From contig JAIUOE010000016.1 of NCBI GenBank assembly GCA_020161395.1, forward strand, positions 1 through 46,715: 46,715 nucleotides of DNA, written 5' to 3'. The first letter of the stretch is position 1; each line of letters begins with the position of its first letter. The position numbers and the translations under genes are program-made. Source of the stretch: Bacteroidota bacterium. Its GTDB lineage: Bacteria; Bacteroidota; Ignavibacteria; Ignavibacteriales; Ignavibacteriaceae. Below, piece after piece: positions 1-46,715 of this stretch. Under the pieces are notes generated by a model. The model ran no database searches. It saw only the letters and a list, made by a program, of their open reading frames with translations, and had not been told where the DNA came from.

Positions 1-274
1 CTTGACACCCTCATGGAGATTCTATGTCCACCCTTTCGGTAACTAAGAGGACAAAGCGAATATATAAACGAAATTTGTGCAGAAAATGAAGAAAACTTGG
101 GTGCTCCTATTGCTTTTTAACATAACACTTATGAATTATGATTTCGGATTACCCCGGGATTTTTAGAAATATACAACAGATTATTTAAAACAGCGTTTAA
201 AGTACGGCTAAGGCTGCTCAAGGACGAAAACTCATAACTCAAAAGTCATAACTCATAATTAAAATATTCTTTTC
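1..274. other. Intergenic region upstream of rpsT, no gene seen
   Basis: This is AT-rich non-coding sequence with no convincing reading frame on either strand. A short repeated phrase, CATAACTC, occurs around 231-258. The 3' end of a gene or RNA lying before the window may be included, but nothing identifies it. Confidence 0.5.
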
Positions 275-305
275 TTGCACAATTTATTTATTTCAGTTAT
301 ATTTG
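275..305 (+). promoter_or_regulatory. Bacteroidota-type promoter of rpsT
   Basis: TTG at 275-277 is followed by a 20-base spacer and TATATTTG at 298-305, matching the TTTG / TAnnTTTG pattern used by the primary sigma factor of Bacteroidota. Transcription would start roughly 7 bases later, giving a 5' leader of about 45 bases before the rpsT ATG at 359. Confidence 0.65.
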
Positions 306-358
306 CAGACTAAATTTGAATTAACTCAAACAAACAAAAAGATTCCAAAAAGTTAACT

Positions 359-619
359 ATGGCAAACCACAGATCTGCTGAAAAGAGAATCAGACAAAGC
401 GCAAGAAGACGCGACATCAACAAAGCTTCCATCTCCAAGATGAAAACTTTGGTCAAAAAGGTTCTTACCACCACAACTCTCGACGAAGCTACTGCTTTTT
501 ATAAAGAAGCTGTCGCTCATCTTGACAGAATCAGTGTTAAAGGAAGAATCCACAAAAACAACGCTTCCCGCAAAAAATCGAGATTGACTCTCCACATTAA
601 CAGCTTAACAAAAGCTTAA
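359..619 (+). CDS. rpsT: 30S ribosomal protein S20
   Basis: This 86-residue basic protein begins MANHRSAEKRIRQSARRR, the typical start of bacterial S20, and continues with the alternating Lys/Arg-rich helices of the family. S20 is a primary 16S rRNA-binding protein of the small subunit. Length is normal for the family (about 85-90 residues). It is a single-gene transcription unit: a Bacteroidota-type promoter lies at 275-305 and a strong hairpin follows the stop. The next gene is on the opposite strand and converges on it. A minus-strand reading frame over the same bases is only a shadow of this gene. Confidence 0.97.
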   Translation: MANHRSAEKRIRQSARRRDINKASISKMKTLVKKVLTTTTLDEATAFYKEAVAHLDRISVKGRIHKNNASRKKSRLTLHINSLTKA

Positions 620-629
620 TTGCCTAAGG

Positions 630-654
630 AACTTCTGCGGTCACCGCAGAAGTT
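630..654. terminator. Hairpin terminator after rpsT
   Basis: A perfect 11-bp stem (AACTTCTGCGG at 630-640 with CCGCAGAAGTT at 644-654) closes on a 3-base loop. It lies between convergent genes and could serve both. The T-run after it is weak, so termination efficiency is uncertain. Confidence 0.6.
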
Positions 655-701
655 CATTCCGGGTTGTCTCCCTCTTCAATTTTGCAGGTTTCAAGGGATA
701 G

Positions 702-1856
702 CTATACCCTTTTCACCGTAACCAGCGTCAGGTCGTCAACCGGCTTACCAAACTTTTCCACTTCCGATATTATTTTTGTCGTAATCGCCTCGCTCCCGAG
801 ATGTGAGTTGTCGATCAGCAATTGCTTCACCTTCTCCATTCCAAACATCTTTTTCCCTCCGGAAAATGTTTCAGTAACTCCATCAGTCAGCAACAGTATT
901 ATGTCGCCTTTTTCAGGTGCGATCCTCTCTTCCTTAAAATCGAATTCCTTCTTCACTCCGAAGGGTATCTGTTTTATCATCCCTTCCACAACTTCTCCCG
1001 TTGCAGCTTTGAAGTGAAGCAAAGGAAGGTGCCCGGCAACAGTAAAGTCGCAACCCCCCTCGGACAGTTTAAGTGATGAAGCAGTGATGAACATTTTCCT
1101 CTCCTTCATCGAATAAAGAGTTGAATTTATAAATCGATACGACTCTGCAAGATTGCAACTCCTGTCCAAATTGCTCCTCAGGGCACTTTTGAACATTCCC
1201 ATCAAAAGTCCTGCGCTCACCCCATGACCCGATACATCTGCAACGGTTATTACAATTTCACCTTCGGAACCGGTATAAACATCAGACAGGTCACCGCCAA
1301 CTTCCCCGGCAGGCTTCGCAAAACTGAAAATTTCATAACCGCCGGAGGTCATCGACACTTTGGGAACAAGTATGTCGTGCAGTTTCTTTGCGAGGTCTAT
1401 TTCTGTTTTATATTTGAAGTGTTTATACCCTTCACCGTTTATAAATACAATGAATAACACATACCCCAGAACCATAAGGAAAAGAATCCCCAAAGCGTGA
1501 AACTGAAAATACGCCGGATTATTCAACTGTGTCGCCTCAGATGGCGTCTGAGTGCTGTTATAAAAGATCAAACCGAACTGGAATATTATTGACGGAACCA
1601 GAAATTTTAAATCCCTGATAAAACTGTGTGCATATAAAGCTCCGGTAAGTCCCGAGATAACGCAGTTAATCACGATCATCCAGTAAGATGATCTGCCCAT
1701 TGACATCAGACTGGAGACAAATCCCAGTATTGAGAAAAGAAAGAAAATCGCGAACAGAAAAGTAAGGTATGACCGCCAGGGTAGGCTCTTAAAAAAAAGA
1801 TTGTCTCTTCTCTGTCTCTTTAAATAGTTTTTTAACGACATATAACTCTCAGTCAT
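702..1856 (-). CDS. Membrane-anchored SpoIIE/RsbU-type PP2C phosphatase
   Basis: Residues ~25-150 contain four hydrophobic segments. They are followed by a SpoIIE-type serine/threonine phosphatase domain (~170-384) with the metal-site motifs GEVGGDLSD, VADVSGHG and LLLTDGVTE. Such phosphatases usually act on anti-sigma-factor antagonists or in other partner-switching circuits. The membrane part suggests that the catalytic domain is cytoplasmic and responds to a membrane or envelope cue. The ATG at 1856 is taken as start; a TTG at 1859 and an ATG at 1841 are alternatives, and none has a strong ribosome-binding site. No anti-sigma kinase or STAS antagonist gene is adjacent, so the target is unknown. 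Confidence 0.85.
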   Translation of the reverse strand: MTESYMSLKNYLKRQRRDNLFFKSLPWRSYLTFLFAIFFLFSILGFVSSLMSMGRSSYWMIVINCVISGLTGALYAHSFIRDLKFLVPSIIFQFGLIFYNSTQTPSEATQLNNPAYFQFHALGILFLMVLGYVLFIVFINGEGYKHFKYKTEIDLAKKLHDILVPKVSMTSGGYEIFSFAKPAGEVGGDLSDVYTGSEGEIVITVADVSGHGVSAGLLMGMFKSALRSNLDRSCNLAESYRFINSTLYSMKERKMFITASSLKLSEGGCDFTVAGHLPLLHFKAATGEVVEGMIKQIPFGVKKEFDFKEERIAPEKGDIILLLTDGVTETFSGGKKMFGMEKVKQLLIDNSHLGSEAITTKIISEVEKFGKPVDDLTLVTVKRV

Positions 1857-2045
1857 CAATTATTCCGGTGATTTTAAAGACCAAAATAACAAGAATTTTT
1901 TTCAATTTAGAATATTAAACCATGATTTTTCACCGTCCATCCGTTTTTTTTCATTTACCTCTTGACTTTGGTTTTCGATTTTCACATATTTCCACCGTAT
2001 CTTTTTGATATTATTTTGATATCATTTTAACTTATGGAGTCAGCA

Positions 2046-2927
2046 ATGATAAAAGAAAAGGAAATCCGGACATCTAACGGATTCATTTATCTCTTCACAT
2101 ATATTTCACTGATACTGCTCGCAGCATTGGTATTAATCTACCGGGGTAACAACGCCTCAAATGATTACAGGGATGTATTTTATATAGTTCCTTCAATACT
2201 TGTGATAATCTTTTCTCTCATTATGATGGGGGGTCTCTACACAATTGAACCGAACAGCGCGGTTGTTCTCCTCCTTTTTGGTGAGTACAAAGGAACTGAT
2301 CGCACAGAAGGTTTTCACTGGGCAAATCCCTTTTACACAAAGAAGAAACTTTCTTTGAGGACGAACAACTTTGACAGTCAAAAACTGAAAGTGAACGACA
2401 AAAAAGGGAATCCGATAGAAATTTCTGCGGTTGTCGTATGGCGAGTAAATGAAACAGCGGAAGCCCTCTTCGCCGTCGAAGACTACAAAACCTACACAAT
2501 TGTTCAATCGGAGTCTGCCATCAGGCATATTGCCACAATTTATCCCTACGATTCCACAGAAGATGATCCGATAAGCCTCCGCTCCTCCCTCGATGAAATA
2601 TCACAGGCACTCGGTAAGGAAATCCAGGAAAGAATTGCAGGTGCGGGTATCGTCATCGAGGAAGCCAGAATCAATCACCTTGCATACGCTCCGGAAATTG
2701 CTCATGCGATGCTTCAAAGACAACAGGCAGAAGCTGTTATCGCAGCAAGAACCAAGATTGTCGATGGTGCAGTGGGAATGGTGGAAATGGCATTGAAGAG
2801 ATTGAGCGAGGAAAATGTAATCGAACTCGATGAAGAAAGAAAAGCTGCCATGGTGGGCAATCTGATGGTTGTGCTCTGCTCCGACAGGGCTGCTCAGCCG
2901 ATTATCAATTCAGGTACTTTGTATTAA
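2046..2927 (+). CDS. SPFH/band 7 domain membrane protein
   Basis: Two N-terminal hydrophobic segments (residues ~12-35 and ~45-68) precede an SPFH/prohibitin-like domain that starts around [20 protein letters not shown] and runs to about residue 260. A helical, Ala/Glu-rich stretch ([20 protein letters not shown]) is typical of band 7 proteins. Members form membrane-bound oligomers that organise microdomains or chaperone membrane proteases. ATG 2046 is preferred because GGAG at 2036-2039 is well placed for it; the upstream ATG at 2034 adds four residues without a ribosome-binding site. The next gene starts one base after its stop. Confidence 0.88.
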
Positions 2928-2928
2928 A

Positions 2929-3084
2929 ATGGCAGAGAAAAAGCCGGTCATCCTTAGAATCGATCCAAAACTTTACAATGCCCTCAACGAATGGGCAAAG
3001 GATGAACTCCGCTCTGTCAATGCTCAAATTGAATACATTTTGAGAGAACAGGTAAAGAAAAGAACCGGGAAATCTGAAAAGTGA
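2929..3084 (+). CDS. Arc-like ribbon-helix-helix small protein
   Basis: This 51-residue protein begins [20 protein letters not shown] and has one beta-strand followed by two helices, the ribbon-helix-helix layout. It contains the phrase [15 protein letters not shown] common to Arc-type proteins. The ATG lies one base after the SPFH stop codon, so the two genes are translationally coupled. From memory, small proteins of this type are often encoded next to SPFH genes in other bacteria, which argues for a joint function rather than a toxin-antitoxin pair; that association has not been checked here. It may autoregulate the pair. Confidence 0.85.
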
Positions 3085-3103
3085 ATTAAAGAAAATTGGG
3101 ATC

Positions 3104-3157
3104 GGGGTTGTGAGATTTTGTTTACACTATTTCTCAACCCCCGGTTTTAATTTTTTT
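3104..3157. terminator. Terminator between convergent genes
   Basis: An imperfect stem joins GGGGTT at 3104-3109 and the following TGAGA with TCTCAACCCC at 3132-3141. It is followed by a T-rich run to 3157 that reaches into the end of the opposing histidine-kinase gene. It is placed to stop plus-strand transcription of the SPFH operon. Confidence 0.55.
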
Positions 3158-5426
3158 CCGGATTCATCCATCTCGAAACTTTTTCGTTCAGTGTCTGTCG
3201 GGAGAACGGTTTGGGCAGTATGTCGTCAAAACCCTGTCTTATGTACTCATCGTCATCTCCACCTTTAGTATAAACAGTACATGCAATCACAGGAGTACTT
3301 TCATATCCGGGAATTCTTCTGATCAGATTAACAGCTTCCAGCCCGGACATCCCGCCGCCCAAATTGATATCCAGAAGAACAAGTTCATAGTTCCTTTGCT
3401 TCATCATCTCCAAGGCAGATTCTGCGTCCCCCGCCAATTCCAGCACCATGGTCGAACCGAGCATCTTTTGGACTATATTAAACACAACCGGTTCATCTTC
3501 GACAAGAAGTATTAGACCCGATCCGGAACACTTCCTTGTGTTTACAGGTTCTGCCAATGAATAATCCTGTTTCCTCACGGTGAAAACTGCATCGAAAACC
3601 GTCCCTTCATTTTGAGTGCTCCTGACATCAATCCTTCCCCCCATTTTTTCGGCAAACATTTTGGAGAGTGTGAGTCCCAACCCGGAACCCTCAAAAGCCC
3701 TGTTGTATCCCTCACTTACCTGTCTGAATGCACTAAATATCAATGGAATTTTCTCTTCTGCGATTCCAATCCCCGTATCTGCAACCCGGACTTTAACCTC
3801 AAGCAACTCGTGCCCGTTTTCCGTTATCATCATTTCAGTATGAATTGAAAGACTGACTTCCCCTTTCATCGTGAATTTAATTGCATTATCCAGCAAATGG
3901 TAGATAATCCTGCTGAACATTTCCTCATCGAGAAGAGCATAAATAGTCTCTTCCGGAAGTAAGATATTATATCCAAGCCCTTTTACCCCGGCTTTTTCCC
4001 TGAAAATATTGAACTGATCCTGTGCAACGGCACAGACATTTATTACTGTGGTATTAACCGGTAGAAGTTTTGACTCCGCATGTGAGAGAGCAAGAATCGA
4101 CTTGATTGTTTCCAACAGTCTGTTGGCGGAATATTCAATCTTTTCAGTCATCCCGCGAAGTTCTGAATCCTCCAGTTCTTCATTCAATATTTCGGCGAAA
4201 CCGAGTATGGCTATAAGAGGGGTTCTGAGTTCATGACTCATATTTTGCAGAAAAGCAGATTTCAACCGGTTGGCTTCCTCGGCGGCGGCTTTGGAGAGTT
4301 CCAGTTGTTCGAGCATTTTCTTCCGGGTTGTAATATCCTCCTTCACAGCAACAAAGTGGGTTATTTCACCGGAATCGTCGGATACGGGAGCGATCACAGC
4401 ATACTCCCAGTATAAATCACCATTCTTCCGTTTATTCAGCAGTTCTCCTCTCCAGATATTTCCCGCCAGAATCGTATTCCATAAATTTTCATATTCCGAC
4501 CTTTCCATTCTCCCGGATTTAAACAGCTTTGGGTTTTCCCCTGATAATTCTTGTGAAGTGTAACCTGTAATTTGGCAATATCTGGAATTTACATAGATAA
4601 TTCTTCCGAAGGTATCTGTAATAAATATCCCGGTGGGACTCTGCTCTACCGCTCTGTTGAGGAGTTGAAGCATTTTTTGAGCTTCCTTCTTCTCCGTGAC
4701 ATCATGTATAATGGAATGCAAACAGAGTCTGCCGTCGATTATCACCTTGCTGGAATAGACTTCCACCACCCTGCGTTCCCCGTTTTTCAATTTATGCACA
4801 AAAACAAAATATGACTGTTCCTCCAGTAATGATTTCTTCATGAGTGGCAAACAATCTTCCCCGAGTGAATTGATCTGAGTCATCCTTTTTTGTTTGAGTT
4901 CTGCCACGCTGTATCCGTAGAATCTGGCAGCAGATTCATTCGCTTCAACCACCTGCCCATCGGTTGGATCGAAAATTAACATTACTGCAACATTTTTTTC
5001 AAACAGCCCGCGGAAATTACTCTCCGACTGGATCAGTGCCTGCTCTTTCAGAATCAGACCGGTTACATCGGAAACCAAAACATGTCGTGCCGGACGGTTT
5101 CTGAATACAACTTCGTGTGAGATGATTTGGACATAAATGAGGGTACCGTCTTTTTTAAGATGTCTCCAGATACCTGCATTATTATAACTCTTTGTTGTGT
5201 TCGCAACATCCTCATGCAGTTTGGTTATGTCATCCTGGGGTCTGATATCAGAGAGTGTCATACTTAAAAACTCTTCACGGGAGTATCCATAGTTTGCAAT
5301 CGCCGCATCATTGACGGCAAGAAACTGAAGGGTTTCCAGGTCATAAATCCACATCGTCTGAGGATTTGTATCGAACAGCAGACCTGTAGCCTTAATGTTT
5401 GGAGATTGTGTGGTAATTTTCTTCAT
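3147..5426 (-). CDS. Hybrid sensor histidine kinase, three PAS domains and C-terminal receiver
   Basis: This 759-residue protein has no membrane segment. Three consecutive PAS domains (~15-125, ~130-250, ~255-375) end in typical DITTRKK-like PAC junctions. A HisKA domain follows with H398 in the SHELRTPL motif. The HATPase domain has N-box DNAIKF, G1 DTGIGI and G2 GSGLGL. A receiver domain (~635-755) has phosphoacceptor D686 in LLDINLGG and the conserved Lys in LPKPF. It is a cytoplasmic redox, ligand or energy sensor that phosphorylates its own receiver. No output response regulator is adjacent, so the downstream partner is unknown. Confidence 0.93.
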   Translation of the reverse strand: MKKITTQSPNIKATGLLFDTNPQTMWIYDLETLQFLAVNDAAIANYGYSREEFLSMTLSDIRPQDDITKLHEDVANTTKSYNNAGIWRHLKKDGTLIYVQIISHEVVFRNRPARHVLVSDVTGLILKEQALIQSESNFRGLFEKNVAVMLIFDPTDGQVVEANESAARFYGYSVAELKQKRMTQINSLGEDCLPLMKKSLLEEQSYFVFVHKLKNGERRVVEVYSSKVIIDGRLCLHSIIHDVTEKKEAQKMLQLLNRAVEQSPTGIFITDTFGRIIYVNSRYCQITGYTSQELSGENPKLFKSGRMERSEYENLWNTILAGNIWRGELLNKRKNGDLYWEYAVIAPVSDDSGEITHFVAVKEDITTRKKMLEQLELSKAAAEEANRLKSAFLQNMSHELRTPLIAILGFAEILNEELEDSELRGMTEKIEYSANRLLETIKSILALSHAESKLLPVNTTVINVCAVAQDQFNIFREKAGVKGLGYNILLPEETIYALLDEEMFSRIIYHLLDNAIKFTMKGEVSLSIHTEMMITENGHELLEVKVRVADTGIGIAEEKIPLIFSAFRQVSEGYNRAFEGSGLGLTLSKMFAEKMGGRIDVRSTQNEGTVFDAVFTVRKQDYSLAEPVNTRKCSGSGLILLVEDEPVVFNIVQKMLGSTMVLELAGDAESALEMMKQRNYELVLLDINLGGGMSGLEAVNLIRRIPGYESTPVIACTVYTKGGDDDEYIRQGFDDILPKPFSRQTLNEKVSRWMNPEKN

Positions 5427-5648
5427 ATTAAATAATTTCGATTTTGAGGAAAAAGCACAATTAATAAAAATGCACTATTAGTCGAAATTGAAGAGATAGA
5501 AGGATTAAACAAAATATCTCGACGCCCGCTTGTTAAAATAATAAATAAACATTAAATAATTTATTAAATCTGATGAAAATTTCAACATTAATTTAATGAA
5601 AAATGATTGAAGGTATACTTAAATCAAAATCCACAAAGCAACTGATTC

Positions 5649-6449
5649 TCACCTCAATTTCAATATCCTTATCGCCCCCCGGAGTACCAGGTAAAAAACA
5701 ACTGCACCAATTACAAGATCAGGGAATCGAGTGTCTGTCAAATGGACGAGGACGCCCGCGATAATCACCCCTATATTGGCGAGAACATCGTTTGATGTAA
5801 AAATTTTACTCGCCCTGATGTGAGCTTCATCGTTCTTTGACCTGTTGAGGATAATCAAAGAAGCACCGTTTCCCAGAAGTGCGAGAGATGAAACGACTAT
5901 CATTCGAAGATATTCAGGTGTCTCCTCGGGATAAATAAACCTCCGCACCACCTCAAAAAATCCGAGTAGTGCAAGGATCAACTGAAGATATCCGCTGATT
6001 GAAGCTACTCTTTGCTTCCTGGATAGGTGTGAACCCACGGCTGCCAGTGCCATTCCGTAAACAATCGCATCGGCAAGCATGTCCAGACCATCGGCAACAA
6101 GCCCCATCGAATTTGAGAGGAAGCCGGCAACTGTTTCAAAGATGAAAAAGAAAAAATTAATGGCAAGAACCGTAATCAAAAGTTTTTTCTGGTGATGCTC
6201 ATCATCCCCGTGCGATTCAAAGATCTCCTTGTCGGATGCTGCACTCTCTATCAGAACGGTATCGAGATCAAGTGATTCAAGTCTTGTGTAAATCTCTTCT
6301 GATTCCCCGGAATGCAGGACCGTCAGTTTTCTGTTTGCGAGATCAAACTCAAGATTTTTTATGCTTGTGATTCCTGAAAGTTTCATGCGGATCATCTGCT
6401 CCTCCGAGGGACAATCCATCTTTGCTATCTTATATGTGTCAATTTTCAT
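5649..6449 (-). CDS. Cation diffusion facilitator with N-terminal HMA-like domain
   Basis: Residues 1-75 form a short ferredoxin-like domain starting MKIDTYKIAKMDCPSEEQ, with one Cys rather than the CxxC of classic heavy-metal-associated domains. It is followed by a His/Asp patch (HGDDEHHQKK). The rest is a CDF transporter with about five or six membrane helices. The second helix has the usual Asp pair in ADGLDMLAD. In the fifth helix the Asp is present (SNDVL), but the position four residues before it is Phe, where many Zn transporters have His. The likely role is export of a divalent metal at the inner membrane; which metal cannot be told. Single gene with its own short upstream gap. Confidence 0.82.
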   Translation of the reverse strand: MKIDTYKIAKMDCPSEEQMIRMKLSGITSIKNLEFDLANRKLTVLHSGESEEIYTRLESLDLDTVLIESAASDKEIFESHGDDEHHQKKLLITVLAINFFFFIFETVAGFLSNSMGLVADGLDMLADAIVYGMALAAVGSHLSRKQRVASISGYLQLILALLGFFEVVRRFIYPEETPEYLRMIVVSSLALLGNGASLIILNRSKNDEAHIRASKIFTSNDVLANIGVIIAGVLVHLTDTRFPDLVIGAVVFYLVLRGAIRILKLR

Positions 6450-6504
6450 GATTTTACATAATTCAGAAGTTTTTAGCGGCGGTATGGTTGTTTAACTTCT
6501 GTAT

Positions 6505-7419
6505 TCAAAAGACAGGATAAAGTTTTAGAAACCTCATTGTGACCGTTTTATCCCCGTCTATAAAGTAAAATGAGAGCATCCCCTGTTCTGCGGAAGAACA
6601 AAAAACTTCGTCATCGGTTGTTTTGTTGTCCCGTTTCCAGGAAACCTTGTAATAATCCTTTTTCCCGGTTTTAATCATGTCTCCTTTGAATTCACCATCA
6701 AGCCAGTCGCTTTTGTGTAATGCCCCGGAATAATAGTAAAGCCGGTATTCCCTTTCATTCATTTTCTCGATACCGATTCGGAGTTTCCTGAAAAGTTCGT
6801 TGCTGCCCGGTTCCTTCATCAATTCATAGACACCTTCAATCTCCTTCGCTCCCTCTTTATCAAGTTTTTTTCTGAATTCTGTCTCTGTCAAGCCTGTGGT
6901 TCCCTTTATCAGTTGAGGGGCTCTGTCAGGATCGTAGGTTGCCCTCTTGTGGTTAAGCAGTTTTCGCCACTCTGTTAGCAGTGTCCGTTCAAGAGAAAAG
7001 TCAACTTTTACATTTCCCTTTCTTACAAACTTATAGAAAAGCCCGTTACAGTCGCTCACATGAATATAGATGCCGGATATTTCAAACCCGTCAGATACCC
7101 AGTTGAACCTGAAATTGACACTGGTGCAGGAAGTGGAGGCTTTTCTGCTGAGTTCATTCTTCTCCTCAGATGTAATGTAGCAGGGGTCAAGACCAAGTTC
7201 ACCGAAATACTTTTTGAATGTTTTCACAAGTTCTCCCGATTTCCCCTGATCAATCACTGACTGGGTTTGCTCATCCATCTCCACCCATACGCTTTTAAAT
7301 CCCGTTATGAAATCTTCGTACGAAAGTTTTGGATTGCTCTGTTCAGTTGGTTTGACTTTTTGCGGAATTATTGTTCCACAAATGAGTAAAATGAAAATCA
7401 GAAATATTACAGGTTTCAT
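6505..7419 (-). CDS. Secreted protein of unknown function
   Basis: The 304-residue product starts with a clear signal peptide (MKPVIFLIFILLICGTIIPQ). No recognised domain is seen. The mature part is mixed alpha/beta with a C-terminal half rich in aromatic strand-like segments (EYRLYYYSGALHKSDWLDGEFKGD), reminiscent of periplasmic beta-rich proteins. Two cysteines occur in the N-terminal third (DPCYITS and STSCTS) and a third in SDCNGLF. Cellular role is unknown. It stands alone between the CDF transporter on the same strand and a divergent gene, so context offers no clue. Confidence 0.75.
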   Translation of the reverse strand: MKPVIFLIFILLICGTIIPQKVKPTEQSNPKLSYEDFITGFKSVWVEMDEQTQSVIDQGKSGELVKTFKKYFGELGLDPCYITSEEKNELSRKASTSCTSVNFRFNWVSDGFEISGIYIHVSDCNGLFYKFVRKGNVKVDFSLERTLLTEWRKLLNHKRATYDPDRAPQLIKGTTGLTETEFRKKLDKEGAKEIEGVYELMKEPGSNELFRKLRIGIEKMNEREYRLYYYSGALHKSDWLDGEFKGDMIKTGKKDYYKVSWKRDNKTTDDEVFCSSAEQGMLSFYFIDGDKTVTMRFLKLYPVF

Positions 7420-7489
7420 AGAAAGCAGGTTACGGATACGATTTTAGAAAAAGCATTTATAATTGTACCCCAATTTATTGAATTTTTTC

Positions 7490-7497
7490 TAGATTTG
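7490..7497 (+). promoter_or_regulatory. Possible -7 promoter element TAGATTTG
   Basis: TAGATTTG matches the TAnnTTTG form of the Bacteroidota -7 element and ends 32 bases before the ATG at 7530. No TTG lies at the ideal upstream distance, so support rests on one half of the promoter only. Confidence 0.35.
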
Positions 7498-7529
7498 AGA
7501 ATCTTTATTCCAGAATTAAAGGAAGACCC

Positions 7530-7874
7530 ATGTTTGGAAATTTTATGAATGAAGCACTCAATCGCGGGATGCGGAAGGTAATACAACATTACATCGATCC
7601 CTATGGAGAAGTAACAGCTCTTTCAATTGACGACAGCACAAAGGAAATAAACGCAACTCTTCTGCTGAAAGGCGAATTGCAGACACTTGAAGTAAGAATA
7701 ATCGGTTACAATTTCGTGAGAATGGGAGATAAAGGCTTCATGACCTTCCTTAATCTTTCCACTTCGCGGGAGTGGATGAATCTTGCGATGCGTGATTTTC
7801 CACCAAAGGAAATCAAGGAAAAGAAAGTGGAGATTCCCCCCTCTGCGGCAGTGATTTTAAATTTTTTGTTTTAG
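7530..7874 (+). CDS. Small conserved-looking cytoplasmic protein, unknown function
   Basis: This 114-residue protein has no signal peptide or membrane helix. An amphipathic N-terminal helix (MNEALNRGMRKVIQHYID) is followed by strand-like segments (VTALSID, KEINATLLLKG, LEVRIIGYNFV) and a helix ending in a hydrophobic tail. AAGGAAG at about 7518-7525 gives a good ribosome-binding site for ATG 7530. The layout suggests a small beta-sandwich or lipid-binding-like fold, but no family is recognised. It is monocistronic and convergent with the lipoprotein gene that follows. Confidence 0.7.
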   Translation: MFGNFMNEALNRGMRKVIQHYIDPYGEVTALSIDDSTKEINATLLLKGELQTLEVRIIGYNFVRMGDKGFMTFLNLSTSREWMNLAMRDFPPKEIKEKKVEIPPSAAVILNFLF

Positions 7875-7886
7875 TAAAAAAGGAAA

Positions 7887-7912
7887 AAGGCTGCCTCAAA
7901 AAGGACAGCCTT
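7887..7912 (-). terminator. Rho-independent terminator
   Basis: The AAGGCTG / CAGCCTT stem (7887-7893 and 7906-7912) is followed on the minus strand by CCTTTTTCCTTTTTT, so it mainly serves the minus-strand lipoprotein gene. It may act more weakly for the plus-strand gene. Confidence 0.7.
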
Positions 7913-7950
7913 GTTCAGTCCATACAGGTTAATAAAGGTTCCCTGATTAC

Positions 7951-8337
7951 TCAATACAGACTTTCATATACCACCTTCCATGAGCCATCGATCTTCCTTA
8001 GTTCCAGGCGCTCATCATCCTCCCGCCCGCTCTTATAAACAATAAGCACCTTTAACGCGGCATTGTCAGCATTAATAATAACATCTTTAAACAGTATCTC
8101 TTTTATGCCGCCTTCATTCGCAAATTTTTGGCTGGCTGCTTCATTTTTCTCAGAGAATCTCTCATACTTGTGCTCTGAAAACTCTTTAAAATAGATAAGG
8201 TCAGAGGCACTTTTATCTTTTTTTTCAATTCTTTTTAAAAGTTCTTTTACCGCTCCTTCAGGTGACCTTGTTCCTGAACAGCCTACCAGAAAAAGAAACG
8301 ATATCGCAATCGTAAGATTTGTTATTTTTGATTTCAT
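7951..8337 (-). CDS. Small lipoprotein, DUF4878-like
   Basis: Residues 1-20 form a lipoprotein signal peptide with lipobox LVGC. The mature 108 residues resemble DUF4878/NTF2-like lipoproteins: an N-terminal EGAVKELLKRIEKKD helix and a C-terminal LELRKIDGSWKVVYESLY strand pair, which is the signature ending of that fold. NTF2-like lipoproteins of this kind are usually of unknown function in the periplasm. The gene lies downstream of a polytopic membrane protein on the same strand with a 120-base gap. The family call is by pattern only. Confidence 0.72.
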   Translation of the reverse strand: MKSKITNLTIAISFLFLVGCSGTRSPEGAVKELLKRIEKKDKSASDLIYFKEFSEHKYERFSEKNEAASQKFANEGGIKEILFKDVIINADNAALKVLIVYKSGREDDERLELRKIDGSWKVVYESLY

Positions 8338-8393
8338 ATTTAGTCTCCGGTTTTGATAGTTAAGTTAAACTTGATATTAGCCACTCTTTCGCA

Positions 8394-8480
8394 TCAAATT
8401 ATCTTGACGATCAGAGCGATAATCAAAAAATCGATCAGGATGAGGAATATTAATTCCCAATCAAAATCCCGCTTGCCCAT
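8394..8480 (-). CDS. Possible 28-residue membrane microprotein
   Basis: An ATG at 8480, inside the last codons of the upstream membrane-protein gene, opens a 28-codon frame beginning MGKRDFDWE and continuing as one unbroken hydrophobic helix (LIFLILIDFLIIALIVKII). A charged start and a single membrane span are typical of real bacterial small membrane proteins. No good ribosome-binding site is visible, and AT-rich DNA can produce such frames by chance. The frame overlaps the upstream gene by 20 bases. Confidence 0.25.
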   Translation of the reverse strand: MGKRDFDWELIFLILIDFLIIALIVKII

Positions 8481-9480
8481 TCTGCCCGTCTTTTTTCTCT
8501 CTGTTTGGAGGTGAAAATTCGAATCCCTCGTTCATAAAAAAGCGATATGCTATCGAAATTGCCATTACACCCAACACAAAATGGGGCAGGAAATTAAGCA
8601 ACACTTTGAATCCTGCAAGAAGAAGAGCAAGGAACACTTCAGCGACATGATCTTTAAATATTTCGGGCATTTTGATTACCAAATCAATCATGAATCCGAT
8701 GACAGTCCCTATAAATAAACAGAAGAGGGACCAGATTAAATAATTGATATTTGCATCAGCATAGCTCTCATAAAATCTTACCGGTTTAATCAGATTGTAA
8801 ATACTCCGGATTGATACAGTCAGCCCGAGTCCAATTGCCACAATATACATTATCCCCGAAAAAAACATATCAGCTTCGAACAGTTTGAACGGAATTTCAA
8901 GAAATGTGATACTCGTTTTATAACCATTCCTGCTGCCTGTGTCGTAGTCAACAGACAAAAACAACAAGAGAATAAAAAATACACCACCAATTCCTGCAAG
9001 CATGTTGGAAACCCTGGCGGTTTTAGGATCAGTCAGATTTTTATTACCAACATACATCAGGGTAACTGAAATCAAAAGAATCCATAATACCGTGGCGTAA
9101 GGCAGATTAGCATTATCCATGTAAATGAAAGCAGCAGGTTTCAGAGCAATGAAAAACATCATGAACACGGGAACGAGTATCCCTGAAATTAAAAGCTGCC
9201 TCCCTTTCATCAATGAGGGTGCGATAAGATATACAAGTCCAAGAATTAACGGCAGGAGAAAATAGATCTTTGATTGTTTCGCAATAAAATCATATTTGTC
9301 AGATTCACTGCTTTGCAACCTTAAAATGTTGGGTACAATCAATTTCCCGTCGGCATAAATGGGAAAAACAAATGAGATTATTAAAATGACTCCGGCAACC
9401 ATGAGAATTTTTCTGAACTGTAATTCATTAAAATATGGTGACTCAGAGATGAAATCAGGATCAAAATCTGTGTTTTGCAT
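8461..9480 (-). CDS. Polytopic membrane protein of unknown function
   Basis: The product is 339 residues with about eight or nine hydrophobic segments spread from residue 25 to 320. It ends in a charged cytoplasmic-like tail (NREKKDGQNGQAGF). No transporter motif or catalytic residue is recognised. The ATG at 9480 was chosen because the upstream extension of the frame does not look like coding sequence and the hydrophilic start MQNTDFDPDF fits a cytosolic N-terminus. It sits between a lipoprotein gene downstream and the cytochrome pair upstream, all on the minus strand, though the gaps are too large to claim an operon. Confidence 0.7.
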   Translation of the reverse strand: MQNTDFDPDFISESPYFNELQFRKILMVAGVILIISFVFPIYADGKLIVPNILRLQSSESDKYDFIAKQSKIYFLLPLILGLVYLIAPSLMKGRQLLISGILVPVFMMFFIALKPAAFIYMDNANLPYATVLWILLISVTLMYVGNKNLTDPKTARVSNMLAGIGGVFFILLLFLSVDYDTGSRNGYKTSITFLEIPFKLFEADMFFSGIMYIVAIGLGLTVSIRSIYNLIKPVRFYESYADANINYLIWSLFCLFIGTVIGFMIDLVIKMPEIFKDHVAEVFLALLLAGFKVLLNFLPHFVLGVMAISIAYRFFMNEGFEFSPPNREKKDGQNGQAGF

Positions 9481-9658
9481 AAGACACTCGATATTTAATT
9501 TTAGAAAAGTGAATAAAAAATTATTCAGAAATGCAGATGCCCCATACTCGGGGACACCCAATGAGGTTAATAGCAGGAAAAAACTGTGGCTCGGAAATCC
9601 AGTAAACTAATTTTGGGCAGGGCAAATTATTTTATAAAACCGGCATAAAACTTATTGG

Positions 9659-10579
9659 TTAGTCATCATCTCTCTCTTTTTTACTGTGGTCTTTTTTCTT
9701 TTTTTCTCCCTCATTTTTCTTCCCCTCACCGCCCTCAAGACCGTGTTTGTCACTTGACCGGTGGCAACGGACGCAATTCTTAAAGTCCGTTATTCCTTCT
9801 TTCAAATGCTTGGATGAAATTTTCGCCTCATTATGCTCGTGGCAGTTGTAGCAGGTGTATGTTTTAAAGTTCTGCCCCGATGTGTGGCAGTTCGAGCAGG
9901 TTGATGGATGATCTTTATCGAAAACAAAATACTTGGAATGGTCGAATGTTGAGGGCTTCCATCCTTTCGTATTGTGGCAGGCTGAACATGATTCACCGGC
10001 ATTGAAATTAGCATGCATGTCATCTTTCGGCTTGTCTTTTTCGTGACACCGGTTACAGTTCTTGACATCGACTCCGTTCAAATCATGATTGAATTCCGCC
10101 TCTTTCCAGTTCGATGTGTTATGGCAGCTTCCGCATTCAACCTGAAGACTCGCGTGAAAATCATCTTTGGGCTTTTGATAGTCGTGACAGGCAGAGCACT
10201 TTTCTCTGACACCTGAGTTAATTATATCATGCGAGAATTTCTTTACGGCAAGGTTTTTCGACTCCCCTGTATGTTCTCTGTGACAAACCACACAGTCGAT
10301 CTCTCTGATGTTTTTGTGCAGAAGAAGAGCCCGCTTGTTTTCCCTTGCAGGATGTGAAGCCGTAGCAGTTGTAACGCCAATTTGATCCTGTTTATGGCAG
10401 GCTATACATTTTTCTGTAACAGCCCCTTGAACAAGAGTATGGCAGGTCATACAGTCATCTTTCAGATTTTCATGTCCCTTGCTCAGGACACCCGGGTTGA
10501 TTGAGTAGTAAGGAGACACAAAAAGCATCATGACGCCGAAAACCACAGCACCGATAAACCAGTAATATGTCCGCATCAT
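9659..10579 (-). CDS. Membrane-anchored decahaem c-type cytochrome
   Basis: The 306-residue protein begins with a short N-terminus and one hydrophobic anchor (YWFIGAVVFGVMMLFV, residues ~5-20). It then carries ten CxxCH haem-binding motifs (CMTCH, CIACH, CVVCH, CSACH, CGSCH, CNRCH, CSACH, CSNCH, CYNCH, CVRCH) with extra His residues for bis-His ligation, and a Lys/Asp/Glu-rich tail. It would carry electrons from the membrane into the periplasm. Start ATG 10579 overlaps the upstream stop as ATGA, so it is coupled to the membrane cytochrome b gene. The pair resembles a quinol-oxidising electron-export module. The terminal electron acceptor cannot be read from the sequence. Confidence 0.92.
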   Translation of the reverse strand: MMRTYYWFIGAVVFGVMMLFVSPYYSINPGVLSKGHENLKDDCMTCHTLVQGAVTEKCIACHKQDQIGVTTATASHPARENKRALLLHKNIREIDCVVCHREHTGESKNLAVKKFSHDIINSGVREKCSACHDYQKPKDDFHASLQVECGSCHNTSNWKEAEFNHDLNGVDVKNCNRCHEKDKPKDDMHANFNAGESCSACHNTKGWKPSTFDHSKYFVFDKDHPSTCSNCHTSGQNFKTYTCYNCHEHNEAKISSKHLKEGITDFKNCVRCHRSSDKHGLEGGEGKKNEGEKKKKDHSKKERDDD

Positions 10580-11136
10580 CTCCAGCTCCACATCAAAAGA
10601 GTGCCGAAAATGTGGATAAGAGCCAGAGCCATGAAAATCATGTTCAACGGCATATGAACCTTCCGCCACTTCTGCATTTTATCGACAAGCAAAGCCTGAA
10701 ACAACACTTCTTTGTCTATTTCTTCCTGTGTCATTTCCTTCGCCTTCATCTCAGCGATCCTCTCCTTCAGATCCTGCTTCACTTCGTTCAGGAGAAATTT
10801 CCCCGTCAATCCGCTGGCAACAACAATTATCATCGCAAAAAGTGCAGCCCAGGGAATGATCGCGTTGAAATGTATTCCACCATGAACTATTATGACAACT
10901 GCCCCGAGCCAGCCGAGGAATTCATGAAATGCGAGCAGTTTTTTGGGAACACCCGAGGTGATAATTTTTCTTTTACGCAATGAGTATGTAAACGAAACGA
11001 TAATCAAAACTGTACCGGCAATTCCCAGATATCTCCCTACCTCTACCAGATTGAAGAGATGCAGCATGTAATCTATGAAAATGGAGATTGCTATCAGACC
11101 GGCAAATAAAAGTACAGATGGAACTATCCGTTTCAT
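10576..11136 (-). CDS. Four-helix membrane cytochrome b-like protein
   Basis: This 186-residue integral membrane protein has about five hydrophobic segments, and the His pattern expected of di-haem cytochrome b domains: FHEFLGW, VHGGIHF, VHMPLN and LIHIFG, all at helix ends. A charged loop (KQDLKERIAEMKAKEMTQEE) separates the second and third His-bearing helices. It would take electrons from the quinone pool or another inner-membrane donor and pass them to the coupled ten-haem cytochrome, whose start codon overlaps its stop. The exact family (DUF4405-like or NapC-independent cytochrome b) is uncertain. Confidence 0.78.
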   Translation of the reverse strand: MKRIVPSVLLFAGLIAISIFIDYMLHLFNLVEVGRYLGIAGTVLIIVSFTYSLRKRKIITSGVPKKLLAFHEFLGWLGAVVIIVHGGIHFNAIIPWAALFAMIIVVASGLTGKFLLNEVKQDLKERIAEMKAKEMTQEEIDKEVLFQALLVDKMQKWRKVHMPLNMIFMALALIHIFGTLLMWSWR

Positions 11137-11273
11137 TAAAAATCAAATTTGTTCAAAAATCAAAATGAAAATAACAATTTCCGGAAAATGCACCAAATAG
11201 TTATACCAGTTATTATATTTATTATTTAGTCTAAATCTTAATAAAGAAGTCTGGCCCCTCTATCCGGTTTAAA

Positions 11274-11309
11274 ACAAAAAACGGATGAACCATTCACAGG
11301 TCCATCCGT
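11274..11309 (-). terminator. Terminator of the 11346-11825 gene
   Basis: ACGGATG (11281-11287) pairs with CATCCGT (11303-11309). On the minus strand the stem is followed by TTTTTTGTTTT. It is well placed after the stop at 11346. Confidence 0.8.
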
Positions 11310-11345
11310 CAAAGATTTTGAAAATCTTAAGGTAAGAGAACTTGA

Positions 11346-11825
11346 CTATTTCGCCGGCTGGATGCTGGTGAGAATGGTCGCGATATCATTGGAGTATTTA
11401 GTGATAATATCGTCAGTTCCCATCGCCCAGACGAGAAGTGAAATATTGGCAGCAGGTGTATCCAGTACACCAACGAAAAGCTGTGCGCCGTCTGCTGTGC
11501 CGGAAACCGAAATTGCGTTCATTCCGTTAACGACTTCATTTCTTGCGTCACCAAGTTTTATCTCTTTGAACTGACCCGCTAAAATCTGATCTGCTTCGCC
11601 AAGAGCTGCATCCAAAGCATCTACATGAAGGACTTTGAAATAGACAAAGAAACCACCTTCTGCAGGGGATGCTATCATCATTTTATCTGATGTCTCATAC
11701 TGCCAGCCGGCGGGAAGTGTAACACTGACCTGTGCATCAGACTGGGTAAATGTTTCCTGTGCAAAATTTGTATTTGCGAAGAAAATGAACAATAAAAATG
11801 CGGAAAATGTTAATTTCTTTAACAT
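11346..11825 (-). CDS. Secreted protein of unknown function
   Basis: Start ATG 11825 is supported by a GAGG ribosome-binding site and gives a 159-residue protein with a signal peptide ending near ANTNFAQ. The mature domain (FTQSDAQVSVTLPAGWQYETSDKMMIASPAEGGFFVYFKVL) resembles PsbP/DUF1795-type alpha/beta sandwich proteins: an Asn/Asp-rich start, a PxGW motif, and a C-terminal helix (DIITKYSNDIATILTSI). Its role is unknown. It has its own terminator and a long untranslated or regulatory upstream region shared with the divergent katG gene, so a link to oxidative stress is possible but not shown. Confidence 0.75.
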   Translation of the reverse strand: MLKKLTFSAFLLFIFFANTNFAQETFTQSDAQVSVTLPAGWQYETSDKMMIASPAEGGFFVYFKVLHVDALDAALGEADQILAGQFKEIKLGDARNEVVNGMNAISVSGTADGAQLFVGVLDTPAANISLLVWAMGTDDIITKYSNDIATILTSIQPAK

Positions 11826-11941
11826 AACGCCTCTTTCTTTGAATGTGATTAATTGATTATTGATTAAAAAATTTGCGGAGGTACCGCACAAATTGAAACT
11901 GATCTATCTATTAAATGTGTGTTTCTATATGCTTCTACATA

Positions 11942-11961
11942 CGGAACAAATTATTGTTCCG
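11942..11961. promoter_or_regulatory. Inverted repeat, possible operator
   Basis: CGGAACAA (11942-11949) and TTGTTCCG (11954-11961) form a perfect 8-bp inverted repeat around a 4-base centre. No T-run follows on either strand, so a protein-binding site is more likely than a terminator. It lies about 117 bases upstream of the ATG at 11825. Confidence 0.4.
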
Positions 11962-12131
11962 GATAATTATTAAATATTCTTATTAATTTACTTCAGCATA
12001 CCCGGTAAGTGACTAATATCACAAAATGATTAGCCTGGTCAAATTGAATTGAAAGTTAACCCCAACCCGAACGATAACTGTTTGCAGCAACAGATTATCC
12101 GGCATTATTAACATCACGATAATTTTCAACG

Positions 12132-12162
12132 CAAATATAGACTAAATCTAAATAATAATCAA
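12132..12162 (-). promoter_or_regulatory. Bacteroidota-type promoter, minus strand
   Basis: On the minus strand TTG (12162-12160) is followed by exactly 20 bases and TATATTTG (12139-12132), the same architecture and spacing as the rpsT promoter. It would give a leader of about 300 bases before the gene starting at 11825, or could drive an unannotated small RNA. Confidence 0.5.
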
Positions 12163-12371
12163 TAGGTATTAACACTTATTTTTGTTGTTTTATAATAAAT
12201 TTTTATCTGTATCCGGCTGAATCTGATTTCCTTTCCACACCTCCTTCTGTTTTTATATGAAAGAAAGAATGTGTCCAGTCAGGAAACCGGGAAGTAACAC
12301 TGACCAGCCTCAACGATGGAACTAAATTTCTTCATTTTATGTATTTTATAATAAGAGATTCGAGTGAATAA

Positions 12372-14678
<2,307 letters not shown>

Positions 14679-14713
14679 CTGTCGAACTTCCATTACTTTA
14701 ATGATTTCAAACG

Positions 14714-14742
14714 AGCCGTGGTAGTGATATCACGGCTTTTTT
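14714..14742 (+). terminator. Terminator of katG
   Basis: AGCCGTG (14714-14720) pairs with CACGGCT (14731-14737), followed by TTTTTTG. This is a classic intrinsic terminator 36 bases after the stop codon. Confidence 0.88.
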
Positions 14743-15038
14743 GTTTTATAGCAATGAAGAGATTTGATTTAGCGACCTGTTGGCAGGAGAATAACAAAAA
14801 TATTGAGTAATTATTCTAAATAAATTTTGTAGCTTTTATAAACACTAATTCTTCTTTTTGGGTGGTGAATACCTGTGAGCCGAAGTATTAAACGGTTAAG
14901 AGTCTTGATTTGGAGATAATATGGCGGTTACACAAACTAAACTCATAGTATTTGTGAGAACAATAAATTCAGCGAAACCAAAAAAATTATTTAAACTCTT
15001 TAATTATATGGACAATAGTTTTTCAAGAATGAAATAAT
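14743..15038. other. Gap between katG terminator and fic-like gene
   Basis: About 300 AT-rich bases with no gene or clear repeat. The promoter of the downstream Fic gene must lie here, but no element could be assigned convincingly. Confidence 0.4.
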
Positions 15039-15869
15039 ATGAGATCTGAAGTGACCAATTATACATTACAACCGGACTTAACGCTTGAAAAGAAGCTGAA
15101 CCTTACCGATCAGTTGAAATATGAAATCGAAAGTAAAAAGCCAATTGAGGGCGATCTTTGGAAAACGGTAGAAGAAAAATTATTAATCGAATGGACTTAT
15201 AATTCCAACGCCATTGAAGGCAGTACTTTAACGCTGGGAGAAACAATGTTTTTCCTAAAAAACGGACTCACAGTTGAGGGTAAACCGTTAAAGGATTTTA
15301 TCGATGCCAGGAATCATGCTGAGGCTATTGAGTTTCTTTATGATGTCGTAAAGAAAAAGAGAGAAATATCAACTTCACTAATTAAAGAATTTAATGCATT
15401 TCTACTTTCCGGAATTAAATCGACCCCCGCGATAGATAACAATGGAAATAAAACGGATAAAAAAGCAACTCCCGGTGACTACAAATTATTACCAAACCAT
15501 GTCTTACAAAGTGACGGTAGAATTCATAAATATGTTGAGCCCGTGCATGTTGCCTCTGAGATGGAATACCTCTGTAATTGGATAAAGGAAAATATAGATA
15601 ATATTCACCCGGTAATTGTCGCCTCAGTCGCCCACTATAATATGGTGCGAATTCATCCGTTTGATGACGGGAATGGCAGAGGAGCCAGAATATTGATGAA
15701 TCTGATATTAATCGAAAAAGGATTTCCACCGGCGATTATCAAAAATGAAAACAGGAGGAAATATATTGAGGCTCTTTCGGAAGCCGATAAAGGCAACCTG
15801 AATAAATTTACAGAATTTATAGCTGATGCCTGCATTGATACCCAAAAATCAGTTTTAGAGAATCTGTAG
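15039..15869 (+). CDS. Fic-domain protein (probable AMPylase with built-in inhibitory helix)
   Basis: The 276-residue protein has the Fic catalytic motif HPFDDGNGRGAR with H206. An N-terminal inhibitory helix motif, SNAIEG, has S56 and E60. Fic proteins transfer AMP or another phosphate-containing group to target proteins, and the inhibitory glutamate (class II, in the same chain) keeps the enzyme off until displaced. The C-terminus ends in a short helical tail without an obvious winged-helix domain. It sits among accessory genes next to a DUF4143 ATPase and has no separate antitoxin. Target unknown. Confidence 0.93.
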   Translation: MRSEVTNYTLQPDLTLEKKLNLTDQLKYEIESKKPIEGDLWKTVEEKLLIEWTYNSNAIEGSTLTLGETMFFLKNGLTVEGKPLKDFIDARNHAEAIEFLYDVVKKKREISTSLIKEFNAFLLSGIKSTPAIDNNGNKTDKKATPGDYKLLPNHVLQSDGRIHKYVEPVHVASEMEYLCNWIKENIDNIHPVIVASVAHYNMVRIHPFDDGNGRGARILMNLILIEKGFPPAIIKNENRRKYIEALSEADKGNLNKFTEFIADACIDTQKSVLENL

Positions 15870-15887
15870 ACACACAAACAGAAAAAT

Positions 15888-16880
15888 TCAGTTTGGATTG
15901 GCTAATGAATTTTTCCTTTCAATCACATCGTTTTTTAACAAATGGATAAACCTCATCGGCTCCTCATGCATTGGAGAGTGGGCTGATGCATCGAAAGAAT
16001 AAAATCCCCTTACAGGAGCATCGATATTCTTCAGATACTCACGGGATAGTTCGTAATTCACAGTAAAATCATGGATTCCCGAAAGAAAGTAAACCGGAAT
16101 CGGAAGTTTTGGAAACTCAACAGGTAAATCGTGATTAAACAGTTCTTCGATAAGTTTTGTTTTATTCAGCAGAAACATTTTTGCCCGCCAGAGATTTATC
16201 CTTTCAGTTATTGTATAATGTTTTGAGGTCATAAAAGGAATAAAGACACCGGTTATTACCGACCTCATCCCTCGCATTGTACCAATCCCGAGTTCGTGCA
16301 TTGTTTTGTCCCGAAGTGGCGATTTGAAGAATCTTATTATTTCTTCTTTCCCATTTTCCAAATTGTAACTTCCAAATTTTGAAATCATTGCCTTGTTACC
16401 TGCCTCAGTATATTTATCAAGCATGTACTTAAACGCAAGTTTCTCCGATTCCGACTGGTTTGTAATCTGAGCAACACCGATATAAGCCTCAAAGAGATCG
16501 GGAGCTTTTGCTGAAGTCAATATTCCGATCAGTGAACCCCATGAGTGACCCATCAGGTAAATTTTTTCTTTCCCAAATCTCTGCCTGAGATACTTTGTAA
16601 TTTCAATCGCGTCCGTGACAATCCTCTCTATGCTCATCTCTTCGGGCAAAATTTCAGGGCTAAAGGAAATTCCGCCACCCGTTTGTTCCCAATAGCAAAC
16701 TGTAAAATGCTGCTCCAGCCCCGTCGGGTATTGCTTCTCTAAAAAAAATGTGGGCATCCCGGGTCCACCGTGAAGAAAAAGGAGTACAGGATTATTGATA
16801 CTTTCACCAACAATGAACATTCCCTGACGGGTATTACCAATGTTTATAAATATTTTCTCGTGAATTCTGATTTCTTCCAT
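15888..16880 (-). CDS. Alpha/beta hydrolase, proline iminopeptidase-like
   Basis: This 330-residue cytoplasmic protein has the oxyanion motif HGGPGMP, the nucleophile elbow GHSWGS (Ser as nucleophile), a likely acid Asp in SGIHDFTV and a catalytic His in ASAHSPMHEEP. The HGGPG plus GHSWG combination is typical of proline iminopeptidases and related esterases (peptidase family S33). A helical cap domain lies between residues ~140 and 260. Substrate cannot be fixed from sequence, and many proteins annotated this way act on other small amides or esters. It is convergent with the Fic gene. Confidence 0.88.
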   Translation of the reverse strand: MEEIRIHEKIFINIGNTRQGMFIVGESINNPVLLFLHGGPGMPTFFLEKQYPTGLEQHFTVCYWEQTGGGISFSPEILPEEMSIERIVTDAIEITKYLRQRFGKEKIYLMGHSWGSLIGILTSAKAPDLFEAYIGVAQITNQSESEKLAFKYMLDKYTEAGNKAMISKFGSYNLENGKEEIIRFFKSPLRDKTMHELGIGTMRGMRSVITGVFIPFMTSKHYTITERINLWRAKMFLLNKTKLIEELFNHDLPVEFPKLPIPVYFLSGIHDFTVNYELSREYLKNIDAPVRGFYSFDASAHSPMHEEPMRFIHLLKNDVIERKNSLANPN

Positions 16881-16961
16881 TGAAAGCTTGCCGATCGTAA
16901 AATTATAATTAAGGAACTGAAAAGTATAAAGAATCGTTATGATACTACTGAATAAACCGGA

Positions 16962-17038
16962 AATCGCATTTTTATATATAAATTTGGGATCATAATCGCA
17001 TTTTTATATATAAATTTGGGATCATAATCGCATTTTTA
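16962..17038. repeat. 32-bp tandem repeat, 2.4 copies
   Basis: Two identical 32-bp units (16962-16993 and 16994-17025) are followed by 13 bases of a third. Each unit contains TAAATTTG, which fits the Bacteroidota -7 promoter pattern, and the array ends 30 bases before the ATPase start at 17068. Copy-number change could alter expression of that gene. Confidence 0.92.
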
Positions 17039-17067
17039 GTAAATTGTATCTTAAAAATGAGAAATTT

Positions 17068-18213
17068 ATGATAAACCGTTATATAGCTGACGACATTTCC
17101 AGCCGTTTCTTCAATGGCAAGGCAATTCTGATCTATGGCGCAAGGCAAACCGGCAAAAGTACACTGGTTGAATTAATGTTGAAAAACCGTAGTGAAAAAG
17201 TACTGAGAATAAACGGTGATGACACAGATGACAAAGCCCTGCTGGGAAGGGCTTCAAAGTCGATGCTAAAGTCGCTTGTTGCCGGATATGACATCCTGTT
17301 TATCGACGAGGCTCAGAAAATAAACGACATCGGGAATATAATAAAAATATTTACTGACCAGATAAAAGAAGTCCAGGTAATCGCGACAGGTTCATCCTCA
17401 TTCGAACTTTTGGGTAAATCTTCTGAAAGCCTGACCGGCAGAAAATATGAATACACACTCTATCCTTTTATGTTCTCAGAACTTGTTGAGCATCATGGAT
17501 TGCCCGCTGAAATGGCATTGCTAGAAAAACGGTTAATCTATGGATCATATCCCGAGGTTGCTGTAAATCAGGCTGACGCAATGGAAATAATCAAATTAAT
17601 CTCCGGAAGTTATCTCTACAAAGACATTCTGATGATTGACAAGATTAGAAATTCAAATTTAATCGAAACTTTATTGAAGGCACTTACTCTTCAGGCAGGA
17701 AGTGAAGTTTCATTCAGTGAACTCTCCAGACTGACCGGTGCGGATAGAGGGACCATTGAGAAATACATCAAAATTCTTGAGGATGCTTTCATTATTTTTA
17801 GGCTCTCCGGATTCAGTCGAAATGTCAGAACAGAACTCAGAAAGAGTAAAAAATTCTATTTTTGGGACAACGGGGTCCGAAATGCAATAATTGGAAATTT
17901 CAACCCTCTTGAATCAAGAAGTGACACCGGAGCACTTTGGGAAAACTATATCGTCGCTGAAAGGTTGAAACTTCTACGATCGAAAAAAGAACTTGTATTC
18001 ACTTACTTTTGGAGAACAACACTCCAGCAGGAAATCGATTTGATAGAAGAAAGACAAGGAAACTTTTCAGCTTTCGAAATGAAATTTAATCCCAAACAAA
18101 AAGGACTGATTTCACAAACCTTTCTCGATAACTATAAAATCTCCGAAACTGCGATTGTGAACAGAGAAAATTATCAGGGATTTCTCTATCCTGAGAGGTT
18201 TAAGGAGGGGTGA
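17068..18213 (+). CDS. AAA-family ATPase with C-terminal DUF4143
   Basis: The 381-residue product has Walker A GARQTGKST near the N-terminus, Walker B LFIDEAQ and the sensor-like IATGSSSFEL. It continues into the DUF4143 domain (nuclease-like fold, residues ~190-350, ending FEMKFNPKQKG). Proteins of this family are common in accessory DNA and often occur in several copies per genome; their cellular role is poorly understood. ATG 17068 is preferred to a TTG at 17044 that begins inside repeat-adjacent sequence. A tandem repeat lies immediately upstream. Confidence 0.88.
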   Translation: MINRYIADDISSRFFNGKAILIYGARQTGKSTLVELMLKNRSEKVLRINGDDTDDKALLGRASKSMLKSLVAGYDILFIDEAQKINDIGNIIKIFTDQIKEVQVIATGSSSFELLGKSSESLTGRKYEYTLYPFMFSELVEHHGLPAEMALLEKRLIYGSYPEVAVNQADAMEIIKLISGSYLYKDILMIDKIRNSNLIETLLKALTLQAGSEVSFSELSRLTGADRGTIEKYIKILEDAFIIFRLSGFSRNVRTELRKSKKFYFWDNGVRNAIIGNFNPLESRSDTGALWENYIVAERLKLLRSKKELVFTYFWRTTLQQEIDLIEERQGNFSAFEMKFNPKQKGLISQTFLDNYKISETAIVNRENYQGFLYPERFKEG

Positions 18214-18242
18214 TTTGTTCGGGCTATTTTAAGATGTTAGCT

Positions 18243-18339
18243 ATGCTGAAGAAAGAAAATTGGTGACATCACATTTGAAGATCGTTCTGCAATTCTGGAA
18301 ATATTTGATGACTTGCTTGATGTATATAAATATGTTTAA
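18243..18339 (+). pseudogene. Frameshifted remnant of a small gene
   Basis: An ATG at 18243 opens MLKKEN, and one base later in phase a 25-codon stretch at 18262-18336 (GDITFEDRSAILEIFDDLL and on to a stop at 18337) reads like an acidic helical protein C-terminus. A single-base frameshift separates the two. No complete gene is present, and the parent family is not recognised. It follows the ATPase gene and precedes a tandem repeat. Confidence 0.4.
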
Positions 18340-18388
18340 ACAGAAAAAATTGGGGGGTTAAATAGATCGTGGTTAATTACCAAAAGTC

Positions 18389-18460
18389 GTGTGATTTATA
18401 GTTTATTCTGCTGTGTGATTTATAGTTTATTCTGCTGTGCGATTTATAGTTTATTGTGTT
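18389..18460. repeat. 24-bp tandem repeat, three copies
   Basis: Two identical 24-bp units (18389-18412 and 18413-18436) are followed by a third with three substitutions (18437-18460). It is in non-coding DNA between the gene remnant and the methyltransferase gene. The rest of 18461-18626 shows no gene. Confidence 0.9.
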
Positions 18461-18626
18461 ATTACATCAAACTTCTGAGAATGCAACACTATTCAAAAGG
18501 AGGATGTATTGGTCCCCAATCGATCCCCTTTAATTAAAAAAAACTGCAGCCTGTCTTGCAACAAATTGCCGTTTTTGGTAAAATAAGGAGTGCCGATTTT
18601 TAATCAACCACAACTAAATCAACAGA

Positions 18627-19400
18627 TTAAATCTTCCTCCCGATAAAAAATGCATAACCATAGAATTCTTTGTATTTGTTATACATCTCCACTTCGTGCT
18701 TCATTTCATCAACCAGGTTTTTAGCATTCAGGTTACCAGGATGTTTTTTAAGGAATTCCTCCTGAATAACACTTTGAGGATCGTAAAAATTATCCAACCA
18801 GCAGTTTTCGTGAAGTGTGAATACTGCAACAGGAACATATCCGGCTTTTTGCATTACATTAACTTTATTGGAAATGGTGTCAATTTCCGGGTATGCAGCT
18901 TGCCAGTATCTGTCAATCTCTTCCGGTCTTGATTCAGTAAACCAGCAGGCTTCCGTAACAGCAAGATATCCTCCCTGTTTCAAAAACTTTTTCCACTCGT
19001 TCTCTCCTCTTTCGAAGCCAATGTTGTAGATTGCACCCTCTGACCAGATCAGGTCGAGTTCATTCTCATCGAATGGAAGATTTTCCATCGAACCGGCGAT
19101 TCCTTTTACCCGATCCTGCAAATTCAGCTTCTCAGCATTCGAATTAAAAATTTCCACAAATGCGGGGAAAAGATCGATACCGGTAATATTCCCGGTACAG
19201 TTCTGAGCCAGGGTCATTGTTTGTCCCCCCGTTCCACAACCGATATCCGCAATCCTGGAATCTTTATTAAGATTCTCTATGAAGCTAAGGGCTTTAAGTG
19301 TAGCTTCAGGACTTCCGGGTCCCTGTCTCTCTATATTTGAAAAGTATTCACAGATCAAATTAAAGTCGAAATCGTGTATGGATTTATCTTCGTTACTCAT
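18627..19400 (-). CDS. Class I SAM-dependent methyltransferase
   Basis: This 257-residue protein has motif [12 protein letters not shown] (SAM-binding glycine loop) at residues ~56-66, acidic post-I GIDLFP, and motif II-like [15 protein letters not shown]. The layout matches small-molecule methyltransferases of the UbiE/Methyltransf_11 type. The substrate is unknown. The DNA upstream (19401-19521) separates it from the copper operon on the same strand, so it is probably not part of it. Start ATG at 19400 fits the family length. Confidence 0.9.
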
Positions 19401-19521
19401 GGTGTTTTGAGATTAGGTTATTTCTCCACCGAAAGCCAGTGGTGCGGATACTCTTCAGAGGTGAAGATATCCATAGTAATTTGCAGTGTTAATTTAGTAT
19501 TTTATCAATGAACCACAAACC

Positions 19522-20076
19522 TTATCTACTCATTAATAGGAACATCATCCCGCCCATCATAACCACACCGCCTATCATATATGGCATATAACCCATTATT
19601 CCGGAGTGTTCACCGTGATGATCCATCATGGCTTGCTGTTCAATGAATATTTCTATCGGGATTTGAAAATGCTCGCCATTAATGGAGAGAATTTTAAAAC
19701 CGATGAGTTTTGAATCTTCATTTTCAAATTTATACGAAACGGAATATTCACCGGTTAGATTCTGATTAAGTTTTGTTTGCGAAAACTCACCTTGTTTGTT
19801 TTCGTCACCTGTTATAAACCAAACTTCCGCTGAATCAATGATTTGTTTCGTTTCCCGGTTAATTATGTTAAGTGTATAGTTGATTTGTCCGTTTAATTCA
19901 GGTGAAGGAAATTCTGCTACAAGGCTGTAATTCGAAACAAGTACCTCCTTGATTCCGGGATTCATCCGTGAATTTTTGTTCCCGTGACTACCATGCTCCA
20001 TGCCTCCCATCATTCCCATCATGCATCCTTCAAAAAGCAAGGATGTAATTACAATTAACAGAATTATCGTTTTCAT
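19522..20076 (-). CDS. Met/His-rich lipoprotein of the copper operon
   Basis: ATG 20076 has a GGAAAA-type ribosome-binding site and gives 184 residues. A lipoprotein signal ends at LFEGC, followed by a Met/Gly/His cluster (MMGMMGGMEHGSHG). A beta-rich middle domain (YSLVAEFPSPELNGQINYTLNIINR) resembles an immunoglobulin-like or YtkA-like fold. A second metal-type cluster (EQQAMMDHHGEHSG) comes next, and a C-terminal membrane span (MIGGVVMMGGMMFLLM). The Met and His clusters point to Cu(I)/Ag(I) handling outside the inner membrane. It is probably the last gene of the efflux operon. Confidence 0.78.
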   Translation of the reverse strand: MKTIILLIVITSLLFEGCMMGMMGGMEHGSHGNKNSRMNPGIKEVLVSNYSLVAEFPSPELNGQINYTLNIINRETKQIIDSAEVWFITGDENKQGEFSQTKLNQNLTGEYSVSYKFENEDSKLIGFKILSINGEHFQIPIEIFIEQQAMMDHHGEHSGIMGYMPYMIGGVVMMGGMMFLLMSR

Positions 20077-20228
20077 TTGGGTTTTCCTTTGGGTTACAGA
20101 TATCCTAATTGATGCTCGATTATTATCCGGTATGTCCAATATCGTATCTTGTGATTCACGCCATCAGGCATACCGGAAGAGTTTAGTTATTACATTTCCA
20201 ATTAATGGAACCCACGATCAACTGACCA

Positions 20229-20783
20229 TCATCTGGTTTTGAAATGGAGCATCATTTGCCCCTGCTGAACGGAACCTCCATGTCCACCCATATTCCCCAT
20301 ACCTCCCATATTTCCTGATTGCATCATGCCTCTACCAATATGTATCATATAGTTTGTATTTGGTTTTAATAATGAATCAGGGGTAAAAGTGCACAGTTTA
20401 TTGCCATCAGACCAGGTAAATCTTCCACCGGCAGAGTGAAACTGACTCATGTGATTCATTTTCATTGTATCCATCATCGCCATACCCATATTTGAATGAT
20501 TCATCAATGAATCAAAACGACAATTTGAATCAGCAAATTCGAGCTCTGAAATGAGATGGAGATTACTTTCCACCAAGAGGGGGTCAACGGGCTCTGAGAA
20601 CCGTATTTCAATCTTCTGATCTACGGGGACACCTGCTTGATTATCAGTTGGAGAAACCGTAAAATTTGAAGATGAATTCGTGAGAGAATCGTGGAGATCA
20701 GAACTCATTTCTGTGCATCCCGTCAGAACCAGGAGAACCGGAATACTTAATGAATATAAAAAGAATTTTATTGAGGTTTTCAT
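20229..20783 (-). CDS. Lipoprotein with SbsA-type Ig domain and Met-rich metal patches
   Basis: The 184-residue product has a lipoprotein signal (VLLVLTGC) and a Big_5/SbsA Ig-like domain (NQAGVPVDQKIEIRFSEPVD, typical of this family). Two Met/His-rich stretches (NHSNMGMAMMDTMKMNHM and GMMQSGNMGGMGNMGGHGG) are inserted in or follow that domain. Such clusters bind Cu(I) or Ag(I) in CusA- and CopB-type systems. Together with its neighbours it suggests periplasmic metal binding and delivery to the pump. Confidence 0.82.
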   Translation of the reverse strand: MKTSIKFFLYSLSIPVLLVLTGCTEMSSDLHDSLTNSSSNFTVSPTDNQAGVPVDQKIEIRFSEPVDPLLVESNLHLISELEFADSNCRFDSLMNHSNMGMAMMDTMKMNHMSQFHSAGGRFTWSDGNKLCTFTPDSLLKPNTNYMIHIGRGMMQSGNMGGMGNMGGHGGSVQQGQMMLHFKTR

Positions 20784-20819
20784 TTGTTTGATCTTGCTTT
20801 TGAAATATAAATAGAATTG

Positions 20820-21185
20820 TTATTTAACTTTAAACCCGTTTTTAGTCAGGTTTTCTTTAGCTTTTTTTAGCGTTACTTGCTTAAGTTCCATCTTGCAGAT
20901 CGGGCATTTTCCTGGTTCATCTGAAATCACATTCCAATCCATCTGATCTTGATAAACTTTGCCGTCTTTATTTTTATCAATCGACTTTAGATCAATAACA
21001 CCTTTTCTGATCAATGGATTTTTATCGACAGACTCCTTTTTGTTGCCCATTTTTTCTGTCATTCCATTTTTATTATGAGCATTTTTATCGTTCGAGTGGG
21101 AATGGTCATGCCCTTGAGAATAGAGATTGATACTTAGCACTCCCAAAAGTGCAATAAACAGACTGAAATATTTGATTGTTTTCAT
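20820..21185 (-). CDS. Periplasmic His-rich protein with heavy-metal-binding CPICKM motif
   Basis: This 121-residue protein has a signal peptide (FSLFIALLGVLSINLYSQG) directly followed by a His-rich stretch (HDHSHSNDKNAHNK). The C-terminal part carries GKCPICKMELKQV, the short heavy-metal-binding motif that also occurs at the N-terminus of the adjacent CusB-type adaptor. It is likely a soluble metal chaperone that hands copper or silver to the pump, functionally like CusF but not homologous. It lies 21 bases downstream of the adaptor gene. Confidence 0.82.
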   Translation of the reverse strand: MKTIKYFSLFIALLGVLSINLYSQGHDHSHSNDKNAHNKNGMTEKMGNKKESVDKNPLIRKGVIDLKSIDKNKDGKVYQDQMDWNVISDEPGKCPICKMELKQVTLKKAKENLTKNGFKVK

Positions 21186-21206
21186 TTTGTACTCCGTTAA
21201 TATTGG

Positions 21207-22508
21207 TTAATGATTTTTGTGTTCTTCTGATTTTTTGGTTGATTTATCCACTACACCTTCTTTTTTTGGGGTAGATGTTTCTCCGTGCTGATGGCCCGAA
21301 GGCATACCTGATTTTAGCTGACTTTCCGAATCTATGAGGAATCCACCAGAGGCGGCAACCTCTTCATTTTCTTCCAAACCTTCCAACACATGGTATTTCT
21401 TACCATATTTACTCCCTGTTTTCACATCACGAGCCTCAAACATACCGTCAGAGGCTTTCACCCAAACTACTGTTCTTTTACCTGAGAATATTAATGCTTC
21501 AGCCGGCACCAACAATCCTTCACCCGAGGATGTTGAAAAAACAGTCTCACCATACATTTGAGGTTTCAATTTTCCACCTTTATTTGCAACTTCACTTCTG
21601 ATTTTAATCGTCCTGGTTTTTGAATTAACCACAGGGTAAATAAAAGTAACTTTCCCGGTGAATTCTTCCTGTGGGAAGGCTTTTAAGTTTAATTTAACTG
21701 TAGCACCAATCCTGATTGAGCCCAGGTCCTTTTCGTTTATTTCTGAAATATTCCAAAGGGTTGATAGTTCTGCAATCTCAAAAATCGAAGACCCCTCATT
21801 GACATACACCCCTTCTTGCACTTTTTTCTCGATAACTGTTCCACTTGCCGGTGAGTAATAAGTAAGTAAATTTTTAATCTTCCGGGTCGACTCTATTTCA
21901 GTTATTTGTGCCGTTGTCATACCGAAAAGTTCAAGTTTGTTTTTGGCAGCAGCAACCAAAGAAGAGTTGTCAATCTGTTGTGCTCCGGTTAATGCAATAA
22001 GAAAATCATTCTGTGCCTGAACAAGATCGGGGCTGTAAATTTCGAAAAGAGGTTCACCTTTTTTTATATACTGGCCGGTTCTATCCACAAATAGCTTCTC
22101 AATTCTGCCGCTAAATCTTGCTGATATTACTTTTCTGCTTTGTTCGGCAAAATCGAGATAACTATAAACGGAAATTTCCTTGGTGAGTTTTTCGCGTAAA
22201 ACCTTTACGATGGATACATTCGCCAAAATTTGTTTTTCCCCGCTCAGCGAGACCATCTTCTCCATGTCGGTCGCGCTTGAGCTTGCAGGTTCCTTCGGTT
22301 CTTCCGTTTTCTTAATTAGATCCATTCCACAAATAGGGCAGGCACCGGGCCCGTCCATTCTAACCTGGGGGTGCATTGTGCATGTCCAATATTCTTTTGC
22401 TTTTGGTTTTTCATTCTTGTTGTCCTTCGAATTTTCATTCCCGGAACAGCCAATGAACAAAAAAGAGAATAAAGTTAATATTTGTAATGAGTATTTAATT
22501 CCATTCAT
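21207..22508 (-). CDS. cusB: CusB-type RND efflux adaptor (membrane fusion protein)
   Basis: This is a 433-residue lipoprotein (signal ending LFIGC). Residues ~40-66 form a heavy-metal-binding domain (YWTCTMHPQVR followed by ACPICGMDL). The membrane-fusion core follows, with barrel-sandwich (SARFSGRIEKLFVDRTG), alpha-hairpin (~150-205) and beta-barrel domains. The tail is His-rich (GHQHGETS). It bridges the inner-membrane pump and the outer-membrane channel and may itself bind Cu(I)/Ag(I). It is part of the operon pump, channel, adaptor, small metal proteins, all on the minus strand. Confidence 0.93.
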   Translation of the reverse strand: MNGIKYSLQILTLFSFLFIGCSGNENSKDNKNEKPKAKEYWTCTMHPQVRMDGPGACPICGMDLIKKTEEPKEPASSSATDMEKMVSLSGEKQILANVSIVKVLREKLTKEISVYSYLDFAEQSRKVISARFSGRIEKLFVDRTGQYIKKGEPLFEIYSPDLVQAQNDFLIALTGAQQIDNSSLVAAAKNKLELFGMTTAQITEIESTRKIKNLLTYYSPASGTVIEKKVQEGVYVNEGSSIFEIAELSTLWNISEINEKDLGSIRIGATVKLNLKAFPQEEFTGKVTFIYPVVNSKTRTIKIRSEVANKGGKLKPQMYGETVFSTSSGEGLLVPAEALIFSGKRTVVWVKASDGMFEARDVKTGSKYGKKYHVLEGLEENEEVAASGGFLIDSESQLKSGMPSGHQHGETSTPKKEGVVDKSTKKSEEHKNH

Positions 22509-22546
22509 CTTGGTAGTCCTGATTTTCTTTTACCATTTTGCATTTA

Positions 22547-23875
22547 TTATTCCGTAAGCTTTCCGCCAACCATCATCTCAATTTCTGCCAATGACATTTG
22601 GGTATCTGCCATTGCCATGTAATAATTCATTTGAACCATTAACATCATACGATAAGAATCCAATACCGCGGTTATAGTGCTTTTATTGTTCTGATAAGCA
22701 GATATCTGGGATTCGGTGGTTTGCCTGGTCAGGGGAATAATCTTTTTGTCATACAATTTTAACAATTCAGATGCAGTTGAAAACTTAACTGAAGCTTCCC
22801 TCAGTTTAACACCCATTTCCCTCTGCATATTACTTTTTTCAAAAGCAATACTGCTTATCCCCGCCGCCAGTTCTTGAGATTTCGCCTTGTATTTATTAAT
22901 CGACCATGGAGCAAAAGGGAGGTTGATCGAGACCATTAAAGAATACATAAACTCCACCTTAGAATCGAGCATACCTAAATCTGACTGTGAAGTCAGTATC
23001 ATTCCTTGTGGCATCACCATAAACATACCTTGAAGCATCAGATCAGGAATTAACTCCCTTTCATTTGCGTCAATCATTGCCCGATTCATCTCTATCATGT
23101 TGTCCATTTTTTTTAGAGTTGGATTTAAATCGGAAAGCAGCTTTTCAAGCTGGACTTGGCTGGCAGTCAATTTAATATCTGACACCTCCTCGGGTATTAG
23201 AATCATCGATCCATCTAAATTTCTGCCGAGCAACCCGTTCAACCGGTAGTTTTCTGAATCTTTCTGTTTCTCAAGAATAAGCACTTGTGTCTCATTTGTG
23301 GCTATTTCGCTCTGAATAGTCAGCAGGTCAACTTGATTAATCCGGTTAACTGACAAAGTGGTCTCCATCGACTTCATCAAATCAGAAAGGAGCTTGTTAC
23401 TTTTCTTTTGGACTTCAATTTTGCGGTCAATTAGCCATAAAGTATAGTATGACATTTTTATTCTTCCAATAAGATTTACCTTGTACTCGTCAAAATTTTT
23501 CCCTTCTATCTTTGTATTTCTTCTCTCAACTTCAGTCATGGCACCAAGTTTGTCACCCAAGGGGAACATCTGCGAAAACCCTAGATTAATTGAGAGAGCC
23601 TGGGTCGGGAAAATCGGATTTAAAATTGGTACCTGGGAAAACTCCAAAGAAGCATTTGGAGCCGGATAATTGTTGATCGATTCAGCTCTAAATTCAGAGG
23701 CTTTAATTTTGAATTGCATCGCTTTTAACTGCGGGTTATTCAAAAGCGCTTCTTCGATCAAAGAATCAAGTGACTGAGCAGTTGAAAACGATTGTAAAAC
23801 AGTAACCAGGACGATGAATGGAAATAAATTCTTAGGTCTGGTGTATCTTAAAAGCATGTCATTAAATAATTGCAT
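22547..23875 (-). CDS. TolC-family outer membrane channel of the copper efflux system
   Basis: The 442-residue product has a signal sequence (FPFIVLVTVLQSFSTAQ) and a TolC/CusC-type repeated coiled-coil fold (SLDSLIEEALLNNPQLKAMQFKI start; two homologous halves). ATG 23875 is supported by GGAGG nine bases upstream and overlaps the pump's stop as TAATG, so it is translated by coupling. An upstream frame extension would add seven residues. It forms the outer-membrane channel for the RND pump. The Met-rich stretches (LMLQGMFMVMPQGM) are unusual for TolC proteins and may reflect metal passage. Confidence 0.92.
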   Translation of the reverse strand: MQLFNDMLLRYTRPKNLFPFIVLVTVLQSFSTAQSLDSLIEEALLNNPQLKAMQFKIKASEFRAESINNYPAPNASLEFSQVPILNPIFPTQALSINLGFSQMFPLGDKLGAMTEVERRNTKIEGKNFDEYKVNLIGRIKMSYYTLWLIDRKIEVQKKSNKLLSDLMKSMETTLSVNRINQVDLLTIQSEIATNETQVLILEKQKDSENYRLNGLLGRNLDGSMILIPEEVSDIKLTASQVQLEKLLSDLNPTLKKMDNMIEMNRAMIDANERELIPDLMLQGMFMVMPQGMILTSQSDLGMLDSKVEFMYSLMVSINLPFAPWSINKYKAKSQELAAGISSIAFEKSNMQREMGVKLREASVKFSTASELLKLYDKKIIPLTRQTTESQISAYQNNKSTITAVLDSYRMMLMVQMNYYMAMADTQMSLAEIEMMVGGKLTE

Positions 23876-26800
23876 TAATCTGCCTCCTTCATCCATTCAG
23901 CCATTTTTGATATGTCAAGCTTCCCCTTCTCAAGAGCATGCTCCTTCATCATAGCGAAGAGAATTGGAGTAACCACAAGAACATGCACTGCAGATGTAAG
24001 AAGCCCGCCTATCATTGGAGCAGTCAAGGGTTTCATTACATCTGCCCCTGTACCTGTTGACCACATAATGGGGACCAAACCAACCAGTGCTGTTGCGACT
24101 GTCATTAATTTGGGACGCAATCGGAGAACAGATCCCTCAACAGTAGCATCATAAATATCTTCTTTTGTTATCGGACCTCTCTTGCCATTATGATAATCGC
24201 GAAGTTTTTTGTCCAATGCCTCATGAAGATAAATCACCATTACCACGCCTGTCTCTACAGCAATTCCATAGAGGGCTATGAAACCCACCCAGACAGCCAC
24301 TGAAAAGTTATAACCCAAAGCGTAAACCATATACATACCACCAATCAATGCAAAGGGAACTGACAACATAACCACACCTGCTTCAACATAGTTTTTCAAA
24401 GTCATGTACAACAAAAGAAAGATTATCATAAACACCACCGGCATAATATATTCCATTGTCTCCTGGGCTCGAACCTTACTTTCATACTGCCCGCTCCAGG
24501 TATAGCTGTATCCCGGAGGCAGATTCAAATTTTCTTCGATTACCTTCTTTGCATCCACCATAACATTACCCATATCTCTCCCGCGCGTATTCATAAAAAC
24601 TATGGAACGCAACATTCCGTCCTCACTGCTGATCATCGGAGGACCGGTTAATGTTTTAATTTCCGCAAGTTCAGCCAGAGGCATATATGTTATTGAGTTC
24701 TCGTCATTCGATGTCAGTGATGAATTATTAGCATCTTCAACTGAGGAAGGAATGACACTGGCGTTACTCGTTTTTCCCATGGAAGACATTCCTCCGCTTG
24801 AAGAACTGCCACCCTTACTGCCTCCCGATAGATTCATACCGGAGGATTGCGAGGGCATGCCTCCTGCGATTGCAACCGGTATTATCAAATTTTCAATATC
24901 TTCAATATTATTTCGATAATCTTTTTCATAACGCATGCGAATTGGGAATCTCATTCTGTTCTCGATTACTACACCGAGATTTTGGCCTCCTATTGCAGTT
25001 TCAATGATGTCCTGAATATCAGAAATATTTACGCCATAGCGTGCGGCAGCATCTCTTTTAACCTTGATATCGAGATAGTAGCCGTTTTGAACCCGCTCTG
25101 CCACAACATCCGCGGCACCATCAACTGTCTTTAGCAATTGTTCGGCTTTAATGGCATATTCTTCAAGAGTATCCAAATTAGAACCGAAAATTTTAAATCC
25201 TACATCGGTTCTCACTCCGGTTGAAAGCATGTTTATTCTGTTGATAATAGGTTGTGTCCACCCGTTTCTCACTCCCGGAATTTGCAGTTTCGAGTCCAAT
25301 TCAGCAATAATATCCTGTTTCGTAATTCCGGGACGCCATTCGCTTTTTGGCTTTAACAAAATAATCGTCTCGATCATACTTAGAGGGGCATTATCTGTTG
25401 CAGTCTCTGCCCTTCCTGCTTTTCCTAAAACATGATGTACTTCCGGTACTGCCTTTATTATTTTATCCTGTTCCTGAAGAATTCTGTTCACTTCTGAAAT
25501 TGATGCACCCGGAAGGGTAACAGGCATATATAAAATTGATCCTTCATCAAGGGGTGGCATAAATTCACTCCCCGTATCAAGGATCATTGGTATCGTGATT
25601 ACTAATGCAATTAAATTAAGGGCGATTGTAATTTTTCTATGTTTCAGCACCCAGTGAATTATCGGCTCGTACAGTCTTTTGAAAAATCTGGTTGTCGGAT
25701 TCTTATCTTCAGGCTTGAAGTTCCCTCTCATAAGCATTGTCATCAAAACAGGTATCAAAGAAATGACCACTATTGCTGAGCCAAGCATTGCGAATGATTT
25801 CGTAAATGCCAAGGGTTGGAACATCTTCCCTTCCTGCCCGGTGAGAAGAAAGACGGGTAGAAAGGAGACCAGAATAATAAGTTCGGAAAAAAAGATAGCT
25901 CTACCTACCTGTTTGGCAGAATCAACCGAAATCCTGGTGTACTCTTCTTTGGTAAGAGCCCCTTTTTCAGAAATAGCTCTTGCCAGATTGCGATATGCAT
26001 TTTCAACAAGAACTATAGAGGAATCCACGATTACCCCCACCGCAAGTATTATGCCTCCCAAACTCATAATATTTGACGAGATATCAAAAATATACATTAA
26101 TATGAATGCAATCAGGATGGAAATCGGAAGTTCAATTAGTATTCTGATAATACTTCTGAAATGTAAAAGAAAAATCATTACCATTATTGCAACTGTTATT
26201 GAGGCCTCGATCAGAGCCCGTTCCAAAGTTCCCACGGCTTCATGGATCAAGGTACTTCGATCATAAGAACTTACAATCTCGACCCCATCGGGCAACCCCG
26301 GAGTGATCTCTTTTATTTTCTCCTTAACTCGCTCAATTACTTTTTGAGCATTCTCACCGGTTCGCATCACAATTATACCACCGACAGCCTGACCCTCTCC
26401 ATTCAGCTCAAGAGAACCCCTTCTGATATCCCCGCCCAACTGTACTTTTGCAACATCTTTTATCATGATGGGAATACCGTTAGGACCACCTCTAATAACT
26501 GTGTTTTCAACATCCTCAATTGTTTTAATGTAACCTTGCCCCCGTACAAAATACTCGGCATCATTTACTTCCAATATCTTGCCCCCGACTTCATTGTTAC
26601 TTCTTTGGACAGCATTTACCACATCGCTGACGGTTAAATTATAACCGCGCAAGTCCGTTGGATTTACATCAACCTGATACTGCTTAACAAAACCTCCGAT
26701 ACTTGCTACCTCGGCTACTCCATCGACAGCTGATAATTTGTATCTAACATACCAGTCCTGAATGGAACGCAGAGTCCCCAGGTCCTGGTTGTCCCCCTTT

Positions 26801-27231
26801 AAGGTGTACCAAAATACATGGCCAACTCCTGTTCCATCGGGACCAAGAGACGGAACCACTCCCGAGGGCAATTGAGCCTGGATTGTATTCATTCTTTCCA
26901 GTACTCGGTTCCTTGCAAAGTAAAGATCTACATTATCTTTAAAGATCACAAATACAAAAGACATACCAAACATTGACGAGGCTCTGACAGCCTTGACATC
27001 AGGTAAACCTTGAAGCCCTGAAACAATCGGATAGGTAACCTGGTTCTCAATTATTTCAGGAGAACGGCCCATCCACTCTGTAAAAATTATGACCTGGTTC
27101 TCTGAAAGATCGGGAATTGCATCCACTGGAAGGTTTATGACGCTATATATTCCACCTCCAATAATCACAAAATAGATTAGAATAACAATAAAACGATTGT
27201 TCGCCGACCAATCAATAATCTTTTCTATCAT
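23875..27231 (-). CDS. cusA: CusA/CzcA-type heavy-metal RND efflux pump
   Basis: The 1118-residue inner-membrane protein has twelve membrane helices in two halves and large periplasmic loops. CusA-clade phrases are visible (LPVDAIPDLSENQVII, WMGRSPEIIENQVTYP, LDEGSILYMPVTLPG). Residues ~787-847 hold a Gly/Ser/Met-rich low-complexity insert not usual in the family. It exports Cu(I)/Ag(I) from the periplasm using the proton gradient. ATG 27231 is preferred (AGGAG seven bases upstream); a GTG at 27234 is an alternative. It overlaps the small upstream gene by one base (TGATG). Confidence 0.95.
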   Translation of the reverse strand: MIEKIIDWSANNRFIVILIYFVIIGGGIYSVINLPVDAIPDLSENQVIIFTEWMGRSPEIIENQVTYPIVSGLQGLPDVKAVRASSMFGMSFVFVIFKDNVDLYFARNRVLERMNTIQAQLPSGVVPSLGPDGTGVGHVFWYTLKGDNQDLGTLRSIQDWYVRYKLSAVDGVAEVASIGGFVKQYQVDVNPTDLRGYNLTVSDVVNAVQRSNNEVGGKILEVNDAEYFVRGQGYIKTIEDVENTVIRGGPNGIPIMIKDVAKVQLGGDIRRGSLELNGEGQAVGGIIVMRTGENAQKVIERVKEKIKEITPGLPDGVEIVSSYDRSTLIHEAVGTLERALIEASITVAIMVMIFLLHFRSIIRILIELPISILIAFILMYIFDISSNIMSLGGIILAVGVIVDSSIVLVENAYRNLARAISEKGALTKEEYTRISVDSAKQVGRAIFFSELIILVSFLPVFLLTGQEGKMFQPLAFTKSFAMLGSAIVVISLIPVLMTMLMRGNFKPEDKNPTTRFFKRLYEPIIHWVLKHRKITIALNLIALVITIPMILDTGSEFMPPLDEGSILYMPVTLPGASISEVNRILQEQDKIIKAVPEVHHVLGKAGRAETATDNAPLSMIETIILLKPKSEWRPGITKQDIIAELDSKLQIPGVRNGWTQPIINRINMLSTGVRTDVGFKIFGSNLDTLEEYAIKAEQLLKTVDGAADVVAERVQNGYYLDIKVKRDAAARYGVNISDIQDIIETAIGGQNLGVVIENRMRFPIRMRYEKDYRNNIEDIENLIIPVAIAGGMPSQSSGMNLSGGSKGGSSSSGGMSSMGKTSNASVIPSSVEDANNSSLTSNDENSITYMPLAELAEIKTLTGPPMISSEDGMLRSIVFMNTRGRDMGNVMVDAKKVIEENLNLPPGYSYTWSGQYESKVRAQETMEYIMPVVFMIIFLLLYMTLKNYVEAGVVMLSVPFALIGGMYMVYALGYNFSVAVWVGFIALYGIAVETGVVMVIYLHEALDKKLRDYHNGKRGPITKEDIYDATVEGSVLRLRPKLMTVATALVGLVPIMWSTGTGADVMKPLTAPMIGGLLTSAVHVLVVTPILFAMMKEHALEKGKLDISKMAEWMKEAD

Positions 27232-27416
27232 CACAATTCTCCTCTACCGGAACCCGGCATTCCTCCGGTTCTGGTTATTTTTGGGGTATTCGCGAACGGA
27301 GTTTGGGAGAGCGGAGTTCTTTCCTGCTTGTCAGCAGTGATTATTAAATAACATATGTATAAAATGATCCCGATTGAAATCAGGTAGAGCGAGAAAATTG
27401 AAAGTTGAATCAGCAT
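27231..27416 (-). CDS. Small single-span membrane protein ahead of the RND pump
   Basis: ATG 27416 (GGA ribosome-binding site) gives 61 residues: one membrane helix (LSIFSLYLISIGIILYICYLII) then a Thr/Pro/Gly/Arg-rich tail (TPLSQTPFANTPKITRTGG). It is translationally coupled to the pump gene by a TGATG overlap. Its position as first gene of the copper operon, directly behind the sigma-54-like promoter, suggests a pump accessory or assembly factor. No homologous family is recognised. An upstream ATG at 27455 would put the start inside the promoter and is unlikely. Confidence 0.68.
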   Translation of the reverse strand: MLIQLSIFSLYLISIGIILYICYLIITADKQERTPLSQTPFANTPKITRTGGMPGSGRGEL

Positions 27417-27447
27417 ATTCCAAATCTTATAAGTGATTATACATTTT

Positions 27448-27463
27448 ATCAACAATCATGCCA
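27448..27463 (-). promoter_or_regulatory. Sigma-54-like promoter of the copper efflux operon
   Basis: On the minus strand TGGCATG (27463-27457), four bases and TTGAT (27452-27448) match the TGGCACG-N4-TTGCT consensus in the -24 GG and overall spacing, with A instead of C in the -12 GC. It lies about 32 bases ahead of the first operon gene and just downstream of a gene for an NtrC-type activator. Confidence 0.6.
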
Positions 27464-27554
27464 TTTTCAATAATTGCGTTTATTGCTCATTTACCCAAAA
27501 CTCTGGACAGTCTCGCGTAGGATTTTAAAGAAAATTTAAAATTAATTAAAAGAT

Positions 27555-28898
27555 TTAAAAATCGTTTTCAATTTTGAAATTCTTAATCTTACTGTATAAT
27601 GTGGGGAGCGATATCCCAAGAGACTCTGCAGACCTTGTTTTATCCCACTTAAAGTAGTTTAAAACTTTCTCAATGTGCTGTCGCTCAATCTGTTCGAGAC
27701 TAAGCAGCACATCTTCCGGTCTATGCCCGGTATCCTCTTGTTTTTTCACTAAAATATTTTCCATCAGAAGCATATCCCCCTTTGTAAGTACAATTGCCTG
27801 CATTAAAAGGTTTTCCAACTCACGAACATTACCTGTCCACGAATATTCCTGCAAATATTTAATTACCTCGTCAGGTACTTTCATCACCGACTTATGGAGT
27901 TCCAAATTAATTTTTCTGACGAAATGGTTGATGAGAAGTGGAATATCTTCCCGTCTTTCTCTTAATGGGGGAAGCTCAAAGTTGACGACATTTAACCTGA
28001 AATAGAGGTCTTCCCTGAATTTTTTCTCTTCCACCAATTTCTCCAAATTGTTGTTTGTCGCAGCAATAATCCTGGCTCTTACAGGAATTGTATCGTTCCC
28101 ACCAACAGATTCAAATTCCCTTTCCTGAAGTACCCTGAGAAGTTTCGCTTGAAGATTAAAAGACATTTCTGATATCTCGTCGAGGAAAATTGTTCCTCTG
28201 TCAGCCAATTCGAATTTCCCTTTCTTATTTTTGACAGAACCTGTAAACGCACCTTTAACATGACCAAAAAGCTCACTTTCAAGCAGAGACTCAGTAATCG
28301 CAGTGCAGTTAATCGCAACAAAAGGAAAATTTCTGGTAACCCCTCCATAGTGGATTGCCTTCGCTACCAGTTCTTTGCCCGTTCCACTCTCGCCCCTGAT
28401 CAACACGGTTACTCTATTATCTGAAACTGAACCTATTTTCTTAAATATTTCCTTCATCTTTTCGGTTTTACCAATAATTGTGTTCTCTACATTTACTTCC
28501 GTATTGGAGGAGATCACTTTAATAGTCTCGCTCAATCTTTTGTTTTCAAGAGCTCGTTGTATGGAAATTCTTAGCCTTTCTGTCTCTATTGGTTTCTCAA
28601 CAAAGTCATAAGCCCCCTTCTGTATCGCCTGAATCGTGGTCGACATGTCATCGTGTGCTGTAATGATAATCAGATGAATTGAGAGTTTTAATCTATGAAG
28701 TTCATCCAAAACTTCCAGTCCGCTCATTTTCGGCATTCGGATATCGGAAATAATAAGATCAGGATTTTCAGACAGCGCAAGCTCAATTCCTTGTATCCCA
28801 TTCTCCGCAGGGATTGCAAAATATTTCCACCTCCTTAACAAAGTTACGAGCGACTCTCTGATAGACTCATCATCATCGATAATTAATATTTTTTCCAT
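27555..28898 (-). CDS. NtrC-family sigma-54-dependent response regulator
   Basis: The 447-residue product has a receiver domain (residues 1-120, phosphoacceptor D52 in ISDIRMPKMSG), an AAA+ sigma-54 activation domain (~140-375; Walker A GESGTGKE, sigma-54 contact loop GAFTGS in place of GAFTGA, Walker B TIFLDE) and a C-terminal Fis-type helix-turn-helix (RSAESLGISLPTLYSKI). It is encoded two bases after the cognate kinase gene and directly upstream of the copper efflux operon, whose promoter looks sigma-54 dependent. It is therefore the probable direct activator of that operon. Confidence 0.95.
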   Translation of the reverse strand: MEKILIIDDDESIRESLVTLLRRWKYFAIPAENGIQGIELALSENPDLIISDIRMPKMSGLEVLDELHRLKLSIHLIIITAHDDMSTTIQAIQKGAYDFVEKPIETERLRISIQRALENKRLSETIKVISSNTEVNVENTIIGKTEKMKEIFKKIGSVSDNRVTVLIRGESGTGKELVAKAIHYGGVTRNFPFVAINCTAITESLLESELFGHVKGAFTGSVKNKKGKFELADRGTIFLDEISEMSFNLQAKLLRVLQEREFESVGGNDTIPVRARIIAATNNNLEKLVEEKKFREDLYFRLNVVNFELPPLRERREDIPLLINHFVRKINLELHKSVMKVPDEVIKYLQEYSWTGNVRELENLLMQAIVLTKGDMLLMENILVKKQEDTGHRPEDVLLSLEQIERQHIEKVLNYFKWDKTRSAESLGISLPTLYSKIKNFKIENDF

Positions 28899-28900
28899 TC

Positions 28901-31006
28901 CTAACTCCTCCTGACAGGCATTATTATTTCAAACTCAACTTGATTATCTTCGCGAAGATTCACTTTTATTTCTCCATGATGCTGTTCAACTATATTTCGG
29001 GAGATCGACAATCCCAATCCGGTCCCCGAAGCTTTATTGGTATAAAATGGTTCAAAAAATTTCTCAATCTCAGGAAGTTGTGAACAACTGTTTTTTATCC
29101 TCAGAGCAAAAACGCCCCTCGATTCATCAAAATCAGAGATCAGTTCGATGATACCGTGCTCTTCGCTTGCTTCAATTGCATTATCAAGCAGATTAAGTAA
29201 AACCTGTCTCATCTTATCAGAATCGATTTCCAGGTTGACATCTTCAACAAAATTCCTCACATTAATATCCTTCTGTTGCAACTTGATTTTAACTTCTTCA
29301 ATGATATTTTCTATAAACCGATCCAGAACGACAGATGAATAATTTAGAGTATAAACCCGTGACAACTGCAAAACATCGTTGACCAAACCATTCATCCTGT
29401 TTATTTCCTTCTGAATAATTCTAAAAGATGAATTATCCTCCTTTGATAGAACCAAAGATTCCATTAGCATTTCAACATTTAACTTTATTGATGTGAGTGG
29501 GGTTTTTATTTCGTGCGCCATTATGGTCGACATCTTACCAAGAGCTGCAAGTTTTTCAGAATGGGCAAGCTCTCTCTCCAATTTTTTTAAGCGGGTAATA
29601 TCAAGTCCAACAAAGAGGAAATCGGATGTATCGTAAACTGTCTTTATTTTTGAGAAGGATAAGAGGATTACTTTTTCATCGATCTCGCCAGGCACTGTTA
29701 TTTCTTCGTTATGATGACCATCTTCATTACTCGAATTGACCATCTGCCTCAATATCTCCTTACCCTTAAAGATGGGGAGTGTATCCAACTTTTTCCCCTT
29801 TATATTCTGTGGGTTATCGTTAACAAGGGATTCAAATTGTTGGTTTATTTCCAAAATTGTCAAGTCTTCTCCGACGAGAGCAATCGAAGCGGTAGACTTG
29901 TCAATGGCGTCTAATAAAAGATTTATCCGGTTTTCTTTTGCCATTAGTTCCAAGGCATTTTTCTTTAATGAAACTGAGAGTTTGTTAAATGCAGCCGAAA
30001 GCTCTCCTATTTCATCATTTGACGGATATTCAAATTGGACACCTAACTCTCCCATCTCAATTTGGACGGCCTGTCCTTTAAGTTTTCTCAGCGGGTTCGA
30101 GATAATCTGAATTACTGCAAATGTCATACTGAGACTAACAATAATCCCTACAAATAAACTGATCAAAAAGTATTGTATGAGATCAACATTTGAATCGATA
30201 CCAAACAATATTTTTCCCAAAGGTATTTGGATAACAAGTATTACGATCGGGACGATAATTATTGAACTAAAGAACATCTTTCGCTTAATACTAAAATGTT
30301 CGATTTTATCAATTGTTGCTGGAAACATGTTGTACTTGCCTATGCTTATGCCGGTAAAAAGGATCACTCCGGAAAGAAATGCTAAAGGACTTACTTCTAC
30401 CAAACTATAAAAACCATACAACCATGGTAATAACAGACCTGATGTAAATGTAAATAAATTTGTGATGACTACGCCAAGAAGAAAAACTTTCAATTGTTTT
30501 TTTAGCTTAATATCGTTTTCTTCAGATATGTTTTGGATAGTGATAAATATAGAATAGATAATGAGAATTAAATACCATACTAAGAAGAGGGGGTAAGCCA
30601 TCTTGAAATTAACTTGAAATGTACCAAAATGGGAATGAGATACTTTTATTAATAATCCTGACCACAAAAGCACTAATATGATGATGGATGGAGCCAGAAT
30701 AAATAAACTCTTAAACATTCCCAGTGTCTTTTTCTTTGTCAGGTCCATCGACAGGAATGTAGTAGTAACAAGTATCAGGAGCAAAAAAGAGTGACAAGAT
30801 ATGTCAAGAATTGTTACATCCTTGTTATACATTAATAAGAAATGTATCCCGTGTGATATAAGATATCCAAAAATCAGGATTAGTAAAAGGATCAGGAGTT
30901 TACTCGTCCTGTTTCCTGTATCTCTTTTCCAGACTACAAACAGAATCCCTGCCGCTCCAATAAAAGTTGCTACCAGAAATAGAAAATGGAAAAACATATC
31001 TTGCAT
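28901..31006 (-). CDS. Membrane sensor histidine kinase with 7TM and HAMP domains
   Basis: The 701-residue protein has seven N-terminal membrane helices (~5-225), two further helices around 245-305, a HAMP linker (ISNPLRKLKGQAVQIEMGELG), a PAS domain (~350-460), a HisKA domain with H498 in MAHEIKTPL and an HATPase domain (N box DNAIEA, G2 GTGLGLSISRN). It is the partner of the NtrC-type regulator encoded two bases downstream. It likely senses metal or envelope stress at the membrane and controls the copper efflux operon. The 7TM region has no His/Met-rich periplasmic loop, so direct metal sensing is not evident. Confidence 0.92.
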   Translation of the reverse strand: MQDMFFHFLFLVATFIGAAGILFVVWKRDTGNRTSKLLILLLILIFGYLISHGIHFLLMYNKDVTILDISCHSFLLLILVTTTFLSMDLTKKKTLGMFKSLFILAPSIIILVLLWSGLLIKVSHSHFGTFQVNFKMAYPLFLVWYLILIIYSIFITIQNISEENDIKLKKQLKVFLLGVVITNLFTFTSGLLLPWLYGFYSLVEVSPLAFLSGVILFTGISIGKYNMFPATIDKIEHFSIKRKMFFSSIIIVPIVILVIQIPLGKILFGIDSNVDLIQYFLISLFVGIIVSLSMTFAVIQIISNPLRKLKGQAVQIEMGELGVQFEYPSNDEIGELSAAFNKLSVSLKKNALELMAKENRINLLLDAIDKSTASIALVGEDLTILEINQQFESLVNDNPQNIKGKKLDTLPIFKGKEILRQMVNSSNEDGHHNEEITVPGEIDEKVILLSFSKIKTVYDTSDFLFVGLDITRLKKLERELAHSEKLAALGKMSTIMAHEIKTPLTSIKLNVEMLMESLVLSKEDNSSFRIIQKEINRMNGLVNDVLQLSRVYTLNYSSVVLDRFIENIIEEVKIKLQQKDINVRNFVEDVNLEIDSDKMRQVLLNLLDNAIEASEEHGIIELISDFDESRGVFALRIKNSCSQLPEIEKFFEPFYTNKASGTGLGLSISRNIVEQHHGEIKVNLREDNQVEFEIIMPVRRS

Positions 31007-31138
31007 TATCAGGCTTGCTTATTTAAATTTTTGAAAGGATTATGGATAAATTAACAAATTTTTCCATACAATTTGGTGAAGTTTATTATTCGGAGGGATA
31101 GGGTAGGTGTAAATGTTTCTTTAATTGAGCTGATAAAA

Positions 31139-31222
31139 ACAAAAAAGATCAGACTCTCATTTGATCTTTTTCCGGCGGAGAGCCAGGGATTCTGCCGAAG
31201 GCATCCCTGCGGGAGAACCCGG
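31139..31222 (-). repeat. Degenerate tRNA-Ser 3' end copy with hairpin and terminator
   Basis: Positions 31175-31192 match the tRNA-Ser 3' end for 18 bases and then diverge into a compact hairpin (TGCC, GAA, GGCA inside CAGGGA / TCCCTG) up to about 31210. On the minus-strand reading a terminator follows (AAAAGATCA at 31143-31151 paired with TGATCTTTT at 31162-31170, T-runs). It looks like a relic of an older junction next to the element's left end. Confidence 0.55.
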
Positions 31223-31241
31223 AAATCAGACTTATTTAAAA

Positions 31242-31264
31242 CAAAAAAAGACCTGATTTCTCAG
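31242..31264 (-). terminator. Terminator of the displaced tRNA-Ser 3' end
   Basis: CCTGA / TCAGG stem (31251-31255 with 31260-31264) followed on the minus strand by TCTTTTTTTG. It lies just after the left-junction tRNA 3' fragment, and was probably the original terminator of the tRNA-Ser gene before the element inserted. Confidence 0.6.
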
Positions 31265-31276
31265 GCCTCATTCTTT

Positions 31277-31301
31277 GCGGAGAGCCAGGGATTCGAACCC
31301 C
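31277..31301 (-). repeat. attL: 25-bp copy of tRNA-Ser 3' end
   Basis: Identical over 25 bases to 46414-46438 inside the intact tRNA-Ser gene, and in direct orientation. It is a 3' tRNA fragment with no 5' half nearby, the usual mark of site-specific integration by a tyrosine recombinase. Confidence 0.92.
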
Positions 31302-31445
31302 CTATTTGTATACCACTCCAAAAAACGCTTTTTTGATTTGAAATCGCAAAATATTGGTGCATTCCGGTTGAAATATTTCCCATTTTTGTCGGTAATAGTG
31401 TGCAATAAATGTACAAATTTTTTATTGGGGTATTGCATAAAATTT

Positions 31446-32129
31446 TCACGATTCCGTCCTCCGATCGGCTAGAAAAAAATCCAGATCGCTCTTCTTGTAA
31501 AAAATCTTTCCATCTTGCTTGATGTAAGGAATGGCCCCTATCGAATTGTAATTGTAAAGCGTTTTTTGTGTCACCTTTAAATAAGAGATGGCCTGCTTAA
31601 AATCCATCATCATACTGCTCGATCGGTCGCCTGCAATAATTTTTGGAAAATCCTCTTGGGCCTTCAATACATAGTATTGTCGCAAACCATCATCATCGGG
31701 GTTCAACAGTATCTCAGATATGACACCTTTTGTATCGGGCGAGAGAACACAGTAGACAGTGATCACATTTTCCCTTGAAAGGTTGTGAAACTCATAGACC
31801 AATCGGTTAGTCCGGTTTGTTGAAAGTTTCACTTCAACATCGTAAGGTGAGGTTAATAGCCCGCTCAGATAATGGCTTTCTCGCATTATCAAAAACAATA
31901 CACCTCGATTACCTACATCATACTGAATTGTGGCTTTGTTTTCACTGTCAAAAAGTGGTTTATCAAAGATGCGTATCCTACCAGGATGAAAATGTTCTGA
32001 CCTCTTCAATCCCAAATCTTGTGCGTAGTCCGGGGTGATCGTCTCCTCTAAAAGGATTTCTTTAATCCCGTAGCGATTTATTCCATCCTCATAGGTGATA
32101 ATCTTCTGTAGATTAATGAGTCTCTTCAC
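31446..32129 (-). CDS. Protein with excisionase-like C-terminal helix-turn-helix
   Basis: The last ~55 of 227 residues (MDFKQAISYLKVTQKTLYNYNSIGAIPYIKQDGKIFYKKSDLDFFL) form a HTH_17/MerR-like DNA-binding domain as found in excisionases. The N-terminal ~165 residues are beta-rich and not recognised. The gene lies just inside the left att site and its start is 21 bases from the first iteron. It could therefore be an excision factor, the regulator of the origin region, or a replication initiator. It reads away from the replication genes. Confidence 0.7.
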   Translation of the reverse strand: MKRLINLQKIITYEDGINRYGIKEILLEETITPDYAQDLGLKRSEHFHPGRIRIFDKPLFDSENKATIQYDVGNRGVLFLIMRESHYLSGLLTSPYDVEVKLSTNRTNRLVYEFHNLSRENVITVYCVLSPDTKGVISEILLNPDDDGLRQYYVLKAQEDFPKIIAGDRSSSMMMDFKQAISYLKVTQKTLYNYNSIGAIPYIKQDGKIFYKKSDLDFFLADRRTES

Positions 32130-32150
32130 TCATGTCCTTTCATATGGGGA

Positions 32151-32458
32151 TGTCACACTCTGCAAATCGGTGTGACAGCGGGTATTACAGTTATGGGGGT
32201 GTAAAAAGTGCGTTTTTGGCCTGTAATTATGTATTTTAATGGCTGTGTCACAGTGTCACAGGTGTCACACCTCATTTTCATAACTATTTCAAAAAATAAG
32301 CTATAAAAAAATAAAAAAATATTTTTTGTTTCTGAAAACTTAATTTAGGTAAAATATAGTGTGACAGTGTGACAAACTGCGTTTATAGCTCAAATTCGCA
32401 GAAAAAGTGTCACACTTACCTAAAATCAGATGTGACATCAAGCGTGACAGGTGTGACA
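32151..32458. other. Probable replication origin with TGTGACA iterons
   Basis: Eleven copies of an 8-base box (consensus GTGTGACA or its complement) lie at 32151, 32170, 32246, 32254, 32263, 32359, 32367, 32408, 32430, 32442 (GCGTGACA) and 32451, in both orientations. Several pairs are directly adjacent. A strongly A/T-rich block (32283-32345) sits in the middle, as a DNA-unwinding element would. The downstream primase-helicase gene supports an origin call. Confidence 0.72.
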
Positions 32459-32483
32459 GAAAAAAAATTTTTTTGAATCCCAC

Positions 32484-32512
32484 TTGACACTTTCAAGATT
32501 TTAGCGTACACT
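32484..32512 (+). promoter_or_regulatory. Sigma-70-like promoter of the replication operon
   Basis: TTGACA (32484-32489), a 17-base spacer and TACACT (32507-32512) form an enterobacterial-style promoter, unlike the TAnnTTTG form at rpsT. It is 26 bases downstream of the last iteron, so iteron-bound protein could control it. An AAGGAGGT ribosome-binding site precedes the ATG at 32551. Confidence 0.7.
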
Positions 32513-32550
32513 TAATACAGATACTAAAATAAAATTTGAAGGAGGTAACC

Positions 32551-32793
32551 ATGACAACTATCGAAATCAATCTAAAGGAGCTTCTATCCGAGCTCGAGAT
32601 GACTCAAAGCGAATTCGCGACGGAAATCGGTTTTTCCAGAGCCGCTTTGAATGTCGCCCTCAATAAAGGTCGATGTACAGTCAAAATGATCAGAGCAATA
32701 AGAAATTTTATTGCCGGTAAAGAAAATATTAACCTGAGTAACTTCATACTTAAGAGAAGTTATGATAAATTAGAGGAAAACGATGTTAGTTAG
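32551..32793 (+). CDS. Cro/CI-like helix-turn-helix regulator
   Basis: Start ATG 32551 has a near-perfect ribosome-binding site (AAGGAGGT). The 80-residue protein contains a helix-turn-helix of the phage Cro type (MTQSEFATEIGFSRAALNVALNKG). It is the first gene of a four-gene rightward operon with the primase-helicase, and probably regulates its own promoter and the neighbouring origin. It overlaps the next start by 11 bases. Confidence 0.82.
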   Translation: MTTIEINLKELLSELEMTQSEFATEIGFSRAALNVALNKGRCTVKMIRAIRNFIAGKENINLSNFILKRSYDKLEENDVS

Positions 32794-33037
32794 AGATAAA
32801 TTTAAGCTAGCATGGCTCACATTTAATGGTTTTAAGTGGAGTCGAATACAAACAAGTGAAACCGGAACATTTGAGTATATCTTTGATGGTACGAAAGATG
32901 AAAAGGAATGCTTAAGACAGTATGGTTCAAATGATGCCATGTCTGTCAAAGAGTTGAAGGAAGAACTTCAGCTCAATCAATATAGATCACAGGAGTCAAT
33001 CACCAATGAAAGGAAAAACAATATCAATATCAATTAA
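32783..33037 (+). CDS. Small protein between regulator and primase, unknown function
   Basis: This 84-residue frame starts inside the end of the HTH gene (GAGGA ribosome-binding site) and overlaps the primase start by 32 bases, so all three are coupled. It has aromatic-rich strand-like N-terminal sequence (WLTFNGFKWSRIQTSETGTFEYIF) and a basic tail. No family is recognised. The tight coupling suggests a real replication-module protein. Confidence 0.6.
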   Translation: MLVRDKFKLAWLTFNGFKWSRIQTSETGTFEYIFDGTKDEKECLRQYGSNDAMSVKELKEELQLNQYRSQESITNERKNNININ

Positions 33038-35105
33038 TAAGAATTTAACCGAAAAAATTAGAAAACAAAAGGGTAAGGAATACATAAACTCTATCAGCCG
33101 TGACGGCTGGGAACCCCTAACTGTAGACCCATTCAATCTTACCGGAGATTTTTTCTCCTCATGTGCGCAGTATTTTGCAGAACTGTTCGACTACTCCAAA
33201 GGTAAAGACCACCTCAACACTGACTTTTCCTCGATTTCAGCTATAGTCCTCGATTACGATGCCAAGGATGGAAGTATTACATCGAAAGAAGCCGATGAGC
33301 TCATCAAAAACATGAACTTCAAAGCTTATCTTGTTGGTGGAAGTTCATATGACCCCCTTGTTAAGGACTCATTCAGAATCATCTTCCCTTTAGAAAAGCA
33401 AATAGGAGGCATGGAGTTATCAGAGATCATAAACTTGATAGCGAAGTCCAAAACTCCATTTGCGAAAGGACTGGACCCGACAGCCGGCACCATGAGATTT
33501 TGGCAACCGGCATCATCCGCACTGTATTCAACGAACGAAGCAACTGAACTTCTGTCAATTGAGAGGATAGAAAAGTACTTTAATATCCCGGTGGTTAGAA
33601 AGCTCGATGAGATTGACTATAGCAAAGCCAAGCGTCAGGAAACAAAACTTCTGGATGGGATAGTTGATATAACACTTGAAGCTAGTTCAGGTGAGTTCAA
33701 ACTTGGTGAGTTATCGTTAAAGGAAGGTCAGAAAAAGCAATGCTTCTGCCCAGACTGCGGAAATAATCCCGGCAGGAGTAATAAAGGAAAGAACAACGCC
33801 TTTATAAGCGTGAATTCTAAAGGAGCTTACTACTTGTATTGCAGTTCTGAAAGCAAAACAATATGGTTTGAACCTAATGTAGAGTTGGCCACGGAGCCGT
33901 ATTATGTTCTTGGGAAAGCCGTTTACGAGGTTTCAGTAGAAGATCACAAAATATGGGTAACAGAGGTTAGAGATAAAATATTCTTCATTCGAGCCAAAGT
34001 TGCGAATAACAAAGATCTTGAAGACAAATTTTTCGCTCACATTGTCAACAACAAGTTTATCAGCACTAGCTTTAAAGTGGAATACCTTCACTCCGCTGAG
34101 TGGGAGAAAGAAGAGTTCGAGCGTGAGGGAAATACATTGCGATTAAAGATCCCGGCAATACCGGTTCAAACTCAGGACAATCAATTCATTGAGAATGTTT
34201 TAGATGAATGGTTTGGGAATTACAAAGATTTTATAAAGGAGTGGTGGGCTTCATACTGCTACACCAACTTTGTGAAGCTTCCTACATTACTGCTTACCGG
34301 AAAAAGAAGTACAGGGAAAAATACTTTTGTTGAAATGGTTATGAAATCCTTCCCTAACTCAGTAGCTACTCCAATTGATCTCGATGCCAGGTTCAATCCA
34401 TATGTGGAAAGGAAGTTGATTTTCTTAGATGAGCACCTCGAATCGGGAGTAAAACAGTATAAACTGTTGAAACAACTCAGCGGCTCTGATTTCCTTCAGA
34501 TGGAAAAGAAATTCGCTGATCCTGTTCAAGTCAGGAATAACTTGAATGTAATTATCGCCAGTAACGACTCTACGCCAATCTGGCTTAAGAGAAATGAAGT
34601 GCCTGCCGATGAGATCAGGAATCAGTTCTTCGCTTGGGAGTTTCCGACATTACCGTCCAACAAGATGGATGCTCAACTGAAAGAAAAACTAGAGGAGAGG
34701 ATAGGGCACTACATAAGGACCGAGTTACTAGAAGTTTTTAATTCGATTAAAGGAAATATGAAAAACTTCCGTTACGCCATCCCGGTTCCGATTACCGACC
34801 CCCTGAAGGAAATGTATAATCGCTCTGTTTCTCCTAATGAGGAGGCTGCCGATGAATTCATAGAAGAGTGGGAGAATAGCCTTATTGGTTTCAAAAAGGA
34901 GGTCAGACCTTCAGAGATCAAGAAGTGGTGCAAAGATAACAGCGTGAATAGCACCTGGCTGATAAAGGAGCTAAAGGAAAGAAAATGGATGAGCTCAGAA
35001 CTGCAACAGAAGAGAGATCATGGCAAGCAATACAGATCTTATGAAATTCTAGATCCTGTTAACAATAAACTTAATAATCAAGGAGGAAAACCCAATGACG
35101 AATAA
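33006..35105 (+). CDS. Primase-helicase (AEP-like N-terminus, zinc motif, SF3 helicase)
   Basis: The 699-residue protein has an archaeo-eukaryotic primase-like N-terminus with D83 and D85 in IVLDYDAKDGS and the segment SFRIIFPL at ~110-117. A Cys cluster (CFCPDCGNNPG and a later Cys, ~246-280) may bind zinc. A superfamily 3 helicase follows (Walker A GKRSTGKNT at ~431, Walker B LIFLDEH at ~470, motif C VIIASND). It would prime and unwind at the adjacent origin. The histidine usual in primase motif II seems to be replaced by Tyr (GGSSYDP), so priming activity is uncertain. Confidence 0.88.
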   Translation: MKGKTISISINKNLTEKIRKQKGKEYINSISRDGWEPLTVDPFNLTGDFFSSCAQYFAELFDYSKGKDHLNTDFSSISAIVLDYDAKDGSITSKEADELIKNMNFKAYLVGGSSYDPLVKDSFRIIFPLEKQIGGMELSEIINLIAKSKTPFAKGLDPTAGTMRFWQPASSALYSTNEATELLSIERIEKYFNIPVVRKLDEIDYSKAKRQETKLLDGIVDITLEASSGEFKLGELSLKEGQKKQCFCPDCGNNPGRSNKGKNNAFISVNSKGAYYLYCSSESKTIWFEPNVELATEPYYVLGKAVYEVSVEDHKIWVTEVRDKIFFIRAKVANNKDLEDKFFAHIVNNKFISTSFKVEYLHSAEWEKEEFEREGNTLRLKIPAIPVQTQDNQFIENVLDEWFGNYKDFIKEWWASYCYTNFVKLPTLLLTGKRSTGKNTFVEMVMKSFPNSVATPIDLDARFNPYVERKLIFLDEHLESGVKQYKLLKQLSGSDFLQMEKKFADPVQVRNNLNVIIASNDSTPIWLKRNEVPADEIRNQFFAWEFPTLPSNKMDAQLKEKLEERIGHYIRTELLEVFNSIKGNMKNFRYAIPVPITDPLKEMYNRSVSPNEEAADEFIEEWENSLIGFKKEVRPSEIKKWCKDNSVNSTWLIKELKERKWMSSELQQKRDHGKQYRSYEILDPVNNKLNNQGGKPNDE

Positions 35106-35466
35106 TCAATTACAGACAATACTAAATGCAAATCCGACACTTTGTCTTTACGGATTTGAAGACAATTTGAACCATAAAATAGGTTCATATGGAAATGTAA
35201 GCACTGCTACAAGCCCGATGACGGAAAAATGGATACCGAACATTGAAAAATGTATTGAATGGCTTTCGAGACAACAGGTAATCAGAAGATTCTATGCGGA
35301 CAGGTATTCTCAGAATCTTAAGGTGTGTGTTGAACAAGAGTCGAAAATGTATATCCCTGCGGGGTGCATGATTGTCGCATGTATTCATCTTGGAATCCCG
35401 TGGAAAAGACGAGAAGGCACGCCGGACATTCTGATCCCGATATCAACAAAACACATGAGAAGTTAA
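35095..35466 (+). CDS. Hypothetical protein, last gene of replication operon
   Basis: The 123-residue product starts inside the primase end (GGAGGAAAACCC ribosome-binding site, 11-base overlap). It is alpha/beta with conserved-looking aromatic and charged residues (KWIPNIEKCIEWLSRQQVIRRFYADRY). No family is recognised. Operon position suggests a replication or control accessory. A strong terminator follows. Confidence 0.62.
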   Translation: MTNNQLQTILNANPTLCLYGFEDNLNHKIGSYGNVSTATSPMTEKWIPNIEKCIEWLSRQQVIRRFYADRYSQNLKVCVEQESKMYIPAGCMIVACIHLGIPWKRREGTPDILIPISTKHMRS

Positions 35467-35468
35467 AC

Positions 35469-35495
35469 AAGCTGGGTAAACCCCAGCTTTTTTTT
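35469..35495 (+). terminator. Terminator of the replication operon
   Basis: AAGCTGGG (35469-35476) pairs with CCCAGCTT (35482-35489), followed by TTTTTTT to 35495, a strong intrinsic terminator 3 bases after the stop codon. Confidence 0.9.
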
Positions 35496-35525
35496 ATCCG
35501 GTTCAAGCACTTCGCCGGCATTTGA

Positions 35526-35548
35526 AACATGTTACGGGAACATGTTAC
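35526..35548. repeat. Direct repeat AACATGTTAC, two copies
   Basis: AACATGTTAC occurs at 35526-35535 and 35539-35548, 13 bases apart, each containing the palindrome AACATGTT. Possible regulator-binding pair; no gene starts close by. Confidence 0.45.
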
Positions 35549-35874
35549 AGAGCGACCTTCATACATGCAACAATTGGCTAAAAAACATTGATTAGAGAGT
35601 AAAAACAAAACATTTTTAAGCTAACTTGCACCAACTGATGATGAATTTTCGAAAGCAAAACAGTTGACAAAATTTAAGGTTCCATAGTGTACCCCCCTAG
35701 AATGGGACCCAATAAAAAATATCTCAACAGGTACACCCGCTTTGTTTACCCACCCCCGTCATTTAAATTTTCAATTTATAATTTGGGGGGATTAAACAAC
35801 TGAAGATATGCCAATTACTTAGAAATCGACTTCAATACAGCCCTTAAAAATAAGAACTGATGAGAGAAACATAG
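35549..35874. other. Non-coding spacer
   Basis: About 325 bases without a gene or clear repeat between the replication operon and the minus-strand hypothetical gene. Confidence 0.45.
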
Positions 35875-35902
35875 AAAAAAGCAGGAGAAAAATCCTCCTG
35901 CT
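35875..35902 (-). terminator. Terminator of the 35910-36194 gene
   Basis: AGCAGGAG (35880-35887) pairs with CTCCTGCT (35895-35902). On the minus strand a T-run follows. Confidence 0.85.
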
Positions 35903-35909
35903 CAGAAAA

Positions 35910-36194
35910 CTAAACCAACCAAGACTTGAAAATTTTGATTAGTCTTTCATCTTTGCTGAATCTTGATTTCATATCGTATTCGTCTTTCATAGATATAAAG
36001 ACAAGATATTCTCTGCCTTCAACATTCTCAAGACAGACTTTAGTCAGAGTATACCCTGGAGGTCTCATCTTTTTGAAATCCGGTATTACTTCATTCGGTA
36101 TTGAAAATATACCGGAAGAAGGTAACTTGTAGTCCCAATCTCTTTCGTTAATAAAGACGAATGGAAGCTTACGCTCTTCTGATTTTTGCTGCAT
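35910..36194 (-). CDS. Hypothetical 94-residue cytoplasmic protein
   Basis: Small alpha/beta protein without signal or membrane segment (MQQKSEERKLPFVFINERDWDYKLPSSG, ending IKIFKSWLV). A strong terminator directly follows the stop, which supports that it is a real gene. No family is recognised. It is an element-borne orphan between non-coding DNA and a lipoprotein gene on the same strand. Confidence 0.6.
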   Translation of the reverse strand: MQQKSEERKLPFVFINERDWDYKLPSSGIFSIPNEVIPDFKKMRPPGYTLTKVCLENVEGREYLVFISMKDEYDMKSRFSKDERLIKIFKSWLV

Positions 36195-36357
36195 ACTTAT
36201 ACTTTAGCTCCTATAATTTATGTTGTGATTCTATGAGTTCTATATAATCTTACTGTTGAGCAAGATGTTAATTAGCCAGCTCAACATAGATTTCTAGTTC
36301 TTCAGCTATCAACTTTGCTCCAACAATTCGTTGTTGTAAACAATCTGGAGAACCGTT

Positions 36358-36867
36358 TTATCTTAATTTTATTTGAAATGCACTTATAAGACCTTCAGCT
36401 GATCTTTTTCTGACATCAATCAAATTTGCACCACTTGCTAGAGATTTTGGGATGGAAATAGTAAATTCCTGTTCCTTACCAGGCTGAATTTCAATTCTAT
36501 AGAAATAATTTGCCAAGTTACCTAAAAGTTCTTCGTTTTTCATTAAAAAGAGATCCTCCCCTACTATTATAAACAATTCAAAGCCTGTATTTTTTACTTT
36601 CAGTTTCAAATTGGAAACCGTCGCTCCTGAAGTGTCATAAGATATAGGGGTTAGTTTTATCTCTATTTTGCGCTGTATCTTAGTAAGGCCTTCTCTTCCT
36701 TGGTACGAATAGGATATACTAAAGTCCCTGTTCAGCATCGTAATACTGGGTGTGAGTTTTGATGAATCAATTTTGACTTCGGGCTTTGGTACGACTTTTA
36801 CCTCTTCTTTACACCCTGAAATTAACAGAGCAATGATTATTGTTGTTAGACTGAACAAAGCTTTCAT
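36358..36867 (-). CDS. Element-borne lipoprotein with Ig/DUF4352-like fold
   Basis: A lipoprotein signal (FSLTTIIIALLISGC) is followed by a Lys/Val-rich linker and a beta-sandwich-like domain with alternating strands (KIEIKLTPISYDTSGATVSNLKLKVKNTGFELFIIVGED). That layout resembles DUF4352-like extracellular domains. Function unknown; it would sit in the periplasm or on the cell surface. After its stop codon the same frame continues open for 29 codons, which may be chance. Confidence 0.62.
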   Translation of the reverse strand: MKALFSLTTIIIALLISGCKEEVKVVPKPEVKIDSSKLTPSITMLNRDFSISYSYQGREGLTKIQRKIEIKLTPISYDTSGATVSNLKLKVKNTGFELFIIVGEDLFLMKNEELLGNLANYFYRIEIQPGKEQEFTISIPKSLASGANLIDVRKRSAEGLISAFQIKLR

Positions 36868-36928
36868 GATTATATTCCTTTATATATTATTGAGACTGTC
36901 TTATTGATCTAAATAATGTAAAAACAAA

Positions 36929-37004
36929 AAAACGGAAACCATCCCTTGGGCACACACCTCAGCACATCATGCCTTGGCTATGACCAAAAGTCGGTTTCCG
37001 TTTT
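36929..37004 (-). ncRNA. Candidate structured RNA or leader with terminator-like stem
   Basis: A perfect 12-bp stem (AAAACGGAAACC at 36929-36940 with GGTTTCCGTTTT at 36993-37004) encloses 52 bases that include a GAC/GTC hairpin and a GGCA/TGCC pairing. On the minus strand a T-rich run follows. It lies between the seven-gene operon and the lipoprotein gene and could end the operon transcript or be a separate small RNA. Confidence 0.4.
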
Positions 37005-37271
37005 AAATCACGTAAAAAAATTACCCGTGAAGATTCTTAAAAGGTTGAAATCAACAATTGTTTCCCAAGGACAATTTGTGATCTGAGGCGTTTAATCGGT
37101 AGAATTTTATTCCCGGAATTTCCTTTTTTTATCGGAAACAATATTATGAATTCTATTTTTCTAAACCAAGAACTTTCTGATAAATATTAAGGGCAGCGTG
37201 GCACTTGGCATGATGCACTAACACATCCGGTCCGCATTTAATCCGACTCCTGTCGGAACCCTCTTAACATT
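37005..37271. other. Spacer downstream of the amidoligase operon
   Basis: No gene. A short hairpin CCGAC / GTCGG around 37243-37256 might act as a weak terminator for the minus-strand operon. GGCATGATG near 37207 also occurs on the opposite strand inside the neighbouring stem region. Confidence 0.4.
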
Positions 37272-38027
37272 TTACAGATTGAACAGTTTACTCACTTGCA
37301 TCTGGTAGCCGGCTCTGAGTCGCTTGTCAACGACATGGGAGACATACCAGGTGAGGTAGTTGTATAGTGCCCACTGATTAACGGCTTCTGGTTGTTCATC
37401 GATGAATTTGGTCACTTTCTTCCCAAGCTCTGACTTGACTTTCTTGCTCAGATCCTCAGTCACCTCAAGATTTTGCAGGATTTGGAACCTGTTCTGAATG
37501 ACCGGGATCTGTTCATAGGTCAACTCAACCTGTTCCTTGAGGTTATCCACCCTGATCCCTACTGTGTGCCTGGCATAGAACTTGGCAAGCACCTTCCCGA
37601 AGATCATTCCGTTGCTACAGATACCTCTGATGGCACCCCAGAATAAACGAACGCCTTCACTTCCATCGTAGCTGTTGTGCAGATAGAGACTCAGAGCAAT
37701 GTCACTCCTGCCATCGTTAAAGGTTAGATCAGGGAATGTTACTTGAAGTCGCATCCTTGAGTCATTCACGAATGAGTGACTTTGGTCGATGTACCACTTG
37801 GAATCGAGATTGTGAAGTTGATCCATGAGTGGGATAATCACTTCTTCATTCCTCACCAGACGGTAGGTATCAGACATTACCGAGATCAGTTCGTTCTTCT
37901 CCTGATGAACGATGCTCTGATAATCAGGTGAAAGGACGGGAAAACCGTCCTCACCTTCATAGTAGACCTTGCGAGACTCAACAGGGAAGAAGAACGGTGC
38001 AAGCTTATACATTTCTGTACTGGTCAT
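37272..38027 (-). CDS. DUF932 protein
   Basis: The 251-residue protein matches the DUF932 (phage/plasmid-like TIGR03299) layout: a YRLVRNEEVI region, then LHNSYDGSEGVRLFWGAIRGICSNGMIFG, the conserved centre of the family, and a C-terminal helical part with NQWALYNYLTWYVSH. DUF932 genes are carried mainly by plasmids and phages and are often near recombination genes, but their biochemical role is unknown. It is the last gene of the seven-gene minus-strand operon. Confidence 0.85.
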   Translation of the reverse strand: MTSTEMYKLAPFFFPVESRKVYYEGEDGFPVLSPDYQSIVHQEKNELISVMSDTYRLVRNEEVIIPLMDQLHNLDSKWYIDQSHSFVNDSRMRLQVTFPDLTFNDGRSDIALSLYLHNSYDGSEGVRLFWGAIRGICSNGMIFGKVLAKFYARHTVGIRVDNLKEQVELTYEQIPVIQNRFQILQNLEVTEDLSKKVKSELGKKVTKFIDEQPEAVNQWALYNYLTWYVSHVVDKRLRAGYQMQVSKLFNL

Positions 38028-38036
38028 GGCTCATCC

Positions 38037-38519
38037 TCACTTCGTTCTAGCAATGAAAAGGCTCACGGCGATAGACTTGGCATCCATCAAGCCTCCCAAC
38101 TCTGTCTGTATCTTAACTGCATCCCTGCACGACTGTAACATGATCTCATAGAGATTGTCACCCTGCTTCGGAGCTTCAGCCGGTGGTGTTGGTGGCGTTG
38201 ATTCTTCCTTCGAACCGTTAGCGGATGTCTCGACTGCCATTGGCTTTACTTCATATTTGGTTATGATCTTTGAGCCTTTCTGTTCAGCGAGCTTTGATAT
38301 CGTTAACTTTGTGCCCTTCTTGTGTTCTCTCAGTACAGCATGCACTTCATCCGGCGCAAAGAAGCTGTATTCAGTTGCTCCGTCGCCATTCTTAACTGCG
38401 TACAGGTAGTATTCGCCATACTGGCTCTGTCCAATGACCGGCGAATCAAACATCAGTTCAATCTGTACCGGCTGATTCAATTGCAGATCCAGCTTCTTCC
38501 TCTGTTCGTTCTGCATCAT
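38037..38519 (-). CDS. OB-fold-like single-strand DNA-binding candidate
   Basis: The first ~85 of 160 residues have alternating strands (VQIELMFDSPVIGQSQYGEYYLYAVK, ATEYSFFAPDEVH) suggesting an OB fold as in phage single-strand DNA-binding proteins. A Pro/Ser/Lys-rich linker and a C-terminal helix follow. It starts inside the end of the Gam-like gene (62-base overlap) behind a perfect ribosome-binding site (AAGGAAGGAG). Function as DNA-binding is inference from fold and neighbours only. Confidence 0.6.
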   Translation of the reverse strand: MMQNEQRKKLDLQLNQPVQIELMFDSPVIGQSQYGEYYLYAVKNGDGATEYSFFAPDEVHAVLREHKKGTKLTISKLAEQKGSKIITKYEVKPMAVETSANGSKEESTPPTPPAEAPKQGDNLYEIMLQSCRDAVKIQTELGGLMDAKSIAVSLFIARTK

Positions 38520-39024
38520 GGTCTCCTTCCTTAAGTTTATATGTGAACTCCGGCTGTCCCTTGGTGACCTTTACACCTTTAGGCGGATTCATGTGGCTAG
38601 CGCAGTATTGTTTGATCTTTGCCATGTCCGGTTTGTAAGTCTCAGGCACCCTTGACAGCATCTCCATCCGTGCGTGTTGCAGGAAAAGCTCAAGATTCTC
38701 GATCTCGATCTTGTCAGGTTTCTTGTGCAACTTGAGGATTCCGTTCGGGAGATCGATTGTCTTCTCGCCTGAAGCTCTTATGAAAGCTTCCAGAAGCCTT
38801 TCGATCCTTTCGACCTTATCCTGTAGCTTTGAGTTCTTCTGTAAAGCCCACTCCTGAATCAACTTGACTTCCTTATCAGCCTGTTCGAAGTTCTTGGCTA
38901 TCTCATTTTGAAGATTCTTCACTTCGATGAGAAGAAGATCGAAGTGGGCCCTTTCCGAGACCACTTCTTTCTCTTCTATCTCACGAAGGAGATTTTCCAT
39001 GAATTGATGTCCTTCATGTATCAT
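38458..39024 (-). CDS. Gam-like host-nuclease inhibitor / DNA-end-binding protein
   Basis: This 188-residue protein starts with a long coiled-coil (residues ~20-90). The Mu-Gam-like core follows, KTIDLPNGILKLHKKPDKIEIEN, in which K-T-I-x-L-P-x-G and the PDKIEI phrase are the family hallmark. A charged tail completes it. Mu Gam binds DNA ends and blocks RecBCD-type nucleases; phage and plasmid homologues protect replicating or excised DNA. In this element it would suit an excised circular or linear replicative form. Part of the seven-gene operon. Confidence 0.78.
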   Translation of the reverse strand: MIHEGHQFMENLLREIEEKEVVSERAHFDLLLIEVKNLQNEIAKNFEQADKEVKLIQEWALQKNSKLQDKVERIERLLEAFIRASGEKTIDLPNGILKLHKKPDKIEIENLELFLQHARMEMLSRVPETYKPDMAKIKQYCASHMNPPKGVKVTKGQPEFTYKLKEGDHDAERTEEEAGSAIESAGTD

Positions 39025-39026
39025 GG

Positions 39027-39200
39027 TTAGTCCTTTCCATCACCAAAATATTGTCTTAGGGTTTCTTCTGCGACCATAACCGCAATAGTCAGTAATACTC
39101 TTTCCCAACCCATTTTATCCTCCTTTTGAATAAAGTGATCGTAATCTGTTAACTTTTCTGGTTTGTTTGGGTCGTAATACCAAAGCTCTGTCGGTAACAT
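39027..39200 (-). CDS. Small ORF (57 residues), unknown function
   Basis: ATG 39200 has a GGAGG ribosome-binding site and gives a 57-residue protein (MLPTELWYYDPNKPEKLTDY start), ending three bases before the Gam-like start. An internal ATG at 39113 has an even better ribosome-binding site (AAAGGAGG) and would make a 28-residue product (MGWERVLLTIAVMVAEETLR). Both starts may be used. Operon position and ribosome-binding sites support translation. No homologue is recognised. Confidence 0.6.
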   Translation of the reverse strand: MLPTELWYYDPNKPEKLTDYDHFIQKEDKMGWERVLLTIAVMVAEETLRQYFGDGKD

Positions 39201-39220
39201 TCGACCTCCGTGTTTATTAG

Positions 39221-40141
39221 CTATACATATAGCTCATCCTCCATCTGTAGCTCCATACCACAGTGCTGACATCTGTTATCGAAGAGTCCCAACTGGTATT
39301 TCGTTTGTTCGAGACAGTAGGGACACTGGATGTAAACCTGATCATTCAGATCCTTTTTTTTATTATAGCCGTAGTATTGCTCAAGCATTTCGTCATCCGT
39401 GTACCAACTTCGTCTCCTGGGAGTATAGGATTTGTAATCTTCAACACCCTCACGATTGATCGTCAAGACATGGTTGTTCTCCATGTTGTAGTAGTGATAA
39501 CCAATCTCACCGAGTGAGAAGCCTCTTCGCTTGCTGTTGTTGATCTGAAGTGCCTCCTGCATGATCTCCCTCTCGCTACAGAAGTAGAAGATATCGTCAT
39601 ACTCGCTGTAGTACAGCTGGAGGGGATTATCCTTCTTCACGAGTGTTAGGGTGTCTGGATTCTTTGCATCAATCACAGCGAAGGCGAAAGATCCTTCAAG
39701 TTTCTCAAAGACATGCTTGAATCTGTCTCCATTCTTCTTCTTTGACAGCACTTCAAGGATGGCAATCGAATCCACTTCAGCATCTCTTCTCCGGTTGGCG
39801 AAGATTTCACCATCGTTCCAGATCATACCGTTATGGACAATGCAGAGCCCTGAAGCATCGAAGAGGGGGTGATTATTCTTGTTGTTCTTTTCAGTCCCTT
39901 GAGTCTTAGCACGGGTGTGTGCAATGAGTATCTTCGGTAACTCAAGGTTCTTCCAAGCTGGTTTGGTTACAAGAACGGACGATCGAACCGGCTCTTTGAA
40001 TACATTAAGTTTACCTCCCTTTACAAATGCGAAACCCGAGGCATCTCTACCCCGGGTCTCAAGTATTGAAAACATTGTGGTTACTTTGTCTTTGTTTGGT
40101 CGTTTGTCGCCAAAGCAATAGTAGCCCATGATACCACACAT
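39221..40141 (-). CDS. Class II glutamine amidotransferase with zinc ribbon
   Basis: The 306-residue product begins MCGIMGYY, so Cys2 is the N-terminal nucleophile after Met removal. Ntn-hydrolase GATase-II motifs follow (LETRGRDASG, IAHTRAKT, HNGMIWN, DSIAILEVL). A C-terminal CxxC-CxxC zinc ribbon (CPYCLEQTKY, RCQHCG) is added. The enzyme would release ammonia from glutamine for a partner synthetase. The only candidate partner here is the amidoligase two genes upstream, as in the phiEco32-type phage clusters described by Iyer and colleagues. No asparagine synthetase or GlmS sugar domain is present. Confidence 0.88.
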   Translation of the reverse strand: MCGIMGYYCFGDKRPNKDKVTTMFSILETRGRDASGFAFVKGGKLNVFKEPVRSSVLVTKPAWKNLELPKILIAHTRAKTQGTEKNNKNNHPLFDASGLCIVHNGMIWNDGEIFANRRRDAEVDSIAILEVLSKKKNGDRFKHVFEKLEGSFAFAVIDAKNPDTLTLVKKDNPLQLYYSEYDDIFYFCSEREIMQEALQINNSKRRGFSLGEIGYHYYNMENNHVLTINREGVEDYKSYTPRRRSWYTDDEMLEQYYGYNKKKDLNDQVYIQCPYCLEQTKYQLGLFDNRCQHCGMELQMEDELYV

Positions 40142-40177
40142 AGAGTATCCTTTCTATTTAGAAATTTATAAGTTTGG

Positions 40178-40789
40178 TTAGGCTTTGATTGGTTTGTGGT
40201 GTTTACAGAGGGATTTTAGAAGGTTGGCTATGATCTCAGGGGATTCACTTCGGAGCTTGAGGGTAAAACCGATCCTTCGGTTACCATCAGTCTCGATAAC
40301 CCTCCAAGGCAATCCGTGCAGAAGTCGATACTCCATTAACCTGTCCTTTAGGTCGATGGAAACCGATACATCATACTCTTCTCTATCAACAAGTCCAAAG
40401 ACATATACCGGTTTGCTGACATGTCCTACAAGCTCACGGATTCTTGAGAGCCCAATATCCTTTGAGTTGATCTTTATCATCTGCTTTCTTTTTTTCTTCG
40501 AGTAAAGCCATGTCCGGCAGAGATTAAGAATCTCTTCTCTATCGTTGGGAAGTATGACAGGATTCTCAGGCATTTCCGGATCACTGCCGAACTTTTCATA
40601 GCATTCATCACAAAGACAAGAGTCATCTGTGTAATGACCATCCTCAGCGTGCAGTAACTCATCGCACTCTGAACAGGTGCTGAATCGTTCGCGATAGCAA
40701 GTGATACAATAAGGCTCTTCAAACGCCCACCAGATCTCATCTTCATCAAGAGGCTCGTTGCATGCTTCACAGTATGAATGGTTTAACAT
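40178..40789 (-). CDS. LIM-like zinc protein of the amidoligase cassette
   Basis: The first ~65 of 203 residues hold four CxxC pairs (CEAC, CITC, CSEC, CDEC) in the spacing of a LIM/treble-clef zinc domain. The remainder is alpha/beta with strand-rich DVSVSIDLKDRLMEYRLL and RIGFTLKLRSESPEI. No catalytic motif is evident. It sits between the amidoligase (15 bases upstream) and amidotransferase genes, so it may be a scaffold or substrate-recruiting subunit of the modification system. Role is inference from context. Confidence 0.72.
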   Translation of the reverse strand: MLNHSYCEACNEPLDEDEIWWAFEEPYCITCYRERFSTCSECDELLHAEDGHYTDDSCLCDECYEKFGSDPEMPENPVILPNDREEILNLCRTWLYSKKKRKQMIKINSKDIGLSRIRELVGHVSKPVYVFGLVDREEYDVSVSIDLKDRLMEYRLLHGLPWRVIETDGNRRIGFTLKLRSESPEIIANLLKSLCKHHKPIKA

Positions 40790-40804
40790 TATCGAACTCC
40801 TTTC

Positions 40805-41506
40805 TTAAGCTGCGAGGCCCCAGTTGGGCAGTATGTTTTGATCCCAATCCAACTTCTTGTTGATCAGTTTGGTTAACTCAGTCAATCCTTCCTGACAGTC
40901 ATCCGGAATTGTGACTAACATCGACTCTAACTTTCGAAGGAATGTCCTTGATGAGAGGTTTTTTTTGAAATCTTTAAGGTTCAATCCGTCTTCAGTAACC
41001 GCGATCACGGTCAGCTTCGCAAGTGTTAGTGTCACGAGTGCAGTAGTGGGCGACAGGCACCAACTTCCCGGTGTCCTGTATTCCATTCCATGAGATTTCT
41101 CACGGTAGGCAAGTCTTTTTCCGTAACCGGTGTTCTCACGGGATTTCCTTTGTGCTCTATCATCGATACAATCTGATAAGGAGTACAGTACTGTATCCAG
41201 TGAATCGACGATGTTGGGTTGTGGGTTAACTGAGAGGTGGATGTGACCTCCGATTGGATAACCGCTCTGGTAATGACCTGAGAACATCTCAAGCTCAGGG
41301 TGTTTTTCATGCCCACAGCCGATGATGATCTTTAGTTTTGCTGTTAAATCGATAGGGGATTCAGAGAATCCGGGTCTTAACTCTGCAACTGAATTGCAGC
41401 CATCGAGACCGAAGGAAGAGTTTCGTTTGAAGAATTTTGATGCCGGTACAAAAGCTCCGTCGAGCCTTAAAATTAATTCCGGATCGCAACCGATAGTGAA
41501 AGACAT
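40805..41506 (-). CDS. Phage-type COOH-NH2 ligase (amidoligase, type 2)
   Basis: The 233-residue protein has the glutamine-synthetase/GCS-like fold pattern of type-2 phage COOH-NH2 ligases: GCDPELILR at the N-terminus (acidic metal site), FGLDGCNSVAELRPG, IGGHIHLS (the His-x-His metal/ATP site) and YGKRLAYREKSHGMEYRTPGSW. These enzymes join a carboxyl to an amine using ATP, probably making peptide-like bonds on proteins or small molecules. It is the first gene of the seven-gene operon, with the LIM-like and GATase genes immediately downstream. The substrate is unknown. Confidence 0.82.
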   Translation of the reverse strand: MSFTIGCDPELILRLDGAFVPASKFFKRNSSFGLDGCNSVAELRPGFSESPIDLTAKLKIIIGCGHEKHPELEMFSGHYQSGYPIGGHIHLSVNPQPNIVDSLDTVLYSLSDCIDDRAQRKSRENTGYGKRLAYREKSHGMEYRTPGSWCLSPTTALVTLTLAKLTVIAVTEDGLNLKDFKKNLSSRTFLRKLESMLVTIPDDCQEGLTELTKLINKKLDWDQNILPNWGLAA

Positions 41507-41802
41507 AGTAACTCCTGTTTGTTAGTATGTCTTTCTTATACCAAATAATTACTTGAACTCTTAGCTATCTTAAGCAACCGTTAACATCTGCTATATTCTG
41601 ATTCACGGTTGGTTCATGTTGATTAGAATTACTTAACTTTTCATAACTCACTCTGTAGATGAGTATACTTTATTGATGTGTAATTGTTCTTGCAGATTAG
41701 CTATAGAATATTTATCTTTCCAACGGCTTTTTACTCTTATTTATCGTTTATACCTACCTAGGATTAACCTAGACCCATAAATGAATAAATAAAGAGGTAA
41801 AG
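41507..41802. other. Divergent intergenic region with operon control
   Basis: About 296 AT-rich bases that must contain the promoter of the minus-strand amidoligase operon and that of the 41803 gene. No promoter could be assigned with confidence. Two near copies of CCTAG occur at about 41757-41772. Confidence 0.4.
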
Positions 41803-42126
41803 ATGGAAACATCGAACACAAAAGCCAACGCATCATCATCTAGCGAATCTAAAACCACCCGTAGAATTCCGCAAAAGAGGATAGAGGCGCGGAAAGACAA
41901 TTTAATTAAGTTAGGAAACCAAATCGCAGAGGTGGAAAAGCAAATTGCAGATGAAAATTCTGAAATTGCCAAACTGAAAGAATCTAATTCTTCAGAATAT
42001 GCGATTAGAGGCAGGCAAGAACAGATTAAAGTTCTTGTCAGTAACAGAGAGAATCTCATTGTTCAATTCGAACGAGAGAGTAACGATCTTACACTTGCGA
42101 TTTCCCGCAATACTAAATTAAATTGA
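41803..42126 (+). CDS. Small coiled-coil protein
   Basis: The 107-residue product starts with a Ser/Thr/Lys-rich disordered segment and is then one long charged coiled coil (DNLIKLGNQIAEVEKQIADE and following heptads) to residue ~95. No domain is recognised. It may oligomerise or bind nucleic acid through its basic N-terminus (RRIPQKRIEARK). It has its own terminator and precedes a DUF4145-like gene on the same strand. Confidence 0.62.
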   Translation: METSNTKANASSSSESKTTRRIPQKRIEARKDNLIKLGNQIAEVEKQIADENSEIAKLKESNSSEYAIRGRQEQIKVLVSNRENLIVQFERESNDLTLAISRNTKLN

Positions 42127-42134
42127 TTTCTAGG

Positions 42135-42167
42135 GTGCTGTGTTTTCACAGCACTCTTTTTATTTTT
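42135..42167 (+). terminator. Terminator of the coiled-coil gene
   Basis: GTGCTGTG (42135-42142) pairs with CACAGCAC (42147-42154) around a TTTT loop, followed by a T-rich run. The next gene starts only 10 bases later, so it may be partial read-through control. Confidence 0.82.
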
Positions 42168-42176
42168 TGGTAAGGT

Positions 42177-43124
42177 ATGGATATAAAATACGAATTAGCA
42201 GAAGCCTATAAAGACCTCATCTGGAAAATCTCACGCCAAGAATTCCACTCCGCACTTGCAAAAGTTCGATTCATCCTTGAAAAAATTTGTGACTATCTCT
42301 ATCTCCACTTCCTGGATAAAGACTTTTATCAAATTCCACTCAGTAAAAAATTAGAGCGAATTCAAAACACACGAGGAATCTCTGTAGATGTTTATTCACA
42401 GATTAAAAGTATTCAATACTTGAGTAATGTCGGCCACCATGATGAATCTGTTGACGCAAGATATTTTCTCCAACCGGCTCTTATAAGTTTATCTTATGTT
42501 GTTAGATGGTTATTTGAAGAAGTTCTCAAGGAGAAAACGCCTAAAAGATACTACTTCTATGAGTATTTCCAGACGGATAATGGCCTGATATTAAAGAATT
42601 TTCTACCGAATGGGTCATACGATTTCGAGGAAAAGGTTATTCTAAATAGCCCCCTCGAGTATGATTATCAGGGTAAGATAGCTTTTCTAAAGCGAAACGA
42701 CTTCAATCTGTTTATTGTAATTCCCACATCTCTTACATCCGAAATGATAATCAGGCCAGAATGTGAATACCTTCGTGATAAGGTCAAGGATATGATTACT
42801 GAAAAATTACAGACAGTAGGCTTAAGTCGAAAGTTCTCAGTGATGGTAATCAGTGATTATCTCTACTTTTCCTACGATTTCATTTCATTTCAAAATGCTA
42901 TCATGATCGGGACTTATGAGAATCAGTTCTTTTGTTCTGTTGTACCCCGTGGGATTGTTAAAGAAGATATTTCGGAGGAGTTCTTCATAATTGAACACAT
43001 TGCCAATACCTATCTTTGTGTGAAGACCGCATATAAACATTATATCGGGAAAGAAATTGACAGGTTGTTAAAAAATCCGATACTAGATGAATATTTAAAA
43101 AGAGTAGTTTCATCTTTGAGGTGA
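42177..43124 (+). CDS. DUF4145-like protein, element cargo
   Basis: The first ~115 of 315 residues match the DUF4145 (HEPN-related) pattern: FHSALAKVRFILEKICDYLY and later SIQYLSNVGHHDESV followed by an ALISLSYVVRWLFEEV helix. The C-terminal two-thirds is alpha/beta with no recognised domain (YYFYEYFQTDNGL to the end). DUF4145 domains are frequent in phage-defence and restriction-linked proteins, so a defence role is possible but not shown. It follows the coiled-coil gene, from which it is separated by a terminator. Confidence 0.62.
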   Translation: MDIKYELAEAYKDLIWKISRQEFHSALAKVRFILEKICDYLYLHFLDKDFYQIPLSKKLERIQNTRGISVDVYSQIKSIQYLSNVGHHDESVDARYFLQPALISLSYVVRWLFEEVLKEKTPKRYYFYEYFQTDNGLILKNFLPNGSYDFEEKVILNSPLEYDYQGKIAFLKRNDFNLFIVIPTSLTSEMIIRPECEYLRDKVKDMITEKLQTVGLSRKFSVMVISDYLYFSYDFISFQNAIMIGTYENQFFCSVVPRGIVKEDISEEFFIIEHIANTYLCVKTAYKHYIGKEIDRLLKNPILDEYLKRVVSSLR

Positions 43125-43454
43125 TCCCCATGAAGTGGTATTAACCATTGAAATCGTATTTCATCTAAGATTGGTAACACAAGACTATCTTCGTTGAATC
43201 CCCTAAGACTGCTGAATTTTCTAGCCTTCATACCTCTCAAATATTTTTCGCAATCATCGCATTTCACAATCTTTTCAACCTTTATGATGAAATTGAATCA
43301 TTGATTGTGATGCTTCGGACCACTTAATTTTTAGTGAGGTTAATGAACTGAACATCGGACTTTAATTCTCAATTGCTCATCTTTTTGGTGAAGTCGGAAA
43401 ATATGAGTAAGTTTTAGGGCATTTTTTTACCCACAATAAATTTAGAGGCAGTAT
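43125..43454. other. Intergenic region before the secreted repeat protein
   Basis: No convincing gene. A minus-strand 75-codon frame (43040-43267, start MKCDDCEKYLRG) overlaps the end of the previous gene and has only a weak ribosome-binding site, so it is not called. Confidence 0.4.
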
Positions 43455-44963
43455 ATGAAAACCTTTTACAGCAGGTTGTTAATTCTAATCGGCATATTAT
43501 CATTTATAACTTTCGGACAGATCCCTGATTCGTACCGTGAATCTTCCAAGCATGAACAAAACCTAAGGCATGAGCGAGACGCTCTACAGAAGCTTGATAA
43601 CCGAGAGAATCCCGATTTGGACTCAAAGTTTGAGAGAACTCTCCGAATCAAAAAATCAGATGTATATTCAGGGGGTGGATTATTTATACTACTTTCTCTT
43701 GTTGGAGATGACGAGCGCTACACTTACACCTACGACGCAAATGGAAATCGATTGAGTGAGTTGAGGGAGAATTGGCAAAACGGTGCATGGGTTAATATTA
43801 GGAGATATACTTACACCTATGACGCAAACGGGAATCAATTGACAGAGTTGTGGGAGGATTGGACAAACGGTGCTTGGGTGAATGATTCAAGAAGAACTTC
43901 CACCTATGACGCAAATGGGAATCGATTGACGCGTATTCGTGAGAATTGGCAAAACGGTACATGGGTGAATGATTTCAGAGGATCCGCCACCTATGACGCA
44001 AATGGGAATATATTGACTTACCTGTGGGAGGATTGGACAAACGGTGCTTGGGTGAATGATCAGAGAGACAGCTATACCTATGACGGTGACGACAATACAT
44101 TGTCCTTTACGAGAGAGGATTGGGAAAACGGTGCATGGGTGAATCAGTGGAGAGAAACTTACACCTACGACTTTAATAATAATTTATTGACTGATTTAAG
44201 GCATAGAATGGAAAACGGCGTATGGGTTAATAGTTATAGATACACCTATACCTATGATACAAATGGGAACCAGTTGACATGGTTGAGTGAGCCTTGGCGG
44301 AACGGTGCATGGGTGGGTGAAGTTAGAGGCACATTTAATTATGATGCAAATGAAAATCGATTGACAGAGTTGTGGGAAAATTGGCAAAATAGTGCTTGGA
44401 TCACTACTCGTAGAGTAACCTACACCTATGACGCAAGTGGAAATCAATTGACTTATTTGACGGAGAAGTTGGAAAACGGTGCATGGGTGAATTGGGTGAG
44501 ATACACTTACTCTTACGATTCTTTCAACAACACAATATCTGCAAGTTGCCATTTATGGTCAAATAATAGTTGGGTGTTAACGCCGAATCAATGTGAATTT
44601 TACTACAACAACAAGCAAGATAATGTGTCCATCTCTTCAACAACGGCAACTGCTACATATCAGTATATCACCGGTGTTGAAGATGGGCAGTCAGAAGTAG
44701 CCTCTTACGAGCTTTCACAAAACTACCCGAATCCGTTCAATCCGGTAACCGTTGTGCGTTTCGCGTTGCCGGTTGCGGGTGATGTGTCAATAGTGGTTTA
44801 CAACTCTCTGGGTCAGGAAGTCGCGACACTTGTTAATGGATATCAGGAAGCCGGAAGGCACACGGTTACCTTTGATGCGTCAAAACTGACATCTGGTGTT
44901 TATTTCTACAGGCTAACTACTGAGCAAGGTTCGATTTCAAAAAAGATGACTTTGTTGAAGTAG
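43455..44963 (+). CDS. Secreted protein with 29-residue YD-like repeats and T9SS sorting domain
   Basis: Signal peptide (LLILIGILSFITFGQ) at the start. From about residue 89 to 378 there are ten 29-residue repeats of the form YTYTYDANGNRLTELWENW, with NGAWVN ending each unit, resembling Rhs/YD repeats. The C-terminus (~425-502) is a type IX secretion sorting domain (SQNYPNPFNPVTVVRFALP, later GVYFYRLTTEQGSISKKMTLLK). It would be exported by T9SS and anchored or released at the surface. It is element cargo, possibly for adhesion or competition. The closely related repeats may vary by recombination. Confidence 0.88.
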   Translation: MKTFYSRLLILIGILSFITFGQIPDSYRESSKHEQNLRHERDALQKLDNRENPDLDSKFERTLRIKKSDVYSGGGLFILLSLVGDDERYTYTYDANGNRLSELRENWQNGAWVNIRRYTYTYDANGNQLTELWEDWTNGAWVNDSRRTSTYDANGNRLTRIRENWQNGTWVNDFRGSATYDANGNILTYLWEDWTNGAWVNDQRDSYTYDGDDNTLSFTREDWENGAWVNQWRETYTYDFNNNLLTDLRHRMENGVWVNSYRYTYTYDTNGNQLTWLSEPWRNGAWVGEVRGTFNYDANENRLTELWENWQNSAWITTRRVTYTYDASGNQLTYLTEKLENGAWVNWVRYTYSYDSFNNTISASCHLWSNNSWVLTPNQCEFYYNNKQDNVSISSTTATATYQYITGVEDGQSEVASYELSQNYPNPFNPVTVVRFALPVAGDVSIVVYNSLGQEVATLVNGYQEAGRHTVTFDASKLTSGVYFYRLTTEQGSISKKMTLLK

Positions 44964-45004
44964 TTAGTGGCTTTAGCTTAACATCACCGAAGATGAAAAC
45001 AAAG

Positions 45005-45057
45005 AAGAGCATGTGGATAGATAAGAAATTTATCGATCCATATGCTCTTTCTTTTTT
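45005..45057 (+). terminator. Long terminator after the repeat protein gene
   Basis: An extended imperfect stem joins 45005-45024 and 45029-45049 (AAGAGCAT outermost with ATGCTCTT), followed by TCTTTTTT. Confidence 0.85.
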
Positions 45058-45213
45058 AACTAGACTTTTAAAGGTTCAAGTTAAGTTGCTGTTTAGACTC
45101 GACGATTTGATGTTAAGGTTTGTTAAGGTCGATTAACTATCACCTAAGCCACTTTATGCGAAAAAGTCATTATTCAAACTGGAATTCATTCATCCTGACG
45201 CTTTAGCATTAGA

Positions 45214-46308
45214 TCAATCAATCTTTAAGTTGTCGAGCTTTTTAACTTCAGAGTGTAAATGTGCCGGCGAAAGATGTGCGTAGATTTTTACCGAATCTTG
45301 ATCACTATGTCCTAGAAGCTCGGCAAGTGCATTAAAGTTTACACCTTGCATCGCCAAGTGGGAAGCAAAGCTATGCCTAAACTTATGAACATTTCCTTTG
45401 AGTCCCACCTTCTTGAGTATTCCTTTAATTATGTGTAACGGAACATTTTTTGAAATCATTTTGTAACTTTTCGGGGTGTAGAACACATAGGTTTCGTTTT
45501 TTCTAACCTGCTTTTGAAGTATTTCGATTGCATGTTCGTTGAGTCGAAGAATTTTTACTTTGCGATTCTTTGTAGTAATATCTTCATTTGATGTTATCTC
45601 CATAAAGGGATGTGGCACATCGAGGTGCACATTCGACCATCTCAGGGTTCTGATTTCTGCATTTCTTAATCCAGTGAAAAGAAGAAACCTGAAGAAGGGA
45701 CGCCAGTGGTCATTCAACTTTTCAAAAATGATTTTTAACTCATCTAAGGAATAGAACTTAACACGAGGTTTTTCAATTATCTTGAAAGGTTCTATTCCCG
45801 TAACGGGATTTTCTTTACATGCTTTGATCTTTATTCCATGTACAAAGAGTCCGATAAGATATTTTCTGCAACTGTTTGCTGTCTTTTTTGCCCATGGTTT
45901 TTCAGTGAAATCATTTGATCCCAAAACCTCGTTCAAGAACTTCTGAATATAGTTAGACTTCATAAGTGAGACATCTTTAGCAGCGAGACTGAAGTACTTA
46001 GTTATGTATTTCAAGAAGGGTTGAGCATAATTATTATAGCGTTTAATCGAAGATTCGGCAAAATGATGAAGTTTGGTTTCCGCGTAGTCTGCAATGAGGT
46101 TTTCCAATGATATCGGATTAATCGAATCCAATCCGAACCTTCCCTCGTCAAATTGCCTGATTAGTCTTGCTCTTTCACGTTCGGCTTCCTGCTTGGTCCC
46201 TACTACATAGCGGTAATGCTCACCGGCGTACCGGTAGGAGACCCCATATGAATAACCTTTTTTTGTCTTCCGCCTCGTGAGGTTGATTGAAGGGATTTTC
46301 TTTTTCAT
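45214..46308 (-). CDS. Tyrosine recombinase (phage-type integrase)
   Basis: The 364-residue product has an N-terminal arm-binding domain, a SAM-like core-binding domain (~55-165) and a catalytic domain with R215 (TGLRNAEI), H308 and R311 (HKFRHSF), H334 (LGHSD) and nucleophile Y343 (KIYAHL). It recombines the 25-bp att repeats at the tRNA-Ser 3' end. ATG 46308 is chosen; an ATG at 46323 adds five residues, and neither has a strong ribosome-binding site. Adjacent to the intact tRNA, as is usual. Confidence 0.95.
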   Translation of the reverse strand: MKKKIPSINLTRRKTKKGYSYGVSYRYAGEHYRYVVGTKQEAERERARLIRQFDEGRFGLDSINPISLENLIADYAETKLHHFAESSIKRYNNYAQPFLKYITKYFSLAAKDVSLMKSNYIQKFLNEVLGSNDFTEKPWAKKTANSCRKYLIGLFVHGIKIKACKENPVTGIEPFKIIEKPRVKFYSLDELKIIFEKLNDHWRPFFRFLLFTGLRNAEIRTLRWSNVHLDVPHPFMEITSNEDITTKNRKVKILRLNEHAIEILQKQVRKNETYVFYTPKSYKMISKNVPLHIIKGILKKVGLKGNVHKFRHSFASHLAMQGVNFNALAELLGHSDQDSVKIYAHLSPAHLHSEVKKLDNLKID

Positions 46309-46358
46309 ATGCACATTTCCCATTTTTTGAGGTTAAAATGTACAAAAAATGTGCAAAT

Positions 46359-46401
46359 AAAAAAAATAGCCCTTTATCTAAGTTGTTTCAGATAAAGGGC
46401 T
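46359..46401 (-). terminator. Terminator of tRNA-Ser supplied by the element
   Basis: AGCCCTTTATCT (46368-46379) pairs with AGATAAAGGGCT (46390-46401), followed on the minus strand by a run of T. It lies between the tRNA and the integrase gene. Confidence 0.88.
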
Positions 46402-46411
46402 TATTGTCAAT

Positions 46412-46501
46412 TGGCGGAGAGCCAGGGATTCGAACCCCGGATACCCGTGAGGATATAACGGTTTTCAAGACCGCCGCATTCAACCACTCTGCCAGCTCTC
46501 C
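46412..46501 (-). tRNA. tRNA-Ser (anticodon UGA), element integration site
   Basis: The minus-strand product starts GGAGAGCTGGCAGAGTGG, has an anticodon stem-loop CGGTCTTGAAAACCG with anticodon TGA, a long variable arm and a T-arm GGTTCGAATCC, and ends GCTCTCCG. CCA is encoded at 46414-46412. The 7-bp acceptor stem GGAGAGC / GCTCTCC is perfect. Its 3' 25 bases are duplicated at 31277-31301, where CCA is not encoded. Confidence 0.97.
46414..46438 (-). repeat. attR: 25-bp repeat within the intact tRNA-Ser
   Basis: Identical to 31277-31301; divergence begins at one base on each side. It marks the right junction of the element and restores the tRNA 3' end. Confidence 0.92.
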
Positions 46502-46600
46502 ATTTTTCGTATTACCGAAAATTTAGACCACAAATATATTATTTTTTTCAATTTCCGACAAATATTTTAGACACAACTAAATAAATTATGTAATAACACA

Positions 46601-46639
46601 ATAGAAATGACACTGCTACGACTCGATAGAAATGACACT
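46601..46639 (+). repeat. Repeated 14-mer at probable insertion-sequence end
   Basis: ATAGAAATGACACT occurs at 46601-46614 and 46626-46639. Two terminal-type repeats just ahead of a transposase-like frame suggest the left end of an insertion sequence. Confidence 0.5.
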
Positions 46640-46679
46640 CAAATTAATAAATTAGGTTTCAAAAACAGGAGACCTAAGA

Positions 46680-46715
46680 TTGGGATCAACATTTCAAATG
46701 AGTCAAAGAGAAATA
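46680..46715 (+). CDS. Partial transposase start (cut by window end)
   Basis: TTG 46680, with AGGAG at 46667-46671, opens LGSTFQMSQREI, and an in-frame ATG lies at 46698. MSQREI and the upstream repeat pair resemble the start of integrase-core IS transposases. Only 12 codons are in the window, so the family is unproven. Confidence 0.4.
   Translation, partial: MGSTFQMSQREI

What the first reader, a model, noticed from the sequence alone, without database searches (positions are those of the whole stretch)
40805..41506. Amidoligase-led protein-modification cassette on a non-phage mobile element
The sequence shows a type-2 COOH-NH2 ligase (GCDPELILR, GGHIHLS, YRTPGSW motifs), a LIM-like zinc protein and a class II glutamine amidotransferase in one operon. 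Iyer, Abhiman and Aravind described related ligase/GATase sets in phiEco32-type phages. Here the set sits on an element with no capsid or terminase gene, so the usual idea of capsid or phage-protein modification does not obviously apply. A host or element protein target, or a small-molecule product, is my inference.
Basis: partly seen in the sequence, partly recalled or inferred. Interest (0 to 1): 0.85.

Follow-up and report, generated by a model that had tools for sequence, protein, structure and literature searches.

The report
Amide-ligase trio on bacterial mobile islands
A small chromosomal island that is not a recognisable virus carries three neighbouring genes that look like an enzyme set for forming amide bonds, a kind best known from phages, together with an unusual zinc protein; what it modifies is unknown and could be tested.

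Summary
Window 40805-41506(-) encodes a PF14395 type-2 COOH-NH2 ligase (E 1.9e-32) with its core motifs. It is followed by an eight-cysteine protein, only LIM-like (Pfam LIM below cut-off), and a class II glutamine amidotransferase. They lie on a clean 15.1-kb island: 25-bp att repeats, integration in tRNA-Ser, empty site in a same-genus genome. It has an integrase and a primase; no virion, packaging or PF03432 relaxase gene was recognised.

The trio is real and selected. In 14 of 14 neighbourhoods whose contig runs on, ligase, zinc protein, amidotransferase, Gam and a 160-aa protein (p160) keep order and strand. dN/dS is 0.04-0.11 where measurable. In class samples the 10 genomes with a full-length ligase are the 10 with a strong zinc-protein match. 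The trio is an add-on, gained about once on the Gam tree, to wider Ignavibacteria islands with a Gam-p160 core; defence genes lie beside it in 4 of 8 loci tested. phiEco32 gp86 is a distant relative, but its other ligase and partner genes have no homologue here.

Best reading: a glutamine-fed, ATP-dependent amide-forming enzyme serving island establishment or counter-defence. The chemistry is well supported; target and role are inference. New variant of a known kind; interest 0.5.

The parts
31277..31301 (.). att repeat, left copy (25 bp)
   Evidence: Exact 25-bp match to the tRNA-Ser 3' part; present once as a full copy in the empty site of same-genus genome G003
46414..46438 (.). att repeat, right copy, inside the 3' part of tRNA-Ser(TGA) 46412-46501(-)
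45214..46323 (-). Tyrosine integrase beside the tRNA
   Evidence: PF00589 E 2.1e-25, phrog_1 E 1e-58
31446..32129 (-). Protein with C-terminal HTH_17 domain (excisionase-type regulator, inferred)
   Evidence: PF12728 E 9.1e-7; phrog_66 excisionase and transcriptional regulator E 5.7e-5
33006..35105 (+). DUF5906 primase-like protein
   Evidence: PF19263 E 2.6e-14; phrog_1156 DNA primase E 3.9e-16
40805..41506 (-). Type-2 COOH-NH2 ligase (amidoligase), first gene of the operon
   Evidence: PF14395 E 1.9e-32; second-look structural alignment of a modest model: YbdK Z 10.6, Dop 10.1, PafA 7.5, glutamine synthetases about 7
40178..40789 (-). LIM-like protein: two CxxC-x17-CxxC fingers plus a conserved C-terminal domain of unknown function
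   Evidence: 15-row alignment A4; model pLDDT 83.8; LIM structures fill the top Foldseek rows, best E 1.2e-3
39221..40141 (-). Class II (Ntn) glutamine amidotransferase with a C-terminal four-cysteine motif
   Evidence: PF13522 E 3e-16; 14-row alignment A5; GlmS match E 1.4e-5
38458..39024 (-). Mu Gam-like DNA-end-protection protein
   Evidence: PF07352 E 1.1e-8; phrog_2205 E 2.3e-12
38037..38519 (-). p160, conserved partner of Gam, no known family
   Evidence: Best Pfam and PHROG rows E 0.027 and 0.29; found in 50 of 382 genomes of the class sample
37272..38027 (-). DUF932 protein, present in part of the family
   Evidence: PF06067 E 8e-14; 7 of 17 trio neighbourhoods

Best explanation
The window holds a 15.1-kb site-specific integrative island (31277-46438) in tRNA-Ser. 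It has its own primase, no recognised virion or packaging gene, and belongs to a family of islands, some with defence cargo, in Ignavibacteria. Its core operon was extended about once, in one clade, by three genes that work together as a glutamine-fed amide ligase. The amidotransferase releases ammonia from glutamine. The GS/GCS-type ligase activates a carboxylate with ATP and joins it to that ammonia (R-COOH + Gln + ATP -> R-CONH2 + Glu + ADP + Pi). The zinc protein recruits or positions the substrate. The trio is fixed to the Gam-p160 operon rather than to the changing cargo, and the gene just before Gam in sister islands is in one case an ArdC-type anti-restriction gene and in another a regulator. 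So the most likely job is establishment or counter-defence: changing a host (or resident-element) protein soon after the island enters or excises. Shown: the island, its borders, the families, conserved motifs, fixed order, selection, ligase/zinc-protein co-occurrence. Inferred: the reaction, complex formation, protein target, counter-defence role.
For: Borders. Families. Motifs. GS/GCS-type fold: (weak support). Fixed order in 14 of 14 neighbourhoods that run on past the zinc gene. Full-length ligase and strong zinc-protein match in the same 10 genomes of the class samples: 391 genomes; 382. dN/dS 0.04-0.11 in 10 of 17 trio comparisons, the other 7 saturated. Pairwise distances correlate: ligase/zinc protein 0.93, ligase/amidotransferase 0.81, ligase/Gam 0.79 (12 loci). 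Trio label needs 2 changes on the Gam tree against 11.0 in shuffles. Upstream genes in sister islands: ArdcN E 1.3e-22, a GerE/sigma-like regulator, two ATP-dependent DNA ligases, of ten scanned. Defence genes beside the trio.
Against: No experiment. Substrate wholly unknown. The ligase model is modest (pLDDT 63.1, residues 1-12 and 26-85 under 50), Foldseek found no match at E <= 0.001, and the aligner's note warns that best Z of 7-8 is common without true kinship. The amidotransferase could instead hydrolyse gamma-glutamyl compounds, as EgtC-type relatives do (recalled). Of the ten upstream proteins scanned in sister islands only one was an anti-restriction gene and five had no Pfam match, so the counter-defence argument is thin. 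On the p160 tree the trio label needs 4 changes, not 2. Gam and trio can be exchanged separately (Gam dS 0.22 between L041 and L042, against 0.97-1.33 for the trio genes).
Confidence: 0.35

Rival explanations
1. Surface change against superinfection: the trio amidates a cell-wall or envelope carboxylate so that competing phages cannot adsorb or inject, as proposed for the phiEco32 set and as MurT-GatD does chemically in peptidoglycan.
For: Proposed for phiEco32 in papers citing Iyer et al. (PMC11318856, PMC10580990; passages). MurT-GatD amidates peptidoglycan glutamate (PMC3267633 abstract). The islands carry other anti-phage genes.
Against: No wall or lipid-precursor enzyme was recognised in the conserved operon, whose other members are Gam, p160 and, in half of the cases, DUF932. 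The ATP-grasp, type-1 ligase and GGACT partners of phiEco32 have no homologue in the 17 neighbourhoods.
Confidence: 0.15
2. The trio is itself a defence system: it acts on incoming phage proteins or makes a toxic or signalling product on infection.
For: It lies next to variable cargo; recognised defence genes sit there in 4 of 8 loci tested with PADLOC.
Against: Order and linkage to Gam-p160 are fixed while neighbours change; nearly single origin on the Gam tree; no PADLOC match for the three proteins at E <= 0.1 (library of 2023).
Confidence: 0.15
3. Small-molecule pathway: the ligase makes a gamma-glutamyl or peptide-like amide and the Ntn enzyme hydrolyses or trims it, as in EgtA/EgtC-type pairs (recalled).
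For: Glutamine-binding motifs of class II amidotransferases do not tell ammonia transfer from gamma-glutamyl hydrolysis (recalled). The best fold rows of the ligase include YbdK, a GCS-like enzyme (recalled).
Against: No further biosynthetic gene was recognised in the conserved operon. The zinc protein accompanies the ligase in 10 of 10 genomes, which fits an adaptor better than a metabolic enzyme.
Confidence: 0.2
4. Satellite hijack: the islands are phage satellites and the trio modifies helper-phage proteins so that island DNA is packaged.
For: Integrase, HTH regulator, primase, att repeats, no recognised structural genes and 15.1 kb fit published satellite features (7-20 kb; PMC13376191 abstract).
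Against: Two delimited relatives are 40.9 and 34.8 kb, above that range. No packaging gene was recognised among 42 scanned proteins. No helper is known.
Confidence: 0.1

Closest known systems
phiEco32-type phage amidoligase/GATase gene set (Iyer, Abhiman, Burroughs and Aravind 2009; recalled and seen as cited, not read)
   Same: gp86 is PF14395 (E 2.2e-8) and gp83 a class II amidotransferase (PF13522 E 1.1e-14). gp86 matches the island ligases (phmmer E 1.4e-5 to 9.7e-3) and shares the core residues.
   Different: The phage set also has a type-1 ligase (gp84, PF12224), a GGACT/YtfP protein (gp77) and an annotated ATP-grasp protein (gp80; only weak Pfam rows); none of these three has a homologue in 17 island neighbourhoods. 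No convincing homologue of the zinc protein, Gam, p160 or DUF932 in phiEco32 (best E 0.065 or worse). The islands integrate in tRNA genes.
Ligase/amidotransferase pairs in uncultivated viruses (IMG/VR)
   Same: 8 of 42 viral loci found with the amidotransferase also hold a ligase-like ORF; in the closest, L096, the two genes are adjacent.
   Different: 0 of 42 have the zinc protein, Gam, p160 or DUF932 at E <= 1 (only the fetched stretches were searched). Identity of the amidotransferases is 23-33%.
MurT-GatD
   Same: Works like: a ligase with ATP plus a glutamine amidotransferase that amidates a carboxylate (PMC3267633, abstract).
   Different: Mur-ligase-like and CobB/CobQ-like partners there (same abstract); not a family relative.
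PafA/Dop of pupylation
   Same: Same type of carboxylate-amine ligase fold: Dop Z 10.1, PafA Z 7.5 to the modest model. Shows that this fold can act on proteins.
   Different: No Pup-like gene recognised in the operon; the ligase has only 233 aa; 9-12% identity in these structural alignments.
Phage satellites (PICI, P4-like) and defence-carrying islands
   Same: Integrase, regulator, primase, att repeats; variable defence cargo as in P4-like satellites (PMC9122126, abstract).
   Different: Gam-p160 core with or without DUF932 and trio; two delimited relatives over 30 kb; no helper known.

Membership tests
PF14395 COOH-NH2 ligase type 2 | Score above the curated Pfam cut-off | tested here: met
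   112.9 bits against 25
PF14395 COOH-NH2 ligase type 2 | Core motifs GxDPE, GGHxH, YG, R, EYR kept | tested here: met
   14 invariant positions in 11 of 11 chosen rows; their catalytic roles are recalled from GS/GCS enzymes
PF14395 COOH-NH2 ligase type 2 | ATP-dependent amide-bond formation | not testable with these tools
   Needs biochemistry
Class II glutamine amidotransferase | N-terminal nucleophile Cys after Met, glutamine-binding R, N-G and D | tested here: met
   C2, R77, N104, G105, D124 invariant in 14 of 14; aligned to GlmS; roles recalled
LIM domain (PF00412) | Score above the Pfam cut-off | tested here: not met
   21.4 against 22.9 bits
LIM domain (PF00412) | Two zinc fingers joined by a 2-residue linker | tested here: not met
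   Invariant C7 C10 C28 C31 C39 C42 C60 C63, 7 residues between fingers; the 2-residue rule is recalled
phiEco32-type peptide-ligation gene set | Type-2 ligase and class II amidotransferase | tested here: met
phiEco32-type peptide-ligation gene set | Type-1 ligase, ATP-grasp and GGACT/YtfP partners | tested here: not met
   No gp84, gp80 or gp77 homologue in 17 neighbourhoods (phmmer, E <= 0.01)
Tailed-phage prophage | Terminase, portal, capsid or tail genes inside the att borders | tested here: not met
   PHROG scan of 42 non-module proteins of three delimited islands: 22 families, none described as structural or packaging (14 genes of the two larger islands were not in it). TerL_ATPase PF03354: 0 of 3 genomes; 1 of 9 others, on a contig without the trio. 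phrog_2 (recalled as large terminase; 11 of 14 controls ring): no match inside a trio neighbourhood in 12 genomes
Phage satellite (PICI-like) | Integrase, regulation and replication genes, att repeats, no structural genes, 7-20 kb | tested here: inconclusive
   Window island fits (15.1 kb); delimited relatives are 40.9 and 34.8 kb
Phage satellite (PICI-like) | Mobilised by a helper phage | not testable with these tools
   Needs induction experiments
Integrative conjugative/mobilisable element | Relaxase | tested here: inconclusive
   PF03432 in 0 of 3 genomes; other relaxase families not tested
Known anti-phage defence system (PADLOC) | Match of the three proteins to a PADLOC model | tested here: not met
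   0 families at E <= 0.1 for each of the three (library of 2023)

The most novel reading that the evidence does not exclude
The trio is a new class of mobile-element effector: a glutamine-dependent protein amidation machine, with a zinc adaptor that picks the target, which neutralises acidic residues or C-termini of a host defence or DNA-processing protein and so lets the island establish itself. It would be a protein-amidation counter-defence system.
Probability: 0.2. Interest if true: 0.8.

Novelty: new variant of a known kind. Interest (0 to 1): 0.5.

Why it matters
Ligase/amidotransferase sets of phages have carried a predicted function since 2009; in the passages that I read they are predictions, and I saw no tested product. 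The islands offer a reduced version: three genes, one constant extra partner, no recognised virion genes, fixed linkage to a DNA-protection gene. That makes capsid modification of the carrier itself unlikely and makes the open question of what these enzymes modify testable by mass spectrometry in a simple expression host. It also brings out a tRNA-integrating island family in Ignavibacteria with a Gam-p160 core.

Tried and rejected
Prophage: rejected for the three delimited islands on gene content and, for the window, the empty site; the other trio neighbourhoods were checked only for terminases by genome searches, of which phrog_2 was unspecific (11 of 14 controls; its name was not shown). 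Chance or artefact: rejected. DNA-base modification through the amidotransferase (as in 7-deazaguanine phages, recalled): considered only, no dedicated search. C-terminal domain of the zinc protein: second-look rows are amidohydrolase- and peptidase-like folds at Z 5-7 over about 100 residues (pyrrolidone carboxyl peptidase, N-acetylmuramoyl-L-alanine amidases, poly-gamma-glutamate hydrolases), within the range the tool calls common; not used. Solved-structure search with the ligase profile: best E 0.13. Promoter and terminator scan: no more than shuffles. A small RHH-like ORF (by eye) between amidotransferase and Gam in six relatives (cluster c6) was not seen in the window.

Dropped rows: decayed ligase fragments (G009 C69 and C48, G050 C15, G028, G286, G368, a second copy in G358, and L048, L049) were left out of the gene-order counts, as was the 3.3-kb contig L032, whose zinc-protein row equals that of L033. 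L174 (tail of a trio locus plus a second Gam-p160) was left out of the trees. L032, and L034 which ends in the amidotransferase, were left out of the distance correlations. Viral Foldseek rows for the zinc protein (5 at E <= 0.001; row 4 is named LIM domain containing protein, row 6 at E 1.3e-3 Amidoligase enzyme, both from uncultured Caudovirales phages) were not followed: LIM-like folds do occur in phage proteins, possibly with such ligases. One search shows 25 of 29 Pfam families and does not say which protein matched. My ORF list cut phiEco32 gp83 short, so the absence of an amidotransferase match there means nothing; one search shows the domain.

Full report
What is there. The ORF at 40805-41506(-) is a 233-aa PF14395 COOH-NH2 ligase (E 1.9e-32; PHROG 3815 'COOH.NH2 ligase' E 6.6e-6). 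Fifteen bases downstream lies a 203-aa eight-cysteine protein (40178-40789), and 36 bases further a 306-aa class II glutamine amidotransferase (39221-40141; PF13522 E 3e-16). Then follow Mu Gam (38458-39024; PF07352 E 1.1e-8), a 160-aa protein without family (p160, 38037-38519) and DUF932 (37272-38027; E 8e-14), all on the minus strand.

The element. tRNA-Ser lies at 46412-46501(-). A 25-bp piece of its 3' part (46414-46438) recurs exactly at 31277-31301; a 19-bp partial copy starts at 31174. A tyrosine integrase sits beside the tRNA and an HTH_17 protein at the other end; a DUF5906 primase-like protein lies inside. In the same-genus genome G003 the left flank (85% identical over 1249 bases) runs into the tRNA and right flank (98% over 160 bases), and the full 25-bp core is present once: the empty site. 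So the island is 15.1 kb.

Relatives. Of 59 genomes (own included) 9 gave a match to the ligase. In a class sample 14 of 391 did; 10 of these have a full-length copy, the other 4 fragments only. In a phylum sample PF14395 was found in 8 of 395 genomes, all within this order and all already known carriers (one a fragment), and in 0 of 14 control genomes. The 19 loci with names come from MAGs labelled mostly Ignavibacteria, Ignavibacteriae, Ignavibacteriales or Ignavibacteriota, with one Melioribacteraceae, three Bacteroidetes and one Gracilibacteria contig, the last with a zinc-protein row identical to that of an Ignavibacteria contig, so perhaps misbinned. No relative of the ligase was found in annotated phages by tblastn or in two pattern scans of IMG/VR; one weak plasmid hit lies in a Paenibacillus plasmid near cotE, mutS and mutL. 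These scans miss distant relatives: phiEco32 gp86, for one, was not found.

Gene order. In 17 neighbourhoods (window included) the ligase is present in 17, the zinc protein in 15, the amidotransferase, Gam and p160 in 14 each, DUF932 in 7. The three shortfalls end at their contig's end (G050a, G239a, G239b). So in 14 of 14 that run on, the five genes keep order and strand. In the class samples the zinc protein matches strongly in 10 of 382 genomes (2 more weakly, E 1e-6 and 4.6e-4), and these are the 10 with a full-length ligase. p160 is wider: 50 of 382.

Add-on to a wider core. Twenty stretches around p160 genes outside the known trio loci were read. Gam and p160 are in 20 of 20, DUF932 in 5, an integrase match in 7, ligase or zinc protein in none; L174 carries the tail of a trio locus. 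On a Gam tree of 33 loci (14 with trio, 19 without) the trio needs 2 changes (shuffled mean 11.0), with the trio-less L171/L172 pair inside the trio clade, so one gain and one loss is the simplest account. On the p160 tree 4 changes are needed and few branches are well supported. In L171 the place before Gam is taken by a 186-aa regulator (GerE E 7.5e-6); in L176 by an ArdC-type protein (ArdcN E 1.3e-22, zincin E 2.2e-32); DNA ligases lie upstream in L186 and L189; five of the ten proteins scanned had no Pfam match.

Selection. In the trio 10 of 17 pairwise comparisons gave dN/dS 0.04-0.11; 7 were saturated, and most of the 10 have dS near or above 1, so the values are rough. Pairwise distances over 12 loci correlate: ligase/zinc protein 0.93, ligase/amidotransferase 0.81, ligase/Gam 0.79, ligase/p160 0.60.

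Cargo. Ten proteins upstream of the trio from 8 loci were scanned against PADLOC: 7 matched at E <= 1e-5. Clear cases are a type III restriction enzyme (2.1e-223, L039), type IIG restriction-modification (2.8e-82, L041), SoFic (3.4e-106, L038) and Hma-like methylase and ATPase (9.9e-42, 7.8e-23, L033), that is 4 of 8 loci; the L040 match is an RtcR/PspF-like AAA regulator; L031, L042 and L043 gave none. Pfam of 42 proteins from three delimited islands shows KwaB, GmrSD, Macro, SNF2 and others, one protein each. In the window the divergent neighbours are a 107-aa protein, a DUF4145 protein and a YD-repeat/secretion-tail protein; none is a recognised defence gene (the last was not scanned with PADLOC).

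Not a recognisable phage. Two further islands could be delimited: G358 (tRNA-Met, 46-bp repeat, 40.9 kb) and G029 (tRNA-Ser, 21-bp repeat with an A-rich tail, 34.8 kb, less secure). From these two and the window island 42 non-module proteins were scanned: 22 PHROG families (complete list), helicases, methyltransferases, a phosphatase and unnamed ones, none described as structural or packaging. Left out of that scan, besides module genes and short ORFs, were nine genes of G358 and five of G029: integrases, primases, a replication protein and large restriction- or ATPase-like proteins, assigned by reading, by homology or, and one 249-aa protein of G029 not identified. A weak row against: the window's YD-repeat protein hits a PHROG named virion structural protein at E 1.7e-4, no stretch passing. 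PF03432 relaxase and TerL_ATPase are absent from 3 genomes. Among 9 other carriers TerL_ATPase occurs in one, G239, on contig C3, not on its trio contigs. phrog_2, recalled as large terminase, rings in 11 of 12 carriers and 11 of 14 controls; no match lies inside a trio neighbourhood, the one in this window (17122-17466, E 6.7e-4) being outside the island, and the nearest other one over 60 kb away (G050 C4).

Chemistry. Fourteen ligase positions are identical in 11 of 11 chosen sequences. The AlphaFold model is modest (pLDDT 63.1) and Foldseek gives only weak glutamine-synthetase rows (best E 0.048), but the second-look aligner ranks YbdK (Z 10.6, 211 aligned, 3.8 A), Dop (Z 10.1, 207, 3.8 A), PafA (Z 7.5) and glutamine synthetases (about 7) first, with the caution that middling Z is common. 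The amidotransferase aligns with GlmS through its glutamine-binding motifs and ends in an invariant four-cysteine motif (C273 C276 C291 C294). The zinc protein models well (pLDDT 83.8, pTM 0.48); its N-terminal part matches LIM structures (best E 1.2e-3), the rest is unassigned.

Compared with phages. phiEco32 gp86 is PF14395 (2.2e-8), gp83 GATase_6 (1.1e-14), gp84 a type-1 amidoligase (PF12224, 3.7e-8), gp77 GGACT (2.8e-17), gp80 annotated ATP-grasp with weak Pfam rows. gp86 matches the island ligases (1.4e-5 to 9.7e-3); gp77, gp80 and gp84 match nothing in the 17 neighbourhoods. Of 42 IMG/VR loci with a related amidotransferase, 8 also hold a ligase-like ORF and none the zinc protein, Gam, p160 or DUF932. 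The zinc protein has no tblastn match in phages or plasmids and none in one IMG/VR scan, but viral proteins with a LIM-like fold exist, one of them named Amidoligase enzyme (E 1.3e-3).

In print. Searches of an open-licence library listed no paper that, by title and start of abstract, describes this cassette on a non-phage island. I saw listings; passages of PMC11318856, PMC3517423, PMC10580990, PMC4431377, PMC6209634, PMC13376191 and PMC7824862; abstracts and outlines of PMC9122126, PMC11541004 and PMC3267633. The 2009 paper was not held. The idea for phiEco32, as cited, is cell-wall or receptor modification against superinfection.

Verdict. A real, selected three-gene enzyme set; known parts, unusual combination and carrier. 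The reaction is likely; target and purpose are open, and I favour establishment or counter-defence at 0.35.

Noticed in passing
Loci L012, L045, L047-L049, L059-L062, L064, L065 (genomes G009, G028, G050, G286, G358, G368 and others): Several decayed copies of the ligase gene remain elsewhere, mostly pieces of its first 126 codons, some with an internal stop, suggesting frequent loss of these islands or of the operon head.
   Followed up: partly
38037-38519 and 50 of 382 genomes of the class sample: p160 and its Gam partner mark a wide family of islands, some with an integrase nearby; p160 has no Pfam or PHROG family.
   Followed up: partly
31150-31301, and G003 C4 244800-245265: Repeated copies of a segment of roughly 100 bp holding a partial tRNA/att core stand left of the att site, perhaps traces of earlier insertions.
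   Followed up: no
46589-46715: The right end of the contig matches other contigs of the genome (C1 at 100%; C5, C7, C18, C19 at 84-86%): a repeat that probably ended the assembly.
   Followed up: no
43455-44963: A YD-repeat-rich protein with a Por secretion tail (PF18962 E 2.6e-11) lies inside the island: probably a secreted surface protein.
   Followed up: no
L067:8018-14257 and L067:19954 to L068:5788 (island of G358): Very large cargo proteins (2,080 and 1,945 aa, the latter with an N-terminal HATPase-like part by eye) sit among restriction-type genes upstream of the trio.
   Followed up: no
L171/L172: In the trio-less sister island a LuxR/sigma-like regulator stands just before Gam, and a heavy-metal P-type ATPase (by eye) follows p160.
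   Followed up: partly
L177:10864-11076(-): A 71-aa ORF just upstream of Gam matches the amidotransferase profile (E 6.1e-8): a possible relic of a lost trio, or an unrelated zinc ribbon (Pfam Prok-RING_1 below cut-off).
   Followed up: partly
21207-31006: Outside the island: what looks by eye like an RND heavy-metal efflux set (21207-27234) with a response regulator and a histidine kinase (27555-31006; kinase confirmed).
   Followed up: no
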